DNA of 64,000 nt from Antedon mediterranea (Eukaryota > Echinodermata > Crinoidea > Comatulida > Antedonidae). The DNA is taken from positions 8,369,201-8,433,200 of the forward strand of contig NC_092670.1 of the NCBI RefSeq assembly GCF_964355755.1. Direction: 5' to 3'. The position numbers and the translations under genes are program-made. The notes beneath the pieces are model-generated. The model did no database searches, had not been told where the DNA came from, and was given only the letters and a program-made list of their open reading frames with translations. Shown here one piece after another: positions 1 through 64,000 of the stretch. How positions within the stretch are numbered: the first letter of the stretch is position 1; each line of letters starts with the position of its first letter.

Positions 1-26
1 TTAAACTATCTTATTTGTGATCTTAT

Positions 27-290
27 TTGTGTTCGAGTAGAGAGGCTATAAACTCAGGGGAGGAAAATGTAGTATCCTCCCTTTTCACCAAGATAAAAAG
101 GATGAAATGAAAAAAGAGGAATGCAAAAGTTTGAAAGTTAGATATTTAGAATGATAGCATGCAATGATATATTTAATGAAAACCGTAAAGTTAGAGTCCA
201 TACACTGTGCAAGTCCAAGATGCGATTTTGGCTCTGTGCGTATGTGAGACGCTTCATACCCGATGTCACCATGGTACAACTACTACTAAC
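27..290. repeat. Dispersed repeat, copy 1 of 2
   Basis: This stretch is closely similar to 29757-30003 in the same orientation. Both begin near GTAGAGAGGCTATAAACTC, carry a CTCCCTTTTCACCAAGA block and end at GAGACGCTTCATACCCG. The copies differ by scattered substitutions and small indels. No convincing coding capacity is seen; the short open frames on either strand do not agree between the copies. It is probably part of an unidentified interspersed element. Confidence 0.75.
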
Positions 291-780
291 AATTTGTATT
301 TACGATATAAAATACTGCAAATATAGAAAAATATATACATTGCTTAAGCTTAACGCACTCTATCTAACTTGCTCTAACTATGGTAACGAAAATAGCAAAA
401 CAAAATAACTAACGTCTATAATTTGCGATTTTTTTTTCTGTTTGTACGTACGTTTGTTGATATGAATGAAATTTTCGAAATAAATGAAATTAATTGAAAT
501 AGTCATTTTTGACTGAGGGATGCCTGATTGAGCTGAGGTCGCTGCTTAACAAGCATGGTAACTTGAAGTTGGTAAAGATCTGTGTTGCCACATTCTAATA
601 TCGTAGTATAAAGTAGTATTGTTATTCACCTTGCTGAGAAAAAATGTAATTTAATTCATTAAATTTCAAAAGACACACAAGCAAGAAATGTAGGATAGAA
701 GTAGTAGTGCCAATTAAGGTCATATAGAATAGACCTTTAAAACACCTCCTTCCCAATTAGGCCTACATTTACACAATAAA
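291..780. other. Non-coding AT-rich stretch
   Basis: No gene, repeat unit or RNA structure could be recognised here. It separates the dispersed repeat on the left from the SINE on the right. Confidence 0.5.
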
Positions 781-1190
781 AAAATGCATTTTAGTCGCGT
801 GCAACTATGTCGATCGGTTGGTTGGTCGGTCGGTCGGTCGGTTGGTTGGTAAACACTACTTGGGCACGCGACTGCAGCCATGGGTTCGAGCCTGTCTGTA
901 CCATACAAACTGTATTCTTAGGCAAGATGCTTTACTCGTATTGCCTCGTCCTTCGGATGGAACGTAAAGCCGTTGGTCCCATGTTTATAGTGCACGTTAA
1001 CGAACTTGGTACACTATTCGCAAAGAGTAGTGGATCGTCTCCCGGTGTGCTGAACTGGTAGGCGCTGCACTACTGGGTCCGTGGAGGGCCTACTCCGAAT
1101 TTCCTCAGTTTCCAGTTAAACTTGAGGAAAACTACAGGTTCATTATTTATTGCTTTATTGAAGTAGATTGCTTAGTTATTACTCAGTAGG
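780..1190 (+). mobile_element. tRNA-derived SINE with expanded GGTC/GGTT head
   Basis: The element starts near TTTTAGTCGCGTGC, runs through a (GGTC/GGTT)n tract (about 812-850), then reads GCACGCGACTGCAGCCAT followed by GGTTCGAGCCT, a good match to the RNA polymerase III B box of tRNA-derived SINEs. The body that follows (GGCAAGATGCTTTACTCGT, then CCTTCGGATGGAACGTAAAG) resembles conserved SINE core domains known from many invertebrates. The GGTC tract lies where a tRNA A box (TAGCTCAGTCGGTT-like) would be, so it may be an expanded A-box region. That last point is inference. Confidence 0.65.
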
Positions 1191-1404
1191 CCGCGGTTAC
1201 GGAGTTACCGAGTAGTTTATTTGTTTTATTTATATATTTTATTTATTAAGCTTCAAAAGACAAATTAGAAAGGAGAATGTATGTATAGAATTATAGACAT
1301 ATGACGCATATAACGATCGACGATATCAAGATAAACGTACATTTTTCTTACATAAAACAAAAGAAATTTTCATTCTAGAACCATAGATAACCATTTTTTT
1401 TAAA
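1191..1404. other. Unique flank left of block A
   Basis: AT-rich sequence between the SINE and the left edge of block A. It has no counterpart left of block B and helps to place the breakpoint at about 1405. Confidence 0.5.
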
Positions 1405-2019
1405 GCAATAAGAACAATAAAATCGTTGATCGCGTGAGAATATTATTGAGCTGTTTTTTGTTTTTTTTTTGCTATTTTGAAATTTCCTGTCACTTTAAGG
1501 ACCCTAATAGAATGATGAATTGGGTCGTCCTAAATATATTTTGATTTTTTCTAAAGCCTACATATCATTACAATTTTGTTTTGGCCTATTAAATATTAGT
1601 GCGTTGTGTTCCTTATCAGTTTATCCGTGGTGCTTAATTAACCATGCAGGGCGTATATACCATTGGGATGTAAGTTTTAATAAAATGAGATACACAAAAT
1701 GACTAAAGGAAATACTATTATTAATAGCAGTAATAGTAGTATTAATACTACTATTATTTCTTATATAACTTTATACATCTCTATGCAGTTACTAACATTG
1801 AATTAATGTTATGTGTATTTTCAGCATTTAAAATAATGATAAAGTTAAAACTATAAATTAGTTATAATGTTTCATTCTGTTTCTTAGTCACGGCTTGTAA
1901 CAATATTTTCTGTGCCAGCGACTATTAATTGGTTTGATTGTATTTTGGTTTCCATTGATTTTGTTACCCTCATTTTTAAAATCTTTTGTTTAATTAAATT
2001 CTTGACTACGTGACGTGGA

Positions 2020-2204
2020 TTTTCAATAGTCTCGGCCAATCAAAGTACAGTAGGCCAACTATTAAGCGACGAGATGTCTTCGTCCGTCATTATTTCCGCC
2101 TGGTCTGAGTGGATGAAGGCCACTGCTACTTTATTTGTTCATTGTTATTATTTTGTATGCAGGCAGCGAAAGAAGTGGACAAAAAGGCCGGGAACTGTAT
2201 CATG
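2020..2204 (+). promoter_or_regulatory. ZNF-1 promoter module a and non-coding exon
   Basis: The motif TAGTCTCGGCCAATCAAAG (about 2027-2045) holds a CCAAT box. About 120 bp downstream lies GGCAGCGAAAGAAGTGGAC and then a strong splice donor, CATG|GTAAGT, with the exon ending at 2204. The same order of motifs is present at 7691-7794 and 47605-47735, and in block B at 54523-54727. The exon has no long open frame and is probably 5' untranslated sequence. Promoter function is inferred from motif order and position. Confidence 0.55.
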
Positions 2205-2535
2205 GTAAGTACAACCACAACTTAATTGTTTTATGTATTTTTTCCCATTCACAATGTGTACAATTTAGTGCGGTTTGTTTTACACGTTTACACATGGAGT
2301 GTACTCCATGGTTTACGATGGTTTTCGTAACTAACTCCAAATAGTGAGAGGGAAGTCATGATTCAACGTATAAATAATTATAACTCCAGGATTTAATAAT
2401 TATCTAGCCAACCAGCTTGTCAACATTACACAAACAAAAATGGTATATTCAACAACAAACATTTTTGCTTTCATTAAAATTGTAATGTAATTATCAATAA
2501 TGGCCTTGGGTTGTTATCAAACTGCACTTTTAAAG

Positions 2536-2710
2536 TTATTGGTTGGTCAATTATTTGCCTATAGTCTCGACCAATCAAATTTAAGTACAGCATAATCTAA
2601 TTATAGGTGTTTTTTCTTTGTTAGAATATCCTTGGATAAAACTGTTGTTTGCTAAGTTTTAAGCAGGAAGTGAAACAATGGCAATCACTGAGAAGACGGC
2701 AGTGGTATAG
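2536..2710 (+). promoter_or_regulatory. ZNF-1 promoter module b and second 5' exon
   Basis: ATAGTCTCGACCAATCAAAT (2561-2580) repeats the CCAAT motif of module a, and just upstream TTGGTTGGTCAATTA supplies an inverted CCAAT. The exon AGCAGGAAGTGAAACAATGG ends at 2710 with TAG|GTAAGT. It holds a mini-ORF reading MAITEKTAVV. In block B (exon ending at 55251) three bases are missing near its end and the mini-ORF reads MAITEKTAV. Two promoter modules upstream of one coding exon suggest alternative first exons. Confidence 0.5.
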
Positions 2711-3280
2711 GTAAGTACCAGGATTTTGTTGTGTATTTTTGTTTATGCAATTGCACTAAACAGTAACTTGTGTACATTTTAGTGTAGTAAGTTGTGGATT
2801 CCGTAAGTTGTTTAAAAATGTTTTTAAATATACATTTATTACTTTAATTCTTCCATACTTTACGATCTTTTATATATATATTTATCGGTATATCTTTATT
2901 CAAATAACACAAACAGCCAATGGCTGAAACCGTAGTCGTACAATATTAAAAACAATCATGATAAAAAAAGGTAAAAAAAAACATTTAAAAAAGCCGGTAC
3001 TAGGCTCCTTCAAGCCTAAAGTAATCGATCGATCCAAACCCACAAGTTTTTTGTTGAACAGTGCATGTTTATTCAATGTTATTGCCTACTTTACTACTCC
3101 CTTATTCAGTACAGTACATGCCACGCTGTACCTTAGGTACATTTTATTTATATTTATTGGATTTTTTAAATTTACAGTAGGCCTATAATTATGAAGAAAT
3201 GTCATCGCAATTAGGACGAACTCAACAGCAACATTAACTTTTAAAAATCATTAAAAAAAGATTTTTTATTGAACATCAGC
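2711..3280 (+). other. Probable intron and 5' leader of ZNF-1
   Basis: AT-rich sequence between the second donor and the coding exon. A polypyrimidine tract ending in TTTACAG at about 3178 is the likely acceptor. The exon then reads into a mini-ORF (MKKCHRN, from 3191) before the zinc-finger ATG at 3281. The same arrangement holds in block B, where the acceptor has gained a second ACAG. Confidence 0.45.
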
Positions 3281-5362
3281 ATGGAGTTCAAATGTGAACA
3301 CTGTGGAGATAAATTTGAGTTAAGTGATTTGAAGGAGCATTTAGGAATACATGTCCGTTTTAAAGAGTTAAAATGTGAAAACACAAACGATGTTGAACCA
3401 CAAGATGAGACACCCTATGAGAAAGAAGGTGAGAATTTTGAAATAAACACTGCCATAGAAACTTCATATAAATGTGAACACTGTGAGAAGCAATTTGAAC
3501 AAAAAGAAGATTTGAAACAACATTTGCAAATACACAGAGAAGAGAAACCATATGAATGTGAACAATGTAATAAAAGATTTAAACAGAATGCGAATTTCAA
3601 AAAACATTTGAGAATTCACACAGGAGAAACACCATATGAATGTGAACATTGTAGGAAGAAATTTAAAGAAAGGGGGAATTTGAATAAACATTTGAGAGTA
3701 CACACAGGAGAGAAACCATATGAATGTGAACATTGTGGAAAGAAATTTAGCTGCAGTCAGAATTTGAAAAAACATTTGAGAGTACACACAGGAGAAACAC
3801 CATATGAATGTGAACATTGTGGGAAGAAATTTGCACAAAGCGGGGAAATGAAAGTTCATGTCAGAATTCACACAGGAGAAAAACCATATGAATGTGAACA
3901 ATGTGGGAAGAAATTCGGAGCTAGTGGTTCTTTAAAAAAACATCTGAGAGTACATAGTGGAGAAAAACCATTTGAATGTAAATATTGTTCAAAGAAATTT
4001 AGCTCAAAAAAATATTTAATAGTACACACACGGTTACACACAGGAGAGCAACTATATGAATGTGAATATTGTGGGAAGAAAATTAACAATAAAGACAACT
4101 GGAGAAAACATGTGATGCTACACACAGGAGAGAGACCATATGAATGTGAGCATTGTGGAAAGAAATTTAGAGGTAATAGAAATTTAAAATTACATTTAAA
4201 AATTCACACTGGAGAGAAACCATTTGAATGTGAATATTGTGGGAAGAAATTTAACGATAAAGGACAATGGAAAAAACATGTGATGCTACACACAGGAGAG
4301 AGACCATATGGATGTGAGCATTGTGGAAAGAAATTTAGAGGCAATAAAAATTTAAAGTTGCATTTGAGAATTCACACTGGAGAGAAACCATTTGAATGTG
4401 AACATTGTGGTAAGAAATTCCAATATCGGGAGACCTTCAAAAAACACTTGAGAATACACACAGGAGAAACACCTTATGAATGTGAACATTGTGGGATGAA
4501 ATTTAAAGGAGGAAATCAATTGGGAATACATTTGAGAATTCACAATACAATAGCGCCACCATCTCATAATTTGGAACAGAACAAAGGTAATGTAAATGTA
4601 AAATCACCGTTGAAAATACTCAGAGCGACACCATCTGGATCTTATGGATGTGAACAAAAATGTATAAATAATTTTATAACACACAAGAGAGAGACAGAAT
4701 CTAAATGTGAACATTGTGGAATAAAATTCGAAACTATTGAATATTTAAAATCGCATTTGAGAATACACATAAAAAAGGAAATACCGTCTTATGAATGTGA
4801 ACAGAAATGTATAACTAATTTTATAACATACAAGAAGGAGACACCATATGAAATGGATTGGAAAGAAGAGACACCATATGGAATGGAACATAAAAGAGAG
4901 ACACCATATGGAAAGAAACATAAAGAGAAGACACCATATGGAATGGAACATAAAGAAAATAGTACACCACATGAAATAAAACATAAAGGAGATATACCAT
5001 ATGAAATGGAACATAAAGGAGATACACCATATGAAATGGAACATAAAGGAGATATACCATATGAAATGGAACATAAAGGAGAGACACCATATGAAATGGA
5101 AAATAAAGGAGATATACCATATGAAATGGAATATAAAGGAGATATACCATATGAAATGGAACATAAAGGAGAGACACCATATGAAATGGAATATAAAGGA
5201 GAGATACCATATGAATTTGGACATACAGGAGACACATCATATGGAATGGAACATTTAATACACAGAACACAGATACCATATGAAATGGAACAATTAATAG
5301 GCATAGGCCTACACACAGGAGAAACACCATATGAGATGGGAACATTGTGGGATCGAATTTAA
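3281..5362 (+). CDS. ZNF-1, C2H2 zinc-finger protein with linker-repeat tail
   Basis: Probable nuclear DNA-binding protein of 693 residues. The first ATG ([12 protein letters not shown]) is at 3281; an open frame four codons upstream starts only at TTG, so I chose the ATG. Order: an atypical N-terminal finger (C-x2-C-x11-H-x3-H, residues about 5-20), an acidic spacer, 13 consecutive canonical fingers (about 65-425) with TGEKP/TGETP linkers, a degenerate spacer, one isolated finger (about 475-497), then 16 short repeats of the type [10 protein letters not shown] to the C terminus. The repeats derive from the linker [10 protein letters not shown] with Cys mostly replaced by Met, so the last ~170 residues cannot form fingers. 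No KRAB, BTB or SCAN domain is seen. Fingers 3-4 match ZNF-2' rather than the direct counterpart ZNF-1', suggesting gene conversion. Confidence 0.9.
4838..5240 (+). repeat. 30-bp coding minisatellite in the ZNF-1 tail
   Basis: In-frame units of about 30 bp built around ACACCATATGAAATGGAACA and encoding a decapeptide of type (E/D)(T/I)PYEMEHKG. The early units still vary (PYGKKH, PHEIKH) while the central ones are nearly uniform. ZNF-1 has two more units than ZNF-1' (57385-57730), which accounts exactly for the 20-residue length difference between the proteins. The array has therefore changed in whole units without breaking the frame. Confidence 0.9.
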
Positions 5363-5629
5363 CCAGAATGACAATTACATTATACTATTAATTTAACAAT
5401 ATCAAGTTTACTAGGGGGCCATATAAAGTTTATCCTTCTGCCGTAACTACACTTAGGCCTACTTGTAGGATGGATCGAGAAGAGAGTGTAATGTTTATTG
5501 CAGTGACTATCTCAAATAACCTCATCCGTTCAGTAGTATAACCTTTGACCTGATCCTTAATTTTACTGTAAATATATTTAGAGGAATTCATTGGTTAGAT
5601 AATGTTTAAACTATAAGTTACTAATACTG

Positions 5630-5858
5630 TAAAGATGTATTGTCCCCCAAACCGGTTAAAATCAATCAAAAACACATTGTCTTCCAGACAATTTGACAAT
5701 TGTCTGCTTTAGTTTACAGTTTTTTTTACGTTAATATTTTTTTTCAGATCCAATTTGTGGTGAATAGTGAAGTGAATAACTATTATGTAACATTAAAATG
5801 GCATATTAAACAAAACATTTAACAAAATTATTTTTTTCAGATTCAAAATATACCTTTA
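5630..5858. mobile_element. MITE with AAAGATGTATTGTCCCCC terminus
   Basis: The left end AAAGATGTATTGTCCCCC is shared with 19980 and 23471, and the right end is a degraded version ending CCTTTAA. The interior shares the subterminal hairpin TGTCTTCCAGACAA with 25737-25790 and the phrase GTGAATAACTATTATGTAACA. The element is also in block B (58128-58350), so it predates the duplication. The terminal motif and TTAA context match a family with TTAA target sites (piggyBac- or Kolobok-like, by inference). Confidence 0.6.
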
Positions 5859-6020
5859 AACAATTAATTAATTTGTGCAGACATATGTCTTTTTTTTTCG
5901 TTTATAAACAATTAGCGTCATTATTACAGGGTACAGATGATGGTTGAAGTTAAACATGTTTGACATTAAATCTTTCGTTTTTTTGATTATTTGTTTTTGT
6001 CTTTTTGTTTCAATTTAAAA

Positions 6021-6130
6021 CAAGGCCATATAGATGGCTGCAGTCGCGTGCTCAAGTTAGTGTTTTTGACCAACCGACCGACCAACCGACGGACCGACAT
6101 AGTGAGTTGTAAAGTCGCGCTGCACGCGAC
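6021..6130 (-). mobile_element. Short GTCGCGTG/GGTC-repeat element
   Basis: Reads CAAGGCC...GCAGTCGCGTGCTCAAG, a (GACC/AACC)n tract, GACATAGTGAGTT and ends GCACGCGAC|TAA. On the minus strand it resembles the head of the SINE at 780 (GCACGCGACTGCAGCCAT is shared) but lacks the B box. A counterpart lies at 58509-58621 in block B, so this copy predates the duplication. Confidence 0.6.
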
Positions 6131-6326
6131 TAAAAACTTCAATTCCTGTTTTACTACGGAGGTTGGAGAAAACGTTTGAAAATGTATTCGTACGTTCATG
6201 AAAAGCGGAATAATATCTAATTTTTTCAACATAATTGCAAAACGTTCAGCGTACATTCGAACACTGTAGCCTACCTTTTAAAATTATTATAACAATTGGT
6301 AACGTATCAAAAGTCAACCACTAAAG

Positions 6327-6503
6327 CTTGGTTCCCACTAGAACGTAACGCAAGGACGTAAACGCAACGCAAGCGTTTTAACCAATGACAAGCGAAGTTA
6401 TAGACAGTTAGCAATCACAAGCGAATAAGCCATCGCTTGTGATTGGTCAATTCACTTGCGTTGCGTTACGTCCTTGCGTTGCGTCGCTAGTGGGAACCAC
6501 GCT
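6327..6503. mobile_element. 177-bp MITE present in A, absent in B
   Basis: Terminal inverted repeats CTTGGTTCCCACTAG and CTAGTGGGAACCACGC surround a core with ACGCAACGCAAG and its inverse. It is flanked by TAAAG (6322-6326 and 6504-6508). Block B has the empty site, with one TAAAG at 58812-58816 and otherwise matching flanks. That shows a 5-bp target duplication and insertion into A only (or clean loss from B). No coding capacity; superfamily not assigned. Confidence 0.85.
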
Positions 6504-6508
6504 TAAAG

Positions 6509-7680
6509 TAAAAACAGTACTTGTGTGTGTGTCTATTTTCTATTATTTGTTTCTTCTGTTGGATATTAATGGTGCTAAATCTTTTACATGAACGGAAGAT
6601 GGAATCGTATTAATAGTAATAAAAGAGTATGCAAATTATGATGAATACTTTCGTTTGTCCCTTTTATTCAGATAATATTAGAACTAAATATATGATTTCC
6701 TTTAATTCAAATAACACAAATTGAAATATAAGTATCGTTGTCTGCTACAAATACTAATCTAGTGTTGTTTTAATTTAGACTTTCTAAAAGGAAAGCATGA
6801 TGGTCAAATGAACAATGTGTAAGTTTATTTGTAGTTATTTGAATTACTGAAACAAATTGTAATACAGTAATTCGTATTAAAAATATATAATTTGCTATTT
6901 ACCACTTTCAGCTGAATATGCCTCACTTTAGTCAAATGAACAATGTGTAAGTTTATTTGTAGTTATTTGAATTACTGAAACAAATTGTAATACTTCTTCT
7001 CCTCTAGACTTCTGGTCATTTATACAGCACATTGGCCAGAGGCCCGAAGTACATATTATTATATTATTTACAAAAATTAGATGCAGAAAGAAATATTTCT
7101 TTTTTTAATGCACAAAAAAATGTATTTAGACATATTTCCCATTAAAGTGATATTCTGGAAGACATTAAAATAATGAAATTACTTTCAGAAGGGAAATTAT
7201 AAAACGAAACTGTTAATAACTCATGACGTAACTTATTTAGAATGGACAAATTAACAGAAAGTGATATTCATCATCTATGTTATTGCTATGACATAATTTA
7301 TATATTCTATAGTAATTCGTATTAAAAATACATAATTTGCTTTTTACCACTTTCAGCTGAATATGCCTTACTTTTTATTGAGGGTAAGTGTTCAATTAAA
7401 ACAGATCAGATGATAATTTAAAAGTTATATTGTTCTGTTTCAAAACAAATTGACTTAATATATAATAGTCAATTAACACAACCTTTACAATTATACACAA
7501 ATATTTTTTTGAAAATGTAGAATTTCAAAAGTATTATAAAGGCGTGTATCCTACTGTATTATGCAATTTCTATTGTAGTGTTCAATCAAGTCCACCCCAA
7601 TTTCATCGCCACGCCACTCTAACAATTGTTTTATGTTATTGTCCCGGTGGGTGCATTACAATCAATTAGTAAAATAATCT
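6509..7680. other. Non-coding spacer upstream of ZNF-2
   Basis: No gene seen. The phrase GTCAAATGAACAATGTGTAAG occurs twice (6805 and 6934), each copy followed by the same ~60 bp, indicating a local duplication also present in B. TTTACCACTTTCAGCTGAATATGCC likewise occurs twice (about 6899 and 7344). Confidence 0.5.
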
Positions 7681-7794
7681 CATTTGCATATACAGTCTCA
7701 GCCAATTACGTGTCCTGCCGGTCTTGCTGAAGACTTCTTTTCCCATTCCATTAATAGGCAGCAAGTGGACGACTGATGAGAGACGATAATTAGG
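7681..7794 (+). promoter_or_regulatory. ZNF-2 promoter module and 5' exon
   Basis: ATTTGCAT (octamer-like, 7682-7689) is followed by ACAGTCTCAGCCAATTACG (CCAAT box), then GGCAGCAAGTGGACGACTGA and the donor TTAG|GTAGGT at about 7794, which runs into a (GGTA)n microsatellite. The layout matches the modules of ZNF-1 and ZNF-4, and block B has the same at 60240-60365. The short exon carries no long frame and is probably untranslated. Confidence 0.55.
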
Positions 7795-8190
7795 TAGGTA
7801 GGTAGGTAGGTAGGGTTGCCACAACTAAGTTTAAACTTTTATACATTAATTGTTGCCCTTCCAAGTTTTTACGAATTGTTGTGTTTGCCTAAATTGTCTA
7901 TACTCTACACCCATTTCTGTTGTTTTCTTTTTCTCCTTACTTTTTGAAAAGTTTACTTGTGTTCAACATTCTAAATACTATTAGCAGCATAAACATTGAG
8001 GTACTGAATTGAGGGACTGTGTATTAGCAAAGGAAAAGAGGAGTTTTTTTATGATTCGTACACATTTAAATATTTTAGATGTATTCACTATTTCTTTCAA
8101 TTGAGGCAATCACGGTGTATAATGTTACATGTATGTATTTGGACCATGTATCTTACGACGATACGAGAACTACAGTACTGTATAGATTAA

Positions 8191-9004
8191 CAAGGCCAAC
8201 AGCCATTAAGTCGCGTGCTACAATGCATAGTGATACCGGACCGACAGACAAACAGACCGACAGACAGACAGACCGACAGACAGACAGACCGACAGACAGA
8301 CGGACCGACCGACATAGTGAACTATACTGACCGAAATTACTGAACATGTTTAAAAATGTTGAAATGTTTAAAAACATTTATATTTTTTTAATTTACACGT
8401 GCGTAGCCTGTCACTTTTGACGTGCTCGTATAACGTAATTTCGAGTTGAAAAGTAAGTCAAGAAAACAGAAATCGGGCAAAAAGAGTGCGCAATAACATT
8501 TAACGCGCAGTGCGCGCGCAAAAATCTGCGCACTCATGGCAATTTTGTAAACGCTTAAAATTGCCTGAAACGTACTCTTATTTCATCGAAAATAAATTTT
8601 GAAAATTTTAGGCGCGCGTACGCATGCGTTACATGCGCTACGCACGTAATTGTATTGCCATATGATGATTTATGCCCTGAAATTTATGAGTACCAAATTT
8701 TATTTAATTGTGATTCATGGTTGTTAAGATATGATTACAAACGTGATTTCGTTAAATCGTGCGTAGACCGCGTAATTTTTTATTGCGCACCGTGAAATCA
8801 TAACCACATCGATTCCTGGCCATAAGGAATATTCTGTGAAAAATTGATTTAGCTAAATTAAACTGATATCAAGATAAGGTCATAAAGCGATAAAACGCAT
8901 AGTGATACCGGACCGACAGACAGACAGACCGACAGACCGACAGACAGACAGACAGACAGACCGACCGACCGACATAGTGAACTATAGAGTCGCTTCCACG
9001 CGAC
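8191..9004 (-). mobile_element. 814-bp GTCGCGTG element with two GACA/GACC arrays; empty site in B
   Basis: Begins CAAGGCCAACAGCCAT and ends CCACGCGAC, flanked by TAA (8188-8190 and 9005-9007). Block B has a single TAA at 60754-60756 with matching flanks, so the insertion site and 3-bp target duplication are seen directly. Inside are two (GACA/GACC)n arrays (about 8239-8312 and 8912-8972), each bounded by ATAGTGATACCGGACC and GACATAGTGAACTATA, with a ~550-bp core rich in GCGC between them. A TAA/TTA target site is typical of PIF/Harbinger-like elements, but the ends are not clear inverted repeats, so class is undecided. No ORF. Confidence 0.8.
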
Positions 9005-9474
9005 TAAAAACAGGTTTTCCGATTCCCTATACATTTTCAGTTTAAATATAAATTATTCCAATTTTTAAATAAAAGCGGAAACAGAAGGCAGGATATAACA
9101 GTTGTAAAATGAAGTGAAGTGTCCAATATTTTACATTAAAATTGAGTGGTGTGGGGATTCCCCTTCCTTCTGGATCCATGACGTGAAAAGTTACCCACTG
9201 CGTCCGTTCTTCGATTCTTTCTGCACAGCTTTACCTCAGGCGACTGGTGGATGTTGTTACATCTCCCTGGTTAAATATACTAATGGGAACTTTTCCACTT
9301 TGATCCACGTGTACCAGTACGTGTACTGAAAAATACAGGGTTTATTATTTCCATTCTTTTTATATTCTTTTTCTTTCAAATTTTTATTTAGATATATGTG
9401 GAGAACGACGATTGAAATTTGACTTTATTGATAAACAAAAACTAATTGATCAAGTAAAAAAGAGGAAAACCAAC

Positions 9475-10563
9475 ATGAAGTACAAATGTGAACACTGTGG
9501 AGATAAATTTGAGTTAAGTGATTTGAAGGAACATTTAGGAATACATGTGCATTTTAAAGAGTTAAAAGACTACGAGCATTTTCAACTACATGATCAAAAA
9601 CAAAAAGAAATTGAGAATTTGGAAATACACACCACCGAAGAAACTTCATTTGAAAATTTTGGGAATAAAGAAAATGAGAATTTAGGAATATGCACCGATG
9701 AAGAAACTTCGTATGAATGTGAACATTGTGGAATGCAATTTAACAAAATTGATGTTTTAAATAAACATTTGAAAATACACACAAGCGAGACACCATATGA
9801 ATGTGAACATTGTGGAAAAAAATTTAAACAGAATGCTAATTTCAAAAAACATTTCAGAATTCACACAGGAGAAACACCATATGAATGTGAACATTGTAGG
9901 AAGAAATTTAGCTGCAGTCAGAATTTGAATAAACATTTGAGAGTACACACAGGAGAAACACCATATGAATGTGAACATTGTGGAAGAAAATTTAAACAAA
10001 GTGGAGAATTAAAAGTACACGTTAGATCTCACACGGGAGAGACGCCATTTGAATGTGAACAATGTGGTAAGAAATTCAAAGCTAATGCAAATTTGAAAGA
10101 TCATTTTAGAGTACATACAGAAGAGACGCCATATGAATGTATATTTTGTACAAAGAAATTTAAGTCTAATGGGTCTTTAAACTCACATTTGAAATTACAC
10201 ACAGGAAACTTACCATATGAATGTGAACAATGTGGGAGGAAATGTGCCTCTAATGGAATATTAAAAAAACATTTGAGAATTCACAGAAAAGAGAGACCAT
10301 ATGAATGTGAACAATGTGGGAAGACATTTAAAACAAATGAAGGATTAAAATCACATTTGAAAACACATGGAGAGCCACGGTATAAATGCGAATATTGTGG
10401 AGTGAAATATCAAGATAAAAGGTGCTTCCAAATGCATTTGGAAAGACACACAATAGGGAATGAATGGGAGGATTATATTATCAAATCCAATTGCAATGAT
10501 ATGTTTAACTTACGCACAGAAGAGACATCGTATGGTAACATTTATAACTTGCATACATTTTAA
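9475..10563 (+). CDS. ZNF-2, C2H2 zinc-finger protein
   Basis: Probable nuclear DNA-binding protein of 362 residues from the ATG at 9475 ([12 protein letters not shown]). The frame is open upstream to a splice acceptor (TTATTTAG|AT, exon from 9392) and would add [12 protein letters not shown]-like residues if an upstream exon supplied a start. Order: atypical N-terminal finger (C-x2-C-x11-H-x3-H), acidic spacer, then nine fingers with TGETP/TSETP-type linkers ending near residue 325, and a short tail. Finger 3 is a chimera: its first half matches one finger of ZNF-2' and its recognition segment (SCSQNL) the next, and the protein is exactly 28 residues, one finger, shorter than ZNF-2'. Confidence 0.88.
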   Translation: MKYKCEHCGDKFELSDLKEHLGIHVHFKELKDYEHFQLHDQKQKEIENLEIHTTEETSFENFGNKENENLGICTDEETSYECEHCGMQFNKIDVLNKHLKIHTSETPYECEHCGKKFKQNANFKKHFRIHTGETPYECEHCRKKFSCSQNLNKHLRVHTGETPYECEHCGRKFKQSGELKVHVRSHTGETPFECEQCGKKFKANANLKDHFRVHTEETPYECIFCTKKFKSNGSLNSHLKLHTGNLPYECEQCGRKCASNGILKKHLRIHRKERPYECEQCGKTFKTNEGLKSHLKTHGEPRYKCEYCGVKYQDKRCFQMHLERHTIGNEWEDYIIKSNCNDMFNLRTEETSYGNIYNLHTF

Positions 10564-10702
10564 ATAACATGTGAGAATACACACAGGAGAGACGAACATT
10601 GTGTACACAATGTGTAATGTTTCTATTTTTAATTTTACAGCGAATAATATTAAGATACCAGTGCATTTTAGAATAATAGAAGAAATTGAGCGTTATTTTT
10701 TA

Positions 10703-11923
10703 GTCGCGTGGACGCGACTCTATAGTTCACTATGTCGGTCGGTTGGTCTGTCTGTCTGTCGGTCTGTCTGTCTGTCGGTCCGGTATCACTATGCGTTTTA
10801 TCGCTTTCTGACCTTATCTTGATATCAGTTTAATCTAGCTAAGTCAATTTTTCACAGAATATTCCTTATGGCCAGGAATCGATGTGGTTATGTTTTCACG
10901 GTGCGCAATAAAAAATTACGCGGTCTACGCACGATTTAACGAAATCACGTTTGTAATCATATCTTAACAACCATTAATGACAATTAAATAAAATTTGGTA
11001 CTCATAAATTTCAGGGCATAAATCATCATATGGCAATATAATTACGTGCGTAACGCATGTAACGCATGCGTACGCGCGCTTAAAATTTTCAAAATTTATT
11101 TTCGATGAAATAATTTCAGTTTCAGTTTCAGGCAATTTTTAGCGTTTATAAAATTGCCATGAGTGCGCAGATTTTTGCGCGCGCACTGCGCGTTAAATGT
11201 TATTGCGCACTCTTTTTGCCCGATTTCTGTTTTCTTGACTTACTTTTCAACTCGAAATTACGTTATACGAGCACGTCAAAAGTGACAGGCTACGCACGTG
11301 TAAATTAAAAAAATATAAATGTTTTTAAACATTTCAACATTTTTAAACATGTTCAGTAATTTCGGTCAGTATAGTTCACTATGTCGGTCGGTCCGTCTAT
11401 CTGTCGGTCTGTCTGTCTGTCTGTCGGTCCGGTATCACTATGCGTTTTATCGCTTTCCTGTACTTTTTGAACTGTTTTGATGTATCGCCTTTTCGCGTGG
11501 ACGCGACTCTATAGTTCACTATGTCGGTCGGTTGGTCGGTCTGTCGGTCGGTCGGTCTGTCTGTCGGTCCGGTATCACTATGCGTTTTATCGCTTTCCTG
11601 TACTTTTTGAACTGTTTTGATGTATCGCTTTTCTAAGGCATTACATTTCTAAGTTGTTCTAAGTTATTATATACGGGCTGGTGTGTCATTTAATATTCTA
11701 AGCTTCCTAAGAGAAAAGAGTTCACTATGCTTGTTTTTACGTAACTGCAGTCTAACTTATTCGTATTTATATTTTGTTGATTGTGTCTATGGTTTAAATA
11801 TTTTTAGTCGCGTGGACGCGACTCTATAGTTCACTATGTCGGTCGGTCTGTCTGTCGGTCTGTCTGTCTGTCGGTCCGGTATCACTATGCGTTTCAGCAC
11901 GCGACTTATGGCTGTTGGCCTTG
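10703..11923 (+). mobile_element. Cluster of nested GTCGCGTG/GGTC elements
   Basis: Starts after TTA at 10702 with GTCGCGTGGACGCGACTC and contains at least four heads with (GGTC/TGTC)n arrays (about 10734, 11382, 11521 and 11838). The part 10703-11460 is an inverted copy of the 814-bp element at 8191-9004, so ZNF-2 in block A sits between oppositely oriented copies. The last copy (11817-11923) is the short ~107-bp form ending GGCTGTTGGCCTTG. Block B lacks the cluster and has a different short sequence at about 62545-62575. Confidence 0.75.
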
Positions 11924-13227
11924 TTTAAATAAGTTTTAATTTGATTGGCCTTGATTGATTTCTTGTAGGAAAGAACATCTATGAATGTTACATCATTTTT
12001 AGGTTGATGTTATGACATAGGTTTTAAACGAATAATGTTATTTTACAATAATTACATTTTAAACGGGTTTAATATTTATTTATTATTATTGCGGTCATCT
12101 GAAGCTATAGCTACATGCTTTTAATAAGTGTCAATTTTATCATACAATGTGAATACTGTACGTTGTATTACTATTTCAAATCGTTTTCTTTAATATCTGC
12201 TTCTTTTTTGTTATGTTTGCCCATTTTTGAGCAACAGTAGTTTTGGCCAATCACAAAACAGTACAAGTTCTTACCGTACAGTGTGTACTGTATGAAATCG
12301 CACACAATTTCAATACTGGTATGTTATGTACCGTACTGTATTTGTTAAGTTATGTTGTTGTGAAGTGTTGGACTTAACCACACAAAATGATTCATTTTCG
12401 TTCTATTGTATATAGCTTTGGTTTTTATTATTTATTGTTCTAATTTTGTGGCTGTAACGCTTATTAACCCTCTACTACAATAAATTGAAAATGTCCTATA
12501 CCATTCTCTGTTTGCCTTTACTAATCGCACCGATTTTTCTTTACGATAGCTAAATGTGTTAAAATAATATTACACAAAAGACAACACAGGCACACTTAAG
12601 TTATGTCGTTATTGCTATTTTAATTATATTTAATTTGGTATATGATGCAAAGGCAAAGTTATTCTTTATTTGCTACTTAAATTTAAAGTTACAATATTCA
12701 TCACTGATCACTCAGTAGAAATTGTTATTTTCATTTGCAAGCTTGCATTAAACCTTAAGAAATAACATTTTCATAAATAGGCCTAAAGACATTTTTATAA
12801 AATTTCTTAATTTAAAACAATAAAAGGCGTAGGCCTATAATTGAAAAAAGAATGAGGCCTAAAATAGATTTTTTTTTAAATAATTAGGCTATACAGTAAC
12901 ATAGAAGAAATGTTTTTCCGATGGCTGACGGCTAGTGACAATGAATTGAGACGGATCACCAACTTGGTCGGTCTTCAGTAAGTTGATATAAGTAGGCCTA
13001 GTCCTGGTCCTGGTCTCCGAGCACTTTTCTATTTTTCCTTGCATTCTAGTAAACTTTTAGAAATAATATACAGTAGGCCTATATAGGCTCCTACAAAACA
13101 AAAATTATTATGAACAGAATAAATTATTCAAATGAAGAAACTCTTTGAATCTTACTATAATTTCATTTAAATCTAAACTACTAGTAGTATTCGGTTGACG
13201 TTGATTAATTCCATTGACGCCTCATAG
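11924..13227. other. Non-coding right part of block A
   Basis: No gene recognised. It includes an inverted-CCAAT-like phrase TTTTGGCCAATCACAAAACA (about 12239), poly(A)-type signals (AATAAA at about 12479) that could end ZNF-2 transcripts, and TAGGCCTA palindromes. It is collinear with 62580-63800 in block B except for small indels. Confidence 0.5.
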
Positions 13228-13787
13228 TAGGGCGGCCAATGTGAGCTTTTTCATCATGGGGGGCATTTTCTGTTAATAGCAGGCAACCATGTGGAATATA
13301 TCCCTTATGGGATGACAAAAAAGATAGGGGTGGATGCCGCTCTCAAATTTCAGGTCAAAGGTCATTTTTAATGTTATAAGGTCAAATATGGTAAAATAGA
13401 GGTTTAAGCTGTTTTCAACAACATATAAGCTAATTAAAAGAAATGTAACCATTATTGGATCATTATTGACATATTGCTGTAGATGGTGAAGTTCATCAAT
13501 TTTTCAACTTACAAGTTTAAAGGTCATTTTCAAGGTCATTAGGTCAAATAGAGCACAGACCTGTTAATTATCGGTATTAATAATTGAAATAAATATAATT
13601 TTCATAATAGCCTGGGGCTGATGGTTATAGTGTGGTGTCAAAAAGACCAGAATTGTACTGGGAAGATTTTGAACTTTTTGAGTCACTCCTGGAAGGTGTT
13701 CAAGGAATGGAGAGGATGAGTCCTAAAGTATCAAAATAACCGAAATTGGAGGCCTACTGGAATGTCTTAAATTTCATTTAAAAACGG

Positions 13788-14030
13788 TCACAGAGGGTTT
13801 GTGGGTTGGGAGTAATGGGCGGCATGGGCACATGCCAATATTCGAAATGTTTCTGGGATGGAAAGAGGTAACGCTCTGTATGAGGTGGGTATTTCTTCAA
13901 GCACTGATATATAATGCCTACTCGCCATCTGGGTAACGGTAACAAGTTCCAAACTGACAACTGGGTTAGGGGCTTCCAAACGACCCGATTCATTTAGGCC
14001 ACATACTGATCTCTGCCTGATAGTTGGCTC
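13788..14030 (-). pseudogene. Probable mariner/Tc1-type transposase remnant
   Basis: A minus-strand frame contains SRHYISVLEEI, then PTSYRAL, PETFRI and AHAAHY. By memory of the family this resembles the middle of mariner/Tc1 transposases, where a phrase like YIxILEEVxLPSVR precedes FxxQDNAPxHTA. The catalytic Asp of the QDN motif is not present here, so the copy is dead if the assignment is right. Assigned from short motifs only. Confidence 0.35.
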
Positions 14031-15309
14031 GTATGTTTAGGTTCTATGATGTCTGTATTGACCATAGGTGAGTTTTTTTAATTTTAAGTGTAAGTTCCCG
14101 AAGTAGAAATACAGGTACTTAAATATTTATTGAGTGAAGTGAAATACTTCATATTTAAGGGAAATATATATTACTAGTGTTAATGGTATATGGTCACTGA
14201 GTCTAGATGGAGGTAGCACCAAAGGGTAGTCTGTTATTATACAGTTATCTGCTTAAGAGTACCATATATTTGGCAATATTAAACTTTAGTGTACACTGTA
14301 CGTGGAAAGTTTTAATCTTAATCAATTCCATTTACAAGGAGTGGATGCGTTACAAATGATTTCCAGTATGACCTCTTCTCATAACCAGCAAATAATGATG
14401 TGCTGCAACCTGTAATGGCAGGCATGGAAGCTGGTTAGATTATTCTTAATAGGTTTTCAACCACTTTATTGTTCACTATACCAGACATCGTCCATACTTT
14501 TGAAGGCTACTGTTACAAAGTGCATATCATTAATTAACATCAACTTTCATGTATAATTGCAAGCTCTTTGTTATTGACATAAAGAATGTCTAAAAACTTT
14601 GTGATATTTGTTCTCCTCCAAACCGATGAGTGTGGCCCAAAACACATACGGAAGTACAGATTAGTACATTGGGACTATCCTTTCAATCGTGTCACTGCTT
14701 ATATCCACCCCTTTCCAATGTAATGATCAAATACAACAAAATGACGAAATATCTAGGTAACTTGCATAAATACTTGCATAGTCACCAAATGTTTACAGCC
14801 ATGTTTACTGCATCCTATAGTGCATGACCATCATGTTTTTACTGTAAGTTTTCTTCTGGAACATCTGTGGGTATTTCAACGCCATCCATCAAGATATGTG
14901 AAGTCATATTTGGTTAAAGATATTAAAATTGGGCTATGATCATACTCTAATGGTTGATCAGCAGATTTTCTGTCAGTTTTTATATACTTTATCGAAACAG
15001 TTGCCTTATAGAAATCCGCAAAGGTTTAGAGCAATGCTTTCTCAGTGGCTCATGAAGTTCTAAGTTCTACTGTTTTTTTTTCTTTCAATAAGTTGTTACT
15101 TTAAATAAAAGATCTTCCTTACCATCTGTCAGTTCGAAAGAATATTGTGTATTATCTGTGATTCGTGATCAGTCTGACCATGTCATGCAGAACCTATCAA
15201 TGAATTACAGCGTTTCTTGTTATACCAATGATTCTATTTTGAATTGATCAATCATCCACTCAGTGTTTAGAATATTGGTTCTGATAATTTAGATAGATAA
15301 ATTTGTTTA

Positions 15310-15750
15310 CCCTTTTAACCTCATTTCTACAACGAATCCAATCGGATTTTAAATGTGTTGGTGGTTTCAGAAATGACGACTTTGGTTGGCAAACTATTAA
15401 AATATATAATTACTAATTGTGAAAAAGTGGATCTCCTATCAGTCCTTTGTGAAATTTAGGTTTAAAAAGTCTAAGCTGATGTCCTCGTGTATTTCTGCTT
15501 AGATTGCATCTCATTTGAAGGAAGTCTTCCTTGGCTGCACGCTCAAAATATTTTGAAAATTTTCAATCAAGTCACCATGAATTCGTCTGTCATACAGGGT
15601 TGTTAGGCCAAGAAACTTTAAACGATCTTCATGAATAAGAATGGATAGCTGGAATTTGATTTGTTGCATGACGTTGTCCTCTTCAAGTGCGTTTATGTCT
15701 TTTTGGATAAATGGATTTCATACCTGGACACAGTACGTAACGTAATGTTT
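15310..15750 (-). pseudogene. Non-LTR retrotransposon (jockey-like) reverse-transcriptase C-terminal remnant
   Basis: Across several minus-strand frames one reads QKDINALEE, EDRLKFLGLTTLYDRR, HGDLIENFQNIL, RGHQLRLFKPKF and FNSLPTKVV. These follow the order seen at the C terminus of jockey/CR1-type reverse transcriptases (RLxxLGLxTLxxRRxRGDLIExYKIL, then NSLPxxVV). Frame changes and stop codons show it is decayed. The catalytic part of the polymerase is not visible here. Confidence 0.7.
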
Positions 15751-15802
15751 GTAAATAACGTTAAAACCGTCTTTATCCATCCATGTGTATAAAGGACTTC
15801 TT

Positions 15803-15917
15803 AATTACTTAAGGAGTTTTATATTTGTTATCACCGTCAGCCATGATAGCATAGATGCGAAGGCCTCAAGAAGAAGTCCCCAATTACCACTCCTTCCAAC
15901 CTTGATAAAGTCTAATA
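15803..15917 (-). pseudogene. Fragment possibly related to the 30-32 kb gene family
   Basis: An open minus-strand stretch reads LDFIKVGRSGNWGLLLEAFA, followed by MLSWLTVI. From memory, an uncharacterised invertebrate protein family has a similar phrase (FIKAERTGNWxLHLxxxxxMLPWF). It is too short for a firm call and may be a captured exon inside the transposon composite. Confidence 0.3.
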
Positions 15918-16104
15918 GTTAGGGTTTTTGAAAACAAAGACTCGATACCCAGGTTTCTCTTTCGAGATTTCTCGAAACTTCAATAAAAACTTTGTATCAT
16001 TGAAATAATGAAAAAAATGTTTAAATATTTACATTATAGGGGGTCTCTGACCCAAACAAAAACATCTCGACATTAGGTCATATAGGGGGTCTCTGTTTTC
16101 GAAA

Positions 16105-16220
16105 TTTTTCTAAAAACAAATTTCTAAATATTATTACATTATTATAGGTAATATTAATAATTTTTCTAAAAACAAATTTCTAAATATTACTGTATTACAT
16201 TATTATAGGTAATATTAATA
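16105..16220. repeat. Local tandem duplication (2 x ~58 bp)
   Basis: The phrase TTTTTCTAAAAACAAATTTC followed by TAAATATTAxxxTATTACATTATTATAGGTAATATTAAT-like sequence occurs twice back to back. Non-coding. Confidence 0.75.
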
Positions 16221-16849
16221 TTGTAGTAAAAGACCAATCTTTTGGCACATATGGCGTTTCATACATATAACACTTGACCTATTTTTCCGACAAAAATCAA
16301 AACGATGACTGGTGGACAACATGAAAAAGACAAATTTACAACAGACTGGGAAAAGCCTATTAAAAAACTGTGTGTACTTTATAGAAATATGTGAAAACAA
16401 CATTTTGAGAAAATGACACTTTTATATTTAATTTCCTATGTTTTTATGTGTAAAATTAAATGTTTATCTCATAATTACTATAATATGAAGCATCAGTTGA
16501 TCTTCAGATATACCTTTTTGGATAGCTCTGATGATGTAGATGATTTTCCGTGAATAAAAAAAAATCCTATATTTTGACCTTGTTTGACCTCTTGACCACA
16601 TAAACTGACCTTAAAACCCAAAACTGAAGATGGCATCCACCCCTATCGTTTTTGTCACCCCACAAAAGATACACTCAACATAGTTGCCTGCTATTAACAA
16701 AAAATTCCCCCCAAACTTTTTATAGAGGACTTTTGTGTATTTGGCCTCTCTACTATCATGTTTGCAAGATAAAATAGGCCTATATTTACGGGGCGCCGTA
16801 TGGGACAATGCTAATTTTGTCGAAATATTACAATTTTGTCTACACATAA

Positions 16850-17400
16850 TTAATTTTGTCAATACAAAATTCATTTTGTCAACACAAAATTTATTTTGTA
16901 TTGACAAAATTCATTTTATGTTGACAAAATTTATTCTGTGTGGACAAAATTAATTTTGTCTTGACAAAATTCATTTTGTCTTGACAAAATTCATTTTGTC
17001 TTGACAAAATTCATTTTGTCATTTTGTCTCGACAAAATTAATTCTGTGTAAACAAAATTCATTCTGTGTAGACAAAATTAATTCTGTGTTGACAAAATTA
17101 ATTCTGTGTAGACAAAATTCATTCTGTAACGACAAAATTCATTTTGTGGCGACAAAATTCATTCTGTAACGACAAAATTCATTTTGTGTAGACAAAATTA
17201 ATTCTGTGTGGACAAAATTAATTCTGTGTAGACAAAATTAATTCTGTGTGGACAAAATTCATTTTGTGGCGACAAAATGTATTCTGTGTAGACAAAATTT
17301 ATTCTGTGTAGACAAAATTCATTCTGTGTAGACAAAATTCATTCTGTGTAGACAAAATTCATTTTGTTGCGACAAAATTTATTTTGTCGCGACAAAAATA
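16850..17400. repeat. Palindromic ~20-bp minisatellite, left arm
   Basis: About 27 units of the form GACAAAATTMATTYTGTNNN. The core ACAAAATTAATTTTGT is a perfect 16-base palindrome, and the three- to four-base spacer (GTA, GTG, CGC, AAC) varies. The array can form many alternative hairpins. Confidence 0.9.
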
Positions 17401-17475
17401 AATTTTGTTAGCCGAGCCTACTCAAGCGTGGGACAAAACGTTTTAACATTTAAATTAGAAGGCGGGGTTGTTATT

Positions 17476-18540
17476 GGAAACTCGAAGATTGACAGTTATA
17501 GGCCTACGATCAAACAGCTCACGAATATCATTTTACGACCTCCTCTACACCGGTGAACTTGAATACTTTGCGTCGAGTATAAGTACAGTTTATACTGACG
17601 TATAACAATATTATTGTATACTTAAAATTAATTCCGATTCAGCAAAACGGAACACGTAGCCCTCCCGGGTAGCCCTATATGCCTACCAATTTTGGTAATA
17701 AATATTAAAGATGGTTGAAGATTTATATCGATACCGATAATATTGATAAAGAAAATGACAACACTATTTACGATAACATCTGATAAGTTGAGTAGTAATG
17801 AAATGATTTTAGTTAATACATTTATTTTAATATAATAGTTAGTATAGGCCTATTTATTCTTATGGGAATTGCGTCGTCTATATATAGGCCTACCAAGTTA
17901 ATTTGATAGGAATACTAAATTGCTAATAGGCCTAACTCAAGGGAACAAAACTATGATATATCTCTTAAGACATATTGTCTCTAATTGGAATAATAGAGAT
18001 ATCTTTATTGAAACGATATCTTGGTTATAACAGGGATATATCTCTATTGGAACCTAAGATCTATATTGTAAACTATAACTACATCTATTAAAAACTAAGA
18101 TATTTTAGTTGCCTAAATAAATGACAGTTTGGTACGCCATAGATTATGATATTGCAAATTGTCGTTAAAAAGTTAAATTTAATTTCAAATTTACGTTTAA
18201 CTATTAATTTTACTCTCGGTTGCATATTATTATATATTTACACCCTCGAAAGATATAATTCAACTTTGACCAAATAGTTATGTGGGTGTTCACACAACTG
18301 ACATATGGCGCCACTCAAGTATCCATTCCCATGACAGTGTATATAATCTTTCCACCTTCTCCATGATTGATTTTATTTATTATTGCTAATTGCAAATAAT
18401 TGTTTATAGGTTTACATTGTTCTTTGTACTTTTAATGTACGTATTCAGTCTTTGCCTGGCTTGATAAGATTGATGTTAAATAAAAATGCATTTTCCACTA
18501 ATAAAATATGGAGTTGTATCAAGAAAGTATTGTAATTTCG
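17476..18540. other. Interior of the 4.5-kb element, non-coding
   Basis: AT-rich and without recognisable genes. It contains repeated ATATCTCTA / GATATC words (about 17955-18065) and several TAGGCCTA palindromes. Confidence 0.4.
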
Positions 18541-18544
18541 GGCA

Positions 18545-18760
18545 GAATGGTTTTCGGTCTGGAAAGGTCATTATTACACTGTCTGGGGTGTTGATATACA
18601 TCGAATGTTCGAATCGAATCGAATAGCCCCATTATTGAAGCTTTACCTGAAGAGGTCCTAGACAACTTGCGTAATCTTGGAGAAGCCCAGACCCTCAGTC
18701 AACTCAAACCAGAATGGTTTTCGGTCTGGAAAGGTCATTATTACACTGTCTGGGGTGGGT
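18545..18760. repeat. Direct repeat flanking a coding-like fragment
   Basis: AGAATGGTTTTCGGTCTGGA plus the next ~26 bp occurs at about 18545 and again at about 18709. Between and into the second copy a plus-strand frame reads IEALPEEVLDNLRNLGEAQ and then LKPEWFSVWKGHYYT. It looks like real protein sequence but I do not recognise the family. The direct repeat may be the product of duplication within that fragment. Confidence 0.5.
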
Positions 18761-18761
18761 G

Positions 18762-19680
18762 TCACGAAACCTCAGACCACGAAAGCTAAGACCCCCTAAG
18801 ACCTAAGATCACGAAAGCTAAGACCCAAGACCTAAGATTACAAATTCTAAGATATACTACAGCTTAAAAACAATTTTTGTTTATCCATACATAATTTTAA
18901 ACACAGAGGTTTTATTTATTACCATAAATATAATTTAATACTACCGCAAAACACAGATAAACTCACATTATTTTCGCCCGTTGAGTAAATGTATATTTTT
19001 TCTTTACAACAAACAAACTTGACGGGTTGTTTGTTGGTATATATTTAGGATGTTTTTCTTACGCACCTGCCTTTCTTGTATTTTGACTCCAAATTTGTTT
19101 ACTAACTTTATCCTGAATACCACACTTTAAAATTAGGACTTATAAGTACTTTCAGAAGGAGAAACACATAATAACAAATAAATAAATCCTTTAAATTGAT
19201 GATTTTACAGACGTGTTTCTTTGTATACTGTAATGTAACTCCTCGAGCTCCCCCAAGCTCAATGTTTTTGTTTCTATGGAGCGCCAAAAGAGCAACAATA
19301 ATAATACAAGTATAAAAACAGAAAGAAAACGAAACAAAAAAACTTATCATGATTTTTAAGTTAAAATTTATTTGCCAGTATTTATTTCTTCGTACTTGCA
19401 TGATTATACTATTATCATTACAATTTTAATTTTACATTGTTCCATCCACACACTGTAGATGGACTCGCTCCACAGAGTTTTCAGCCCTCTATATAATTTT
19501 TGCTCTTTTGACGTTCCATAGAAACAAAAACATTGAACATGGGGTAGGCCTACCAGTGTAGTGTAGGCTAGTCATTTTGTGTGCGAGAAAAACGTCTGTA
19601 AAATCATCAATTTAAAAATGTATTTGTTACTTGTTATGTGATTCTTTTTCATGAAAGTGCCAATTCTAAGGTCTGGTCGG
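18762..19680. repeat. Inverted-repeat (foldback) element; half copy at 32740-33190
   Basis: The left arm starts GTGTCACGAAACCTCAGACC with repeated CACGAAAGCTAAGACC. Around 19110-19270 and 19500-19670 the same sequence appears in opposite orientations (CATAGAAACAAAAACATTGA and ACGTCTGTAAAATCATCAAT). The half copy at 32740-33190 is closely similar and ends at TTTCGTGAAACCCC, defining the terminus. No coding capacity. Confidence 0.65.
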
Positions 19681-19979
19681 TTGGCAAACGTTGTTTACAC
19701 TAATTATTTAATCTCTCTGCATTCTTATACAGCGCCCTCTATAATGTTCCCTATTATGTCATAATTAATCATGAATTATTCATGATTTCTGCCCACGTTC
19801 GTCCTGGAAAAAAAAATTACGCGGCCAGGTAGCCTACGTTGGCTAGGTTCAGGACTGATTGCCCATAAAACAAAACTAACGTGAGCAATCTTTTGTAGTC
19901 AGTTCTTTAAATGTTTTTTTTTTCAAATAACGGACAGCTTTCAGCATCATTATTTCTGCAATGATTATTATTGTCTTAA

Positions 19980-20298
19980 AGATATATTGTCCCCTGAAAA
20001 AAATGTTTTTTTTAATCTTTTTGTTGAATATGTTATTTTAATGTCACATAATAGTTATTCACTTTCACAAAAAATTGGGTCTGAAAAAAAATTATTTACC
20101 TGAAAAAATTTAAAGCAAAAAATTGTCAAATTGTCTGGAAGCCAATGAGTTTTTGGATAATTTAACTGTTTATTTTGTCTTTTTATAGTTGAAATAATTT
20201 TTTTCCCCGTTCTTTTTTCTTATGGAAGTGAACAACTTCATTAAAACTGCATAATGGCCTATTCTTTATTTTTCATGATTTTGGGAGACAATACATCT
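19980..20298. mobile_element. 319-bp MITE flanked by TTAA
   Basis: Begins AGATATATTGTCCCC and ends GGAGACAATACATCT, with TTAA on both sides (19976-19979 and 20299-20302). It shares ends and subterminal words with 5630-5858 and with the 2.5-kb element at 23471-25937. No ORF, so it is non-autonomous. Confidence 0.8.
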
Positions 20299-20756
20299 TT
20301 AATTTTAAAATAAAGTATATACATTTTATAAGATTAATAAACAATATTTTAAACGACAAAATATTAAATAGCCCCATTACTACAATTTTACTTAAGTAAT
20401 AAGCAGGGCTCTAATGAAAACCATTTTCCGATTTTTTAATATAGAATACATTATAATAATAATTACTGACGACGTAGATATTAAATTGTCAAAGTATGAA
20501 TACTGATCATATCTGATATTTTCAGGGGTTCCCTGATATTATAAAATAGATTAATATGATAGCAATAGAGACGGAGGCATGCTCAGCCATAATAACTTAA
20601 CCAATAACAAATGTCAAAGATAGCTTCACCCTGTCTTGCCCTTTTCACGTTTAAACTCCGCCTTCTAATTTAAATATTAAAACGGAGCCTACTCAAGCGT
20701 GGGACAAAATGTTTTAAAAAACGTTTTGTCCCACGCTTGAGTAGGCTCGGCTAACA

Positions 20757-21270
20757 AAATTTATTTTGTCTCGACAAAATGAATTTTGTTGCAACAAAAT
20801 TCATTTTGTCTACACAGAATGAATTTTGTCTACACAGAATTAATTTTGTCCACACAGAATTAATTTTGTCCACACAGAATTAATTTTGTCCACACAGAAT
20901 AAATTTTGTCTACACAGAATTAATTTTGTCCACACAGAATTAATTTTGTCTACACAAAATTAATTTTGTCGTTACAGAATGAATTTTGTCGCCACAAAAT
21001 GAATTTTGTCGTTACAGAATGAATTTTGTCTACACAGAATTAATTTTGTCAACACAGAATTAATTTTGTCAACACAGAATTAATTTTGTCTACACAGAAT
21101 GAATTTTGTTTACACAGAATTAATTTTGTCGAGACAAAATGAATTTTGTCCACACAGAATAAATTTTTTCAACAAAAAATGAATTTTGTCAATACAAAAT
21201 GAATTTTGTCAATACAAAATGAATTTTGTGTTGACAAAATGAATTTTGTATTGACAAAATTAATTATGTG
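20757..21270. repeat. Palindromic ~20-bp minisatellite, right arm
   Basis: Same unit as at 16850-17400 in inverted arrangement, about 25 copies. Just inside it (20690-20750) an extra copy of the junction word forms a hairpin, GCGTGGGACAAAA facing TTTTGTCCCACGC. Confidence 0.88.
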
Positions 21271-21325
21271 TAGACAAAATTGTAATATTTCGACAAAATT
21301 AGCAATGTCCCAAACGGCGCCCCGT

Positions 21326-21842
21326 ATATATTTGGTTGAGGACACACACCACGCCACACGACACGTGGTGTGAGGAGAATAGTAGAGACACATGTGACAT
21401 ACACATTTCAACGGGTTGATTTCACCAAAGATAGTGTTTGATTTCACTGTAAAGATAATGTACTTACAATACTAATGATTGATGAATATTTAAGTTAAGG
21501 TAGCTATGCTAGTTACTATACATTATTTCTAGGTATAGGCCTCCTAGGCATGTTATTTCATGGAGTGATATTACTCAATGGTTAAGTAATTAATTTACTA
21601 CCTAGCAGCTAGAATTTCGCTAGTATAGTAGTAACATGATAACCGATCAGTGCTACTGTACAGTTAGGTCGCAATTCAAATCGGCCGTGGTGTTACGTAT
21701 TCGGTCGCTGCACCGCTCGACCTTCGCAGTTTCGAGGTATATTCAGAGCGTCATTTCGACGATCGAGCATTCTCTACTTCTACGGAGCGCCATTTATGCC
21801 TTTATTTACTTCCGAATTAGAAATAGTACTACGGTAACTGCT
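21326..21842. other. Unique spacer between two transposon blocks
   Basis: Contains ACACACCACGCCACACGACA and otherwise unremarkable sequence. A 74-codon frame at 21636-21860 has no recognisable features and I do not call it a gene. Confidence 0.4.
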
Positions 21843-22665
21843 CCAGTGGACCAAATTTAGCACCGGTGGAGCACAGTGATATAAAATAGAAATAAGTCAC
21901 TAATTTTAATATCTTTTCGTATGTAAATACACTGTGCTCAAGTGGACACAATTTGGCGCCAGTGAAGAGCACAGTGATATAAAATAGAAATAAGTCACTG
22001 AATTTTAATATCTTTTCGTATGTTAATAACACTGTGCTCAAGTGGACCCAATTTGGAGCCATGGGAGCACAATTATATAAAATAAAAATAATCACTGAAT
22101 TTTAATATCTTTTCGTATGTTAATACACTGTGCTCAAGTGGACCCAATTTGGAGCCAGTGGAGCACAGTGATATAAAATAGAAAAAAAGTCACTGAATTT
22201 TAATATCTTTTCGTATGTTAATACACTGTGCTCAAGTGAACCCAATTTGGAGCCAGTGGAGCACAGTGATATAAAATAGAAATAAGTCACTGAATTTTAA
22301 TATCTTTTCGTATGTTAATACACTGTGCTCAAGTGAACCCAATTTGGAGCCAGTGGAGCACAGTGATATAAAATAGAAATAAGTCACTGAATGTTAATAT
22401 CTTTTCGTATGTTAATACACTGTGCTCAAGTGGACCTAATTTGGCGCCAGTGGAGCACAGTGATATAAAATAGAAATAAGTCACTGAATTTTAATATATT
22501 TTCGTATGTTAATACACTGTGCTCACGTGGACCCAATTTGGCGCGCGCGCCAGTGAGCACACAGTGATATAAAATAGAAAAAAGTCACTAAATTATAATA
22601 TCTTTTCGTATTTCAATACACTGTGCTCAAGTGGACCCAATTTGGCACCAACGGGAGCACAGGGA
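21843..22665. repeat. 97-bp satellite, about 9 units
   Basis: Units start near AGTGGACCCAATTTGGAGCC, at about 21845, 21941, 22041, 22138, 22235, 22332, 22429, 22526 and 22630. Each unit contains CACTGTGCTC and GAGCACAGTG as an inverted pair around CAATTTGG, and ends with TTTTAATATCTTTTCGTATG. Single units of the same sequence occur at 27486 and, inverted, at about 28140, inside the arms of a foldback structure. The satellite thus seems to have grown inside a transposon end. Confidence 0.92.
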
Positions 22666-23466
22666 AATAGTCACATACAAAAACATCGAGAAAAAATACT
22701 TCTGGAATTTAAAAATATTTCAAACTTGGTATATTTGTTCAATATCGGTTACTCCATCCGTAAACCAAAATCATGTCAGTGATTTTAATAACTTGCGTTT
22801 GCTTAAGATACGACTTACGAAAAAACATACAATTCCGACACTATACTGTATGTTAAACTCTAATAATAGGTATCCCAATGAAAGCGCACAGAGGGGTATC
22901 ACTTTTGAAATATTGACGAAATTCGAAAAAGTAGTATGACTTTGATGTTAAATAAATCGTATTCAATCTTAATTAATACTTACAAAATTTATATTGTTTG
23001 AAAGTACTTGTTTTAATCTATGTATAAGTGTGTTTATAATTAAAATTAATGAATTAGTTGCCGAGAAAATGCGATTTTAAAACGGTTCTAAAATCCCGTC
23101 GAGCCGATTTCCGCGCGTTGAAAACCTCATCGGAAAATCCCCATCAGTTTTCAAAACACGATCGCACGATTACCATTGGAGCTAGCGGATTAATTTTTGT
23201 TGTATGTTATCAGGCTTTAAATAAGCTTTAATTTGATACGAAAATCGTCTTCTATAAATAGGTTTTTCGTAACGAAAAGTCAATTTTTGTGAAAAAAATC
23301 CAATTTTGATTCACCGTTTATGGAAAAATATTATGGATTTTGGTATTAAATTATAGCTAAATCTACATTGAAATCGATAAAACATAGTTTACAAACGTAT
23401 TGTGCATGGTAATTGAGCGAACTACATTTTAAAATGGTGCATGAGGCGTAAATCCCGTTCAAAATT
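22666..23466. other. Inner part of the satellite-bearing arm and flank
   Basis: GGGAAATAGTCACATACAAA through CGGTTACTCCATCCGTAA (22664-22760) is repeated at 27549-27645 and, inverted, at about 28000-28110. GGTATCCCAATGAAA at 22870 has an inverse partner, TTCATTGGGATACC, at 27338. These mark nested inverted-repeat elements. No gene seen. Confidence 0.5.
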
Positions 23467-23470
23467 TTAA

Positions 23471-25937
23471 AGATGTATTGTCCCCCAAAAAATGAAAAAT
23501 AAAGATGAAAAAAATCAAATTTTGAATAGACCGTTTTGTAGTTAACATAAAGTTATTCACTTCCACCGAAAAAAAATCCGAAAAAAATATTGATTTCGCT
23601 TATAAAAAAATCAAAATAAATTTACCATTTTTTCGAACTCATCGGCTCAGAAATTAGGCCGGTAGAGCTAACTCATACATATGCATGAAATGTTAATGAG
23701 CATCCACACAGCAGAGATCTGATCTAACAATGGACGATGCACGTTGTATGGTACAACAACACCACCAGAGATCGACGCGACTGTGGGTTTCCCTGGGATG
23801 GGATGGCTGATCGTATAAATATGTAAAGCTGAGCTGTTAATTTGTCGGTATGTAGGCCTAGACGGTTATTTTAAATATAATAATATATATAACGCAATAA
23901 TAACTGGAAGGTAAATTAATTAACTTAGCATGGGATTTTTTCAGTTCAGGGCTAGGCCTAGAATAATTAATACATGCTGCTGCATATTACTAGGCTAGTA
24001 GCAAGCAGACTGTGACAATCGGGTCCCTGCAGAAGATGCCCAGCTAGGCATTGTACTCTTCATAGACTGGCCTAGGCTATATGCCATCAATCTTAGCTAC
24101 ATTCCGAAAATACAGCCAGCTTGCTGTACCATATATATTTACAGTTGAAGCTAATTTTTATGATAAAAATAAAACAAACATTTTTCAGGGAAAATGGTTG
24201 CAATACAAGCCTGAAATTGAGAACCTTCCAGCATGCAGCACTGTACAAGTAGACAGAGGGGAAAAGCCAGCTTAGCCATTTTACAACACAAACAAATGTT
24301 CTCTGTACTGTAGTAAGTCAAATATTTATTTTCTATTTTTATAAGTTATAACATTATAAGTAATGTGTTTTAATTACCATAGAAAGGTAGTATACTTATT
24401 TGACTATGTCAAAGTAAGCAATTTCACTAGCCCAATTTTGCACTAAATATGCATGATCTATTTTTTCCAGATTTTCATACTTTGCTTTTACTTTTTTTTA
24501 AGACGTTGAGCTGATGAAGACTGCAACAGAGGTCACCCAAAGACAACAATGATAGACTCGGTATTGGAATATGATTGGATATTGCAGGAAAAATATTTCT
24601 GACTCTCCTGCTGCATTCGGCCAATATGTTCTTGTCCAGCTTGGAAAATATTGTATAATTTTTTTTTTGTATTATATGTACAGTACAGTATATTATTTTG
24701 TAAACATAACATTCAATAAATAAAAAAAAACTACTAAAACAGTACACAGGATAAATTCTTCAAATTTACTTACACTTCATAATTTTACTGTAAATATTAC
24801 AGTGCAAAAGGAGTTAATAAAATATATATATACAGTATCTTATTGAATTCCTGTATTGTTTTTTGTGTCAATTTGTCTACTAATTATCAATGTGTTGATT
24901 ATGGCAGTAATTACGACAGCTATAGTCTTCTAAGATCGCTCACATCCATTACAAAGTGTCATTTTAATAGTAAGAAACGTTTCAATAAATTGTGAATGTT
25001 GCCACTGTACGATACATTTTATGTTTCTCACTACTTGCTCTTATTGTTCAATCAATCAACCTAAAAAAAAAAAAGAAATTTGTGTCAAAATATCTGCATA
25101 AAATGTTTATTTGCGGAATGTTAATTTGAACCTATTGCATTTGATACAGAAAATATTTTTAAAATATTGCATCAGTAAAACATCCAAAACAATAGGCCTA
25201 TTTAGATTTTCTTTTTTTTTAATTTTCACTGCCGAATAGATAGTTAAAATCTTTAAAAATTAAACCAATTCATCATGATTAAAACAAAAATACATCCCTT
25301 CTGGTGGTGGTCTACTGTAGCCCTAGCTAGCAGTGTACTGCCTAGGCCTACTACACACACTACTTCTAGAGACAGAAGTAGGCAGCAGTTAGGCTACTCG
25401 AGACTGTCAGTACTAGGCCTAGTAGTAGACTAGTAGGTATAGTACAGTAGCAGCAAATTCGGGCCTAGGCCTAGCTAGGCCTCTCCTGTTAGCGAAACAA
25501 AAACTCACCTAAATGAATAAGATTCAACATCAAAGTTACCAACTGTAATTCTAACTTAGCATTCAGCTAGCTATAGTTTCCGTGTTTTCTTCAAGATTCG
25601 TCTCGCATCACTACTCGACTCTCTCGCACGCATGGCATTGCTATCGTTGTTGGCTGTTGATTTGGAAAGCGTCATCATCCACACAATGTATCCATACAAT
25701 ATGAATATTTATGAGCTAACTCAGGTCAAGGGTTAAATTAAACCGGAACACATTTGTCTTCCAGACAAATAGCTTCCGGTTGGTTAATTTTTGCATTAAA
25801 TTGCGATTTTCCCGTGTAAAAAATTATTTTTTTCAATCCAAATTGAGGTCAAAGTGAATAACTTTTATGTGCAATTAAAATGGCCTATTCAACAAAAATA
25901 TCGAAAAAAAAATTTTTTCCAGGGGGACAATACATCT
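23471..25937. mobile_element. 2.5-kb TIR element flanked by TTAA
   Basis: Ends AGATGTATTGTCCCCC and GGGGGACAATACATCT with TTAA at 23467-23470 and 25938-25941. Subterminal words match the short MITEs at 5630 and 19980, so this is a longer member of that family. Inside are coding-like scraps: a plus-strand stretch ending KPEIENLPACSTVQVD (about 24190-24275) and a minus-strand stretch MTLSKSTANNDSNAM (near 25677). No transposase was recognised. Autonomous function is unlikely on this evidence; host-gene capture is possible. Confidence 0.7.
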
Positions 25938-25949
25938 TTAAAGATCCAA

Positions 25950-27450
25950 CCATTATAATCCGGTGAATATTGTAGTGAGTAAAATATTGTACTCTAAAAT
26001 ACGCGCGTGTTTGTTGTGGCGTTTTCCGTTAAATACATTAATGCACCCTATCAGCGAATGGTACGTTCCATATTTTGAACACGTTGTTTAGTTTTCCTCG
26101 CTCGAGTTCGACCGGCTCGACGCGAGATGTGTGACAGCAGCGATGTCGGAGATTGACATGTCCTTTTCCGTCGTAGAATATCTGGTTTTACACATTAATT
26201 TAACAACTTAAAATTGATGTAATGTGCGGAAGATTTATTATGCAAGTATACAATGCAAATGCGTTAGGTTAAAATGTACCGAGGAAATTTATTAAGCTAA
26301 TTTACCAACGTTACATTTGACTCTGTATACGGCGGCCGAAAGTCATTAACTGCGACCGAAATACTTTAACGGAGCGACTACTGATCGCGAGTAAGCCGTG
26401 ACTTGGCCTAAACTTTAGCTCCGTATTTCAATTTAATAACGTAATAATACGAAAAGAAAACAATTTTTATAATGTTATATATACTATTCAGGTAAACAAT
26501 TAATTGTTTTAATTAACATTGATTATTTTAAATGAGTTTATTTTGACCCATATTGTGCGTTTGCCTTAAAAGAGCATATCTTACTTAGCAGCCCGGCTTA
26601 GATTTGGTGTCATAATCATATGGGCCTAAAATCTTGTTTTACGTATTCAAAAGTTATATATAATAGTATTTATGATTGAAATTATAAATATAAAGTATAT
26701 TAAAATATTCTAATAATTATACTTACCGAAAATTAGTGTAAAAGAAAAGAAACAGTACACACCGTTTTTAACATACTTTTTCATTTTTTCTTTTTATAAT
26801 TTTAAATTTCACCATTAAAAAAATTTTTTTTTTTCATATACACATCTAAAATATATTTATTAATGAAATATACACTACATTCTAACAAGTACAAAAAAAA
26901 TTAAATGAATTAGTACAGTAGTTCAAAAGTTACAGATCATTGAAAAATAGCAGTTTTTTCATTTTTTAGGGAATTCCAGCAAAAATGGGCGTTACATGCT
27001 TTCCTACCACTTTGCGGACCAATAATTTAAAAAATAGGTTTCGTTGAGGCTCCAAAAAAAATAGAGTTGTACAACTCTGTGATATCTATAGGTTTAACAA
27101 AATTCAAAACTTTTAACTAATTATTGTAAAAGTTATAACCTTTTAAAAATGCTTCCAATTTCAACTGCAAAAAACACCATTTTTAGGCAAAAAATCGTAT
27201 ATTTTTTTACCACTTTAAATAACCATAACTTTAGAACGGGTAATCGGATTTCAATCATTTAAATCGCAAAATGCTAATTACATTAAGTTCTTTATGGTTA
27301 ACTGAAAGAAAATGTAAAAAAATTAATCTGAATTTTTTCATTGGGATACCTACTAATAATGATTTTTACAAAAAAAAACCCGGTTAGGAATTCGATTTTT
27401 TCCCTGTAAATTGAGCAACTTAAATTAAAAATATACCAAGAAATACTGTA
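25950..27450. other. Non-coding AT-rich stretch
   Basis: No gene recognised. The part 26990-27360 has the character of an inverted-repeat transposon end, with TTCATTGGGATACC as an inverse partner of a word at 22870. Confidence 0.4.
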
Positions 27451-27485
27451 TATATTGAAATCAAGGAGTTTTTTTTTTTACAAAA

Positions 27486-28165
27486 GAAATGTTCGTATGT
27501 TAATACACTGTGCTCCAGTGGATCCAATTTGGCGCCAGTGGAGCACAGGGAAATAGTCACATACAAAAACATCGAGAAAAAATACTTCTGGATTTCAAAA
27601 ATATTTCAAACTTGGTATATAAGTTCAATATCGGTTACTCCATCCGTAATGCAAATGAAAAATTAGTTTCAAGCCATATCAGTGATTTTAGTAATTTCCG
27701 TTCGTTTAAAATGTATATTTATGATAGAATATAGAATTCCAACACATTTTTTAAACTTTAAATTTTGATCGTCATAAAATAATTGTCCTACACATTTGAA
27801 ATTTGGTAGTATACGTTCAATAGGTTACTACACGTTCAATATGTTACTACATAATTCATATTTTTAACATGTCTTTTTTTTAATCGCTAAAGTTTAAAAA
27901 AAATGTGTTGGAATTGTATGTTCTTTCATAAGTATTTATCTTAGACAAACGCAAGTTATTAAAATCACTAATGTGGCTTGAAACTATTTTTTCTTTTGAA
28001 TTACGGATGGAGTAACCGATATTGAACTTATATACCAAGTTTGAAATATTTTTGAATTCGATAAATATTTTTTCTAGAAGTTTTTATATGTGACTATTTC
28101 CCTGTGCTCCACTGGCGCCAAATTGGATCCACTGGAGCACAGTGTATTAACATATGAACATTTCT
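27486..28165. repeat. Foldback element with ~270-bp arms
   Basis: The left arm (27486-27745) starts TTCGTATGTTAATACACTGT and continues GCTCCAGTGGATCCAATTTGG. The right arm (27885-28165) is its inverse, ending AGTGTATTAACATATGAACA. The outermost parts (TTGAAATCAAGGAG and CTCCTTGATTTCAA) are also inverted. The arms contain one unit of the 97-bp satellite each. Confidence 0.85.
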
Positions 28166-28206
28166 TTTGTAAAAAAAAATTACTCCTTGATTTCAATATA
28201 TATTTA

Positions 28207-28240
28207 GGTGATCATTTAGAATAAAATGATCACCTATTGT
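28207..28240. repeat. Short hairpin
   Basis: AGGTGATCATTT and AAAATGATCACCT form a near-perfect stem around a six-base loop, abutting the right arm of the foldback element. It may be the end of another element. Confidence 0.6.
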
Positions 28241-29756
28241 TATTGTATGAAATCTTTGTTATTATTTATTACTTTCTGTACAGATTTTGTGTAACAGATA
28301 TCTCAAAAAGTTTAATGTCATTGATTACCAAAATTTCACAATGTATTTCAAATACTTTAACTTAGGTCTAATAAGCTTTTCAGCGTGATCACTCAACCGT
28401 GACGTAATTTATACGCCATTTTGTGAAATCACATTATCAATCATATCTCCATAATTAATTATTACATATTAATGTAATTCACTAAACGTAAACTTCAGGT
28501 CAAGGGTAAAAATATTAGCAAATAAAAACGCACACACACGTAGGGTCATGCGCATGAAATCGCGCTTTAAAAATTAAAAAACCTCAAAATTAAGTTTTGA
28601 TCAATTTAGAGCATGAATTAGGCCATTTGTGTGTTTCAAAAAATTACTGCGCAAAAAAAAGTTTTTGCGCGCGCGATACTTAAAAAGCGTAAAAAATACG
28701 ATTTTTTTTTACAAAACGCATTCTACTCACCATCTTTAGTACATTCACCAAATTTGAGTCAGTTCCGATATAAAATAACGCTATACGAGCAGGTTCAAAA
28801 TGACAAAATGCGCAAATTAATTGCATCAAAGTGTTGAAAATGGTGAAAAATGAGGCATTTTTAAAATGAAAATAATTCTTCAGAATGCACGATGACCCCC
28901 AATTAGGCCATCAGCTGTAACTCAAAAAGTGGCTAGAAAATGACTTTCGTTCCAGTAACGGCGGCACTACTTTTTGAAAGCAAATACTGATAATTTAACC
29001 CTTTATACATGTTATGTTAAAGTTTCTTTAAAAAATATGCTGCTGTTTTTTGTCAGGAGTGATTGAAACTCGTGATGGTACCATAAAAAGGGCCTATTTT
29101 GAGGTCTGAGCCCATGTTTGGGTAGCTGTAACTTTATTTATAAATACCTTTAGCATTTGAAATTTTTAACACGTATTCCAAACACAGTGTATATCACAAA
29201 TCCAAAATTTTCAATTTCAAATGTAAAAATCCTTAAAATAACAGTAACTGAAAAAGGGCGAGTTGTTAGACCTTCTGCCGTGAATGTTTACATTACATCG
29301 AGTAAATAAACGAACGAATCGGTTAATTGTATACATTATAAACATATTGTTATGTACTAAATATAAACAGTTTGTGTGGTTTTAAGAAATGAAAAATAAT
29401 AAGAAACAAAGAAAATTTTGATTTTTTTTTGGTCGGTTGCATCCAGTGGCCTTCCATACATTTGATGACGCCCTCTATTGACATTTTCCTACAAAACTTT
29501 TAAATTCTCATTATACAGTAATGTGATACAGTAACAGACGTTGAAAGTAGTTGTAATAAAAACATTTGCTATATATACATAAAATGATTGATTTTGTTGT
29601 TGTTAAAACCATATTTGCATTCGTTGTTTTACATTTTAAAAAAGTAATTTAAATATATAAAGTAAGTAACAAAATGGCAATATAAAGACGATAAAAATTG
29701 ATTAAAAACGTACTTTTGACAGTTGTCATTATTCTATAAAGCTCGTTTTTTGTGTT
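28241..29756. other. Non-coding stretch with a GCGC-rich repeat
   Basis: 28490-28810 (CGCGCGATAC, ATACGAGCAGGTTCAAAATG) resembles the cores at 8400-8650, 11040-11290 and 35150-35440, suggesting one old dispersed family. The rest is AT-rich and shows nothing recognisable. Confidence 0.4.
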
Positions 29757-30003
29757 CATGTTCGGGTAGAGAGGCTATAAACTCAGGGGAGGAATATAAA
29801 ATACCCTCCCTTTTCACCAAGACAGAAATGAATGAGATCAGTAAGAAGAATGCAAGAGTTTTGAAAAATAAGATATTTAGAATGGATAGCATGGAATGAT
29901 CTATTTAATGAAAACCGTAAGGTTAGAGTCCATACACTGTGCAAGTCCAAGCTCCTTATATCTTGGCTCTGTGTGTATGTGAGACGCTTCATACCCGGAT
30001 GTA
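29757..30003. repeat. Dispersed repeat, copy 2 of 2
   Basis: Second copy of the sequence at 27-290, in the same orientation, just past the 3' end of the minus-strand gene at 30058-32673. Confidence 0.75.
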
Positions 30004-30057
30004 AAACTTTTTTTTATATACCCATACTTATAATATTTATAATGTAACTGTTTTTCT

Positions 30058-32673
30058 TCATAGATCATAATATTCTAGATCATCATCCGACTCGTCATCA
30101 CTAATATTATAATCTTCATTATCATTCATTGAATCGGTAGGGGGTGTTTTTATGTTTTGGCAGTTTTTACATTTACATAAGTCTGTACATAGTAGTCCAG
30201 ATTTCAAACAGGAACATCTTCCTTTTCACAATTTCCCACTTTACAGCTACAGTGAATTGACTGTAATAGGACCTGAGGAGCTGGTGGATTTGTTATCCAT
30301 GTGATTGCAAGCTGTTTGTCCTTCATTTGCCATCCATGTCCAACTGGAGACGGGGCATGGATACATTGTTGGAATGATCGCCTATGGATTGCAGCCTGAT
30401 AATTACAGCATTTACAATGATGGATGAGAGCGTCCCTTGTTGGTGGTAGACTTAGTTCTGTAGCTGAGGATGACCGACAGAAAACTTTGTATCTTGTGTC
30501 ATTAATACTTGTAGAAGCTTGTCCATAGAGCATACACACAAACGACTCAAGTGTGTCGATAGTCTCCTGCTTGAGAGTAAATTCTCTGCCAATGTCTCTA
30601 AAGGCTTCTATATATTCTTTATTTTCTAAAGCAAGTGCCAGTGCTTTTTTTTTCCACTTGGGATGAACCAGTCAAGTGTCGTATTGTCAATCCAAGTCCA
30701 AGAGACTTCGGAGATTGCTTTTTACCTTTTGATGTTAAATAAACAATGTCCTGGCAAATGGATAAAATTTTAACATGGTCTCAGGAGATACATCGACATA
30801 AGTTGCCATGTTTGGTTCAAATGTGACACCAATACACCATGCAATTAAGTTGTAAAGGTGAAATGGAATCATCTTTATTGCTTCCTTCAAATTTATATCG
30901 TCTGATATTGGAGGCCAATTACAACTCATAGCAGGTGAATCTTTTATTTCGTTGTGTACAATTGTACCTGCATTAAAAACAGTTCTAACCTTTTCTAGAC
31001 TTATGTCATGATGTATTGCTAGAATGGTGTTTTCAATTTCTATTTCAGAGCTAGATTCACCAGTTGTTGAATACTCCTCTTCAGATGACTTGATACGATC
31101 TAACACACTTCCAGTTGAAAGTTCCTCTGTAAATACCATCTCACATTGGTTTTTACGATAAGGCTTGTGGAAGCACAATTGCGGAAAGTCTTGCTTCATT
31201 CGTTCTTTAAGTCTATCAGATCTAAAGTAGGAATTAAATGAAATTAAAAAATTGTTTCACTATGCCTAATTAATGGATACTATGAGGACAGTATTATTCA
31301 AATCAAAATAGAATACTGCTGTTCATTGACATTTAAATGCTTTATTAAAACTTTAATTTGTTTGTATTATGTTTTTGTTCTTTAGATTATGTATTTCATT
31401 TTATATGTACCTGTAATTAATCATTTCAAGCCCTTCATGCTGTTTAACAATCTTTGTAAACAATTGTACCAATTTCCGCATCCTTAAAATGTCTTGATTT
31501 TTTATGAGACGCTCCTGAATGACTGTTTGCTTGAAAACTTGATATGATGCATCATACTCTGGTTTTAGTGAAGCATCCGTTCTAAAAAAAGATAGATAAT
31601 ACACTTTGAAAATGCAATAGTCATGTAGTGAGACAGTCTCTTGATCATAAGGTTGCTGTCCACTTGGGGTGTTTATTTAATACTATGTATAGCACAACTA
31701 TAAATGGTAATAATGTACAGTACTTACTTATGACTACCTGTCCTCCTTGACAGAAATCTAGTATCCTGTAGCAAGAACGATGGTAGCGAACTTCTAATGC
31801 TACACAGTCCTTGTCCCGTATGTGTATCAACACATTTTCATCAGTTTTAGCTTCTGCAGCTTGGTGTAAAAGTCCTTAAGATACAAATAAAGACAAATAA
31901 AGTAAAATAAGAATTACTTAATGCATAACAATTCTGTCAGCATTTTATCATTATTTATTTAAATTTTATTCTAAAAACTGTATTATCCCAAACTGGGAAT
32001 TCACAACAGTAGAAATATTTGTTTGAATTTTATTACTGTAATGCAAAATACTGTAATGCTATTACGTATCGAGGTCACCTAAAAACAATCAATGGTGTCA
32101 CATACCTCCATCTTTGGTTTCTGCTTGACACAGTTTATCCTTCTTGCGTTTATGATAGACTGTTATGTAGCAATCAACCTTGTTGCAAATTATGCAAACA
32201 GCTGGTAAGACTGAGCGACTAGGCCTAGTATGACGACCTTGCTTGGATAAGGCACCCTGCTGGTGATGGACGAGGCCAGTACCGAAGATGATCGTAGTTT
32301 TTTCGTTGTTGTTAGATACAAGTCTTCATCGCTACTACCTTTACTACTTTCACTACTAGAACTAGAATCTTATTTTCACATCTTTTAACAGCTTTAACAA
32401 TTCGTGTGTTGTCAATAAACCGTCGGTAGCATGTTGGGTGAAACCCTTCATTATGTAGGCCTTTTCAAAACTACCTTCAAATAGATGACGTGAGGCTTCG
32501 GCTAGGATACGGTCGTAACCATCCAATTTTTGCCATTTACTGGCACATTCTGTTACCCTTTTCCACCGTACATTTGTAAACGGGCTTACCTTTTCTGATA
32601 CAACGGATTCTAAATGTATAATACACTTAAATTCTTTCGAATGTTTGCGTTTTTTTTCTTTGTCTGCTCGCAT
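30058..32673 (-). pseudogene. Decayed multi-exon gene of an uncharacterised invertebrate family with Cys-rich tail
   Basis: At least four minus-strand exons can be traced: 32673-32106 (VLPAVCIICNKVDCYIT near its end, donor GGAG|GTATGT), 31874 to about 31722 (DKDCVALEVRYHRSCYR), 31581-31411 (FKQTVIQERLIKNQDIL, donor ACAG|GTACAT) and 31221-30058. The last holds SDRLKERMKQDFPQLCF, QDIVYLTSKGKKQ, LGLTIRHLTGSS, GHGWQMKDKQLAITW and a tail CSCLKSGLLCTDLCKCKNC. From memory these phrases belong to a large uncharacterised family found in cnidarians, molluscs and deuterostomes, often multicopy; function unknown. Several frame changes are needed (near 32370, 32200-32300, 30750, 30645-30653 and 30222), some at A/T runs, and the middle of the last exon looks deleted after LTGSS. 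I call it a pseudogene, with sequencing error as the alternative. Confidence 0.65.
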
Positions 32674-32739
32674 GCTTCGTCCATGTTGACAGCTATAGTG
32701 TGTTATGGTTAAAGTAGATGAAGCGTGACGGACTATCTT

Positions 32740-33190
32740 AATTGGTAAAATTTATTTGCCAGTATTTATTTCTTCGTATTTGCATGATTATACTATTATC
32801 ATTACAATTTTAATTTTACATTGTTCCATCCACACTGTAGATGGACTCCACAGAGTTTTCAGCCCTCTATATAATTTTTGCTCTTTTGACGTTCCATAGA
32901 AACAAAAACATTGAACATGGGGTAGGCCTACTGTACTGTAAGCTAGTCATTTTGTGTGCGAGAAAAACGTCTGTAAAATCATCAATTTAAAAATGTATTT
33001 GTTACTTTTTATGTGATTCTTTTTCATGAAAGTGCCAATTCTAAAGTGTGGTATTCAGAATAAATGTTTGGAGTTAAAATACAAGGCAGGTGCGAAAGAT
33101 AAATATTTGTAATCTTAGGTCTGGGTCTTAGCTTTCGTGATCTTAGTTAGGTCTTAGGGAGTCTTAGCTTTCGTGGTCTTAGGTTTCGTG
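32740..33190. repeat. Half copy of the foldback element of 18762-19680
   Basis: Matches 19360-19670 (TTTATTTGCCAGTATTTATT and TTGACGTTCCATAGAAACAA are shared), then the inverse of 18762-19130, ending TTTCGTGAAACCCC. It lies just upstream of the decayed gene's first exon. Confidence 0.75.
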
Positions 33191-33196
33191 AAACCC

Positions 33197-33310
33197 CGTA
33201 AGTAAAGTATCTTGCCTACGGATACAAGCAATGCGGCGAGAGTTGGATTCGAACCTAGGTCTGACGATCGGTTGTCCAACGTCCAACACACTGCGCCACA
33301 CGCCCTCACT
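33197..33310 (-). mobile_element. tRNA-derived SINE head
   Basis: On the minus strand it reads GGGCGTGTGGCGCAGTGTGT (A box TGGCGCAGTG) and then CCTAGGTTCGAATCCAACTC (B box GGTTCGAATCC), the spacing expected of a tRNA-derived RNA polymerase III promoter. It is followed by GGCAAGATACTTTACTTAC, matching the SINE body at about 921-939. So both belong to one SINE group. Confidence 0.75.
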
Positions 33311-33324
33311 AAATAATTAAATTA

Positions 33325-33660
33325 TTAGGATGAGGCCTAGGCCTAGATAATCTACCTAGGCCTAGGGCCCTATTACTAGGCCTACTAGGCTAGGCCTAGA
33401 GGGCCTATAGGTCCTCATATAGGCTAGCCAGTATAGCTAGCTACTACTACTACTAGAGGGCCAGGCTTATTAATTTTATGCTTTAGTACTATATGAGACT
33501 AGCCTAGACCTAGGCCTATGTAGCACAGGCGATCTAGTCTAACATAGGGGGCCAGGCTATGTATCTCCTCGGGCCTACCTACCTAGCCTTGTAGTAGGCC
33601 TACCTAGGCTAGTAGGCCTAGCCTATAGGGCCTAGGCTAGGCCTAGCCCTTTAAGTAGGT
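33325..33660. other. Dense TAGGCCTA/CTAG tract
   Basis: About 330 bp made largely of overlapping AGGCCTAG, CTAGGCC and TAGC words, which are self-complementary. Non-coding. The same palindrome is scattered across the window but nowhere as dense, except a shorter tract near 25325-25490. Confidence 0.7.
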
Positions 33661-33697
33661 GACCAATCCAAATGGGAACAAATTATGTTATGCCTAC

Positions 33698-33966
33698 CTG
33701 TCAAACCAATCTCTACGCCAATTGCATTCCACTGATATCTTTTTTTTTATTACATTTTTATAATTCGCGTCTGATTTGTTGAACAGCACCTCATTTTCTT
33801 GTACAAGGAGGACTAATGTTTCGTCTAGGCCCATAGACGACTCCATCGCGATTGACTCTCGATGATATCTGTCTGATTTTTTTTTTGCCGCTTGCCATAA
33901 ATAAAGCTCTCTGATTGGTTGAAATATTTTTATCGTTCGCGTCCAAATAAAATATCGCTCATGCAA
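33698..33966 (-). pseudogene. MADF-domain-like first exon
   Basis: The minus-strand frame reads LDETLVLLVQENEVLF and NKSDANYKNVIKKK. After a one-base shift in a run of A it continues YQWNAIGVEIGLT and ends at a donor, ACAG|GTAGGC (33698). The pattern L-I-x-L-V-x-E-x-x-x-L-(Y/F)-(D/N)-K-S-x-x-x-Y-K-N then W-x-x-I-x-x-x-L-G matches MADF (Myb/SANT-like) DNA-binding domains. Just upstream, 34060-34107 reads AACTATACACGATAG on the minus strand, like the end of a DNA transposon, so this may be the MADF/Myb-type accessory gene of a Harbinger-like element. The one-base shift leaves gene status open. Confidence 0.5.
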
Positions 33967-34107
33967 GCGGTATGTAAAACTATCTTTTTATCGTAAACGA
34001 TAGAATCGTATAGTTATCGTCCTAGTGTGAACGGTTCTATTGATTTTAACTTAAGCGATTTTTTTCTATCGTGTATAGTTATAGTTATCGTCGTAGTATA
34101 AACAGGC

Positions 34108-36216
34108 CTTTAGACTAACTGACTGCACGAAGTAGGCCTACACGACGTACACGCACGCGCCAGGTGATACATCCTTCCTGTGCGTTCCATAAGTTCTTTT
34201 TAAAAGATCCAAACGTCTTGGTGTTTGGTAGTTCAAATTTGTATTTTTAAGCGTAAAACTAATAATTAATAGAATAAATGGTTTTGGTTGTAATTATTGA
34301 CTTGTAAAATATATTCGTAAGTCTTTTGCTAAATGAATGTCGATTTAAATTGAATAATCTCTTTTTATTAAGGCTTGACTAGGCCTGTAGTAAAAAATCG
34401 TAGTGTTAGTATGCCCAGCAAAAAAAAAAGTGGGAGGCCAAGCAAAACCCTGAGCCTATACCGGACTATATAATAAGTATTTATATCAGCCTTATTATAT
34501 ATATATAGTAAATTAAAGAACTACAACATCGTTTTAGTCATATGGTACACTACCAGCCATCTTTGAGTGACTATTCCTGGAGTTGAATCCTTTGTTATAA
34601 AAAAAAATGCATACCGTTCACAAATTTAATATTAAAACAATCCATTTGTTTAAATGTTTTTGTTAAAATAAGTGGTACAGTAATTGGAAATATAATAAAC
34701 ATAATAAAGTAAAGAAAAAGAGTAATCAAAATTATAAATAGAGAAACTAGATTTGGACTCGTCACGGTGACGAGTTAGGCTATCCCGCAATGCATCGTAA
34801 CATACATATGCTATTTATTAGGCTTAGCCTACAGTAAGCTGCACCACAGCGATTGTATAAACAGCATAGCATCGTTCAACAAGCGTCAACAGTTGACTGT
34901 ATTGGCATTGTAGACGGTTTAGTTGACGGTTAGTTTTTATTTTACACCACTCACGTTTATTTAATTGTTTGAATATGATGAAATTTTCAAATTAAAAATA
35001 AAGTTCATGTGTCTGAAGGAGAATGTTTTAAGTAATAACATTATTGAAAATTGAAAGGAAATTGATAACGTTTATGCAATATGCGCTCTACTGTATTGAA
35101 TGTGACGAACTGTGTCGAAAGAGACAAAATTCCTATATTTTACATTTGTGTGGCCATACGATGTTTGACGTGCCCGTGTGTCATTTTTTCATTCATAATT
35201 CATCAAATATGAAAGCAATATATCATAAAACTATAAAAAACAATATTCAAGCACAAAAACGGGCTTTATATGCTGCGTACGGGCTAAGTGCGCAAAAGCG
35301 TGTGCTCAACGCACATCTGAAATGCTTAAAATGTCCTGAAACGTGTAGAAAGTTGATTAGAAATTGATTTTGAGCATTTTTAACTTTCAAAGCGTGCTTA
35401 CGCACGAAAATAAATGTTGAAAATTTTGCTGATGATACAGGAAGATGACCCTTGACATGAAGCATACATGTGTCAAGTGGTATTTAATTTATAGTCAATC
35501 AACACGACAATATTTTCATTAAACCAAAGTTTCTTGCACAACTACTTATATACGCGCATCTGCTGGCCAAGTTACAACATAACTGCTACCGCTGTTTTTG
35601 AGATCTGCATGCAACTGAAATTTTTTACAATAACAATAGGCTATATCTCTACAGATAGCAATAGTCTAATAAAAATAGAAATCAATTTTAGAAAAGAAAA
35701 CTTTAAGTTTATATTTTGCATATTAATTGTATTTTGGAATGAAGTAATATAAGTGCATTCTAGCTTTTAGATGAACGATAAGTAAAAAGTTTTTTTGCCT
35801 TGAAAACAATTCCAGGTGGGGACAACTAAATCGTATCCTAATAGTATTAAAAGTCAATTTTTACTTCACAAGCTGCATCTATTTCTTTTTGCTTTTGCTG
35901 TCTGGAATAATAATACAGTGCTGTATTTAATAATGTATTATCTATATATAAATTTACGTAAGGGCAAAATTCGGTAAATCGCGCCTTACTTCTAGAATTT
36001 TCACTCGATGGTATGTAAAGTTGGTTCGTACTTTCGGTACTGATTTTAACCGCCTGATGTAACCCTGTTTACTAATTAAATTGAGTTAGATAATTAGTTA
36101 TTGACGATTAAAACGAATTTAGGTTCAAAGATTTGCCCCAAATAGGGGTGTTTTCCGATCGTGGTATACACTGTCTAATGGATGTCCATCTTGAAAAATA
36201 CCCACCAAAAAAATGC
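34108..36216. other. Non-coding stretch with repeat fragments
   Basis: Contains a perfect 17-base palindrome CTCGTCACGGTGACGAG (about 34759) and a GCGC-rich stretch (35150-35440) related in style to 8400-8650. A 107-codon plus frame at 35044-35367 lies within that repeat and has no recognisable domain. Nothing else seen. Confidence 0.45.
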
Positions 36217-36530
36217 GAGGAGGCTTCGCATTTTTCTATCTCCTCCTACGATAATTGTTTTTAATAGCTGAAAACCGGTTGAACAGCTAGAGTACACCAT
36301 CATAATGTTGAAGACAGGCCGATTTTCTTTAAAAAATACTATTTTGATAGATTTAATATACGATTATACAAATGTATTGATTTGCGATGAATGGAACATC
36401 CCAATCTCTCAGTCTGCCAGAGTTTGGTTTAACACAAGTACTGTAGGTAAATTTATGAGCCCTTGGTTTAACACATACGGTAGGTAAATATATGGGCCCT
36501 TTGAGAATAAACTTGCAATACTTTGACAAT
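36217..36530. repeat. Local duplicate, copy 1
   Basis: CGAGGAGGCTTCGCATTTTT through TATGGGCCCTTTGAGAATAA is repeated at 36978-37330. The second copy lacks about 20 bp (CCAATCTCTCAGTCTGCCAG) and contains an internal extra copy of ~90 bp. Confidence 0.9.
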
Positions 36531-36977
36531 ACTGTAAATACCTATTAACTATTTTTCATTTGAATCGAACATTTCTTACTGTGAATGTTCGTACTGTTAG
36601 ATGTAATATAAAAATATATACAAATAAACTTTATTACTGAGACTGTGGATAGGCTCTACTGTTAGATATACAAATAAACTTTATACTGACAGTTCCTTCT
36701 CAACGTTTGTATTAATTAATAATTACCAAAAATATAAACGTCGTAGTGGTGTATCGTGACATGTACTTTAATATTTCAATCGATTATGACAGTGACAGTT
36801 TTAACAAAGTATTAAATCGCAAATGTTTTAGGCCTACTGTATTTAGAGGTATATTATTTATAGGCCTATAAAACATGAACAAAATATTTCGTTACTCAGT
36901 GGATAAAGAATATATTTAAAAATTGTTCCTCTTTGTACCTATCCGCTTTCCCATCCCTCAACCCTAATGTTACATAG

Positions 36978-37330
36978 CGAGGAGGCTTCGCATTTTCCTA
37001 TCTCCTCCTACGATAATTGTTTTTAATAGCTGAAAACCGGTTGAACAGCTAGAGTACACCATCATAATGTTTAAGACAGGCCGATTTTCTTTTAAAAATA
37101 CTATTTTGATAGATTGCTAGAGTACACCATCATAATGTTGAAGACAGGCCGATTTTCTTTAAAAAATACTATTTTGATAGATTTAATATACGATTATACA
37201 AATGTATTGATTTGCGATGAATGGAACATCCAGTTTGGTTTAACACAAGTACTGTAGGTAAATTTATGAGCCCTTGGTTTAACACATACGGTAGGTAAAT
37301 ATATGGGCCCTTTGAGAATAAACTTGCAAT
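36978..37330. repeat. Local duplicate, copy 2, with internal duplication
   Basis: Same sequence as 36217-36530. Within it, the segment GCTAGAGTACACCATCATAA through TACTATTTTGATAGATT occurs twice (about 37048 and 37117), so at least two duplication steps occurred. Confidence 0.9.
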
Positions 37331-38429
37331 AGGTTCGGAAAATGTTAAAAACCAATTTCTATTATTTGAATCGGTAAACAGTTTCCATTTATTATACATT
37401 GATAATGAAACATGAAATATTCCTATTTATGTCCCTCGAGGTTCATTACAATTTATATTTAGTACTCCCACGGACTTCATCTTAGCCACTCCCCCGAGTG
37501 CTAAGGCCAAATTTATGATACCCTACTTTCTATGTAAGTTTAGTTACAGTTAGTTCTTGACGATAATACAACGAATTTAGGTTACACCCTTCGGCCGCGA
37601 AAACGTTTCTGTACAAATATGATACCGATTGGCTTTATTTCATTCAACAGCGACCATAATCTCGCCAATTACAGGATAGATAAACTATTTTATTATTGAT
37701 GTGCTTATAAATTAAGACTCATGTAAACAGCTTGATTACATCATTTTACAGACAAACGAAACTTTTTTAAACCTACTGTTTCAATAACTGAGTATAATAC
37801 TGTATACGTTTTCATAAGTAAGTGCATATACATTTTCGTGTTTTCATTGACGAGATTGTAATAGTAACTTCAGTAACTATTACAGTACTTATTTATTATA
37901 CGACACAAGACAATTGTATCTGACAGGTACGTACATTATTCTAAAAAATAAGTCTAGATAGATCCCTTAGGCGTCATAAATCACAGGCCAACAAATCAGT
38001 ACTCATGACAGAAATTCGACCCAGTTTGGTTCACACAAATGTTTACAGGAAGTTCAACACCACAACCGATGATTTGCCCTAAATATTTAGGTAGACTACA
38101 GTTTAATTTTTCACTGAATAGGAGCTTGAATTTCCGATTTCCATTTCGCAGAATGTCTAGGTCTATTTATTTAGTTTGGTTCTTATAATATATAAATACA
38201 ATCAACTTTATTACTGCGGTTCCATCACCACCACCACGTGCCGCCGCCCAATTCCCGTACATACATTTCCATTTCTCCCTAATTTCTTTAATCCACATAA
38301 ATTAATTGTCCTTTATGGAATCCAGTATTGGTTTTGTTGTCTCTATTTCTGAATACCCCAATTAGGGGGACACTTCCGTTTTTGTTTAGTGTCCCAAAAA
38401 AGTCCCCGTCCGTGGATTCTACTTTATTC
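37331..38429. other. Non-coding stretch
   Basis: No gene recognised. AT-rich, with a short CCACCACCACGTGCCGCCGC patch at about 38228. Confidence 0.4.
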
Positions 38430-38775
38430 GAGAACCATCTGTGAGCACCCCTAGATGGTACGCGAGCGAAGCGAGCGTGCCATCTAGTTATAAATAATTT
38501 GTAAACTATGGAAGTTTTCTTCCATAGTTATTTATAATTTTTTTAGCCTACAAAAGTTTCATTCTTTTTGCCTTTTTAGTTGTTTTTTATGGAAATATTA
38601 TCTTTAAACAAATCTGTGAAAAAAAATTCTCAAACCATGAATAGTCTATTATTATCAGGCCCGTATGCAGCATTTACAATGGGGGGGTGCGAGCGAAGCG
38701 AGCAACAATGGCTGGGGGCCAGGGGGCCGCCAATGGCCCCCGGTCAGGGGCCGAAGGCCGTGGCAGAATTTGCGT
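38430..38775. mobile_element. Repeat with GCGAGCGAAGCGAGC ends
   Basis: GCGAGCGAAGCGAGCG occurs at about 38463 and GCGAGCGAAGCGAGCA at about 38689. A hairpin AACTATGGAAG/CTTCCATAGTT lies between them, and a GC-rich patch with GGGGGCCAGGGGGCC follows. Such words are typical of interspersed elements in marine invertebrate genomes. Boundaries are uncertain. Confidence 0.4.
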
Positions 38776-38865
38776 TATTTGACGTTCTAAAGACTGATTT
38801 AAGACTCTCTGTTGTGGCTTGGGCTAGTTGAACGATGGACACCAGAACTTAACGCTTTCATGATG

Positions 38866-38909
38866 AGGCCAACTCAGACAGCGTCATACGACGCTGTCTG
38901 AGTTGGCCT
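38866..38909. repeat. Perfect 20-bp hairpin
   Basis: AGGCCAACTCAGACAGCGTC and GACGCTGTCTGAGTTGGCCT are exact inverses separated by ATAC. Could be a tiny palindromic insertion or a structured RNA; no flanking target duplication is evident. Confidence 0.9.
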
Positions 38910-38910
38910 T

Positions 38911-39692
38911 CCCTTGTTTAGGCGCCGTATTCGATAGTGTCTGTATATCCAGACACGTCTTTACCGCCGGTTAAGTTGTCTGTATTTCCAGCAAACACTT
39001 TACCGCGTACATGAAGCGCTAAGCTATTGCTTGTCGTCACATGATCGACTGCGCATGTTTTACATCGAGTTTGTAGTCAGTTCAGATTCCGTAATTTAAT
39101 TACCGGTATTTTTTCATTTTATATTAGCATATTTTTGTTGTATACCATTGATAATGTAAATTTTGTATATATATAATGATATTGTCTTTAGTTAAACAAG
39201 ACAAGAAAAAATACCAACTGAGGAAATGGTGGACCTTTTGGGAACGCACATCATGAGGTAATTTCCCGATTGATCGTAATCAAAACGGTACTGGGTTTGG
39301 TCTACTAGCGTTCCTGCTCCCAACCAGTACATCCATTCATAGAAGCCTTAATGAAGTAAGCCTACCTGGTGGTGGCCATAGAACGGTCCCGAGATAACGA
39401 CTATACTTCGGCTTTAGTCGATAGAAGATTGAATAAATTGTTAGAGATAGAGTATACGATGTTATGATTATGTGTAGATATGTGATTTGTTCTTTTTATT
39501 CAAATGATGTTATGTATTTAATAAATTTGTTATATCAATTAATTTAATTATCGTAGATTGCATGTTATGTGATGAATATTATTTAATAGATTTTTGATAT
39601 ATTATTATTATTATATTAATAAAAAAGATATTTGTTAGTATACGGGCCTGATTATTAGTTAATTTATTTTCTTTCAGATTACAGAATACAGC
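38911..39692 (+). other. Upstream region and probable intron of ZNF-3
   Basis: A possible internal exon (acceptor TGTCTTTAG at 39191, donor ATGAG|GTAATT at about 39257) precedes the coding exon's acceptor, TTTCTTTCAG|ATTACAG (39677). The CCAAT module seen at the other ZNF loci is not found here. The possible exon does not continue in frame into the fingers. Confidence 0.4.
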
Positions 39693-42600
39693 ATGAAATA
39701 TAAATGTGAACACTGTGGAGTTAAGTTGGAATTCAGTGACTTGAAAGAACATTTAGGATTACACAATCATTCTAAAGAAATAAAATGTGAGCTCTGTGAA
39801 CATACAATTGACAAGTGTAAGCTACATAACCAGACACCATATGAATGTGATCATGAGGAGGAAGGAAATCGGAATTTGAAAAAACATTTGAGCACAAACA
39901 CAGGAGAGACACCATATGAATGTGAGCATGAGAGGGAAGGAAATCGGAATTTGAAAAAATATTTGAGCACAAACAGAGGAGAGACACCATATGAAGGTGA
40001 GCATGAGAAGGAAGGAAATCGGAATTTAAAAAAACATTTGAGCACAAACACAGGAGAGACACCATATGAATGTGAGCATGAGAAGGAAGGAAATCTGAAT
40101 TTGAAAAAACATTTGAGCACAAACACAGGAGAGACACCATATGAATGTGAGCATGAGAAAGAAGGAAATCGGAATTTGAAAAAACATTTGAGCACAAACA
40201 CAGGAGAGACACCATATGAATGTGAGCATGAGAAAGAAGGAAATCGGAATTTAAAAAAACATTTGAGCACAAACACAGGAGAGACACCATATGAATGTGA
40301 GCATGAGAAGGAAGGAAATCTGAATTTGAAAAAACATTTGAGCACAAACACAGGAGAGACACCATATGAATGTGAGCATGAGAAAGAAGGAAATCGGAAT
40401 TTGAAAAAACATTGGAGAACAAACACAGGCGAGACACCATATGAATGTGAGCATGAGAAGGAAGGAAATCGAAATTTGAACAAACATTTGAGGACAAACA
40501 CAGGTGAGACACCATATGAATGTGAGCATGGGAAAGAAGGAAATCGGAATTTGAAAAAACATTTGAGAACAAACACAGGAGAGACACCATATGAATGTGA
40601 GCATGAGAAGGAAGGAAATCGAAATTTGAACAAACATTTGAGGACAAACACAGAAGAGACACCATATGAATGTGAGCATGAGAAGGAAGGAAATCGGAAT
40701 TTGAACAAACATTTGAGGACAAACACAGGAGAGACACCATATGAATGTGAGCATGCGAAAGATGGAAATCGGAATTTGAAAAAACATTTGAGAACAAACA
40801 CAGGAGAGACACCATATGAATGTGAGCATGAGAAGGAAGGAAATCGAAATTTGAACAAACATTTGAGGACAAACACAGGAGAGACACCATATGAATGTGA
40901 GCATGAGAAGGAAGGAAATCGGAATTTGAAAAAACATTTGAGCACAAACGTAGGAGAGACACCATATGAATGTGAGCATGAGAAGGAAGGAAATCGGAAT
41001 TTAAAAAAACATTTGAGCACAAACACAGGAGAGACACCATATGAATGTGATCATGAGAAGGAAGGAAATCTTAATTTGAAAAAACATTTGAGCACGAACA
41101 CAGGAGAGACACCATATGAATGTGAGCATGAGAAAGTAGGAAATCAGAATTTGAAAAAACATTTGAGCACAAACACAGGAGAGACACCATATGAATGTGA
41201 GCATGAGAAAGATGGAAATCGGAATTTGAAAAAACATTTGAGAACAAACACAGGAGAGACACCATATGAATGTGAGCATGAGAAGGAAGGAAATCGAAAT
41301 TTGAACAAACATTTGAGGACAAACACAGGTGAGACACCATATGAATGTGAGCATGGGAAAGAAGGAAATCGGAATTTGAAAAAACATTTGAGAACCAACA
41401 CAGGAGAGACACCATATGAATGTGAGCATGAGAAGGAAGGAAATCGAAATTTGAACAAACATTTGAGGACAAACACAGGAGAGACACCATATGAATGTGG
41501 GCATGAGAAGGAAGGAAATCGGAATTTGAAAAAACATTTGAGCACAAACGCAGGAGAGACACCATATGAATGTGAACATTGCGGGAAGAAATTCAAATGG
41601 AAGTCAACTTTGAAAACACATTTGAGAACACACAAAAGAGAGACACCATATGAATGTCAAAATTGTGGAAAGAAATTTAAACAAAGCTGGAATAGGAAAA
41701 TGCATTTGAGAAAACACACAAGAGAGACACAATATCAACGTGAACATTGTGGTAAGAAATTTAAACAAAATGGAAATTTAGAGATTCTTTTGAGAAAATA
41801 CACAGGAGAGACACCATATGAATGTGAGCATGAGAAGGAAGGAAATCGAAATTTGAACAAACATTTGAGGACAAACACAGGAGAGACACCATATGAATGT
41901 GGGCATGAGAAGGAAGGAAATCGGAATTTGAAAAAACATTTGAGCACAAACGCAGGAGAGACACCATATGAATGTGAACATTGCGGGAAGAAATTCAAAT
42001 GGAAGTCAACTTTGAAAACACATTTGAGAACACACAAAAGAGAGACACCATATGAATGTCAAAATTGTGGAAAGAAATTTAAACAAAGCTGGAATAGGAA
42101 AATGCATTTGAGAAAACACACAAGAGAGACACAATATCAACGTGAACATTGTGGTAAGAAATTTAAACAAAATGGAAATTTAGAGATTCTTTTGAGAAAA
42201 TACACAGGAGAGACACCATATGATTGTGAACATGGTGGTAAGAAATTGAAACAAAATGGAAATTTAAAGATTCGTTTGAGAAAACACACAGGAGAGACAC
42301 CATATGATTGTGAAAAAGAGAAGGAAGGAAATCTGAATTTAAAAAAACATTTGAGCACAAACATGGGAGAGACACCATATGAATGTGAGCATGAGAAGGA
42401 AGGAAATCGGAATTTGAAAAAACATTTGAGCACAAACACAGGAGAGACACCATATGAATGTGAGCATGAGAAGGAAGGAAATCGGAATTTGAAAAAACAT
42501 TTGAGCACAAACACAGGAGAGACACCATATGAATGTGAACATTGCGGGAAGAAATTCAAATTGAAGTCAACTTTGAAAGCACATTTGAGAACACACAAAA

Positions 42601-44717
42601 GAGAGACACCATATGAATGTCAAAATTGTGCGAAGAAATTTAAGCAAAGCTGGAATTTGAAAATGCATTTGAGAAAACACACAAGAGAGACACAATATCA
42701 ACGTGAACATTGTGGTAAGAAATTTAAACAAAATGGAAATTTAGAGATTCGTTTGAGAAAATACACAGGAGAGACACCATATGAATGTGAACATTGTGGA
42801 AAGAAAATTAAACTAAATGGAAATTTGAAAATGCATTTGAGAACACACACAGGAGAGACACCATATGAATGTGAACATTGTGGTATTAAATTTAAACTAA
42901 GGTGGAATTTGAAAATTCATTTGGGAACACACACAGGAGAGACACCATATGAATGTCAACATTGTGGACAGAAATTTAAACAAAATGGAAATTTGAAAAT
43001 GCATTTGAGAACACACACAGGAGAGACACCATATGAATGTGAACATTGTGGTAAGAAATTTAAACAAAATGGGGACTTGAAAAGACATTTGAGAATACAC
43101 ACAGGAGAGGCACCATATGAATGTGCGCATTGTGGTAAGAAATTTAAACTAAATGGAAATTTGAAGATTCATTTGAGAACACACACAGGAGAGACACCAT
43201 ATCAATGTCAACATTGTGGACAGAAATTTAAACAAAATGGAAATTTGAAAATGCATTTGAGAACACACACAGGAGAGACACCATATGAATGTGAACATTG
43301 TGGTAAGAAATTTAAACACAATTGGGACTTGAAAAGACATTTAAGAATACACACAGGAGAGGCACCATATCAATGTGCACATTGTGGTAAGAAATTTAAA
43401 CTAAATGGAAATTTGAAGATTCATTTGAGAACACACACAGGAGAGACACCATATGATTGTGAACATTGTGGACAGAAATTTACACAAAATGGAAGTTTGA
43501 AGATACATTTGAGAACACACACTAGAGACGCACCATATGAATGTGAACATTGTGGTAAGAAATTTAAACACAATGGGGACTTGAAAAGACATTTGAGAAT
43601 ACACACAGGAGAGGCACCATATGAATGTGAACATTGTGGTAAGAAATTTAAACAAAATGGAAATTTGAAGATACATTTGAGAAAACACACAGGAGAGACA
43701 CCATATGAATGTGAACATTGTGGAAAGAAATTTAAACTAAATGGAAATTTGAAGATACATTTGAGAATACACACAGGAAAGACACCATATGAATGTGAAC
43801 ATTGTGGTAAGAAATTTAAACTCAATGGAAATTTGAAAAGACATTTGAGAATACACACAGGAGATACACCTTATGAATGTGAACATTGTGGGAAGAAATT
43901 TAAACAAAGCTGGAATTTGAAAATGCATTTGAGAACACACACAGGAGAGACACCATATGAATGTGAACATTGTGGTAAGAAATTTAAACACAATGGAGAC
44001 TTGAAAAGACATTTGAGAATACACACAGGAGAGACACCATATGAATGTGAACATTGTGGTAAGAAATTTAAACACAATGGGGACTTGAAAAGACATTTGA
44101 GAATACACACAGGAGAGGCACCATATGAATGTGAACATTGTGGTAAGAAATTTAAACTAAGGTGGAATTTGAAATTTCATTTGGGAACACACACAGGAGA
44201 CACACCATATGAATGTGAACATTGTGGTAAGAAATTTAAACGAAGTGGAAGTTTGAAGATACATTTGAGAACACACACAGGAGAGACACCATATGAATGT
44301 CAACATTGTGGTAAGAAATTTAAACAAAATGGAAATTTGAAAATGCATTTGAGAACACACACAGGACAGGCACCATATGAATGTGCACATTGTGGTAAGA
44401 AATTTAAACACAATGGGGACTTGAAAAGACATTTGAGAATACACACAGGAGAGGCACCATATGAATGTGAACATTGTGGTAAGAAATTTAAACAAAATGG
44501 GGTTTTGAAAAGACATTTGAGAACACACACAAGAAAGGCATCATATGAATGTGAACATTGTGGTAAGAAATTTAAACAAAATGGGGTTTTGAAAAGACAT
44601 TTGAGAACACACACAAGAAAGGCATCATATGAATGTGAACATTGTGGAACGAAATTTACACGGAATGCTACTTTGAATGCACATTTAAAAACACATAACA
44701 CACCTTATGAAATTTAA
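39693..44717 (+). CDS. ZNF-3, giant zinc-finger protein with degenerate 25-residue arrays
   Basis: An open frame of 1674 residues from an ATG 15 bases after a good splice acceptor. Order: atypical N-terminal finger (residues about 4-21), 23 tandem units of 25 residues (39834-41558), then mixed blocks in which five more such units alternate with true or defective 28-residue fingers, then 23 consecutive canonical C2H2 fingers to near the end. The 25-residue unit (type TPYECEHEKEGNRNLKKHLS plus TNTGE) keeps one Cys and one His but lacks the second Cys, the core Phe and the last His, so it cannot bind zinc as a C2H2 finger. The canonical fingers reuse few helix types (QNGNLKM, HNGDLKR, LNGNLKI), a sign of recent expansion. 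The stop follows a small deletion that throws later finger sequence out of frame. Probably nuclear; the role of the degenerate half is unknown. Confidence 0.85.
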   Translation: MKYKCEHCGVKLEFSDLKEHLGLHNHSKEIKCELCEHTIDKCKLHNQTPYECDHEEEGNRNLKKHLSTNTGETPYECEHEREGNRNLKKYLSTNRGETPYEGEHEKEGNRNLKKHLSTNTGETPYECEHEKEGNLNLKKHLSTNTGETPYECEHEKEGNRNLKKHLSTNTGETPYECEHEKEGNRNLKKHLSTNTGETPYECEHEKEGNLNLKKHLSTNTGETPYECEHEKEGNRNLKKHWRTNTGETPYECEHEKEGNRNLNKHLRTNTGETPYECEHGKEGNRNLKKHLRTNTGETPYECEHEKEGNRNLNKHLRTNTEETPYECEHEKEGNRNLNKHLRTNTGETPYECEHAKDGNRNLKKHLRTNTGETPYECEHEKEGNRNLNKHLRTNTGETPYECEHEKEGNRNLKKHLSTNVGETPYECEHEKEGNRNLKKHLSTNTGETPYECDHEKEGNLNLKKHLSTNTGETPYECEHEKVGNQNLKKHLSTNTGETPYECEHEKDGNRNLKKHLRTNTGETPYECEHEKEGNRNLNKHLRTNTGETPYECEHGKEGNRNLKKHLRTNTGETPYECEHEKEGNRNLNKHLRTNTGETPYECGHEKEGNRNLKKHLSTNAGETPYECEHCGKKFKWKSTLKTHLRTHKRETPYECQNCGKKFKQSWNRKMHLRKHTRETQYQREHCGKKFKQNGNLEILLRKYTGETPYECEHEKEGNRNLNKHLRTNTGETPYECGHEKEGNRNLKKHLSTNAGETPYECEHCGKKFKWKSTLKTHLRTHKRETPYECQNCGKKFKQSWNRKMHLRKHTRETQYQREHCGKKFKQNGNLEILLRKYTGETPYDCEHGGKKLKQNGNLKIRLRKHTGETPYDCEKEKEGNLNLKKHLSTNMGETPYECEHEKEGNRNLKKHLSTNTGETPYECEHEKEGNRNLKKHLSTNTGETPYECEHCGKKFKLKSTLKAHLRTHKRETPYECQNCAKKFKQSWNLKMHLRKHTRETQYQREHCGKKFKQNGNLEIRLRKYTGETPYECEHCGKKIKLNGNLKMHLRTHTGETPYECEHCGIKFKLRWNLKIHLGTHTGETPYECQHCGQKFKQNGNLKMHLRTHTGETPYECEHCGKKFKQNGDLKRHLRIHTGEAPYECAHCGKKFKLNGNLKIHLRTHTGETPYQCQHCGQKFKQNGNLKMHLRTHTGETPYECEHCGKKFKHNWDLKRHLRIHTGEAPYQCAHCGKKFKLNGNLKIHLRTHTGETPYDCEHCGQKFTQNGSLKIHLRTHTRDAPYECEHCGKKFKHNGDLKRHLRIHTGEAPYECEHCGKKFKQNGNLKIHLRKHTGETPYECEHCGKKFKLNGNLKIHLRIHTGKTPYECEHCGKKFKLNGNLKRHLRIHTGDTPYECEHCGKKFKQSWNLKMHLRTHTGETPYECEHCGKKFKHNGDLKRHLRIHTGETPYECEHCGKKFKHNGDLKRHLRIHTGEAPYECEHCGKKFKLRWNLKFHLGTHTGDTPYECEHCGKKFKRSGSLKIHLRTHTGETPYECQHCGKKFKQNGNLKMHLRTHTGQAPYECAHCGKKFKHNGDLKRHLRIHTGEAPYECEHCGKKFKQNGVLKRHLRTHTRKASYECEHCGKKFKQNGVLKRHLRTHTRKASYECEHCGTKFTRNATLNAHLKTHNTPYEI
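39834..41558 (+). repeat. 75-bp coding tandem array, 23 units
   Basis: Exactly periodic at 75 bp without a single frame break. Variants (KKHLST, NKHLRT, LNLKKH) alternate in a way that suggests blocks of two or more units were copied together. Compared with a normal 84-bp finger, nine bases are missing between the first Cys and the helix. Individual units have lost even the remaining ligands (PYEGEH in unit 3; KKYLST in unit 2). Confidence 0.95.
41409..42212 (+). repeat. 402-bp in-frame tandem duplication in ZNF-3
   Basis: Two degenerate units plus three 28-residue fingers (134 residues) occur twice in succession, 41409-41810 and 41811-42212, apparently without differences. The third finger (QYQREHCGKKF and then LEILLRKY) is already defective in both, so the defect predates the duplication. 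Confidence 0.9.
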
Positions 44718-45665
<948 letters not shown>

Positions 45666-45939
45666 ATTAATAGGTTAAGTTTGAATATTTTTTGGGGAAA
45701 ATCAACAGAAATATTTATTTCAGATAAATGAGTTACTATAATGCAGTACTCATTAATTTGAGCCATAATAATTGAAGAATATAATTATGTAGATTACTGT
45801 ATTCCCTGATACAAAAAACTAATACATAGAAGTTTTTAAAGAGTTTTAAGATTTGATATTATAAAACAATGTCAATCAAGCAAATCAAACAAAATAGATA
45901 ATAATAAATCATTCCAAAGTGAGAATTTTAAAAAAAAAA

Positions 45940-46440
45940 CATTTTAGAACTCGCACAATGAATCCGAATATTGTGAGAATAAAAAAAACATTTTAGAACT
46001 CGCACAATGAATCTGAATATTGTGAGAATAAAAAAACATTTTAGAACTCGTACAATGAATCTGAATATTGTGAGAATAAAAAAAAACATTTTAGAACTCG
46101 CACAATGAATCTGAATATTGTGAGAATAAAAAAAACATTTTAGAACTCGCACAATGAATCTGAATATTGTGAGATAAAAAAAAACATTTAGAACTCGCAC
46201 AATGAATCTGAATATTGTGAGAATAAAAAAAAAAACATTTTAGAACTCGCACAATGAATCTGAATATTGTGAGAATAAAAAAACATTTTAGAACTCGCAC
46301 AATGAATCTGAATATTGTGAGAATAAAAAAAACATTTTAGAACTCGCACAATGAATCTGAATATTGTGAGAATAAAAAAAAACATTTTAGAACTCGCACA
46401 ATGAATCTGAATATTGTGAGAATAAAAAAAACATTTAAAA
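45940..46440 (+). repeat. ~50-bp zinc-finger-derived minisatellite
   Basis: About ten copies of ACATTTTAGAACTCGCACAA followed by TGAATCTGAATATTGTGAGA and an A run of 6-12. In one frame a unit reads like a collapsed finger (SEYCENKKHFRTR), retaining one Cys and one His. Unit length varies only in the A run (about 47-53 bp), so the reading frame is not kept. Copies are nearly identical. Confidence 0.9.
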
Positions 46441-47040
46441 ATATACACTGCAGAGACACAACACAATATAAATGAAATTTGTGGAAAAAAAATTTAAAAC
46501 TAATATTCAACAACATTTAAGATTACATTTGAGGATACAAACAAGAGAGAAAACATACTGTACTGTATAAATGTTAATGTTCTGTGTGTTGCTGTTTTTT
46601 GTTTTGTTTAAAGTACACACACACTTTCAATTCTAAATGTACACTCTTTTACTTATTAGTTAGTAAATTGTTGTTTTAACATTTATTATAGTACTATGAT
46701 ACCTAGGACTTTATTATTTTAATTCACTTTTTTATAACATTATACATTTTTGGTTTTGTTTACACTTTGTTTCGTTTGTGATATTTTTTTCAAAAATTAT
46801 AATAAACCTTTTCTATGATTTATAATGTACAGTAGCCTTCCTATGTAATAAAGCCTTTCTATGATTTTTATTTCAAAGTAACAGTTTTCTTTTATAGTCG
46901 GTTTTTGTAACAATAAAATCAAGTTTTATTCATATATATTCAAGATGCTGTATAATATACTATTTTCTTTGTGTATATTTGTAAACACATGGCGACACAA
47001 CAAGGGATAGATAGATAGTAGTTTGTATTTTATATTTTTA
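46441..47040 (+). other. Finger relic and AATAAA-rich 3' region
   Basis: 46441-46560 still shows finger words (AAATTTGTGGAAAAAAAATT, GAGGATACAAACAAGAGAGA). Beyond it are several AATAAA-type signals (about 46800, 46846, 46911) that could serve as polyadenylation sites for ZNF-3 transcripts. No gene. Confidence 0.5.
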
Positions 47041-47141
47041 GTCGCGTGGACGTGACTCTATAGTTCACTATGTCGGTCGGTCGGTCTGTCGGTCCGGTAT
47101 CACTATGCGTTTTAGCACCCGACTTATGGCTGTTGGCCTTG
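47041..47141 (+). mobile_element. 101-bp short GTCGCGTG element
   Basis: Starts GTCGCGTGGACGTGACTC, contains TCGGTCGGTCGGTCTGTCGG and ends TGGCTGTTGGCCTTG, flanked by TTA on both sides (47038-47040 and 47142-47144). This confirms the 3-bp target duplication inferred from the empty site in block B. Confidence 0.8.
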
Positions 47142-47144
47142 TTA

Positions 47145-47590
47145 TGTTGAAGTTGAGGTATTCATGAGCAGAGGTACACTATAGGTTATGTTTTGGAAAA
47201 AAAAGTGTATACTGTAGTCATTAGAATTTTAAAGTACTGTAGTTATATTATAGATAACTGATTTTGCTGCAGTTTTGCAATCGATCAGAATATTCAAAAC
47301 TTAATGTTGTTACGTGTTGTCAAAAGAATTGACACAACAATGTAACACTCAATCCAAGGAGTAACAACTCTCTTCTAAATCCAATTATCTAATTATAGTG
47401 GAATTTCAATACAATTCTACATAATTGGCGTTATACAGTATACTGTAAAGGCAGTGACGATCCACTATTAGATCTCTAGATAAAGCCTTTCTCCACCCAC
47501 TCTACACAATGGTAGAGTGGGTCGATTATAATGTCTCGGGGCGTTACTCAACAAGTACTCTTACGGCATCTAAATAGATAATTCAATTTG
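47145..47590. other. Non-coding spacer upstream of ZNF-4
   Basis: No gene seen. CACTCTACACAATGGTAGAG at about 47499 contains a small inverted repeat (CTCTAC/GTAGAG). Confidence 0.4.
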
Positions 47591-47735
47591 CTTAATTATA
47601 CTCTCAACCAATCAAATACCGTAAATAAGTACTTGTCTGCCAGTCTATGATCCTATTTATTGCTGAGGAATGCCATTCAGTTGTATACAGTGGCAGCGAG
47701 AGAACGACTGAGGAAGACGATAATTATCATTGAGG
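47591..47735 (+). promoter_or_regulatory. ZNF-4 promoter module and 5' exon
   Basis: ACTCTCAACCAATCAAATAC (47603-47622) carries the CCAAT motif. About 75 bp downstream GGCAGCGAGAGAACGACTGA and GACGATAATTA precede the donor TGAG|GTAGGT at 47734. It is closest to the ZNF-2 module (GACGACTGATGAGAGACGAT), as is the protein. Confidence 0.55.
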
Positions 47736-48384
47736 TAGGTACACGTTCCTAAACTGAAATATTGATTATGAGACAATCGGCGTGTGTGTTTCTTATAATT
47801 GTTAGCAGGATACTCGAAAATGTATTGCCGATTTTCTTAAGATTTTAACGGATAGGTTCATAGCTGTATGGGAACACGTTATTCAATTTCATATGACTAG
47901 TAGATCAAATATCAAGCTGACCACAGCAATGGAAAGTTTCACCATAGGGATTTTCATTGCTTATTACGTATTTGTTGATATGTGGCATTGGCCCTCGCAA
48001 TTAACACTCTAACTATCTATTTTGTTTGTAACGTATTGTATAGGGCTTGGTTCTATTTGATACGGCTTGGTAATTAGGAGGACCCCGATTTATGTTTCTT
48101 TTCCCAGAAAAATAGTAGGCCTAATGCCTTAAAATAACGCAAGCTAATATCACTCAAATTAATCCGTTACCATTAGGCCTCAGTAAATCTAATTAAAACA
48201 AAAGCTGTATACACGACATTAAAGTCGAATACGCCAATTTTAAATTCTTTGACATTATTCTGTTACAAAACTACTGTATGTACATAAGTTTGTTTTTCAA
48301 TATAGTGTAGCTAACATGAATAGTACTACTAAGTATAGCCTGGAGGAAGTAGAATTATAGTTTTGACAATTGTATTTTTTTATA
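47736..48384 (+). other. Probable intron of ZNF-4
   Basis: Between donor 47735 and acceptor TTTTTATAG (48385). No other feature recognised. Confidence 0.45.
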
Positions 48385-49754
48385 GATTTATTGATGAATG
48401 AATATGACTTCAACAAAGAAGAATTTAACAGTGTAAATACCAACATGAAATGCAAATGTGAACACTGTGGAGATGAATTTGAGTTCAGGGATTTGAAGGA
48501 ACATTTAGGAATACACGTACATAGTAAAGAGTTTAAATGTGAAAACTCCGAGGATTTTCTGCTAAATGGCCAAACACCATATTATGACTTTGAACATTGT
48601 AGGCCTAGAATTGAAGAAAGTAAACATTTTGGACTACCCATTGTCGAAAAATCTTCATATGAATTTGAACATTGTCGAAATGACGAAAGTGAGAATTCAA
48701 GTAACACTGCCGTAGAAGCTTCGTATGAATTAGAACATTGTCGAAATGAAGAAAATGAGAATTTGGGAAACACCGTATACTAAATCTGATGAAAATTGTG
48801 GAACTGAAGAAAGGGGTGATTTGGGAATTCACACTTTCGAAGAAACTTCGTTTGGTTGTGAAAATTGTGGGAAAGTGATGATTTAACAAAACCATTTTAA
48901 AATTCACACAAGAGAGACACAACATGAATGTGAACATTGTGGGAAGACATTTAAACAGAATGCGAATTTGAAAAAGCATTTGAGAATACACACAGGAGAA
49001 GCACCATTTGAATGTAAACACTGTGGGAAGAATTTTAAAGAAAGGGGGAATTTAAACAAGCATTTGCGGATGCATACAGGAGAGAAACCATATGATTGTG
49101 AATACTGTGGGAAGAAATTTAGATCTAGTGTAAATTTGACAAAACATTTGAGAGTACACACAGGAGAGAAGCCATACGAATGTGAACAGTGTCAAAGGAA
49201 ATTTAAACACAGTGGGCAATTAAAAATACATTTTAGAACTCACACAGGGGAGACACCGTATGGATGTGAACATTGTGGAAAGAAATTTAAATAGAGAGTG
49301 ATTTTGAGAGAACATTTGATTGAGAATACACACAGGAGAGAAACCATATGAATGTATATTTTGCGCGAAGAACTTTAGAACTAGTAGTTATTTAAATATA
49401 CATTTGAGATTACACACAGGATGCAAATCGTATGAATGTGAATATTGTGGACAGAAATTTATCACTAATGGGACTTTAAAAAAACATTTGATAATTCACA
49501 CCGGAGAGACACCTTATGAATGTGAGCATTGTGGAAAGAAATTTGAACATAATGGATATTTAAAATTACATTTGAGAATACACACGGGAGAGAAACCATA
49601 TAAATGTGAACAATGTGGAATACAATTTCAATGGGATAAAACCTTCAAAAGGCATCTAAAAACACACACACACAGACACTCTTTAAATGAAAACACTGTG
49701 CTATCATCTTTAAATTCAATTACATTATTACCAATCAATCAATTACAAAATTAG
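48385..49754 (+). pseudogene. ZNF-4, frame-broken zinc-finger gene
   Basis: The exon opens after an acceptor with LLMNEYDFNKEEFNSVN and the family's atypical N-terminal finger ([20 protein letters not shown] plus H), then an acidic spacer with two repeats of type YEFEHCRNDESEN. The frame stops at 48781. Finger sequence resumes in frame from about 48896 to a stop at 49292 (four complete fingers and a broken one), and again from 49320 to 49754 (four fingers). At least three frame changes are therefore needed to join eight complete fingers. Domain order resembles ZNF-2. It is a pseudogene unless the breaks are sequencing errors; the separate frames contain no other damage, so decay is recent. 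Confidence 0.8.
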
Positions 49755-50429
49755 AACTTACATATTTCTTTTCACTCTGATTGTTAAAGCATTTGATTGA
49801 AAAGATGGAATTTCTCAATATAAAATATTGTGTTTTGGTAAAGATATGAGGCACATATATTTTTTATTCTGTAGATGGATTCATGACAGAGAAATCAGTT
49901 AACTGAACATTTTGTTTAAGTTTTTCATATCTCCCTTTATTTTATGTTATTGTAAAGTGTATTGATTTTATGTATCGTATTCCTCGTTTTCGTCCGTCAC
50001 AAAATAGTGTAATTATTATTTGTACAGTGTTACCGCTAGAATAGGCCAAAATAGTAACAATCGGTAATATTACGTGTGTTTACTCGCTTTTGAAATCTTT
50101 TCAATGCAAATTAAAGAGAAATAATATCAAATTGTACCATTCTAAAAATATTAACAGTAAATATTCGTGCAACAATTTTTAAACAAAATTAACTAGGGCA
50201 ACTACATTGTAAATTATTGCATCTCTAAATTATTTATGGAGTGCTACGATGACATGACTGATCTATTATATTTAAGTTATTGAAATGTTATTTCAATGTG
50301 ATTTCATTATAACAGTGTTTACAATGTTATAGGCTTTGATTTATTTTTATATTTGCTTTCATTTTAATTACTTATATGTATGCAATCGTGTTTTCAATCA
50401 AATAGTTTATAGGCCAGTGTGTTTTGGAG
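49755..50429. other. Non-coding 3' flank of ZNF-4
   Basis: AT-rich; no gene or repeat recognised. Confidence 0.4.
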
Positions 50430-51512
50430 TATATCGCAAAAATAATAGCAGTTTGTACAGTAGGTCAGTGGTGTAGGAAAGAGTGGTATCGCACAAAATA
50501 ATAGCAGTTTGTACAGTAGGTCAGTGGTGTAGGAAAGAGTGGTATCGCACAAAATAATAGCAGTTTGTACAGTAGTAGGTCAGTGGTGTAGGAAAGAGTG
50601 GTATCGCACAAAATAATAGCAGTTTGTACAGTAGGTCAGTGGTGTAGGAAAGAGTGGTATCGCACAAAATAATAGCAGTTTGTACAGTAGGTCAGTGGTG
50701 TAGGAAAGAGTGGTATCGCACAAAATAATAGCAGTTTGTACAGTAGGTCAGTGGTGTAGGAAAGAGTGGTATCGCACAAAATAATAGCAGTTTGTACAGT
50801 AGGTCAGTGGTGTAGGAAAGAGTGGTATCGCACAAAATAATAGCAGTTTGTACAGTAGGTCAGTGGTGTAGGAAAGAGTGGTATCGCACAAAATAATAGC
50901 ATTTTGTACAGTAGGTCAGTGGTGTAGGAAAGAGTGGTATCGCACAAAATAATAGCAGTTTGTACAGTAGGTCAGTGGTGTAGGAAAGAGTGGTATCGCA
51001 CAAAATAATAGCAGTTTGTACAGTAGGTCAGTGGTGTAGGAAAGAGTGGTATCGCACAAAATAATAGCAGTTTGTACAGTAGGTCAGTGGTGTAGGAAAG
51101 AGTGGTATCGCACAAAATAATAGCAGTTTGTACAGTAGGTCAGTGGTGTAGGAAAGAGTGGTATCGCACAAAATAATAGCAGTTTGTACAGTAGGTCAGT
51201 GGTGTAGGAAAGAGTGGTATCGCACAAAATAATAGCAGTTTGTACAGTAGGTCAGTGGTGTAGGAAAGAGTGGTATCGCACAAAATAATAGCAGTTTGTA
51301 CAGTAGGTCAGTGGTGTAGGAAAGAGTGGTATCGCACAAAATAATAGCAGTTTGTACAGTAGGTCAGTGGTGTAGGAAAGAGTGGTATCGCACAAAATAA
51401 TAGCAGTTTGTACAGTAGGTCAGTGGTGTAGGAAAGAGTGGTATCGCACAAAATAATAGCAGTTTGTACAGTAGGTCAGTGGTGTAGGAAAGAGTGGTAT
51501 CGCACAAAATTC
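50430..51512. repeat. 56-bp minisatellite, about 19 units
   Basis: Unit GTATCGCACAAAATAATAGC followed by AGTTTGTACAGTAGGTCAGT and GGTGTAGGAAAGAGTG. Almost no variation is seen: one unit has an extra GTA (about 50573) and one has ATTTTGTAC for AGTTTGTAC (about 50900). Non-coding. Such uniformity points to recent expansion. Confidence 0.95.
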
Positions 51513-52608
51513 CAACAATGCAGAATTACCAATTTATTTGGTTATGTAGTTTGCAATGTTTAATATCTCTGTTTCATTTGATTTAGTATAAAAGTGGAAA
51601 TTACAATAAAATATTATGATTGCCTTATTTAAATTTAATGTTTCTTCATTTATTTATTTGACCAAAAAACAATAATGTAAAACAAAACTGAGGAGGAGAA
51701 TCGGTGGTCAGGACGGTAAAGCAAAGATTTATAATATTCAAAATCATCATATAAAACAAGGAAAAAAATCATTTAGCGATTTAGAGAAAGATTTATAATT
51801 GCCCAGAAGGATTCAGAGTCAATTGATGATAAAATATAAAGCACTGTCTACATAGCACTATCAACATTTTATGTGACAAAAAATGTGATGAGTGTGGACG
51901 TGATGATGTCATATACCATATTTGGGCATTTCACTACCATATTTGGGCAAATCACACTCTTAGTTTGATAAGACAAAGCTATAGGAAGAGATTCAGAAAC
52001 AGCTAATTAATTTAATTCATTTCGTCACTTTGACGAATTATTTGTGATCATTGTGAAAACACAATTTTACTGACGTTTCATTTTTTTTAAATAAACTATG
52101 AGCGCAAAACATTGATGTATTCCATCCATGACTTGATGCATAGGCCTACTATTATAGAGTGCTGCTATTAGTGTCGTATTTAATATGTACAGTATATACG
52201 GTATATCTATATACAGTGTAGTAGGTGAAATTACGTGACCCACACTATGTTCTAATGTTTTGGTATGATGATGACAATTTCGGAAGATAATGATTTGAGC
52301 AAAAGATATAACTCTTTTAAAATGTTTAGGCCCTATAACTTTGACGAAAGACATGATAAAACTACATTTTAATTCAACTGACCATTATTATAATGTCAAC
52401 ATTCAACAATTTTTATATGAATTCATATCTACATTTCAGCAGCTTCACATTTTCCCAATTGGAAAAACTCGTATCATCAACATGCGGCCACCGGAGCACT
52501 TTTTGGTAGTGGTTCATCTCGGCCGGTTACAGAACGCGATATTGTATTGAGCGCCAAAAGTGCCCGTTATGATAGTGTAATAGTGACGACGTGTACAACA
52601 CAGGCTTT
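51513..52608. other. Non-coding stretch
   Basis: Includes AATAAAATATTATGATTGCC (51607), a possible polyadenylation region, and CATATTTGGGCATTTCACTA with a near copy just after it (51915-51950). Short frames on either strand have no recognisable features. Confidence 0.4.
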
Positions 52609-53042
52609 AAAGTTAACGATGTTTTTATGATGTATTTATTTGGATTCGATAATAAAGTACTGTATTTGAGAGTGTCTCAAATAAAAATTTTAAACAGTTA
52701 GCCAGCTTTATATATAAAATAAATCGAATAGTACAATATGTTTTGTGTTTTAATGTTAATTAATACTTAATGAGTTACTATATTATTACAATGTATATAC
52801 TGCTATACCATTATAATATAATTTCAAGTTAACGATGTTTTTATGATGTATTTATTTTGATTTGAAAATAAAATACTGTATTTAAGAGTGTCACAAATAA
52901 TATTTTTAAACAGTTAGCAGCTTTATATATAAAATAAATTGAATAGTACAATATATTTCGTTTTATGTTTAAATGTGAATTAATACTGAATGAGTTACAT
53001 TTATTACAGTAGAATGTATATACTGCTATATTATAATATAAT
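52609..53042. repeat. 217-bp tandem duplication
   Basis: AAGTTAACGATGTTTTTATG through GTATATACTGCTAT occurs twice in succession (52609-52825 and 52826-53042) with moderate divergence. Non-coding. Confidence 0.85.
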
Positions 53043-53575
53043 TAGTTTAATAAAAAAACGAAATAAATGATTTAAAATGATATGAGTATCTTTGCGTTGA
53101 TTCAATCTACTTAGAAAATGCAGTCAACACAACGGCATCATCAAAATGCGTGCATACTTTCTATAAAACAAATAATACTAATCCCCTATATTGTGCTAAT
53201 CACAAACAAATCAAAGCAACAATATTGAATAAAAAGAAAGTATGTCTTTGTGATGACGCTTTGATTTCATTCATTATAGAAACAATACATCATAATTATA
53301 GGATAATTGGTCATTTGTCTTTGAGGCGCTTTGATTTAATGCATATAATAAAACACATAAGACAAAACATAATGTTCGGTTGCTTTTCGTAAACCAAAAA
53401 GTCGGAAGATGCGTAAATCAAAGGTAATTTTGTGTCAATAGTAAAAAGTGTCCTTTGCGAAAGGCACACAATAGTTGCGCAAATAATGGTCTACTCTCTG
53501 TATTAAATGGGGGGGGGGGGGTGCTAGTACGTACATGTTCACTTTCAAACTGATTTATCTTTGACTGCAACAAAA
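53043..53575. other. Non-coding stretch with a 13-G run
   Basis: No gene recognised. A run of about 13 G (53509-53521) lies 55 bp upstream of the next ORF. Confidence 0.45.
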
Positions 53576-53863
53576 ATGAACGACTGTATCCAGTGTAGAG
53601 AACCTGTTAATCATCGCCAGGAGGCTGTTTTTTGCGAGGAGTGCCAACATCGAACTTGCGGTACTGGTATAACACGTGCTGCCTATCTTGCTGGTATCCG
53701 CGACGGCTACATTGATTGGACGTGTAATAAATGTGTGCGACCTGTTCCAGAGGAACCTGCAGCCCAACTAGATGTCTTTGTTGGAGACCTTGGAGCATTT
53801 GAAGAGCCTGCAGTTGTTGAGGAACAAAACTTACCAAACCCATATCGAGTACCAAATCAATAA
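53576..53863 (+). CDS. PHD-like zinc-binding N-terminal module, truncated at the duplication junction
   Basis: 95 residues from ATG 53576 (a longer open frame begins only at TTG). Cys/His pattern: C-x2-C (CIQC), later CEEC, HRTC and CNKC, with the phrase HRTCGTGITR. From memory this matches the N-terminal PHD-like domain of a multicopy invertebrate family often joined to MULE-type transposase or FLYWCH domains. The usual spacer between the second Cys pair and the His (DRWQ-like) is shortened here. The stop codon lies in CAATAAGAAC, which is also the first shared sequence of block B, so the C-terminal part was probably cut off by the junction. Confidence 0.55.
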   Translation: MNDCIQCREPVNHRQEAVFCEECQHRTCGTGITRAAYLAGIRDGYIDWTCNKCVRPVPEEPAAQLDVFVGDLGAFEEPAVVEEQNLPNPYRVPNQ

Positions 53864-54522
53864 GAACAATAAAATCTTTGATCGCGTCAGAATATTATTT
53901 AGCTGTTTTTTTTTTTTTTTTGCTATTTTGAAATTTCCTGTCACTGGACCCTAATAGAAATTGTTTCCTTTTGTAATGATGAATTGGGTCGTCCTAAATA
54001 TATTTTGATTTTGTCTAAAGCCTACATATCATTACAATTTTGTTTTGGCCTATTTTTTAGTGCGTTGTGTTCCTTATCAGTTGATCTTTATCAGTGGTGC
54101 TTAATTAAAAATGCAGGGCGTACCATTGGGATGTAAGTTTTAATAGAATGAGTGACACAAAATGACACAAAATGACTAAAGAAAATACTATTATTAATAG
54201 CAGTAATAGTAGTTTTAATACTACTATTATTTGTTATATAACTTTATACATCTCTATGCAGTTATTACTAACATTGAATTAATGTTATGTATATTTTCAG
54301 CATTTAAAATAATGATAAAGTTAAAACTATAAATTACTTATACAGTAATGTTTCATTCTTTTCTTAGTCACGGCTTGTAACAATATTTTCTGTGCCAGCG
54401 ACTATTAATTGGTTTGATTGAACTTTGGTTTCCATTGATTTTGTTACCCTCATTTTTAAAATCTTTTGTTTAATTAAATTCTTGACTACGTCACGTCCAC
54501 ATGTAAATTTTCAATAGTCTCG

Positions 54523-54727
54523 GCCAATCAAAGTACAGTAGGCCAACTATTAAGCGACGAGATGTCTTTGTCAGCCATTATTTCCGCCTGGTCTGAGCAT
54601 GGAGGTATAAAATATTTTATACCTCCATGGTCTGAGTGGATGAAGGCCACTGCTACTTTATTTGTTCATTGTTATTTGTATGCAGGCAGCGAAAGAAGTG
54701 GACAAAAAGGCCGGGAACTGTACCATG
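54523..54727 (+). promoter_or_regulatory. ZNF-1' promoter module a and 5' exon
   Basis: Same motif order as in block A: TAGTCTCGGCCAATCAAAG, GGCAGCGAAAGAAGTGGAC, donor CATG|GTAAGT with the exon ending at 54727. It is interrupted by a 31-bp palindromic insertion at 54598-54628 between the CCAAT box and the exon. Confidence 0.55.
54598..54628. mobile_element. 31-bp palindromic insertion with 8-bp target duplication
   Basis: The sequence is CATGGAGGTATAAAA facing its own inverse, giving a perfect palindrome of 32 bases counting the next G. GGTCTGAG lies on both sides (54590-54597 and 54629-54636). Block A has a single GGTCTGAG (about 2102). The insertion is therefore specific to B. It may be a minimal hAT-like MITE or a fill-in product. 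Confidence 0.9.
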
Positions 54728-55069
54728 GTAAGTACAACCACAACTTAATTGTTTTATGTATTTTTTCCCATTCACAATGTGTACAATTTAGTGCGGTTTG
54801 TTTTACACGTTTACGCATGGAGTGTACTCCATGTTTTACGATGGTAACTAACTCCAAATAGTGAGAGCAGGGAGCTCCCTGGTGAGAGGGAAGTCATGAT
54901 TCAACGACGACGTATAAATAATTATAACTCCATGATTTAATAATTATCTAGCCAACCAGCTTGTCAACATTACACAAACAAACATTGTATATTCAACAAC
55001 AAACATTTTTGCTTTCATTATAATTGTAATGTAATTATCAATAATGGCCTTGGGTCGTTATCAAACTGC

Positions 55070-55251
55070 ACTTTTAAAGTTATTGGTTGGTCAATTATTT
55101 GCCTATAGTCTCGACCAATCAAATTGAAGTACAGCATAATCTAATTATAGGTGTTTTTTCTTTGTTAGAATATCCTTGGATAAAACTGTTGTTTGCTAAG
55201 TTTTAAGCAGGAAGTGAAACAATGGCAATCACCGAGAAGACGGCAGTGTAG
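55070..55251 (+). promoter_or_regulatory. ZNF-1' promoter module b and second 5' exon
   Basis: ATAGTCTCGACCAATCAAAT (about 55105) with an inverted CCAAT upstream, exon AGCAGGAAGTGAAACAATGG and donor TAG|GTAAGT (exon end 55251). The mini-ORF reads MAITEKTAV. Confidence 0.5.
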
Positions 55252-55826
55252 GTAAGTACCAGGATTTTGTTGTGTATTTTTGTTTATGCAATTGCACTAA
55301 ACAGTAACTTGTGTATATTTTAATGCAGTAAGTTGTGGATTCCGTAAGTTGTTTAAAAATGTTTTAAAATATACATACATTTTTTACTTTAATTCTTCCA
55401 AATTTTACGATCTTTTATATCTATATAATATATCGGTATATCTTTATTCAAATGACACAAGCAGCCAATGACTGAAACCGTAGTCGTACAATATTAAAGA
55501 CAATCATGATAAAAACAGGTAAAAAAAATACTTTAAAAAGCCGGTACTAGGCTCCTTCAAGCCTAGAGTAATCGATCGATCCAAACCCACAAGTTTTTTG
55601 ATGAACAGTGCATGTTTACTTTATGTTATTGCCTACTTTACTACCCCTTATTCAATATATGCCACGCTGTACTTTTGGTAAATTTTATTTATATTTATTG
55701 GATTTTTTAAATTTACAGTACAGTAGGCCTATAATTATGAAGAAATGTCATCGCAATTAGGACGAACTCAACAGCAACATTAACTTTTAAAAATCATTAA
55801 AAAAAGATTTTTTATTGAACATCAGC
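55252..55826 (+). other. Probable intron and leader of ZNF-1'
   Basis: Collinear with 2711-3280. The acceptor region reads TTTACAGTACAG, offering two AG choices five bases apart. Confidence 0.45.
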
Positions 55827-57848
55827 ATGGAGTTCAAATGTGAACACTGTGGAGATAAATTTGAGTTAAGTGATTTGAAGGAGCATTTAGGAATACATGT
55901 CCGTTTTAAAGAGTTAAAATGTGAAAACACAAACGAAGTTGAACCACAAGATAAGACACCCTATGAGAAAGAAGGTGAGAATTTGGAAATAAACGCTGCC
56001 ATAGAAACTTCATATAAATGTGAACATTGTGGGAAGCAATTTGGACAAAAAGAAGATTTGAAACAACATTTGCAAATACACAGAGAAGAGAAACCATATG
56101 AATGTGAACAATGTAATAAAAGATTTAAACAGAATGCGAATTTGAAGAAACATTTGAGAATTCACACAGGAGAGACACCATATGAATGTGAGCATTGTGA
56201 GAAAAAATTTAAAGAAAGGGGGAATTTGAACAAACATTTGCGTTTACACTCAGGAGAGACACCGTACGAATGTGAACATTGTGGTAAAAAATTTAAATGT
56301 AGCGAGAATTTGAAAAAACATTTGAGAATACACACAGGAAAAAAACCTTATGAATGTGAACATTGTGGGAAGAAATTTGCACAAAGCGGGGCAATGAAAA
56401 CTCATGTCAGAATTCACACAGGAGAAAAACCATATGAATGTGAACAATGTGGGAAGAAATTTGGAGCTAGTGGTTCTTTAAAAAAACATCTGAGAGTACA
56501 TACTGGAGAAAAACCATTTGAATGTAAATATTGTTCAAAGAAATTTAGCTCTAAAAAATATTTAATAGTACACACACGGTTACACACAGGAGAGCAACTA
56601 TATGAATGTGAATATTGTGGGAAGAAAATTAACAATAAAGAAAACTGGAGAAAACATGTGATGCTACACACAGGAGAGAGACCATATGAATGTGAGCATT
56701 GTGGAAAGAAATTTAGAGGTAATGGAAATTTAAAATTACATTTGAGAATTCACACTGGAGAGAAACCATTTGAATGTGAATATTGTGGGAAGAAATTTAA
56801 CGATAAAGGACAATGGAAAAAACATGTGATGCTACACACAGGAGAGAGACCATATGGATGTGAGCATTGTGGAAAGAAATTTAGAGGCAATAAAAATTTT
56901 AAATTACATTTGAGAATTCACACTGGAGAGAAACCATTTGAATGTGAACATTGTGGTAAGAAATTCCAATGGCGGGAGACCTTCAAAAATCATTTGAGAA
57001 TACACACAGGAGAAACACCTTATGGATGTGAACATTGTGGGATGAAATTTAAAGGAGGAAACCAATTGGAAATACATTTGAGAATTCACACAAAAATAAC
57101 GCCACCATCTCATAATTTGGAACAGAACAAAGGTAATGTAAATGTAAAATCACCGTTGAAAATACTCAGAGCGACACCATCTGGATCTTATGGATGTGAA
57201 CAAAAATTTATAAATAATTTTATAACACACAAGAGAGAGACAGAATCTAAATGTGAACATTGTGGAATAAAATTCGAAACTATTGAATATTTAAAATCGC
57301 ATTTGAGAATACACATAAAAAAGGAAATACCGTCTTATGAATGTGAACAGAAATGTATAACTAATTTTATAACCTACAAGAAAGAGACACCATATGGAAT
57401 GGAACATAAAAGAGAGACACCATATGGAAAGGAACATAAAGAGAAGACACCATATGGAATGGAACATAAAGAAAATAGTACACCACATGAAATAGAACAT
57501 AAAGGAGAGACACCATATGAAATGGAACATAAAGGAGATATACCATATGAAATGGAACATAAAGGAGAGACACCATATGAAATGGAACATAAAGGCGATA
57601 TACCATATGAAATGGAATATAAAGGAGATATACCATATGAAATGGAACATAAAGGAGAGACACCATATGAAATGGAATATAAAGGAGAGATACCATATGA
57701 ATTTGAACATACAGGAGACACATCATATGGAATGGAACATTTAATACACAGAACACAGATACCATATGAAATGGAACAATTAATAGGCATAGGCCTACAC
57801 ACAGGAGAAACACCATATGAGATGGGAACATTGTGGGATCGAATTTAA
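55827..57848 (+). CDS. ZNF-1', second copy of ZNF-1
   Basis: 673 residues from the ATG at 55827. Same plan as ZNF-1: short N-terminal finger, acidic spacer, 13 canonical fingers, degenerate spacer, one isolated finger, then 14 linker-derived decapeptide units (two fewer than ZNF-1, from 57385). The frame is intact. Most fingers are identical or nearly so to ZNF-1, but fingers 3-4 differ: here they read [18 protein letters not shown] and [18 protein letters not shown], whereas ZNF-1 has the ZNF-2 family version. ZNF-1' probably keeps the ancestral form. Confidence 0.9.
   Translation: MEFKCEHCGDKFELSDLKEHLGIHVRFKELKCENTNEVEPQDKTPYEKEGENLEINAAIETSYKCEHCGKQFGQKEDLKQHLQIHREEKPYECEQCNKRFKQNANLKKHLRIHTGETPYECEHCEKKFKERGNLNKHLRLHSGETPYECEHCGKKFKCSENLKKHLRIHTGKKPYECEHCGKKFAQSGAMKTHVRIHTGEKPYECEQCGKKFGASGSLKKHLRVHTGEKPFECKYCSKKFSSKKYLIVHTRLHTGEQLYECEYCGKKINNKENWRKHVMLHTGERPYECEHCGKKFRGNGNLKLHLRIHTGEKPFECEYCGKKFNDKGQWKKHVMLHTGERPYGCEHCGKKFRGNKNFKLHLRIHTGEKPFECEHCGKKFQWRETFKNHLRIHTGETPYGCEHCGMKFKGGNQLEIHLRIHTKITPPSHNLEQNKGNVNVKSPLKILRATPSGSYGCEQKFINNFITHKRETESKCEHCGIKFETIEYLKSHLRIHIKKEIPSYECEQKCITNFITYKKETPYGMEHKRETPYGKEHKEKTPYGMEHKENSTPHEIEHKGETPYEMEHKGDIPYEMEHKGETPYEMEHKGDIPYEMEYKGDIPYEMEHKGETPYEMEYKGEIPYEFEHTGDTSYGMEHLIHRTQIPYEMEQLIGIGLHTGETPYEMGTLWDRI
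57385..57730 (+). repeat. 30-bp coding minisatellite in the ZNF-1' tail
   Basis: Units of the form [10 protein letters not shown] / [10 protein letters not shown] in frame. Same array as 4838-5240, two units shorter. Confidence 0.9.
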
Positions 57849-58127
57849 CCAGAATGACAATTACATTATACTATTAATTTAACCATATCAAGTTTACTAG
57901 GGGGCCATATAAAGTTTATCCTACTGCCGTAACTACACTTAGGCATACTTGTAGGAGGGATCGAGGGGAGGGTGTAATGTTTATCGCAGTGACTATCTCA
58001 AATAACCTCATCCGTTCAGTAGTATAACTTTTGACCTGATCCTTAATTTTACTGTAAATATATTTAGAAGAATACATTGGTTAGATAATGTTTAAACTAT
58101 AAGTTACTAATAAGTTACTAATACTGT
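57849..58127. other. 3' flank of ZNF-1'
   Basis: Non-coding, collinear with 5363-5629. Confidence 0.5.
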
Positions 58128-58350
58128 AAAGATGTATTGTCCCCCAAACCGGTTAAAATCAATCAAAAACACATTGTCTTCCAGACAATTTGTCTGCTTT
58201 AGCTTTCAGTTTTTTTTACGTTAATATTTTTTTTCCGATCCAATTTGTGGTGAATAGTGAAGTGAATAACTATTATGTAACATTAAAATGGCATATTCAA
58301 CAAAACATTTAACAAAATTATTTTTTTCAGATTCAAAATATACCTTTAAA
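58128..58350. mobile_element. MITE, AAAGATGTATTGTCCCCC family
   Basis: Orthologous to the copy at 5630-5858, lacking a few bases in the TGTCTTCCAGACAATTTG region. Confidence 0.6.
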
Positions 58351-58508
58351 CAATTAATTAATTTGTGCAGACATATGTCTTTTTTTTGTTTATAAACAAT
58401 TAGCGTCATTATGACAGGGTACAGATGATGGTTGAAGTTAAACATGTTTGACATTAAATCTTTCGTTTTTTGATCATTTTTCTTTGTCTTTTTGTTTCAA
58501 TTTAAAAC

Positions 58509-58621
58509 AAGGCCATATAGGTGGCTGGCTGCAGTCGCGTGCTCAAGTTAGTGTTTATGACCAACCTACCGACCAACCGACGGACCGACATAGTGAGTTG
58601 TAGAGTCGCGCTGCACGCGAC
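58509..58621 (-). mobile_element. Short GTCGCGTG/GGTC-repeat element
   Basis: Same position and structure as 6021-6130. It differs by a GGCT expansion in ATAGGTGGCTGGCTGCAG. Confidence 0.6.
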
Positions 58622-58816
58622 TAAAAACTTCAGTTCCTGTTTTAATACGGAGGTTGGAGAAAACGTTAGAAAATGTATTCGTACGTTCATGAAAAGCGGA
58701 ATAATATCTAATTTTTCTACATAATTGCAAGACGTTCAGCGTACATTCGAACACTGTAGCCTACCTTTTACAATTATTATAACAATTGGTAACGTAACAA
58801 AAGTCAACCAATAAAG

Positions 58817-59373
58817 TAAAAACAGTACTTTTTTGTAAGTGTGTGTGTCTATTTTCTATTGTTTGTTTCTTCTGTTGGATATTAATGGTGCTAAATCTTT
58901 TACATGAACGGAAGATGGAATCGTATTAATAGTAATAAAAGAGTATGCAAATTATGATGAATACTTTCGTTTGTCCCTTTTATTCAGATAATATTAGAAC
59001 TAAATATATGATTTCCTTTAATTCAAATAACACAAATTGAAATATATTTATCGTTGTCTGCTACAAATACTAATCTAGTGTTGTTTTAATTTAGACGTTC
59101 TAAAAGGAAAGCATGATGGTCAAATGAACAATGTGTAAGTTTATTTGTAGTTATTTGAATTACTGAAACAAATTGTAATACAGTAATTCGTATTAAAAAT
59201 ATATAATTTGCTATTTACCACTTTCAGCTGAATATGCCTCACTTTAGTCAAATGAACAATGTGTAAGTTTATTTGTAATTATTTGAATTACTGAAACAAA
59301 TTGTAATACTTCTTCTTCTCTAGACTTCTGGTCAAGGGCATTTATACAGCACATAGGCCAGAGGCCCGAAGTA
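58817..59373. other. Non-coding spacer
   Basis: Collinear with 6509-7050, including the duplicated phrase GTCAAATGAACAATGTGTAAG. The site at 58812-58816 is the empty site for the MITE at 6327. Confidence 0.5.
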
Positions 59374-59619
59374 AACCGATATCTTTTCTCCTTTCTGCCT
59401 ACAGGTATCAGGAGACATCAGCGACATTCATCCAGATGAGCACCATGAAATAATATGTAATAATATGTTCTTGTTGTGAGTTTTTAATATTGGTATTGTT
59501 GTATTGTCATGTTATTTTATATATTGTAATTATGATGTATTTGAAGACGAGCAATGTAAATTTTCTCCTTGTGGGAACGAATAAAGATTATACTTGATAC
59601 TTGATACTTGATACTTGTA
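59374..59619 (+). mobile_element. 3' tail of a LINE, present in B only
   Basis: 246 bp absent from block A (position about 7050, GAAGTACATATT uninterrupted). It ends with AATAAAGATTATACTTGATA and several TTGATAC repeats, as expected for a 5'-truncated non-LTR retrotransposon insertion. GTA flanks both sides (59371-59373 and 59617-59619), so the target duplication is very short or obscured. Confidence 0.75.
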
Positions 59620-60239
59620 CATATTATTATATTATTTACAAAAATTAGATGCAGAAAGAAATATTTCTTTTTTTAATTCACAAAAAATGTATTTAGACAT
59701 ATTTTCCATTAAAGTGATATTTCTGGAAGCCATTAAAATAATGAACTTACTTTCAGAAGGGAAATTATAAAACTAAACTGGTAATAACTCATGACGTAAC
59801 TTATTTAGAATGGACAAATTAACAGAAAGTGATATTCATCATCTATGTTATTGCTATGACATAATTTATATATTCTATAGTAATTCGTATTAAAAATACA
59901 TAATTTGCTTTTTACCACTTTCAGCTGAATATGCCTCACTTTTTATTGAGGGTAAGTGTTCAATTAAAACAGATCAGATGATAATTTAAAAGTTATATTG
60001 TTCTGTTTCAAAACAAATTGACTTAATATATAATAGTCAATTAACACAACCTTTACAATTATACACAAATATTTTTTTGAAAAAGTAGAATTTCAAAAGT
60101 ATTATAAAGGCGTGTATCCTACTGTATTATGCAATTTCTATTGTAGTGTTCAATCAAGTCCACCCAATTTCATCGCCACGCCACTCTAACAATTGTTTTA
60201 TGTTATTGTCCCGGTGGGTGCATTACAATCAATTAGTAA
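59620..60239. other. Non-coding spacer upstream of ZNF-2'
   Basis: Collinear with 7051-7680 in block A; nothing else recognised. Confidence 0.5.
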
Positions 60240-60365
60240 AATAATCTAATTTGCATATACAGTCTCAGCCAATTACGTGTCCTGCCGGTCTTGCTGAAGA
60301 CTTCTTTTCCTCCCATTCCATTAATAGGCAGCAAGTGGACGACTGATGAGAGACGATAATTAGGT
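60240..60365 (+). promoter_or_regulatory. ZNF-2' promoter module and 5' exon
   Basis: TTTGCATATACAGTCTCAGC followed by CAATTACG (octamer-like word and CCAAT box), GGCAGCAAGTGGACGACTGA and donor TTAG|GTAGGT. The first T of the octamer-like word follows AATCTA here (AATCTC in block A). The (GGTA)n microsatellite after the donor is shorter than in block A. Confidence 0.55.
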
Positions 60366-61155
60366 AGGTAGGTAGGTAGGGTTGCCACAACTAAGTTTAA
60401 ACTTTTATACGTTAATTGTTGCCCTTCCAAGTTTTTACGAATTGTTGTGTTTGCCTAAATTGTCTATACTCTACACCCATTTCTGTTGTTTTCTTTTTCT
60501 CCTTACTTTTTGAAAAGTTTACTTGTGTTCAACATTCTAAATACTATTAGCAGCATAAACGTTGAGGTACTCAATTGAGGGACTGTGTATTAGCAAAGGA
60601 AAAGAGGAGTTTTTTTATGATTCGTACACATTTAAATATTTTAGATGTATTCACTATTTCTTTCAATTGAGGCAATCACGGTGTATAATGTTACATGTAT
60701 GTATTTGGACCATGTTTCTTACGACGATACGAGAACTACAGTACTGTATAGATTAAAAACAGGTTTTCCGATTCCCTATACATTTTCAGTGTAAATATAA
60801 ATTATTCTAATTTATAAATAATAGCGGAACCAGAAGGCAGGATATAAAAGTTGTAAAATGAAGTGAAGTGTCCAATATTTTACATTAAAATTGAGGGGTG
60901 TGGGGCTTCCCCTTCCTTCTGGATCCATGACGTGAAAAGTTACCCACTGCGTCCGTTCTTCGATTCTTTCTGGAAAGCTTGGACAGCTTTACCTCAGGCG
61001 GCTGGTGAATGTTGTTACATCTCCCTGGTTAAATGTACTAATGGGAACTTTTCCACTTTGATCCACGTGTACCAGTAGGCCTACGTGTACTGAAAAATAC
61101 AGGGTTTATTATTTCCATTCTTTTTATAATCTTTTTCTTTCAAATTTTTATTTAG
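60366..61155 (+). other. Probable intron of ZNF-2'
   Basis: Lacks the 814-bp element present in block A; the empty site is TAA at 60754-60756. Ends at the acceptor TTATTTAG (61155). Confidence 0.5.
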
Positions 61156-61238
61156 ATATATGTGGAGAACGACGATTGAAATTTGACTTTATTGATAAAC
61201 AAAAACTAATCGATCAAGTAAAAAAGAGGAAAACCAAC

Positions 61239-62411
61239 ATGAAGTACAAATGTGAACACTGTGGAGATAAATTTAAGTTAAGTGATTTGAAGGAACATTT
61301 AGGAATACATGTGCATTTTAAAGAGTTAAAAGACTACGAGCATTTTCAACTACATGATCAAAAACGAAAAGAAATTGAGAATTTGGAAATACACACCACC
61401 GAAGAAACTTCATTTGAACATTTTGGGAATAAAGAAAATGAGAATTTAGGAGTATGCACCGATGAAGAAACTTCGTATGAATGTGAAAATTGTGGAATGC
61501 AATTTAACAAAATTGATGTTTTAAATAAACATTTGAAAATACACACAAGCGAGACACCATATGAATGTGAACATTGTGGAAAAAATTTTAAACAGAATGC
61601 TAATTTCAAAAAACATTTGAGAATTCACACAGGAGAAACACCATATGAATGTGAACATTGTAGGAAGAAATTTAAAGAAAGGGGGAATTTGAATAAACAT
61701 TTGAGAGTACACACAGGAGAGAAACCATATGAATGTGAACATTGTGGAAAGAAATTTAGCTGCAGTCAGAATTTGAAAAAACATTTGAGAGTACACACAG
61801 GAGAAACACCATATGAATGTGAACATTGTGGAAGAAAATTTAAACAAAGTGGAAAATTAAAAGTACACGTTAGATCTCACACGGGAGAGACGCCATTTGA
61901 ATGTGAACAATGTGGTAAGAAATTCAAAGCTAATGCAAATTTGAAAGATCATTTTAGAGTACATACAGAAGAGACGCCATATGAATGTATATTTTGTACA
62001 AAGAAATTTAAGTCTAATGGGTCTTTAAACTCACATTTGAAATTACACACAGGAAACTTACCATATGAATGTGAACAATGTGGGAGGAAATGTGCCTCTA
62101 ATGGAATATTAAAAAAACATTTGAGAATTCACAGAGAAGAGAGACCATATGAATGTGAACATTGTGGGAAGACATTTAAAACAAATGAAGGATTAAAATC
62201 ACATTTGAAAACACATGGAGAGCCACGGTATAAATGCGAATATTGTGGAGTGAAATACCAAGATAAAAGGTGCTTCCAAATGCATTTGGAAAGACACACA
62301 ATAGGGAATGAATGTGAAGATTATATTATCAAATCCAATTGCAATGATATGTTTAACTTACGCACAGAAGAGACATCGCATGGTAACATTTATAACTTGC
62401 ATACATTTTAA
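61239..62411 (+). CDS. ZNF-2', second copy of ZNF-2 with one more finger
   Basis: 390 residues from the ATG at 61239; the frame is open upstream to the acceptor at 61155. Short N-terminal finger, acidic spacer, ten fingers, short tail. The extra finger relative to ZNF-2 is the pair [18 protein letters not shown] plus [18 protein letters not shown], which in ZNF-2 is merged into one. That pair is identical at the nucleotide level to fingers 3-4 of ZNF-1 in block A (about 3595-3815). Frame intact; likely a functional nuclear DNA-binding protein by family. Confidence 0.88.
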
Positions 62412-64000
62412 ATAACATGTGAGAATACACACAAGAGAGCCGAACATTGTGTACACAATGTGTAATGTCTCTATTTTAATTTTACAGCGAATAATATTAA
62501 GATACCAGTGCATTTTAGAATAACAGAAGAAATTGAGCGTTATTTATTTTTTCCATTAAAAGTATTTTTCTTGTATTAAATAAGTTTTAATTTGATTGGC
62601 CTTGATTGATTTCTTGTAGGAAAGAACATCTATGAATTTTACATCATTTTTAGGAGGTTGATGTTATGACATAGGTTTTAAACGAATAATACTGCTTTTT
62701 AATAAGTGTCAATTTTATCATACAATGTGAATACTGTACGTTGTATTACTATTTCAAATCGTTTTGTTTAATATCTGCTTCTTTTTTGTTATGTTTGCCC
62801 ATTTTTTAGCAACAGTAGTTTTGGCCAATCACAAAACAGTACAAGTTCTACCGTACAGTGTGTACTGTATGAAATCGCACACAATTTCAATACTGGTATG
62901 TTATGTATCGTACTGTATTTGTTAAGTTATGTTGTTGTGAAGTGTTGGACTTAAACCACACAAAATGATTCATTTTCGTTCTATTGTATATAGCTTTGGT
63001 TTTTATTATTTATTGTTCTAATTTTGTGGCTGTAACGCTTAACCCTCTACTACAATAAATTGAAGATGTCCTATACCATTCTCTATTTGCCTTTACTAAT
63101 CGCACCGATTTTTCTTTACGATAGCTAAATGTGTTAAAATAATATTACACAAAAGACAACACAGGCACACTTAAGTTATGTCGTTATTGCTATTTTAATT
63201 ATATTTAATTTGGTATATGATGCAAAGGCAAAGTTATTCTTTATTTGCTACTTAAATTTAAAGTTACAATATTCATCACTGATCACTCAGTAGAAATTGT
63301 TATTTTCATTTGCAAGCTTGCATTAAACCTTAAGAAATAACATTTTCATAAATAGGCCTAAAGACATTTTTATAAAATTTCTTAATTTAAAACAATAAAA
63401 GGCGTAGGCCTATAATTGAAAAAAGAATGAGGCCTAAAATAGATTTTTTTTTTAATAATTAGGCTATACAGTAACATAGAAGAAATGTTTTTCCGATGGC
63501 TGACGGCTAGTGACAATGAATTGAGACGGATCACCAACTTGGTCGGTCTTCAGTAAGTTGATATAAGTAGGCCTAGTCCTGGTCCTGGTCTCCGAGCACT
63601 TTTCTATTTTTCCTTGCATTCTAGTAAAATTTTAGAAATAATATACAGTAGGCCTATATAGGCTCCTACAAAACAAAAATTATTATGAACAGAATAAATT
63701 ATTCAAATGAAGAAACTCTTTGAATCTTACTATAATTTCATTTAAATCTAAACTACTAGTAGTATTCGGTTGACGTTGATTAATTCCATTGACGCCTCAT
63801 AGTAGGGCGGCCAATGTGAGCTTTTTCATCATGGGGGGCATTTTCTGTTAATAGCAGGCAACCATGTGGAATATATCCCTTATGGGATGACAAAAAAGAT
63901 AGGGGTGGATGCCGCTCTCAAATTTCAGGTCAAAGGTCATTTTTAATGTTATAAGGTCAAATATGGTAAAATAGAGGTTTAAGCTGTTTTCAACAACATA
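62412..64000. other. Non-coding right part of block B
   Basis: Collinear with 10564-13430, without the element cluster of 10703-11923 and with a shorter sequence at about 62690. The left inverted end of the 3.5-kb element (see 13228) starts at about 63800 and is cut by the window end. Confidence 0.6.

Follow-up and report, generated by a model that had tools for sequence, protein, structure and literature searches.

Degenerate zinc fingers are usually viewed as scattered by-products of rapid turnover in finger arrays. Mutational inactivation of fingers is part of the evolution of poly-zinc-finger proteins (PMC2604467), and examples are documented among mammalian KRAB-ZNF proteins, where 4 of the 19 fingers of ZNF443 are degenerate (PMC2667407) and isolated degenerate fingers occur in the 8q24.3 cluster (PMC2865497). 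A second relevant system is PRDM9, whose zinc-finger array has been described as a coding minisatellite (PMC8925151).

Here we describe a poly-zinc-finger gene of Antedon mediterranea that carries a coding minisatellite whose units, despite their C2H2 descent, fail the defining features of C2H2 fingers. The gene lies in a stretch of 64,000 nt (the window; NC_092670.1, here C1, positions 8,369,201–8,433,200, forward strand). It and its sisters resemble other C2H2 (Krüppel-type) poly-zinc-finger genes in their TGE-TPY linkers, Cys1, helix-like NLxxH motif, tandem units, and clustered, fast-evolving paralogs, but the array units differ from the C2H2 families of Pfam (zf-H2C2_2 and zf-C2H2) in lacking Cys2, the core Phe, and His2, and in being 25 rather than 28 residues long. 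As in the KRAB-ZNF proteins, the degenerate units are in frame, have lost ligands, and sit inside poly-zinc-finger proteins; whereas the described KRAB-ZNF cases are single or scattered, one dead finger has here given rise to 4–28 uniform copies throughout a whole gene family. The likeness to PRDM9 is that a zinc-finger exon holds an in-frame tandem repeat that varies in copy number (here between paralogs) and evolves in concert, but the repeat units of PRDM9 are 84 bp long and encode functional, positively selected fingers, in contrast to the 75-bp dead units of this locus, in which the contact positions are nearly fixed. In the open-access literature we found reports of degenerate single fingers and of PRDM9-type minisatellites, and none of a homogenized array of dead fingers.

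Organization of the Array Gene

The gene occupies an open frame on the forward strand (39663–44717; 1684 codons without a stop) that, from the ATG at 39693 to the TAA at 44715–44717, encodes a poly-zinc-finger protein of 1674 amino acids. A splice-acceptor-like sequence (TTTTCTTTCAG) lies a few bases upstream of the ATG and is common to all sister genes, with small variations (e.g., in L022). An N-terminal finger and a CX2CX6CX2H segment (39693–39833, including KCELCEHTIDKCKLHNQ) are common to sisters with and without the array, although shortened in L035 and L036, and Pfam searches of the open frame (upstream exons aside) gave no named N-terminal effector domain of the KRAB, ZAD, or BTB type.

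Repeat finding and reading of the locus placed the main array, 23 tandem 75-bp (25-residue) degenerate finger units with a TRF score of 3574, at 39834–41558; this score and the recurrence of the array in about ten paralogs rule out coincidence. Next in the same orientation come three 28-residue units (41559–41810), the third of which (41727) lacks Cys1, His1, and His2; two more 25-residue units (41811–41960); four 28-residue units (41961–42296), two of them canonical and two with lost ligands; three more 25-residue units (42297–42521); and a stretch of 28-residue fingers (42522–44714) whose final unbroken run comprises 23 canonical fingers by Pfam and unit reading. The two-unit group falls within an internal duplication of a block of two degenerate units and three fingers, in which 41409–41810 recurs at 41811–42212. 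The 28 units, arranged as 23, 2, and 3, share a single open frame with zero stops, exactly as the sequence-only reading had counted them. Its figure of 23 normal fingers holds for the terminal run and not as a total, which amounts to 29 canonical CX2CX12HX3H fingers (Pfam finds zf-C2H2 in 29 stretches of the protein) plus several 28-residue fingers with lost ligands (e.g., those at 41727, 42129, 42213, and 42690).

With its tandem canonical fingers and TGE[KT]PY-type linkers the gene is a poly-C2H2 gene, and the terminal 23-finger run is presumed to be its DNA-binding array, sequence-specific binding being predicted by analogy with the family. Broken-frame finger-coding remnants lie past the TAA (44718–45170, + strand) and may point to a formerly larger number of fingers in the gene.

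Descent and Features of the 25-Residue Unit

The unit consensus, TPYECEHEKEGNRNLKKHLSTNTGE, is three residues (net −9 nt) shorter than a normal 28-residue finger and retains Cys1 and His1, while Cys2, the core Phe, and His2 are gone. These losses, including the replacement of the final His by Asn, had been recognized from the letters of the window alone; of the 155 units compared, all lack Cys2 and all have Asn (or Lys) in place of His2. Near-invariant positions are Cys1 (153 of 155), His1 (152 of 155), Gly10, and Asn13; in unit 3 of the window gene Cys1 is lost too (TPYEGEH). The units do not have the two Cys and two His of a C2H2 ligand set, nor a beta-beta-alpha core with both Phe and Leu (Leu is kept, Phe is absent), and they would not be expected to bind zinc.

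Their ancestry remains legible. The Pfam family zf-H2C2_2 matches the 25-residue units with 151 bits, a phmmer search with the unit returns matches to zinc-finger structures, and at the DNA level the unit aligns to the 84-bp finger units; at the level of these comparisons the units are shown to be recognizably derived from C2H2 fingers. Relatives of the unit were also sought in viral contigs, where none were found. Within the window gene, mean divergence is 6.1% among 25-residue units vs. 14.8% among 28-mers. The unit is a polyampholyte (five Glu, four Lys/Arg, and two His), a composition consistent with disorder.

Copy Number Among Sister Genes

Searching the genome (354 Mb, 18 contigs) with four units as query and then reading the loci revealed at least 10 paralogs with 4–28 units, nine of them in a 0.42-Mb cluster (C1:8.09–8.51 Mb) and one on contig C8. 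The position of the array is identical in the paralogs, between the N-terminal finger and the ordinary fingers, and unit counts run from 4 (the C8 gene) through 9–22 in the others to 28 in the window gene. Four further sisters, L030–L033, have one or two units only, and L035 and L036 have zero. The 5′ flanks of the latter two differ by only 1–3% from those of array-bearing sisters, which implies that whole arrays are gained or lost quickly. Setting aside a 3-nt insertion, the lone unit of L031 and L032 agrees with the array consensus at all but 4 of 75 positions, and thus looks like the amplified seed, or a remnant. The existence of sisters with one or two units or none indicates that one degenerate finger was amplified and that copy number is still changing. 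The repeat, being tandem and in frame, with homogenized units and a copy number of 0–28 between sisters, has the properties of a coding minisatellite. Deeper dating by a tree of 5′ flanks was dropped because flanks were not alignable between clades (25–43% apparent difference).

These counts come from one assembly, repeat arrays are error-prone, and one paralog (L025) carries an extra A in a homopolymer, all of which might point to repeat mis-assembly as the source of the length or uniformity of the array. The at least 10 separate paralogs nevertheless differ in unit order, in unit count, and in private variants, the fetched stretches contain zero N, and array-less sisters provide a contrast; we regard an assembly artifact as very improbable.

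Constraint on Frame and Residues

In six pairs of intact sisters, frame-changing gaps numbered 2 in 19.7 kb of coding sequence vs. 36 in 9.5 kb of flank, a large difference even though the pairs are not independent of one another and a few of the flank gaps lie at alignment ends. The two coding gaps (40 and 53 nt) belong to a single pair, where each offsets the other. No stops were found in 170 units, against 6.8 expected (P = 0.0006, by tree counting over 78 distinct units), and by the same kind of counting the 25-mers and the 28-mers alike have fewer stops than expected. The exact 75-bp period and the lack of any stop or frameshift over 1.7 kb, which the sequence-only reading had stressed, are real, but as the consensus unit contains no stop, a freshly homogenized array would be open almost automatically. 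The comparison of paralogs is the stronger evidence that the frame is kept.

Two of the 10 array-bearing paralogs are broken, L021 by 4 extra nt within a 25-mer and by ~600 nt inserted into one of its fingers, and L025 by its extra A, which lies in an A-run and could be a sequence error. Such losses, together with the capacity of recent homogenization to preserve openness, would fit a gene family that is decaying, untranscribed, or without function, its array staying open only through a stop-less, self-copying consensus unit. That reading is improbable in view of the eight array-bearing paralogs that are open (471–1684 amino acids), the near absence from coding sequence of frame-changing gaps that are common in the flanks, the depletion of stops in 25-mers and 28-mers alike, and the diversification of the real fingers at base-contact positions, as in active poly-zinc-finger genes.

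To assess the residue sequence, each change was counted once on the tree of 78 distinct units. The array showed 104 nonsynonymous and 40 synonymous changes (103 and 34 expected if neutral), giving an ω of ~0.86, statistically indistinguishable from 1 (P = 0.21), although the power of this tree-based test is limited, given that the real fingers of the array genes yield 0.9–1.15. A selection test based on distinct mutation types was abandoned in favor of tree-based counting as too blunt, the real fingers having the same ratio (0.95). Amino-acid change in the array is near-neutral, with residues protected weakly at most, and only the reading frame is clearly protected. Pairwise counts between paralogs suggest some purifying selection, with pooled pN/pS of 0.54 in the array, 0.70 in the fingers, and 0.35 in the N-terminal segment, all with copied variants counted repeatedly, and 0.36 for the array between L028 and the window gene. 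Because variants are copied between units these ratios are non-independent, and we did not base the reading on them.

Replacements at helix positions −1, 3, and 6 made up 6 of 104 in the 25-mers vs. 91 of 386 in the 28-mers (Fisher P = 1.3e-5). The base-contact positions, hypervariable in the 28-mers, are nearly fixed in the 25-mers, and by this measure nothing suggests that the array has been selected for new DNA specificity. The near-invariance of Cys1, His1, Gly10, and Asn13 could reflect a residue-specific role as readily as homogenization.

Predicted Structure

With paralog alignments as input, AlphaFold assigned six units a pLDDT of 23–34 and no stable elements, while two adjoining fingers in the same chain reached 62–77 with the beta-beta-alpha pattern. 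A second run, on six units preceded by the N-terminal segment, gave five models, of which four had a pLDDT of ~31 and the best one contained repeated beta-hairpins at ~50–58. Perfect repeats are known to mislead structure predictors, and a beta-hairpin fold for the array, seen in one model of five at that pLDDT, was rejected. The models offer no confident fold for the 25-residue units.

These results bear on the choice left by the sequence-only reading between a new repeat protein domain and an expansion that is harmless when translated. A functional repeat domain, with units that fold or act collectively and are kept for that function, might take the form of an alternative metal site (Cys1/His6/His17), a stack of beta-hairpins, or a multivalent surface for a partner or RNA. 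It would agree with the great uniformity of the units, the presence of Cys1, His6, and His17 in most copies, the pooled pN/pS between paralogs, and the regular hairpin repeat in the one low-confidence model. Recent homogenization, however, predicts uniformity equally well, ω (~0.86) is not different from 1 once each change is counted a single time, the first AlphaFold run and most models of the second are without a fold, and sisters swing between 0 and 28 units, in some cases at 1–3% flank divergence. We judge a domain of this kind unlikely. The array as a repeat domain newly evolved from a dead zinc finger with a function of its own, whether multivalent binding, an inter-unit metal site, or a selected, length-tunable spacer, is quite unlikely. 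The harmless expansion is the better supported of the two options, the units being finger-derived, present in 0–28 copies, near-neutral, and of no predicted fold, with only the frame clearly protected; the new domain gained no positive support.

Other Repeats and Genes in the Window

Elsewhere in the window, a 30-bp in-frame repeat (10 residues; 4825–5254 and 57383–57740, + strand), a linker-only finger relic, lies at the C-terminal end of the proteins of a second zinc-finger subfamily (ORFs 3245–5362 and 55791–57848). At least seven genes of this subfamily with the repeat are present in the C1 cluster, all open and ~685–815 amino acids long, and the repeat parallels the 75-bp array as a coding repeat that descends from a degenerate finger. 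One zinc-finger gene pair is present twice, ~52 kb apart (3245–10563 and 55791–62411, + strand), and represents a segmental duplication of the cluster.

Downstream of the array gene, a 49-bp tandem repeat (45932–46436, + strand; 10 copies, 95%) resembles finger-coding DNA and, with a period not divisible by three, is apparently a non-coding finger-derived minisatellite. A zinc-finger gene at 48448–49740 (+ strand), which has frame changes and in-frame stops (e.g., TAA near 48781, TAG near 49291), is probably a pseudogene; past its first finger it contains degenerate units of another form (SYELEHCRNEENENLGNT). A 56-bp tandem repeat at 50432–51510 (19 copies, 99% identity) is a very recent satellite, and two similar-looking arrays of a 20-bp unit (ACAAAATTCATTCTGTGTAG and ACAGAATTAATTTTGTCTAC), of ~26 copies each, lie at 16864–17387 and 20754–21281.

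Origin and Significance of the Array

We favor, with a probability of roughly 0.7, a coding minisatellite built in frame from a dead finger, which is tolerated by the gene and would be translated as a disordered spacer. In an ancestral gene, a C2H2 finger beside the N-terminal finger would have decayed in frame, with the net loss of 9 nt and of Cys2, Phe, and His2. The resulting 75-bp minisatellite would then have multiplied and been homogenized through the kind of exchange by which zinc-finger arrays generally evolve, presumably gene conversion or unequal crossing-over. With gene duplication the arrays would have spread over the 0.4-Mb cluster. If expressed, such an array may form a charged, disordered, non-zinc-binding spacer of ~100–700 residues that separates the N-terminal finger from the real DNA-binding fingers, and the exact sequence and number of its units would be of little importance. 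Selection would hold the frame open for the sake of the downstream fingers: a ribosome gets to the C-terminal fingers only by way of the array, so the frame can be kept without constraint on residues.

What has been amplified and homogenized here, throughout an entire gene family, is a dead finger that keeps its frame under little constraint on its residues. The sister genes form a natural series (0, 1, 2, 4, and 9–28 units) for testing how a non-binding spacer array affects a zinc-finger protein, and the same series would allow the step from a broken domain to a new low-complexity region to be tested.
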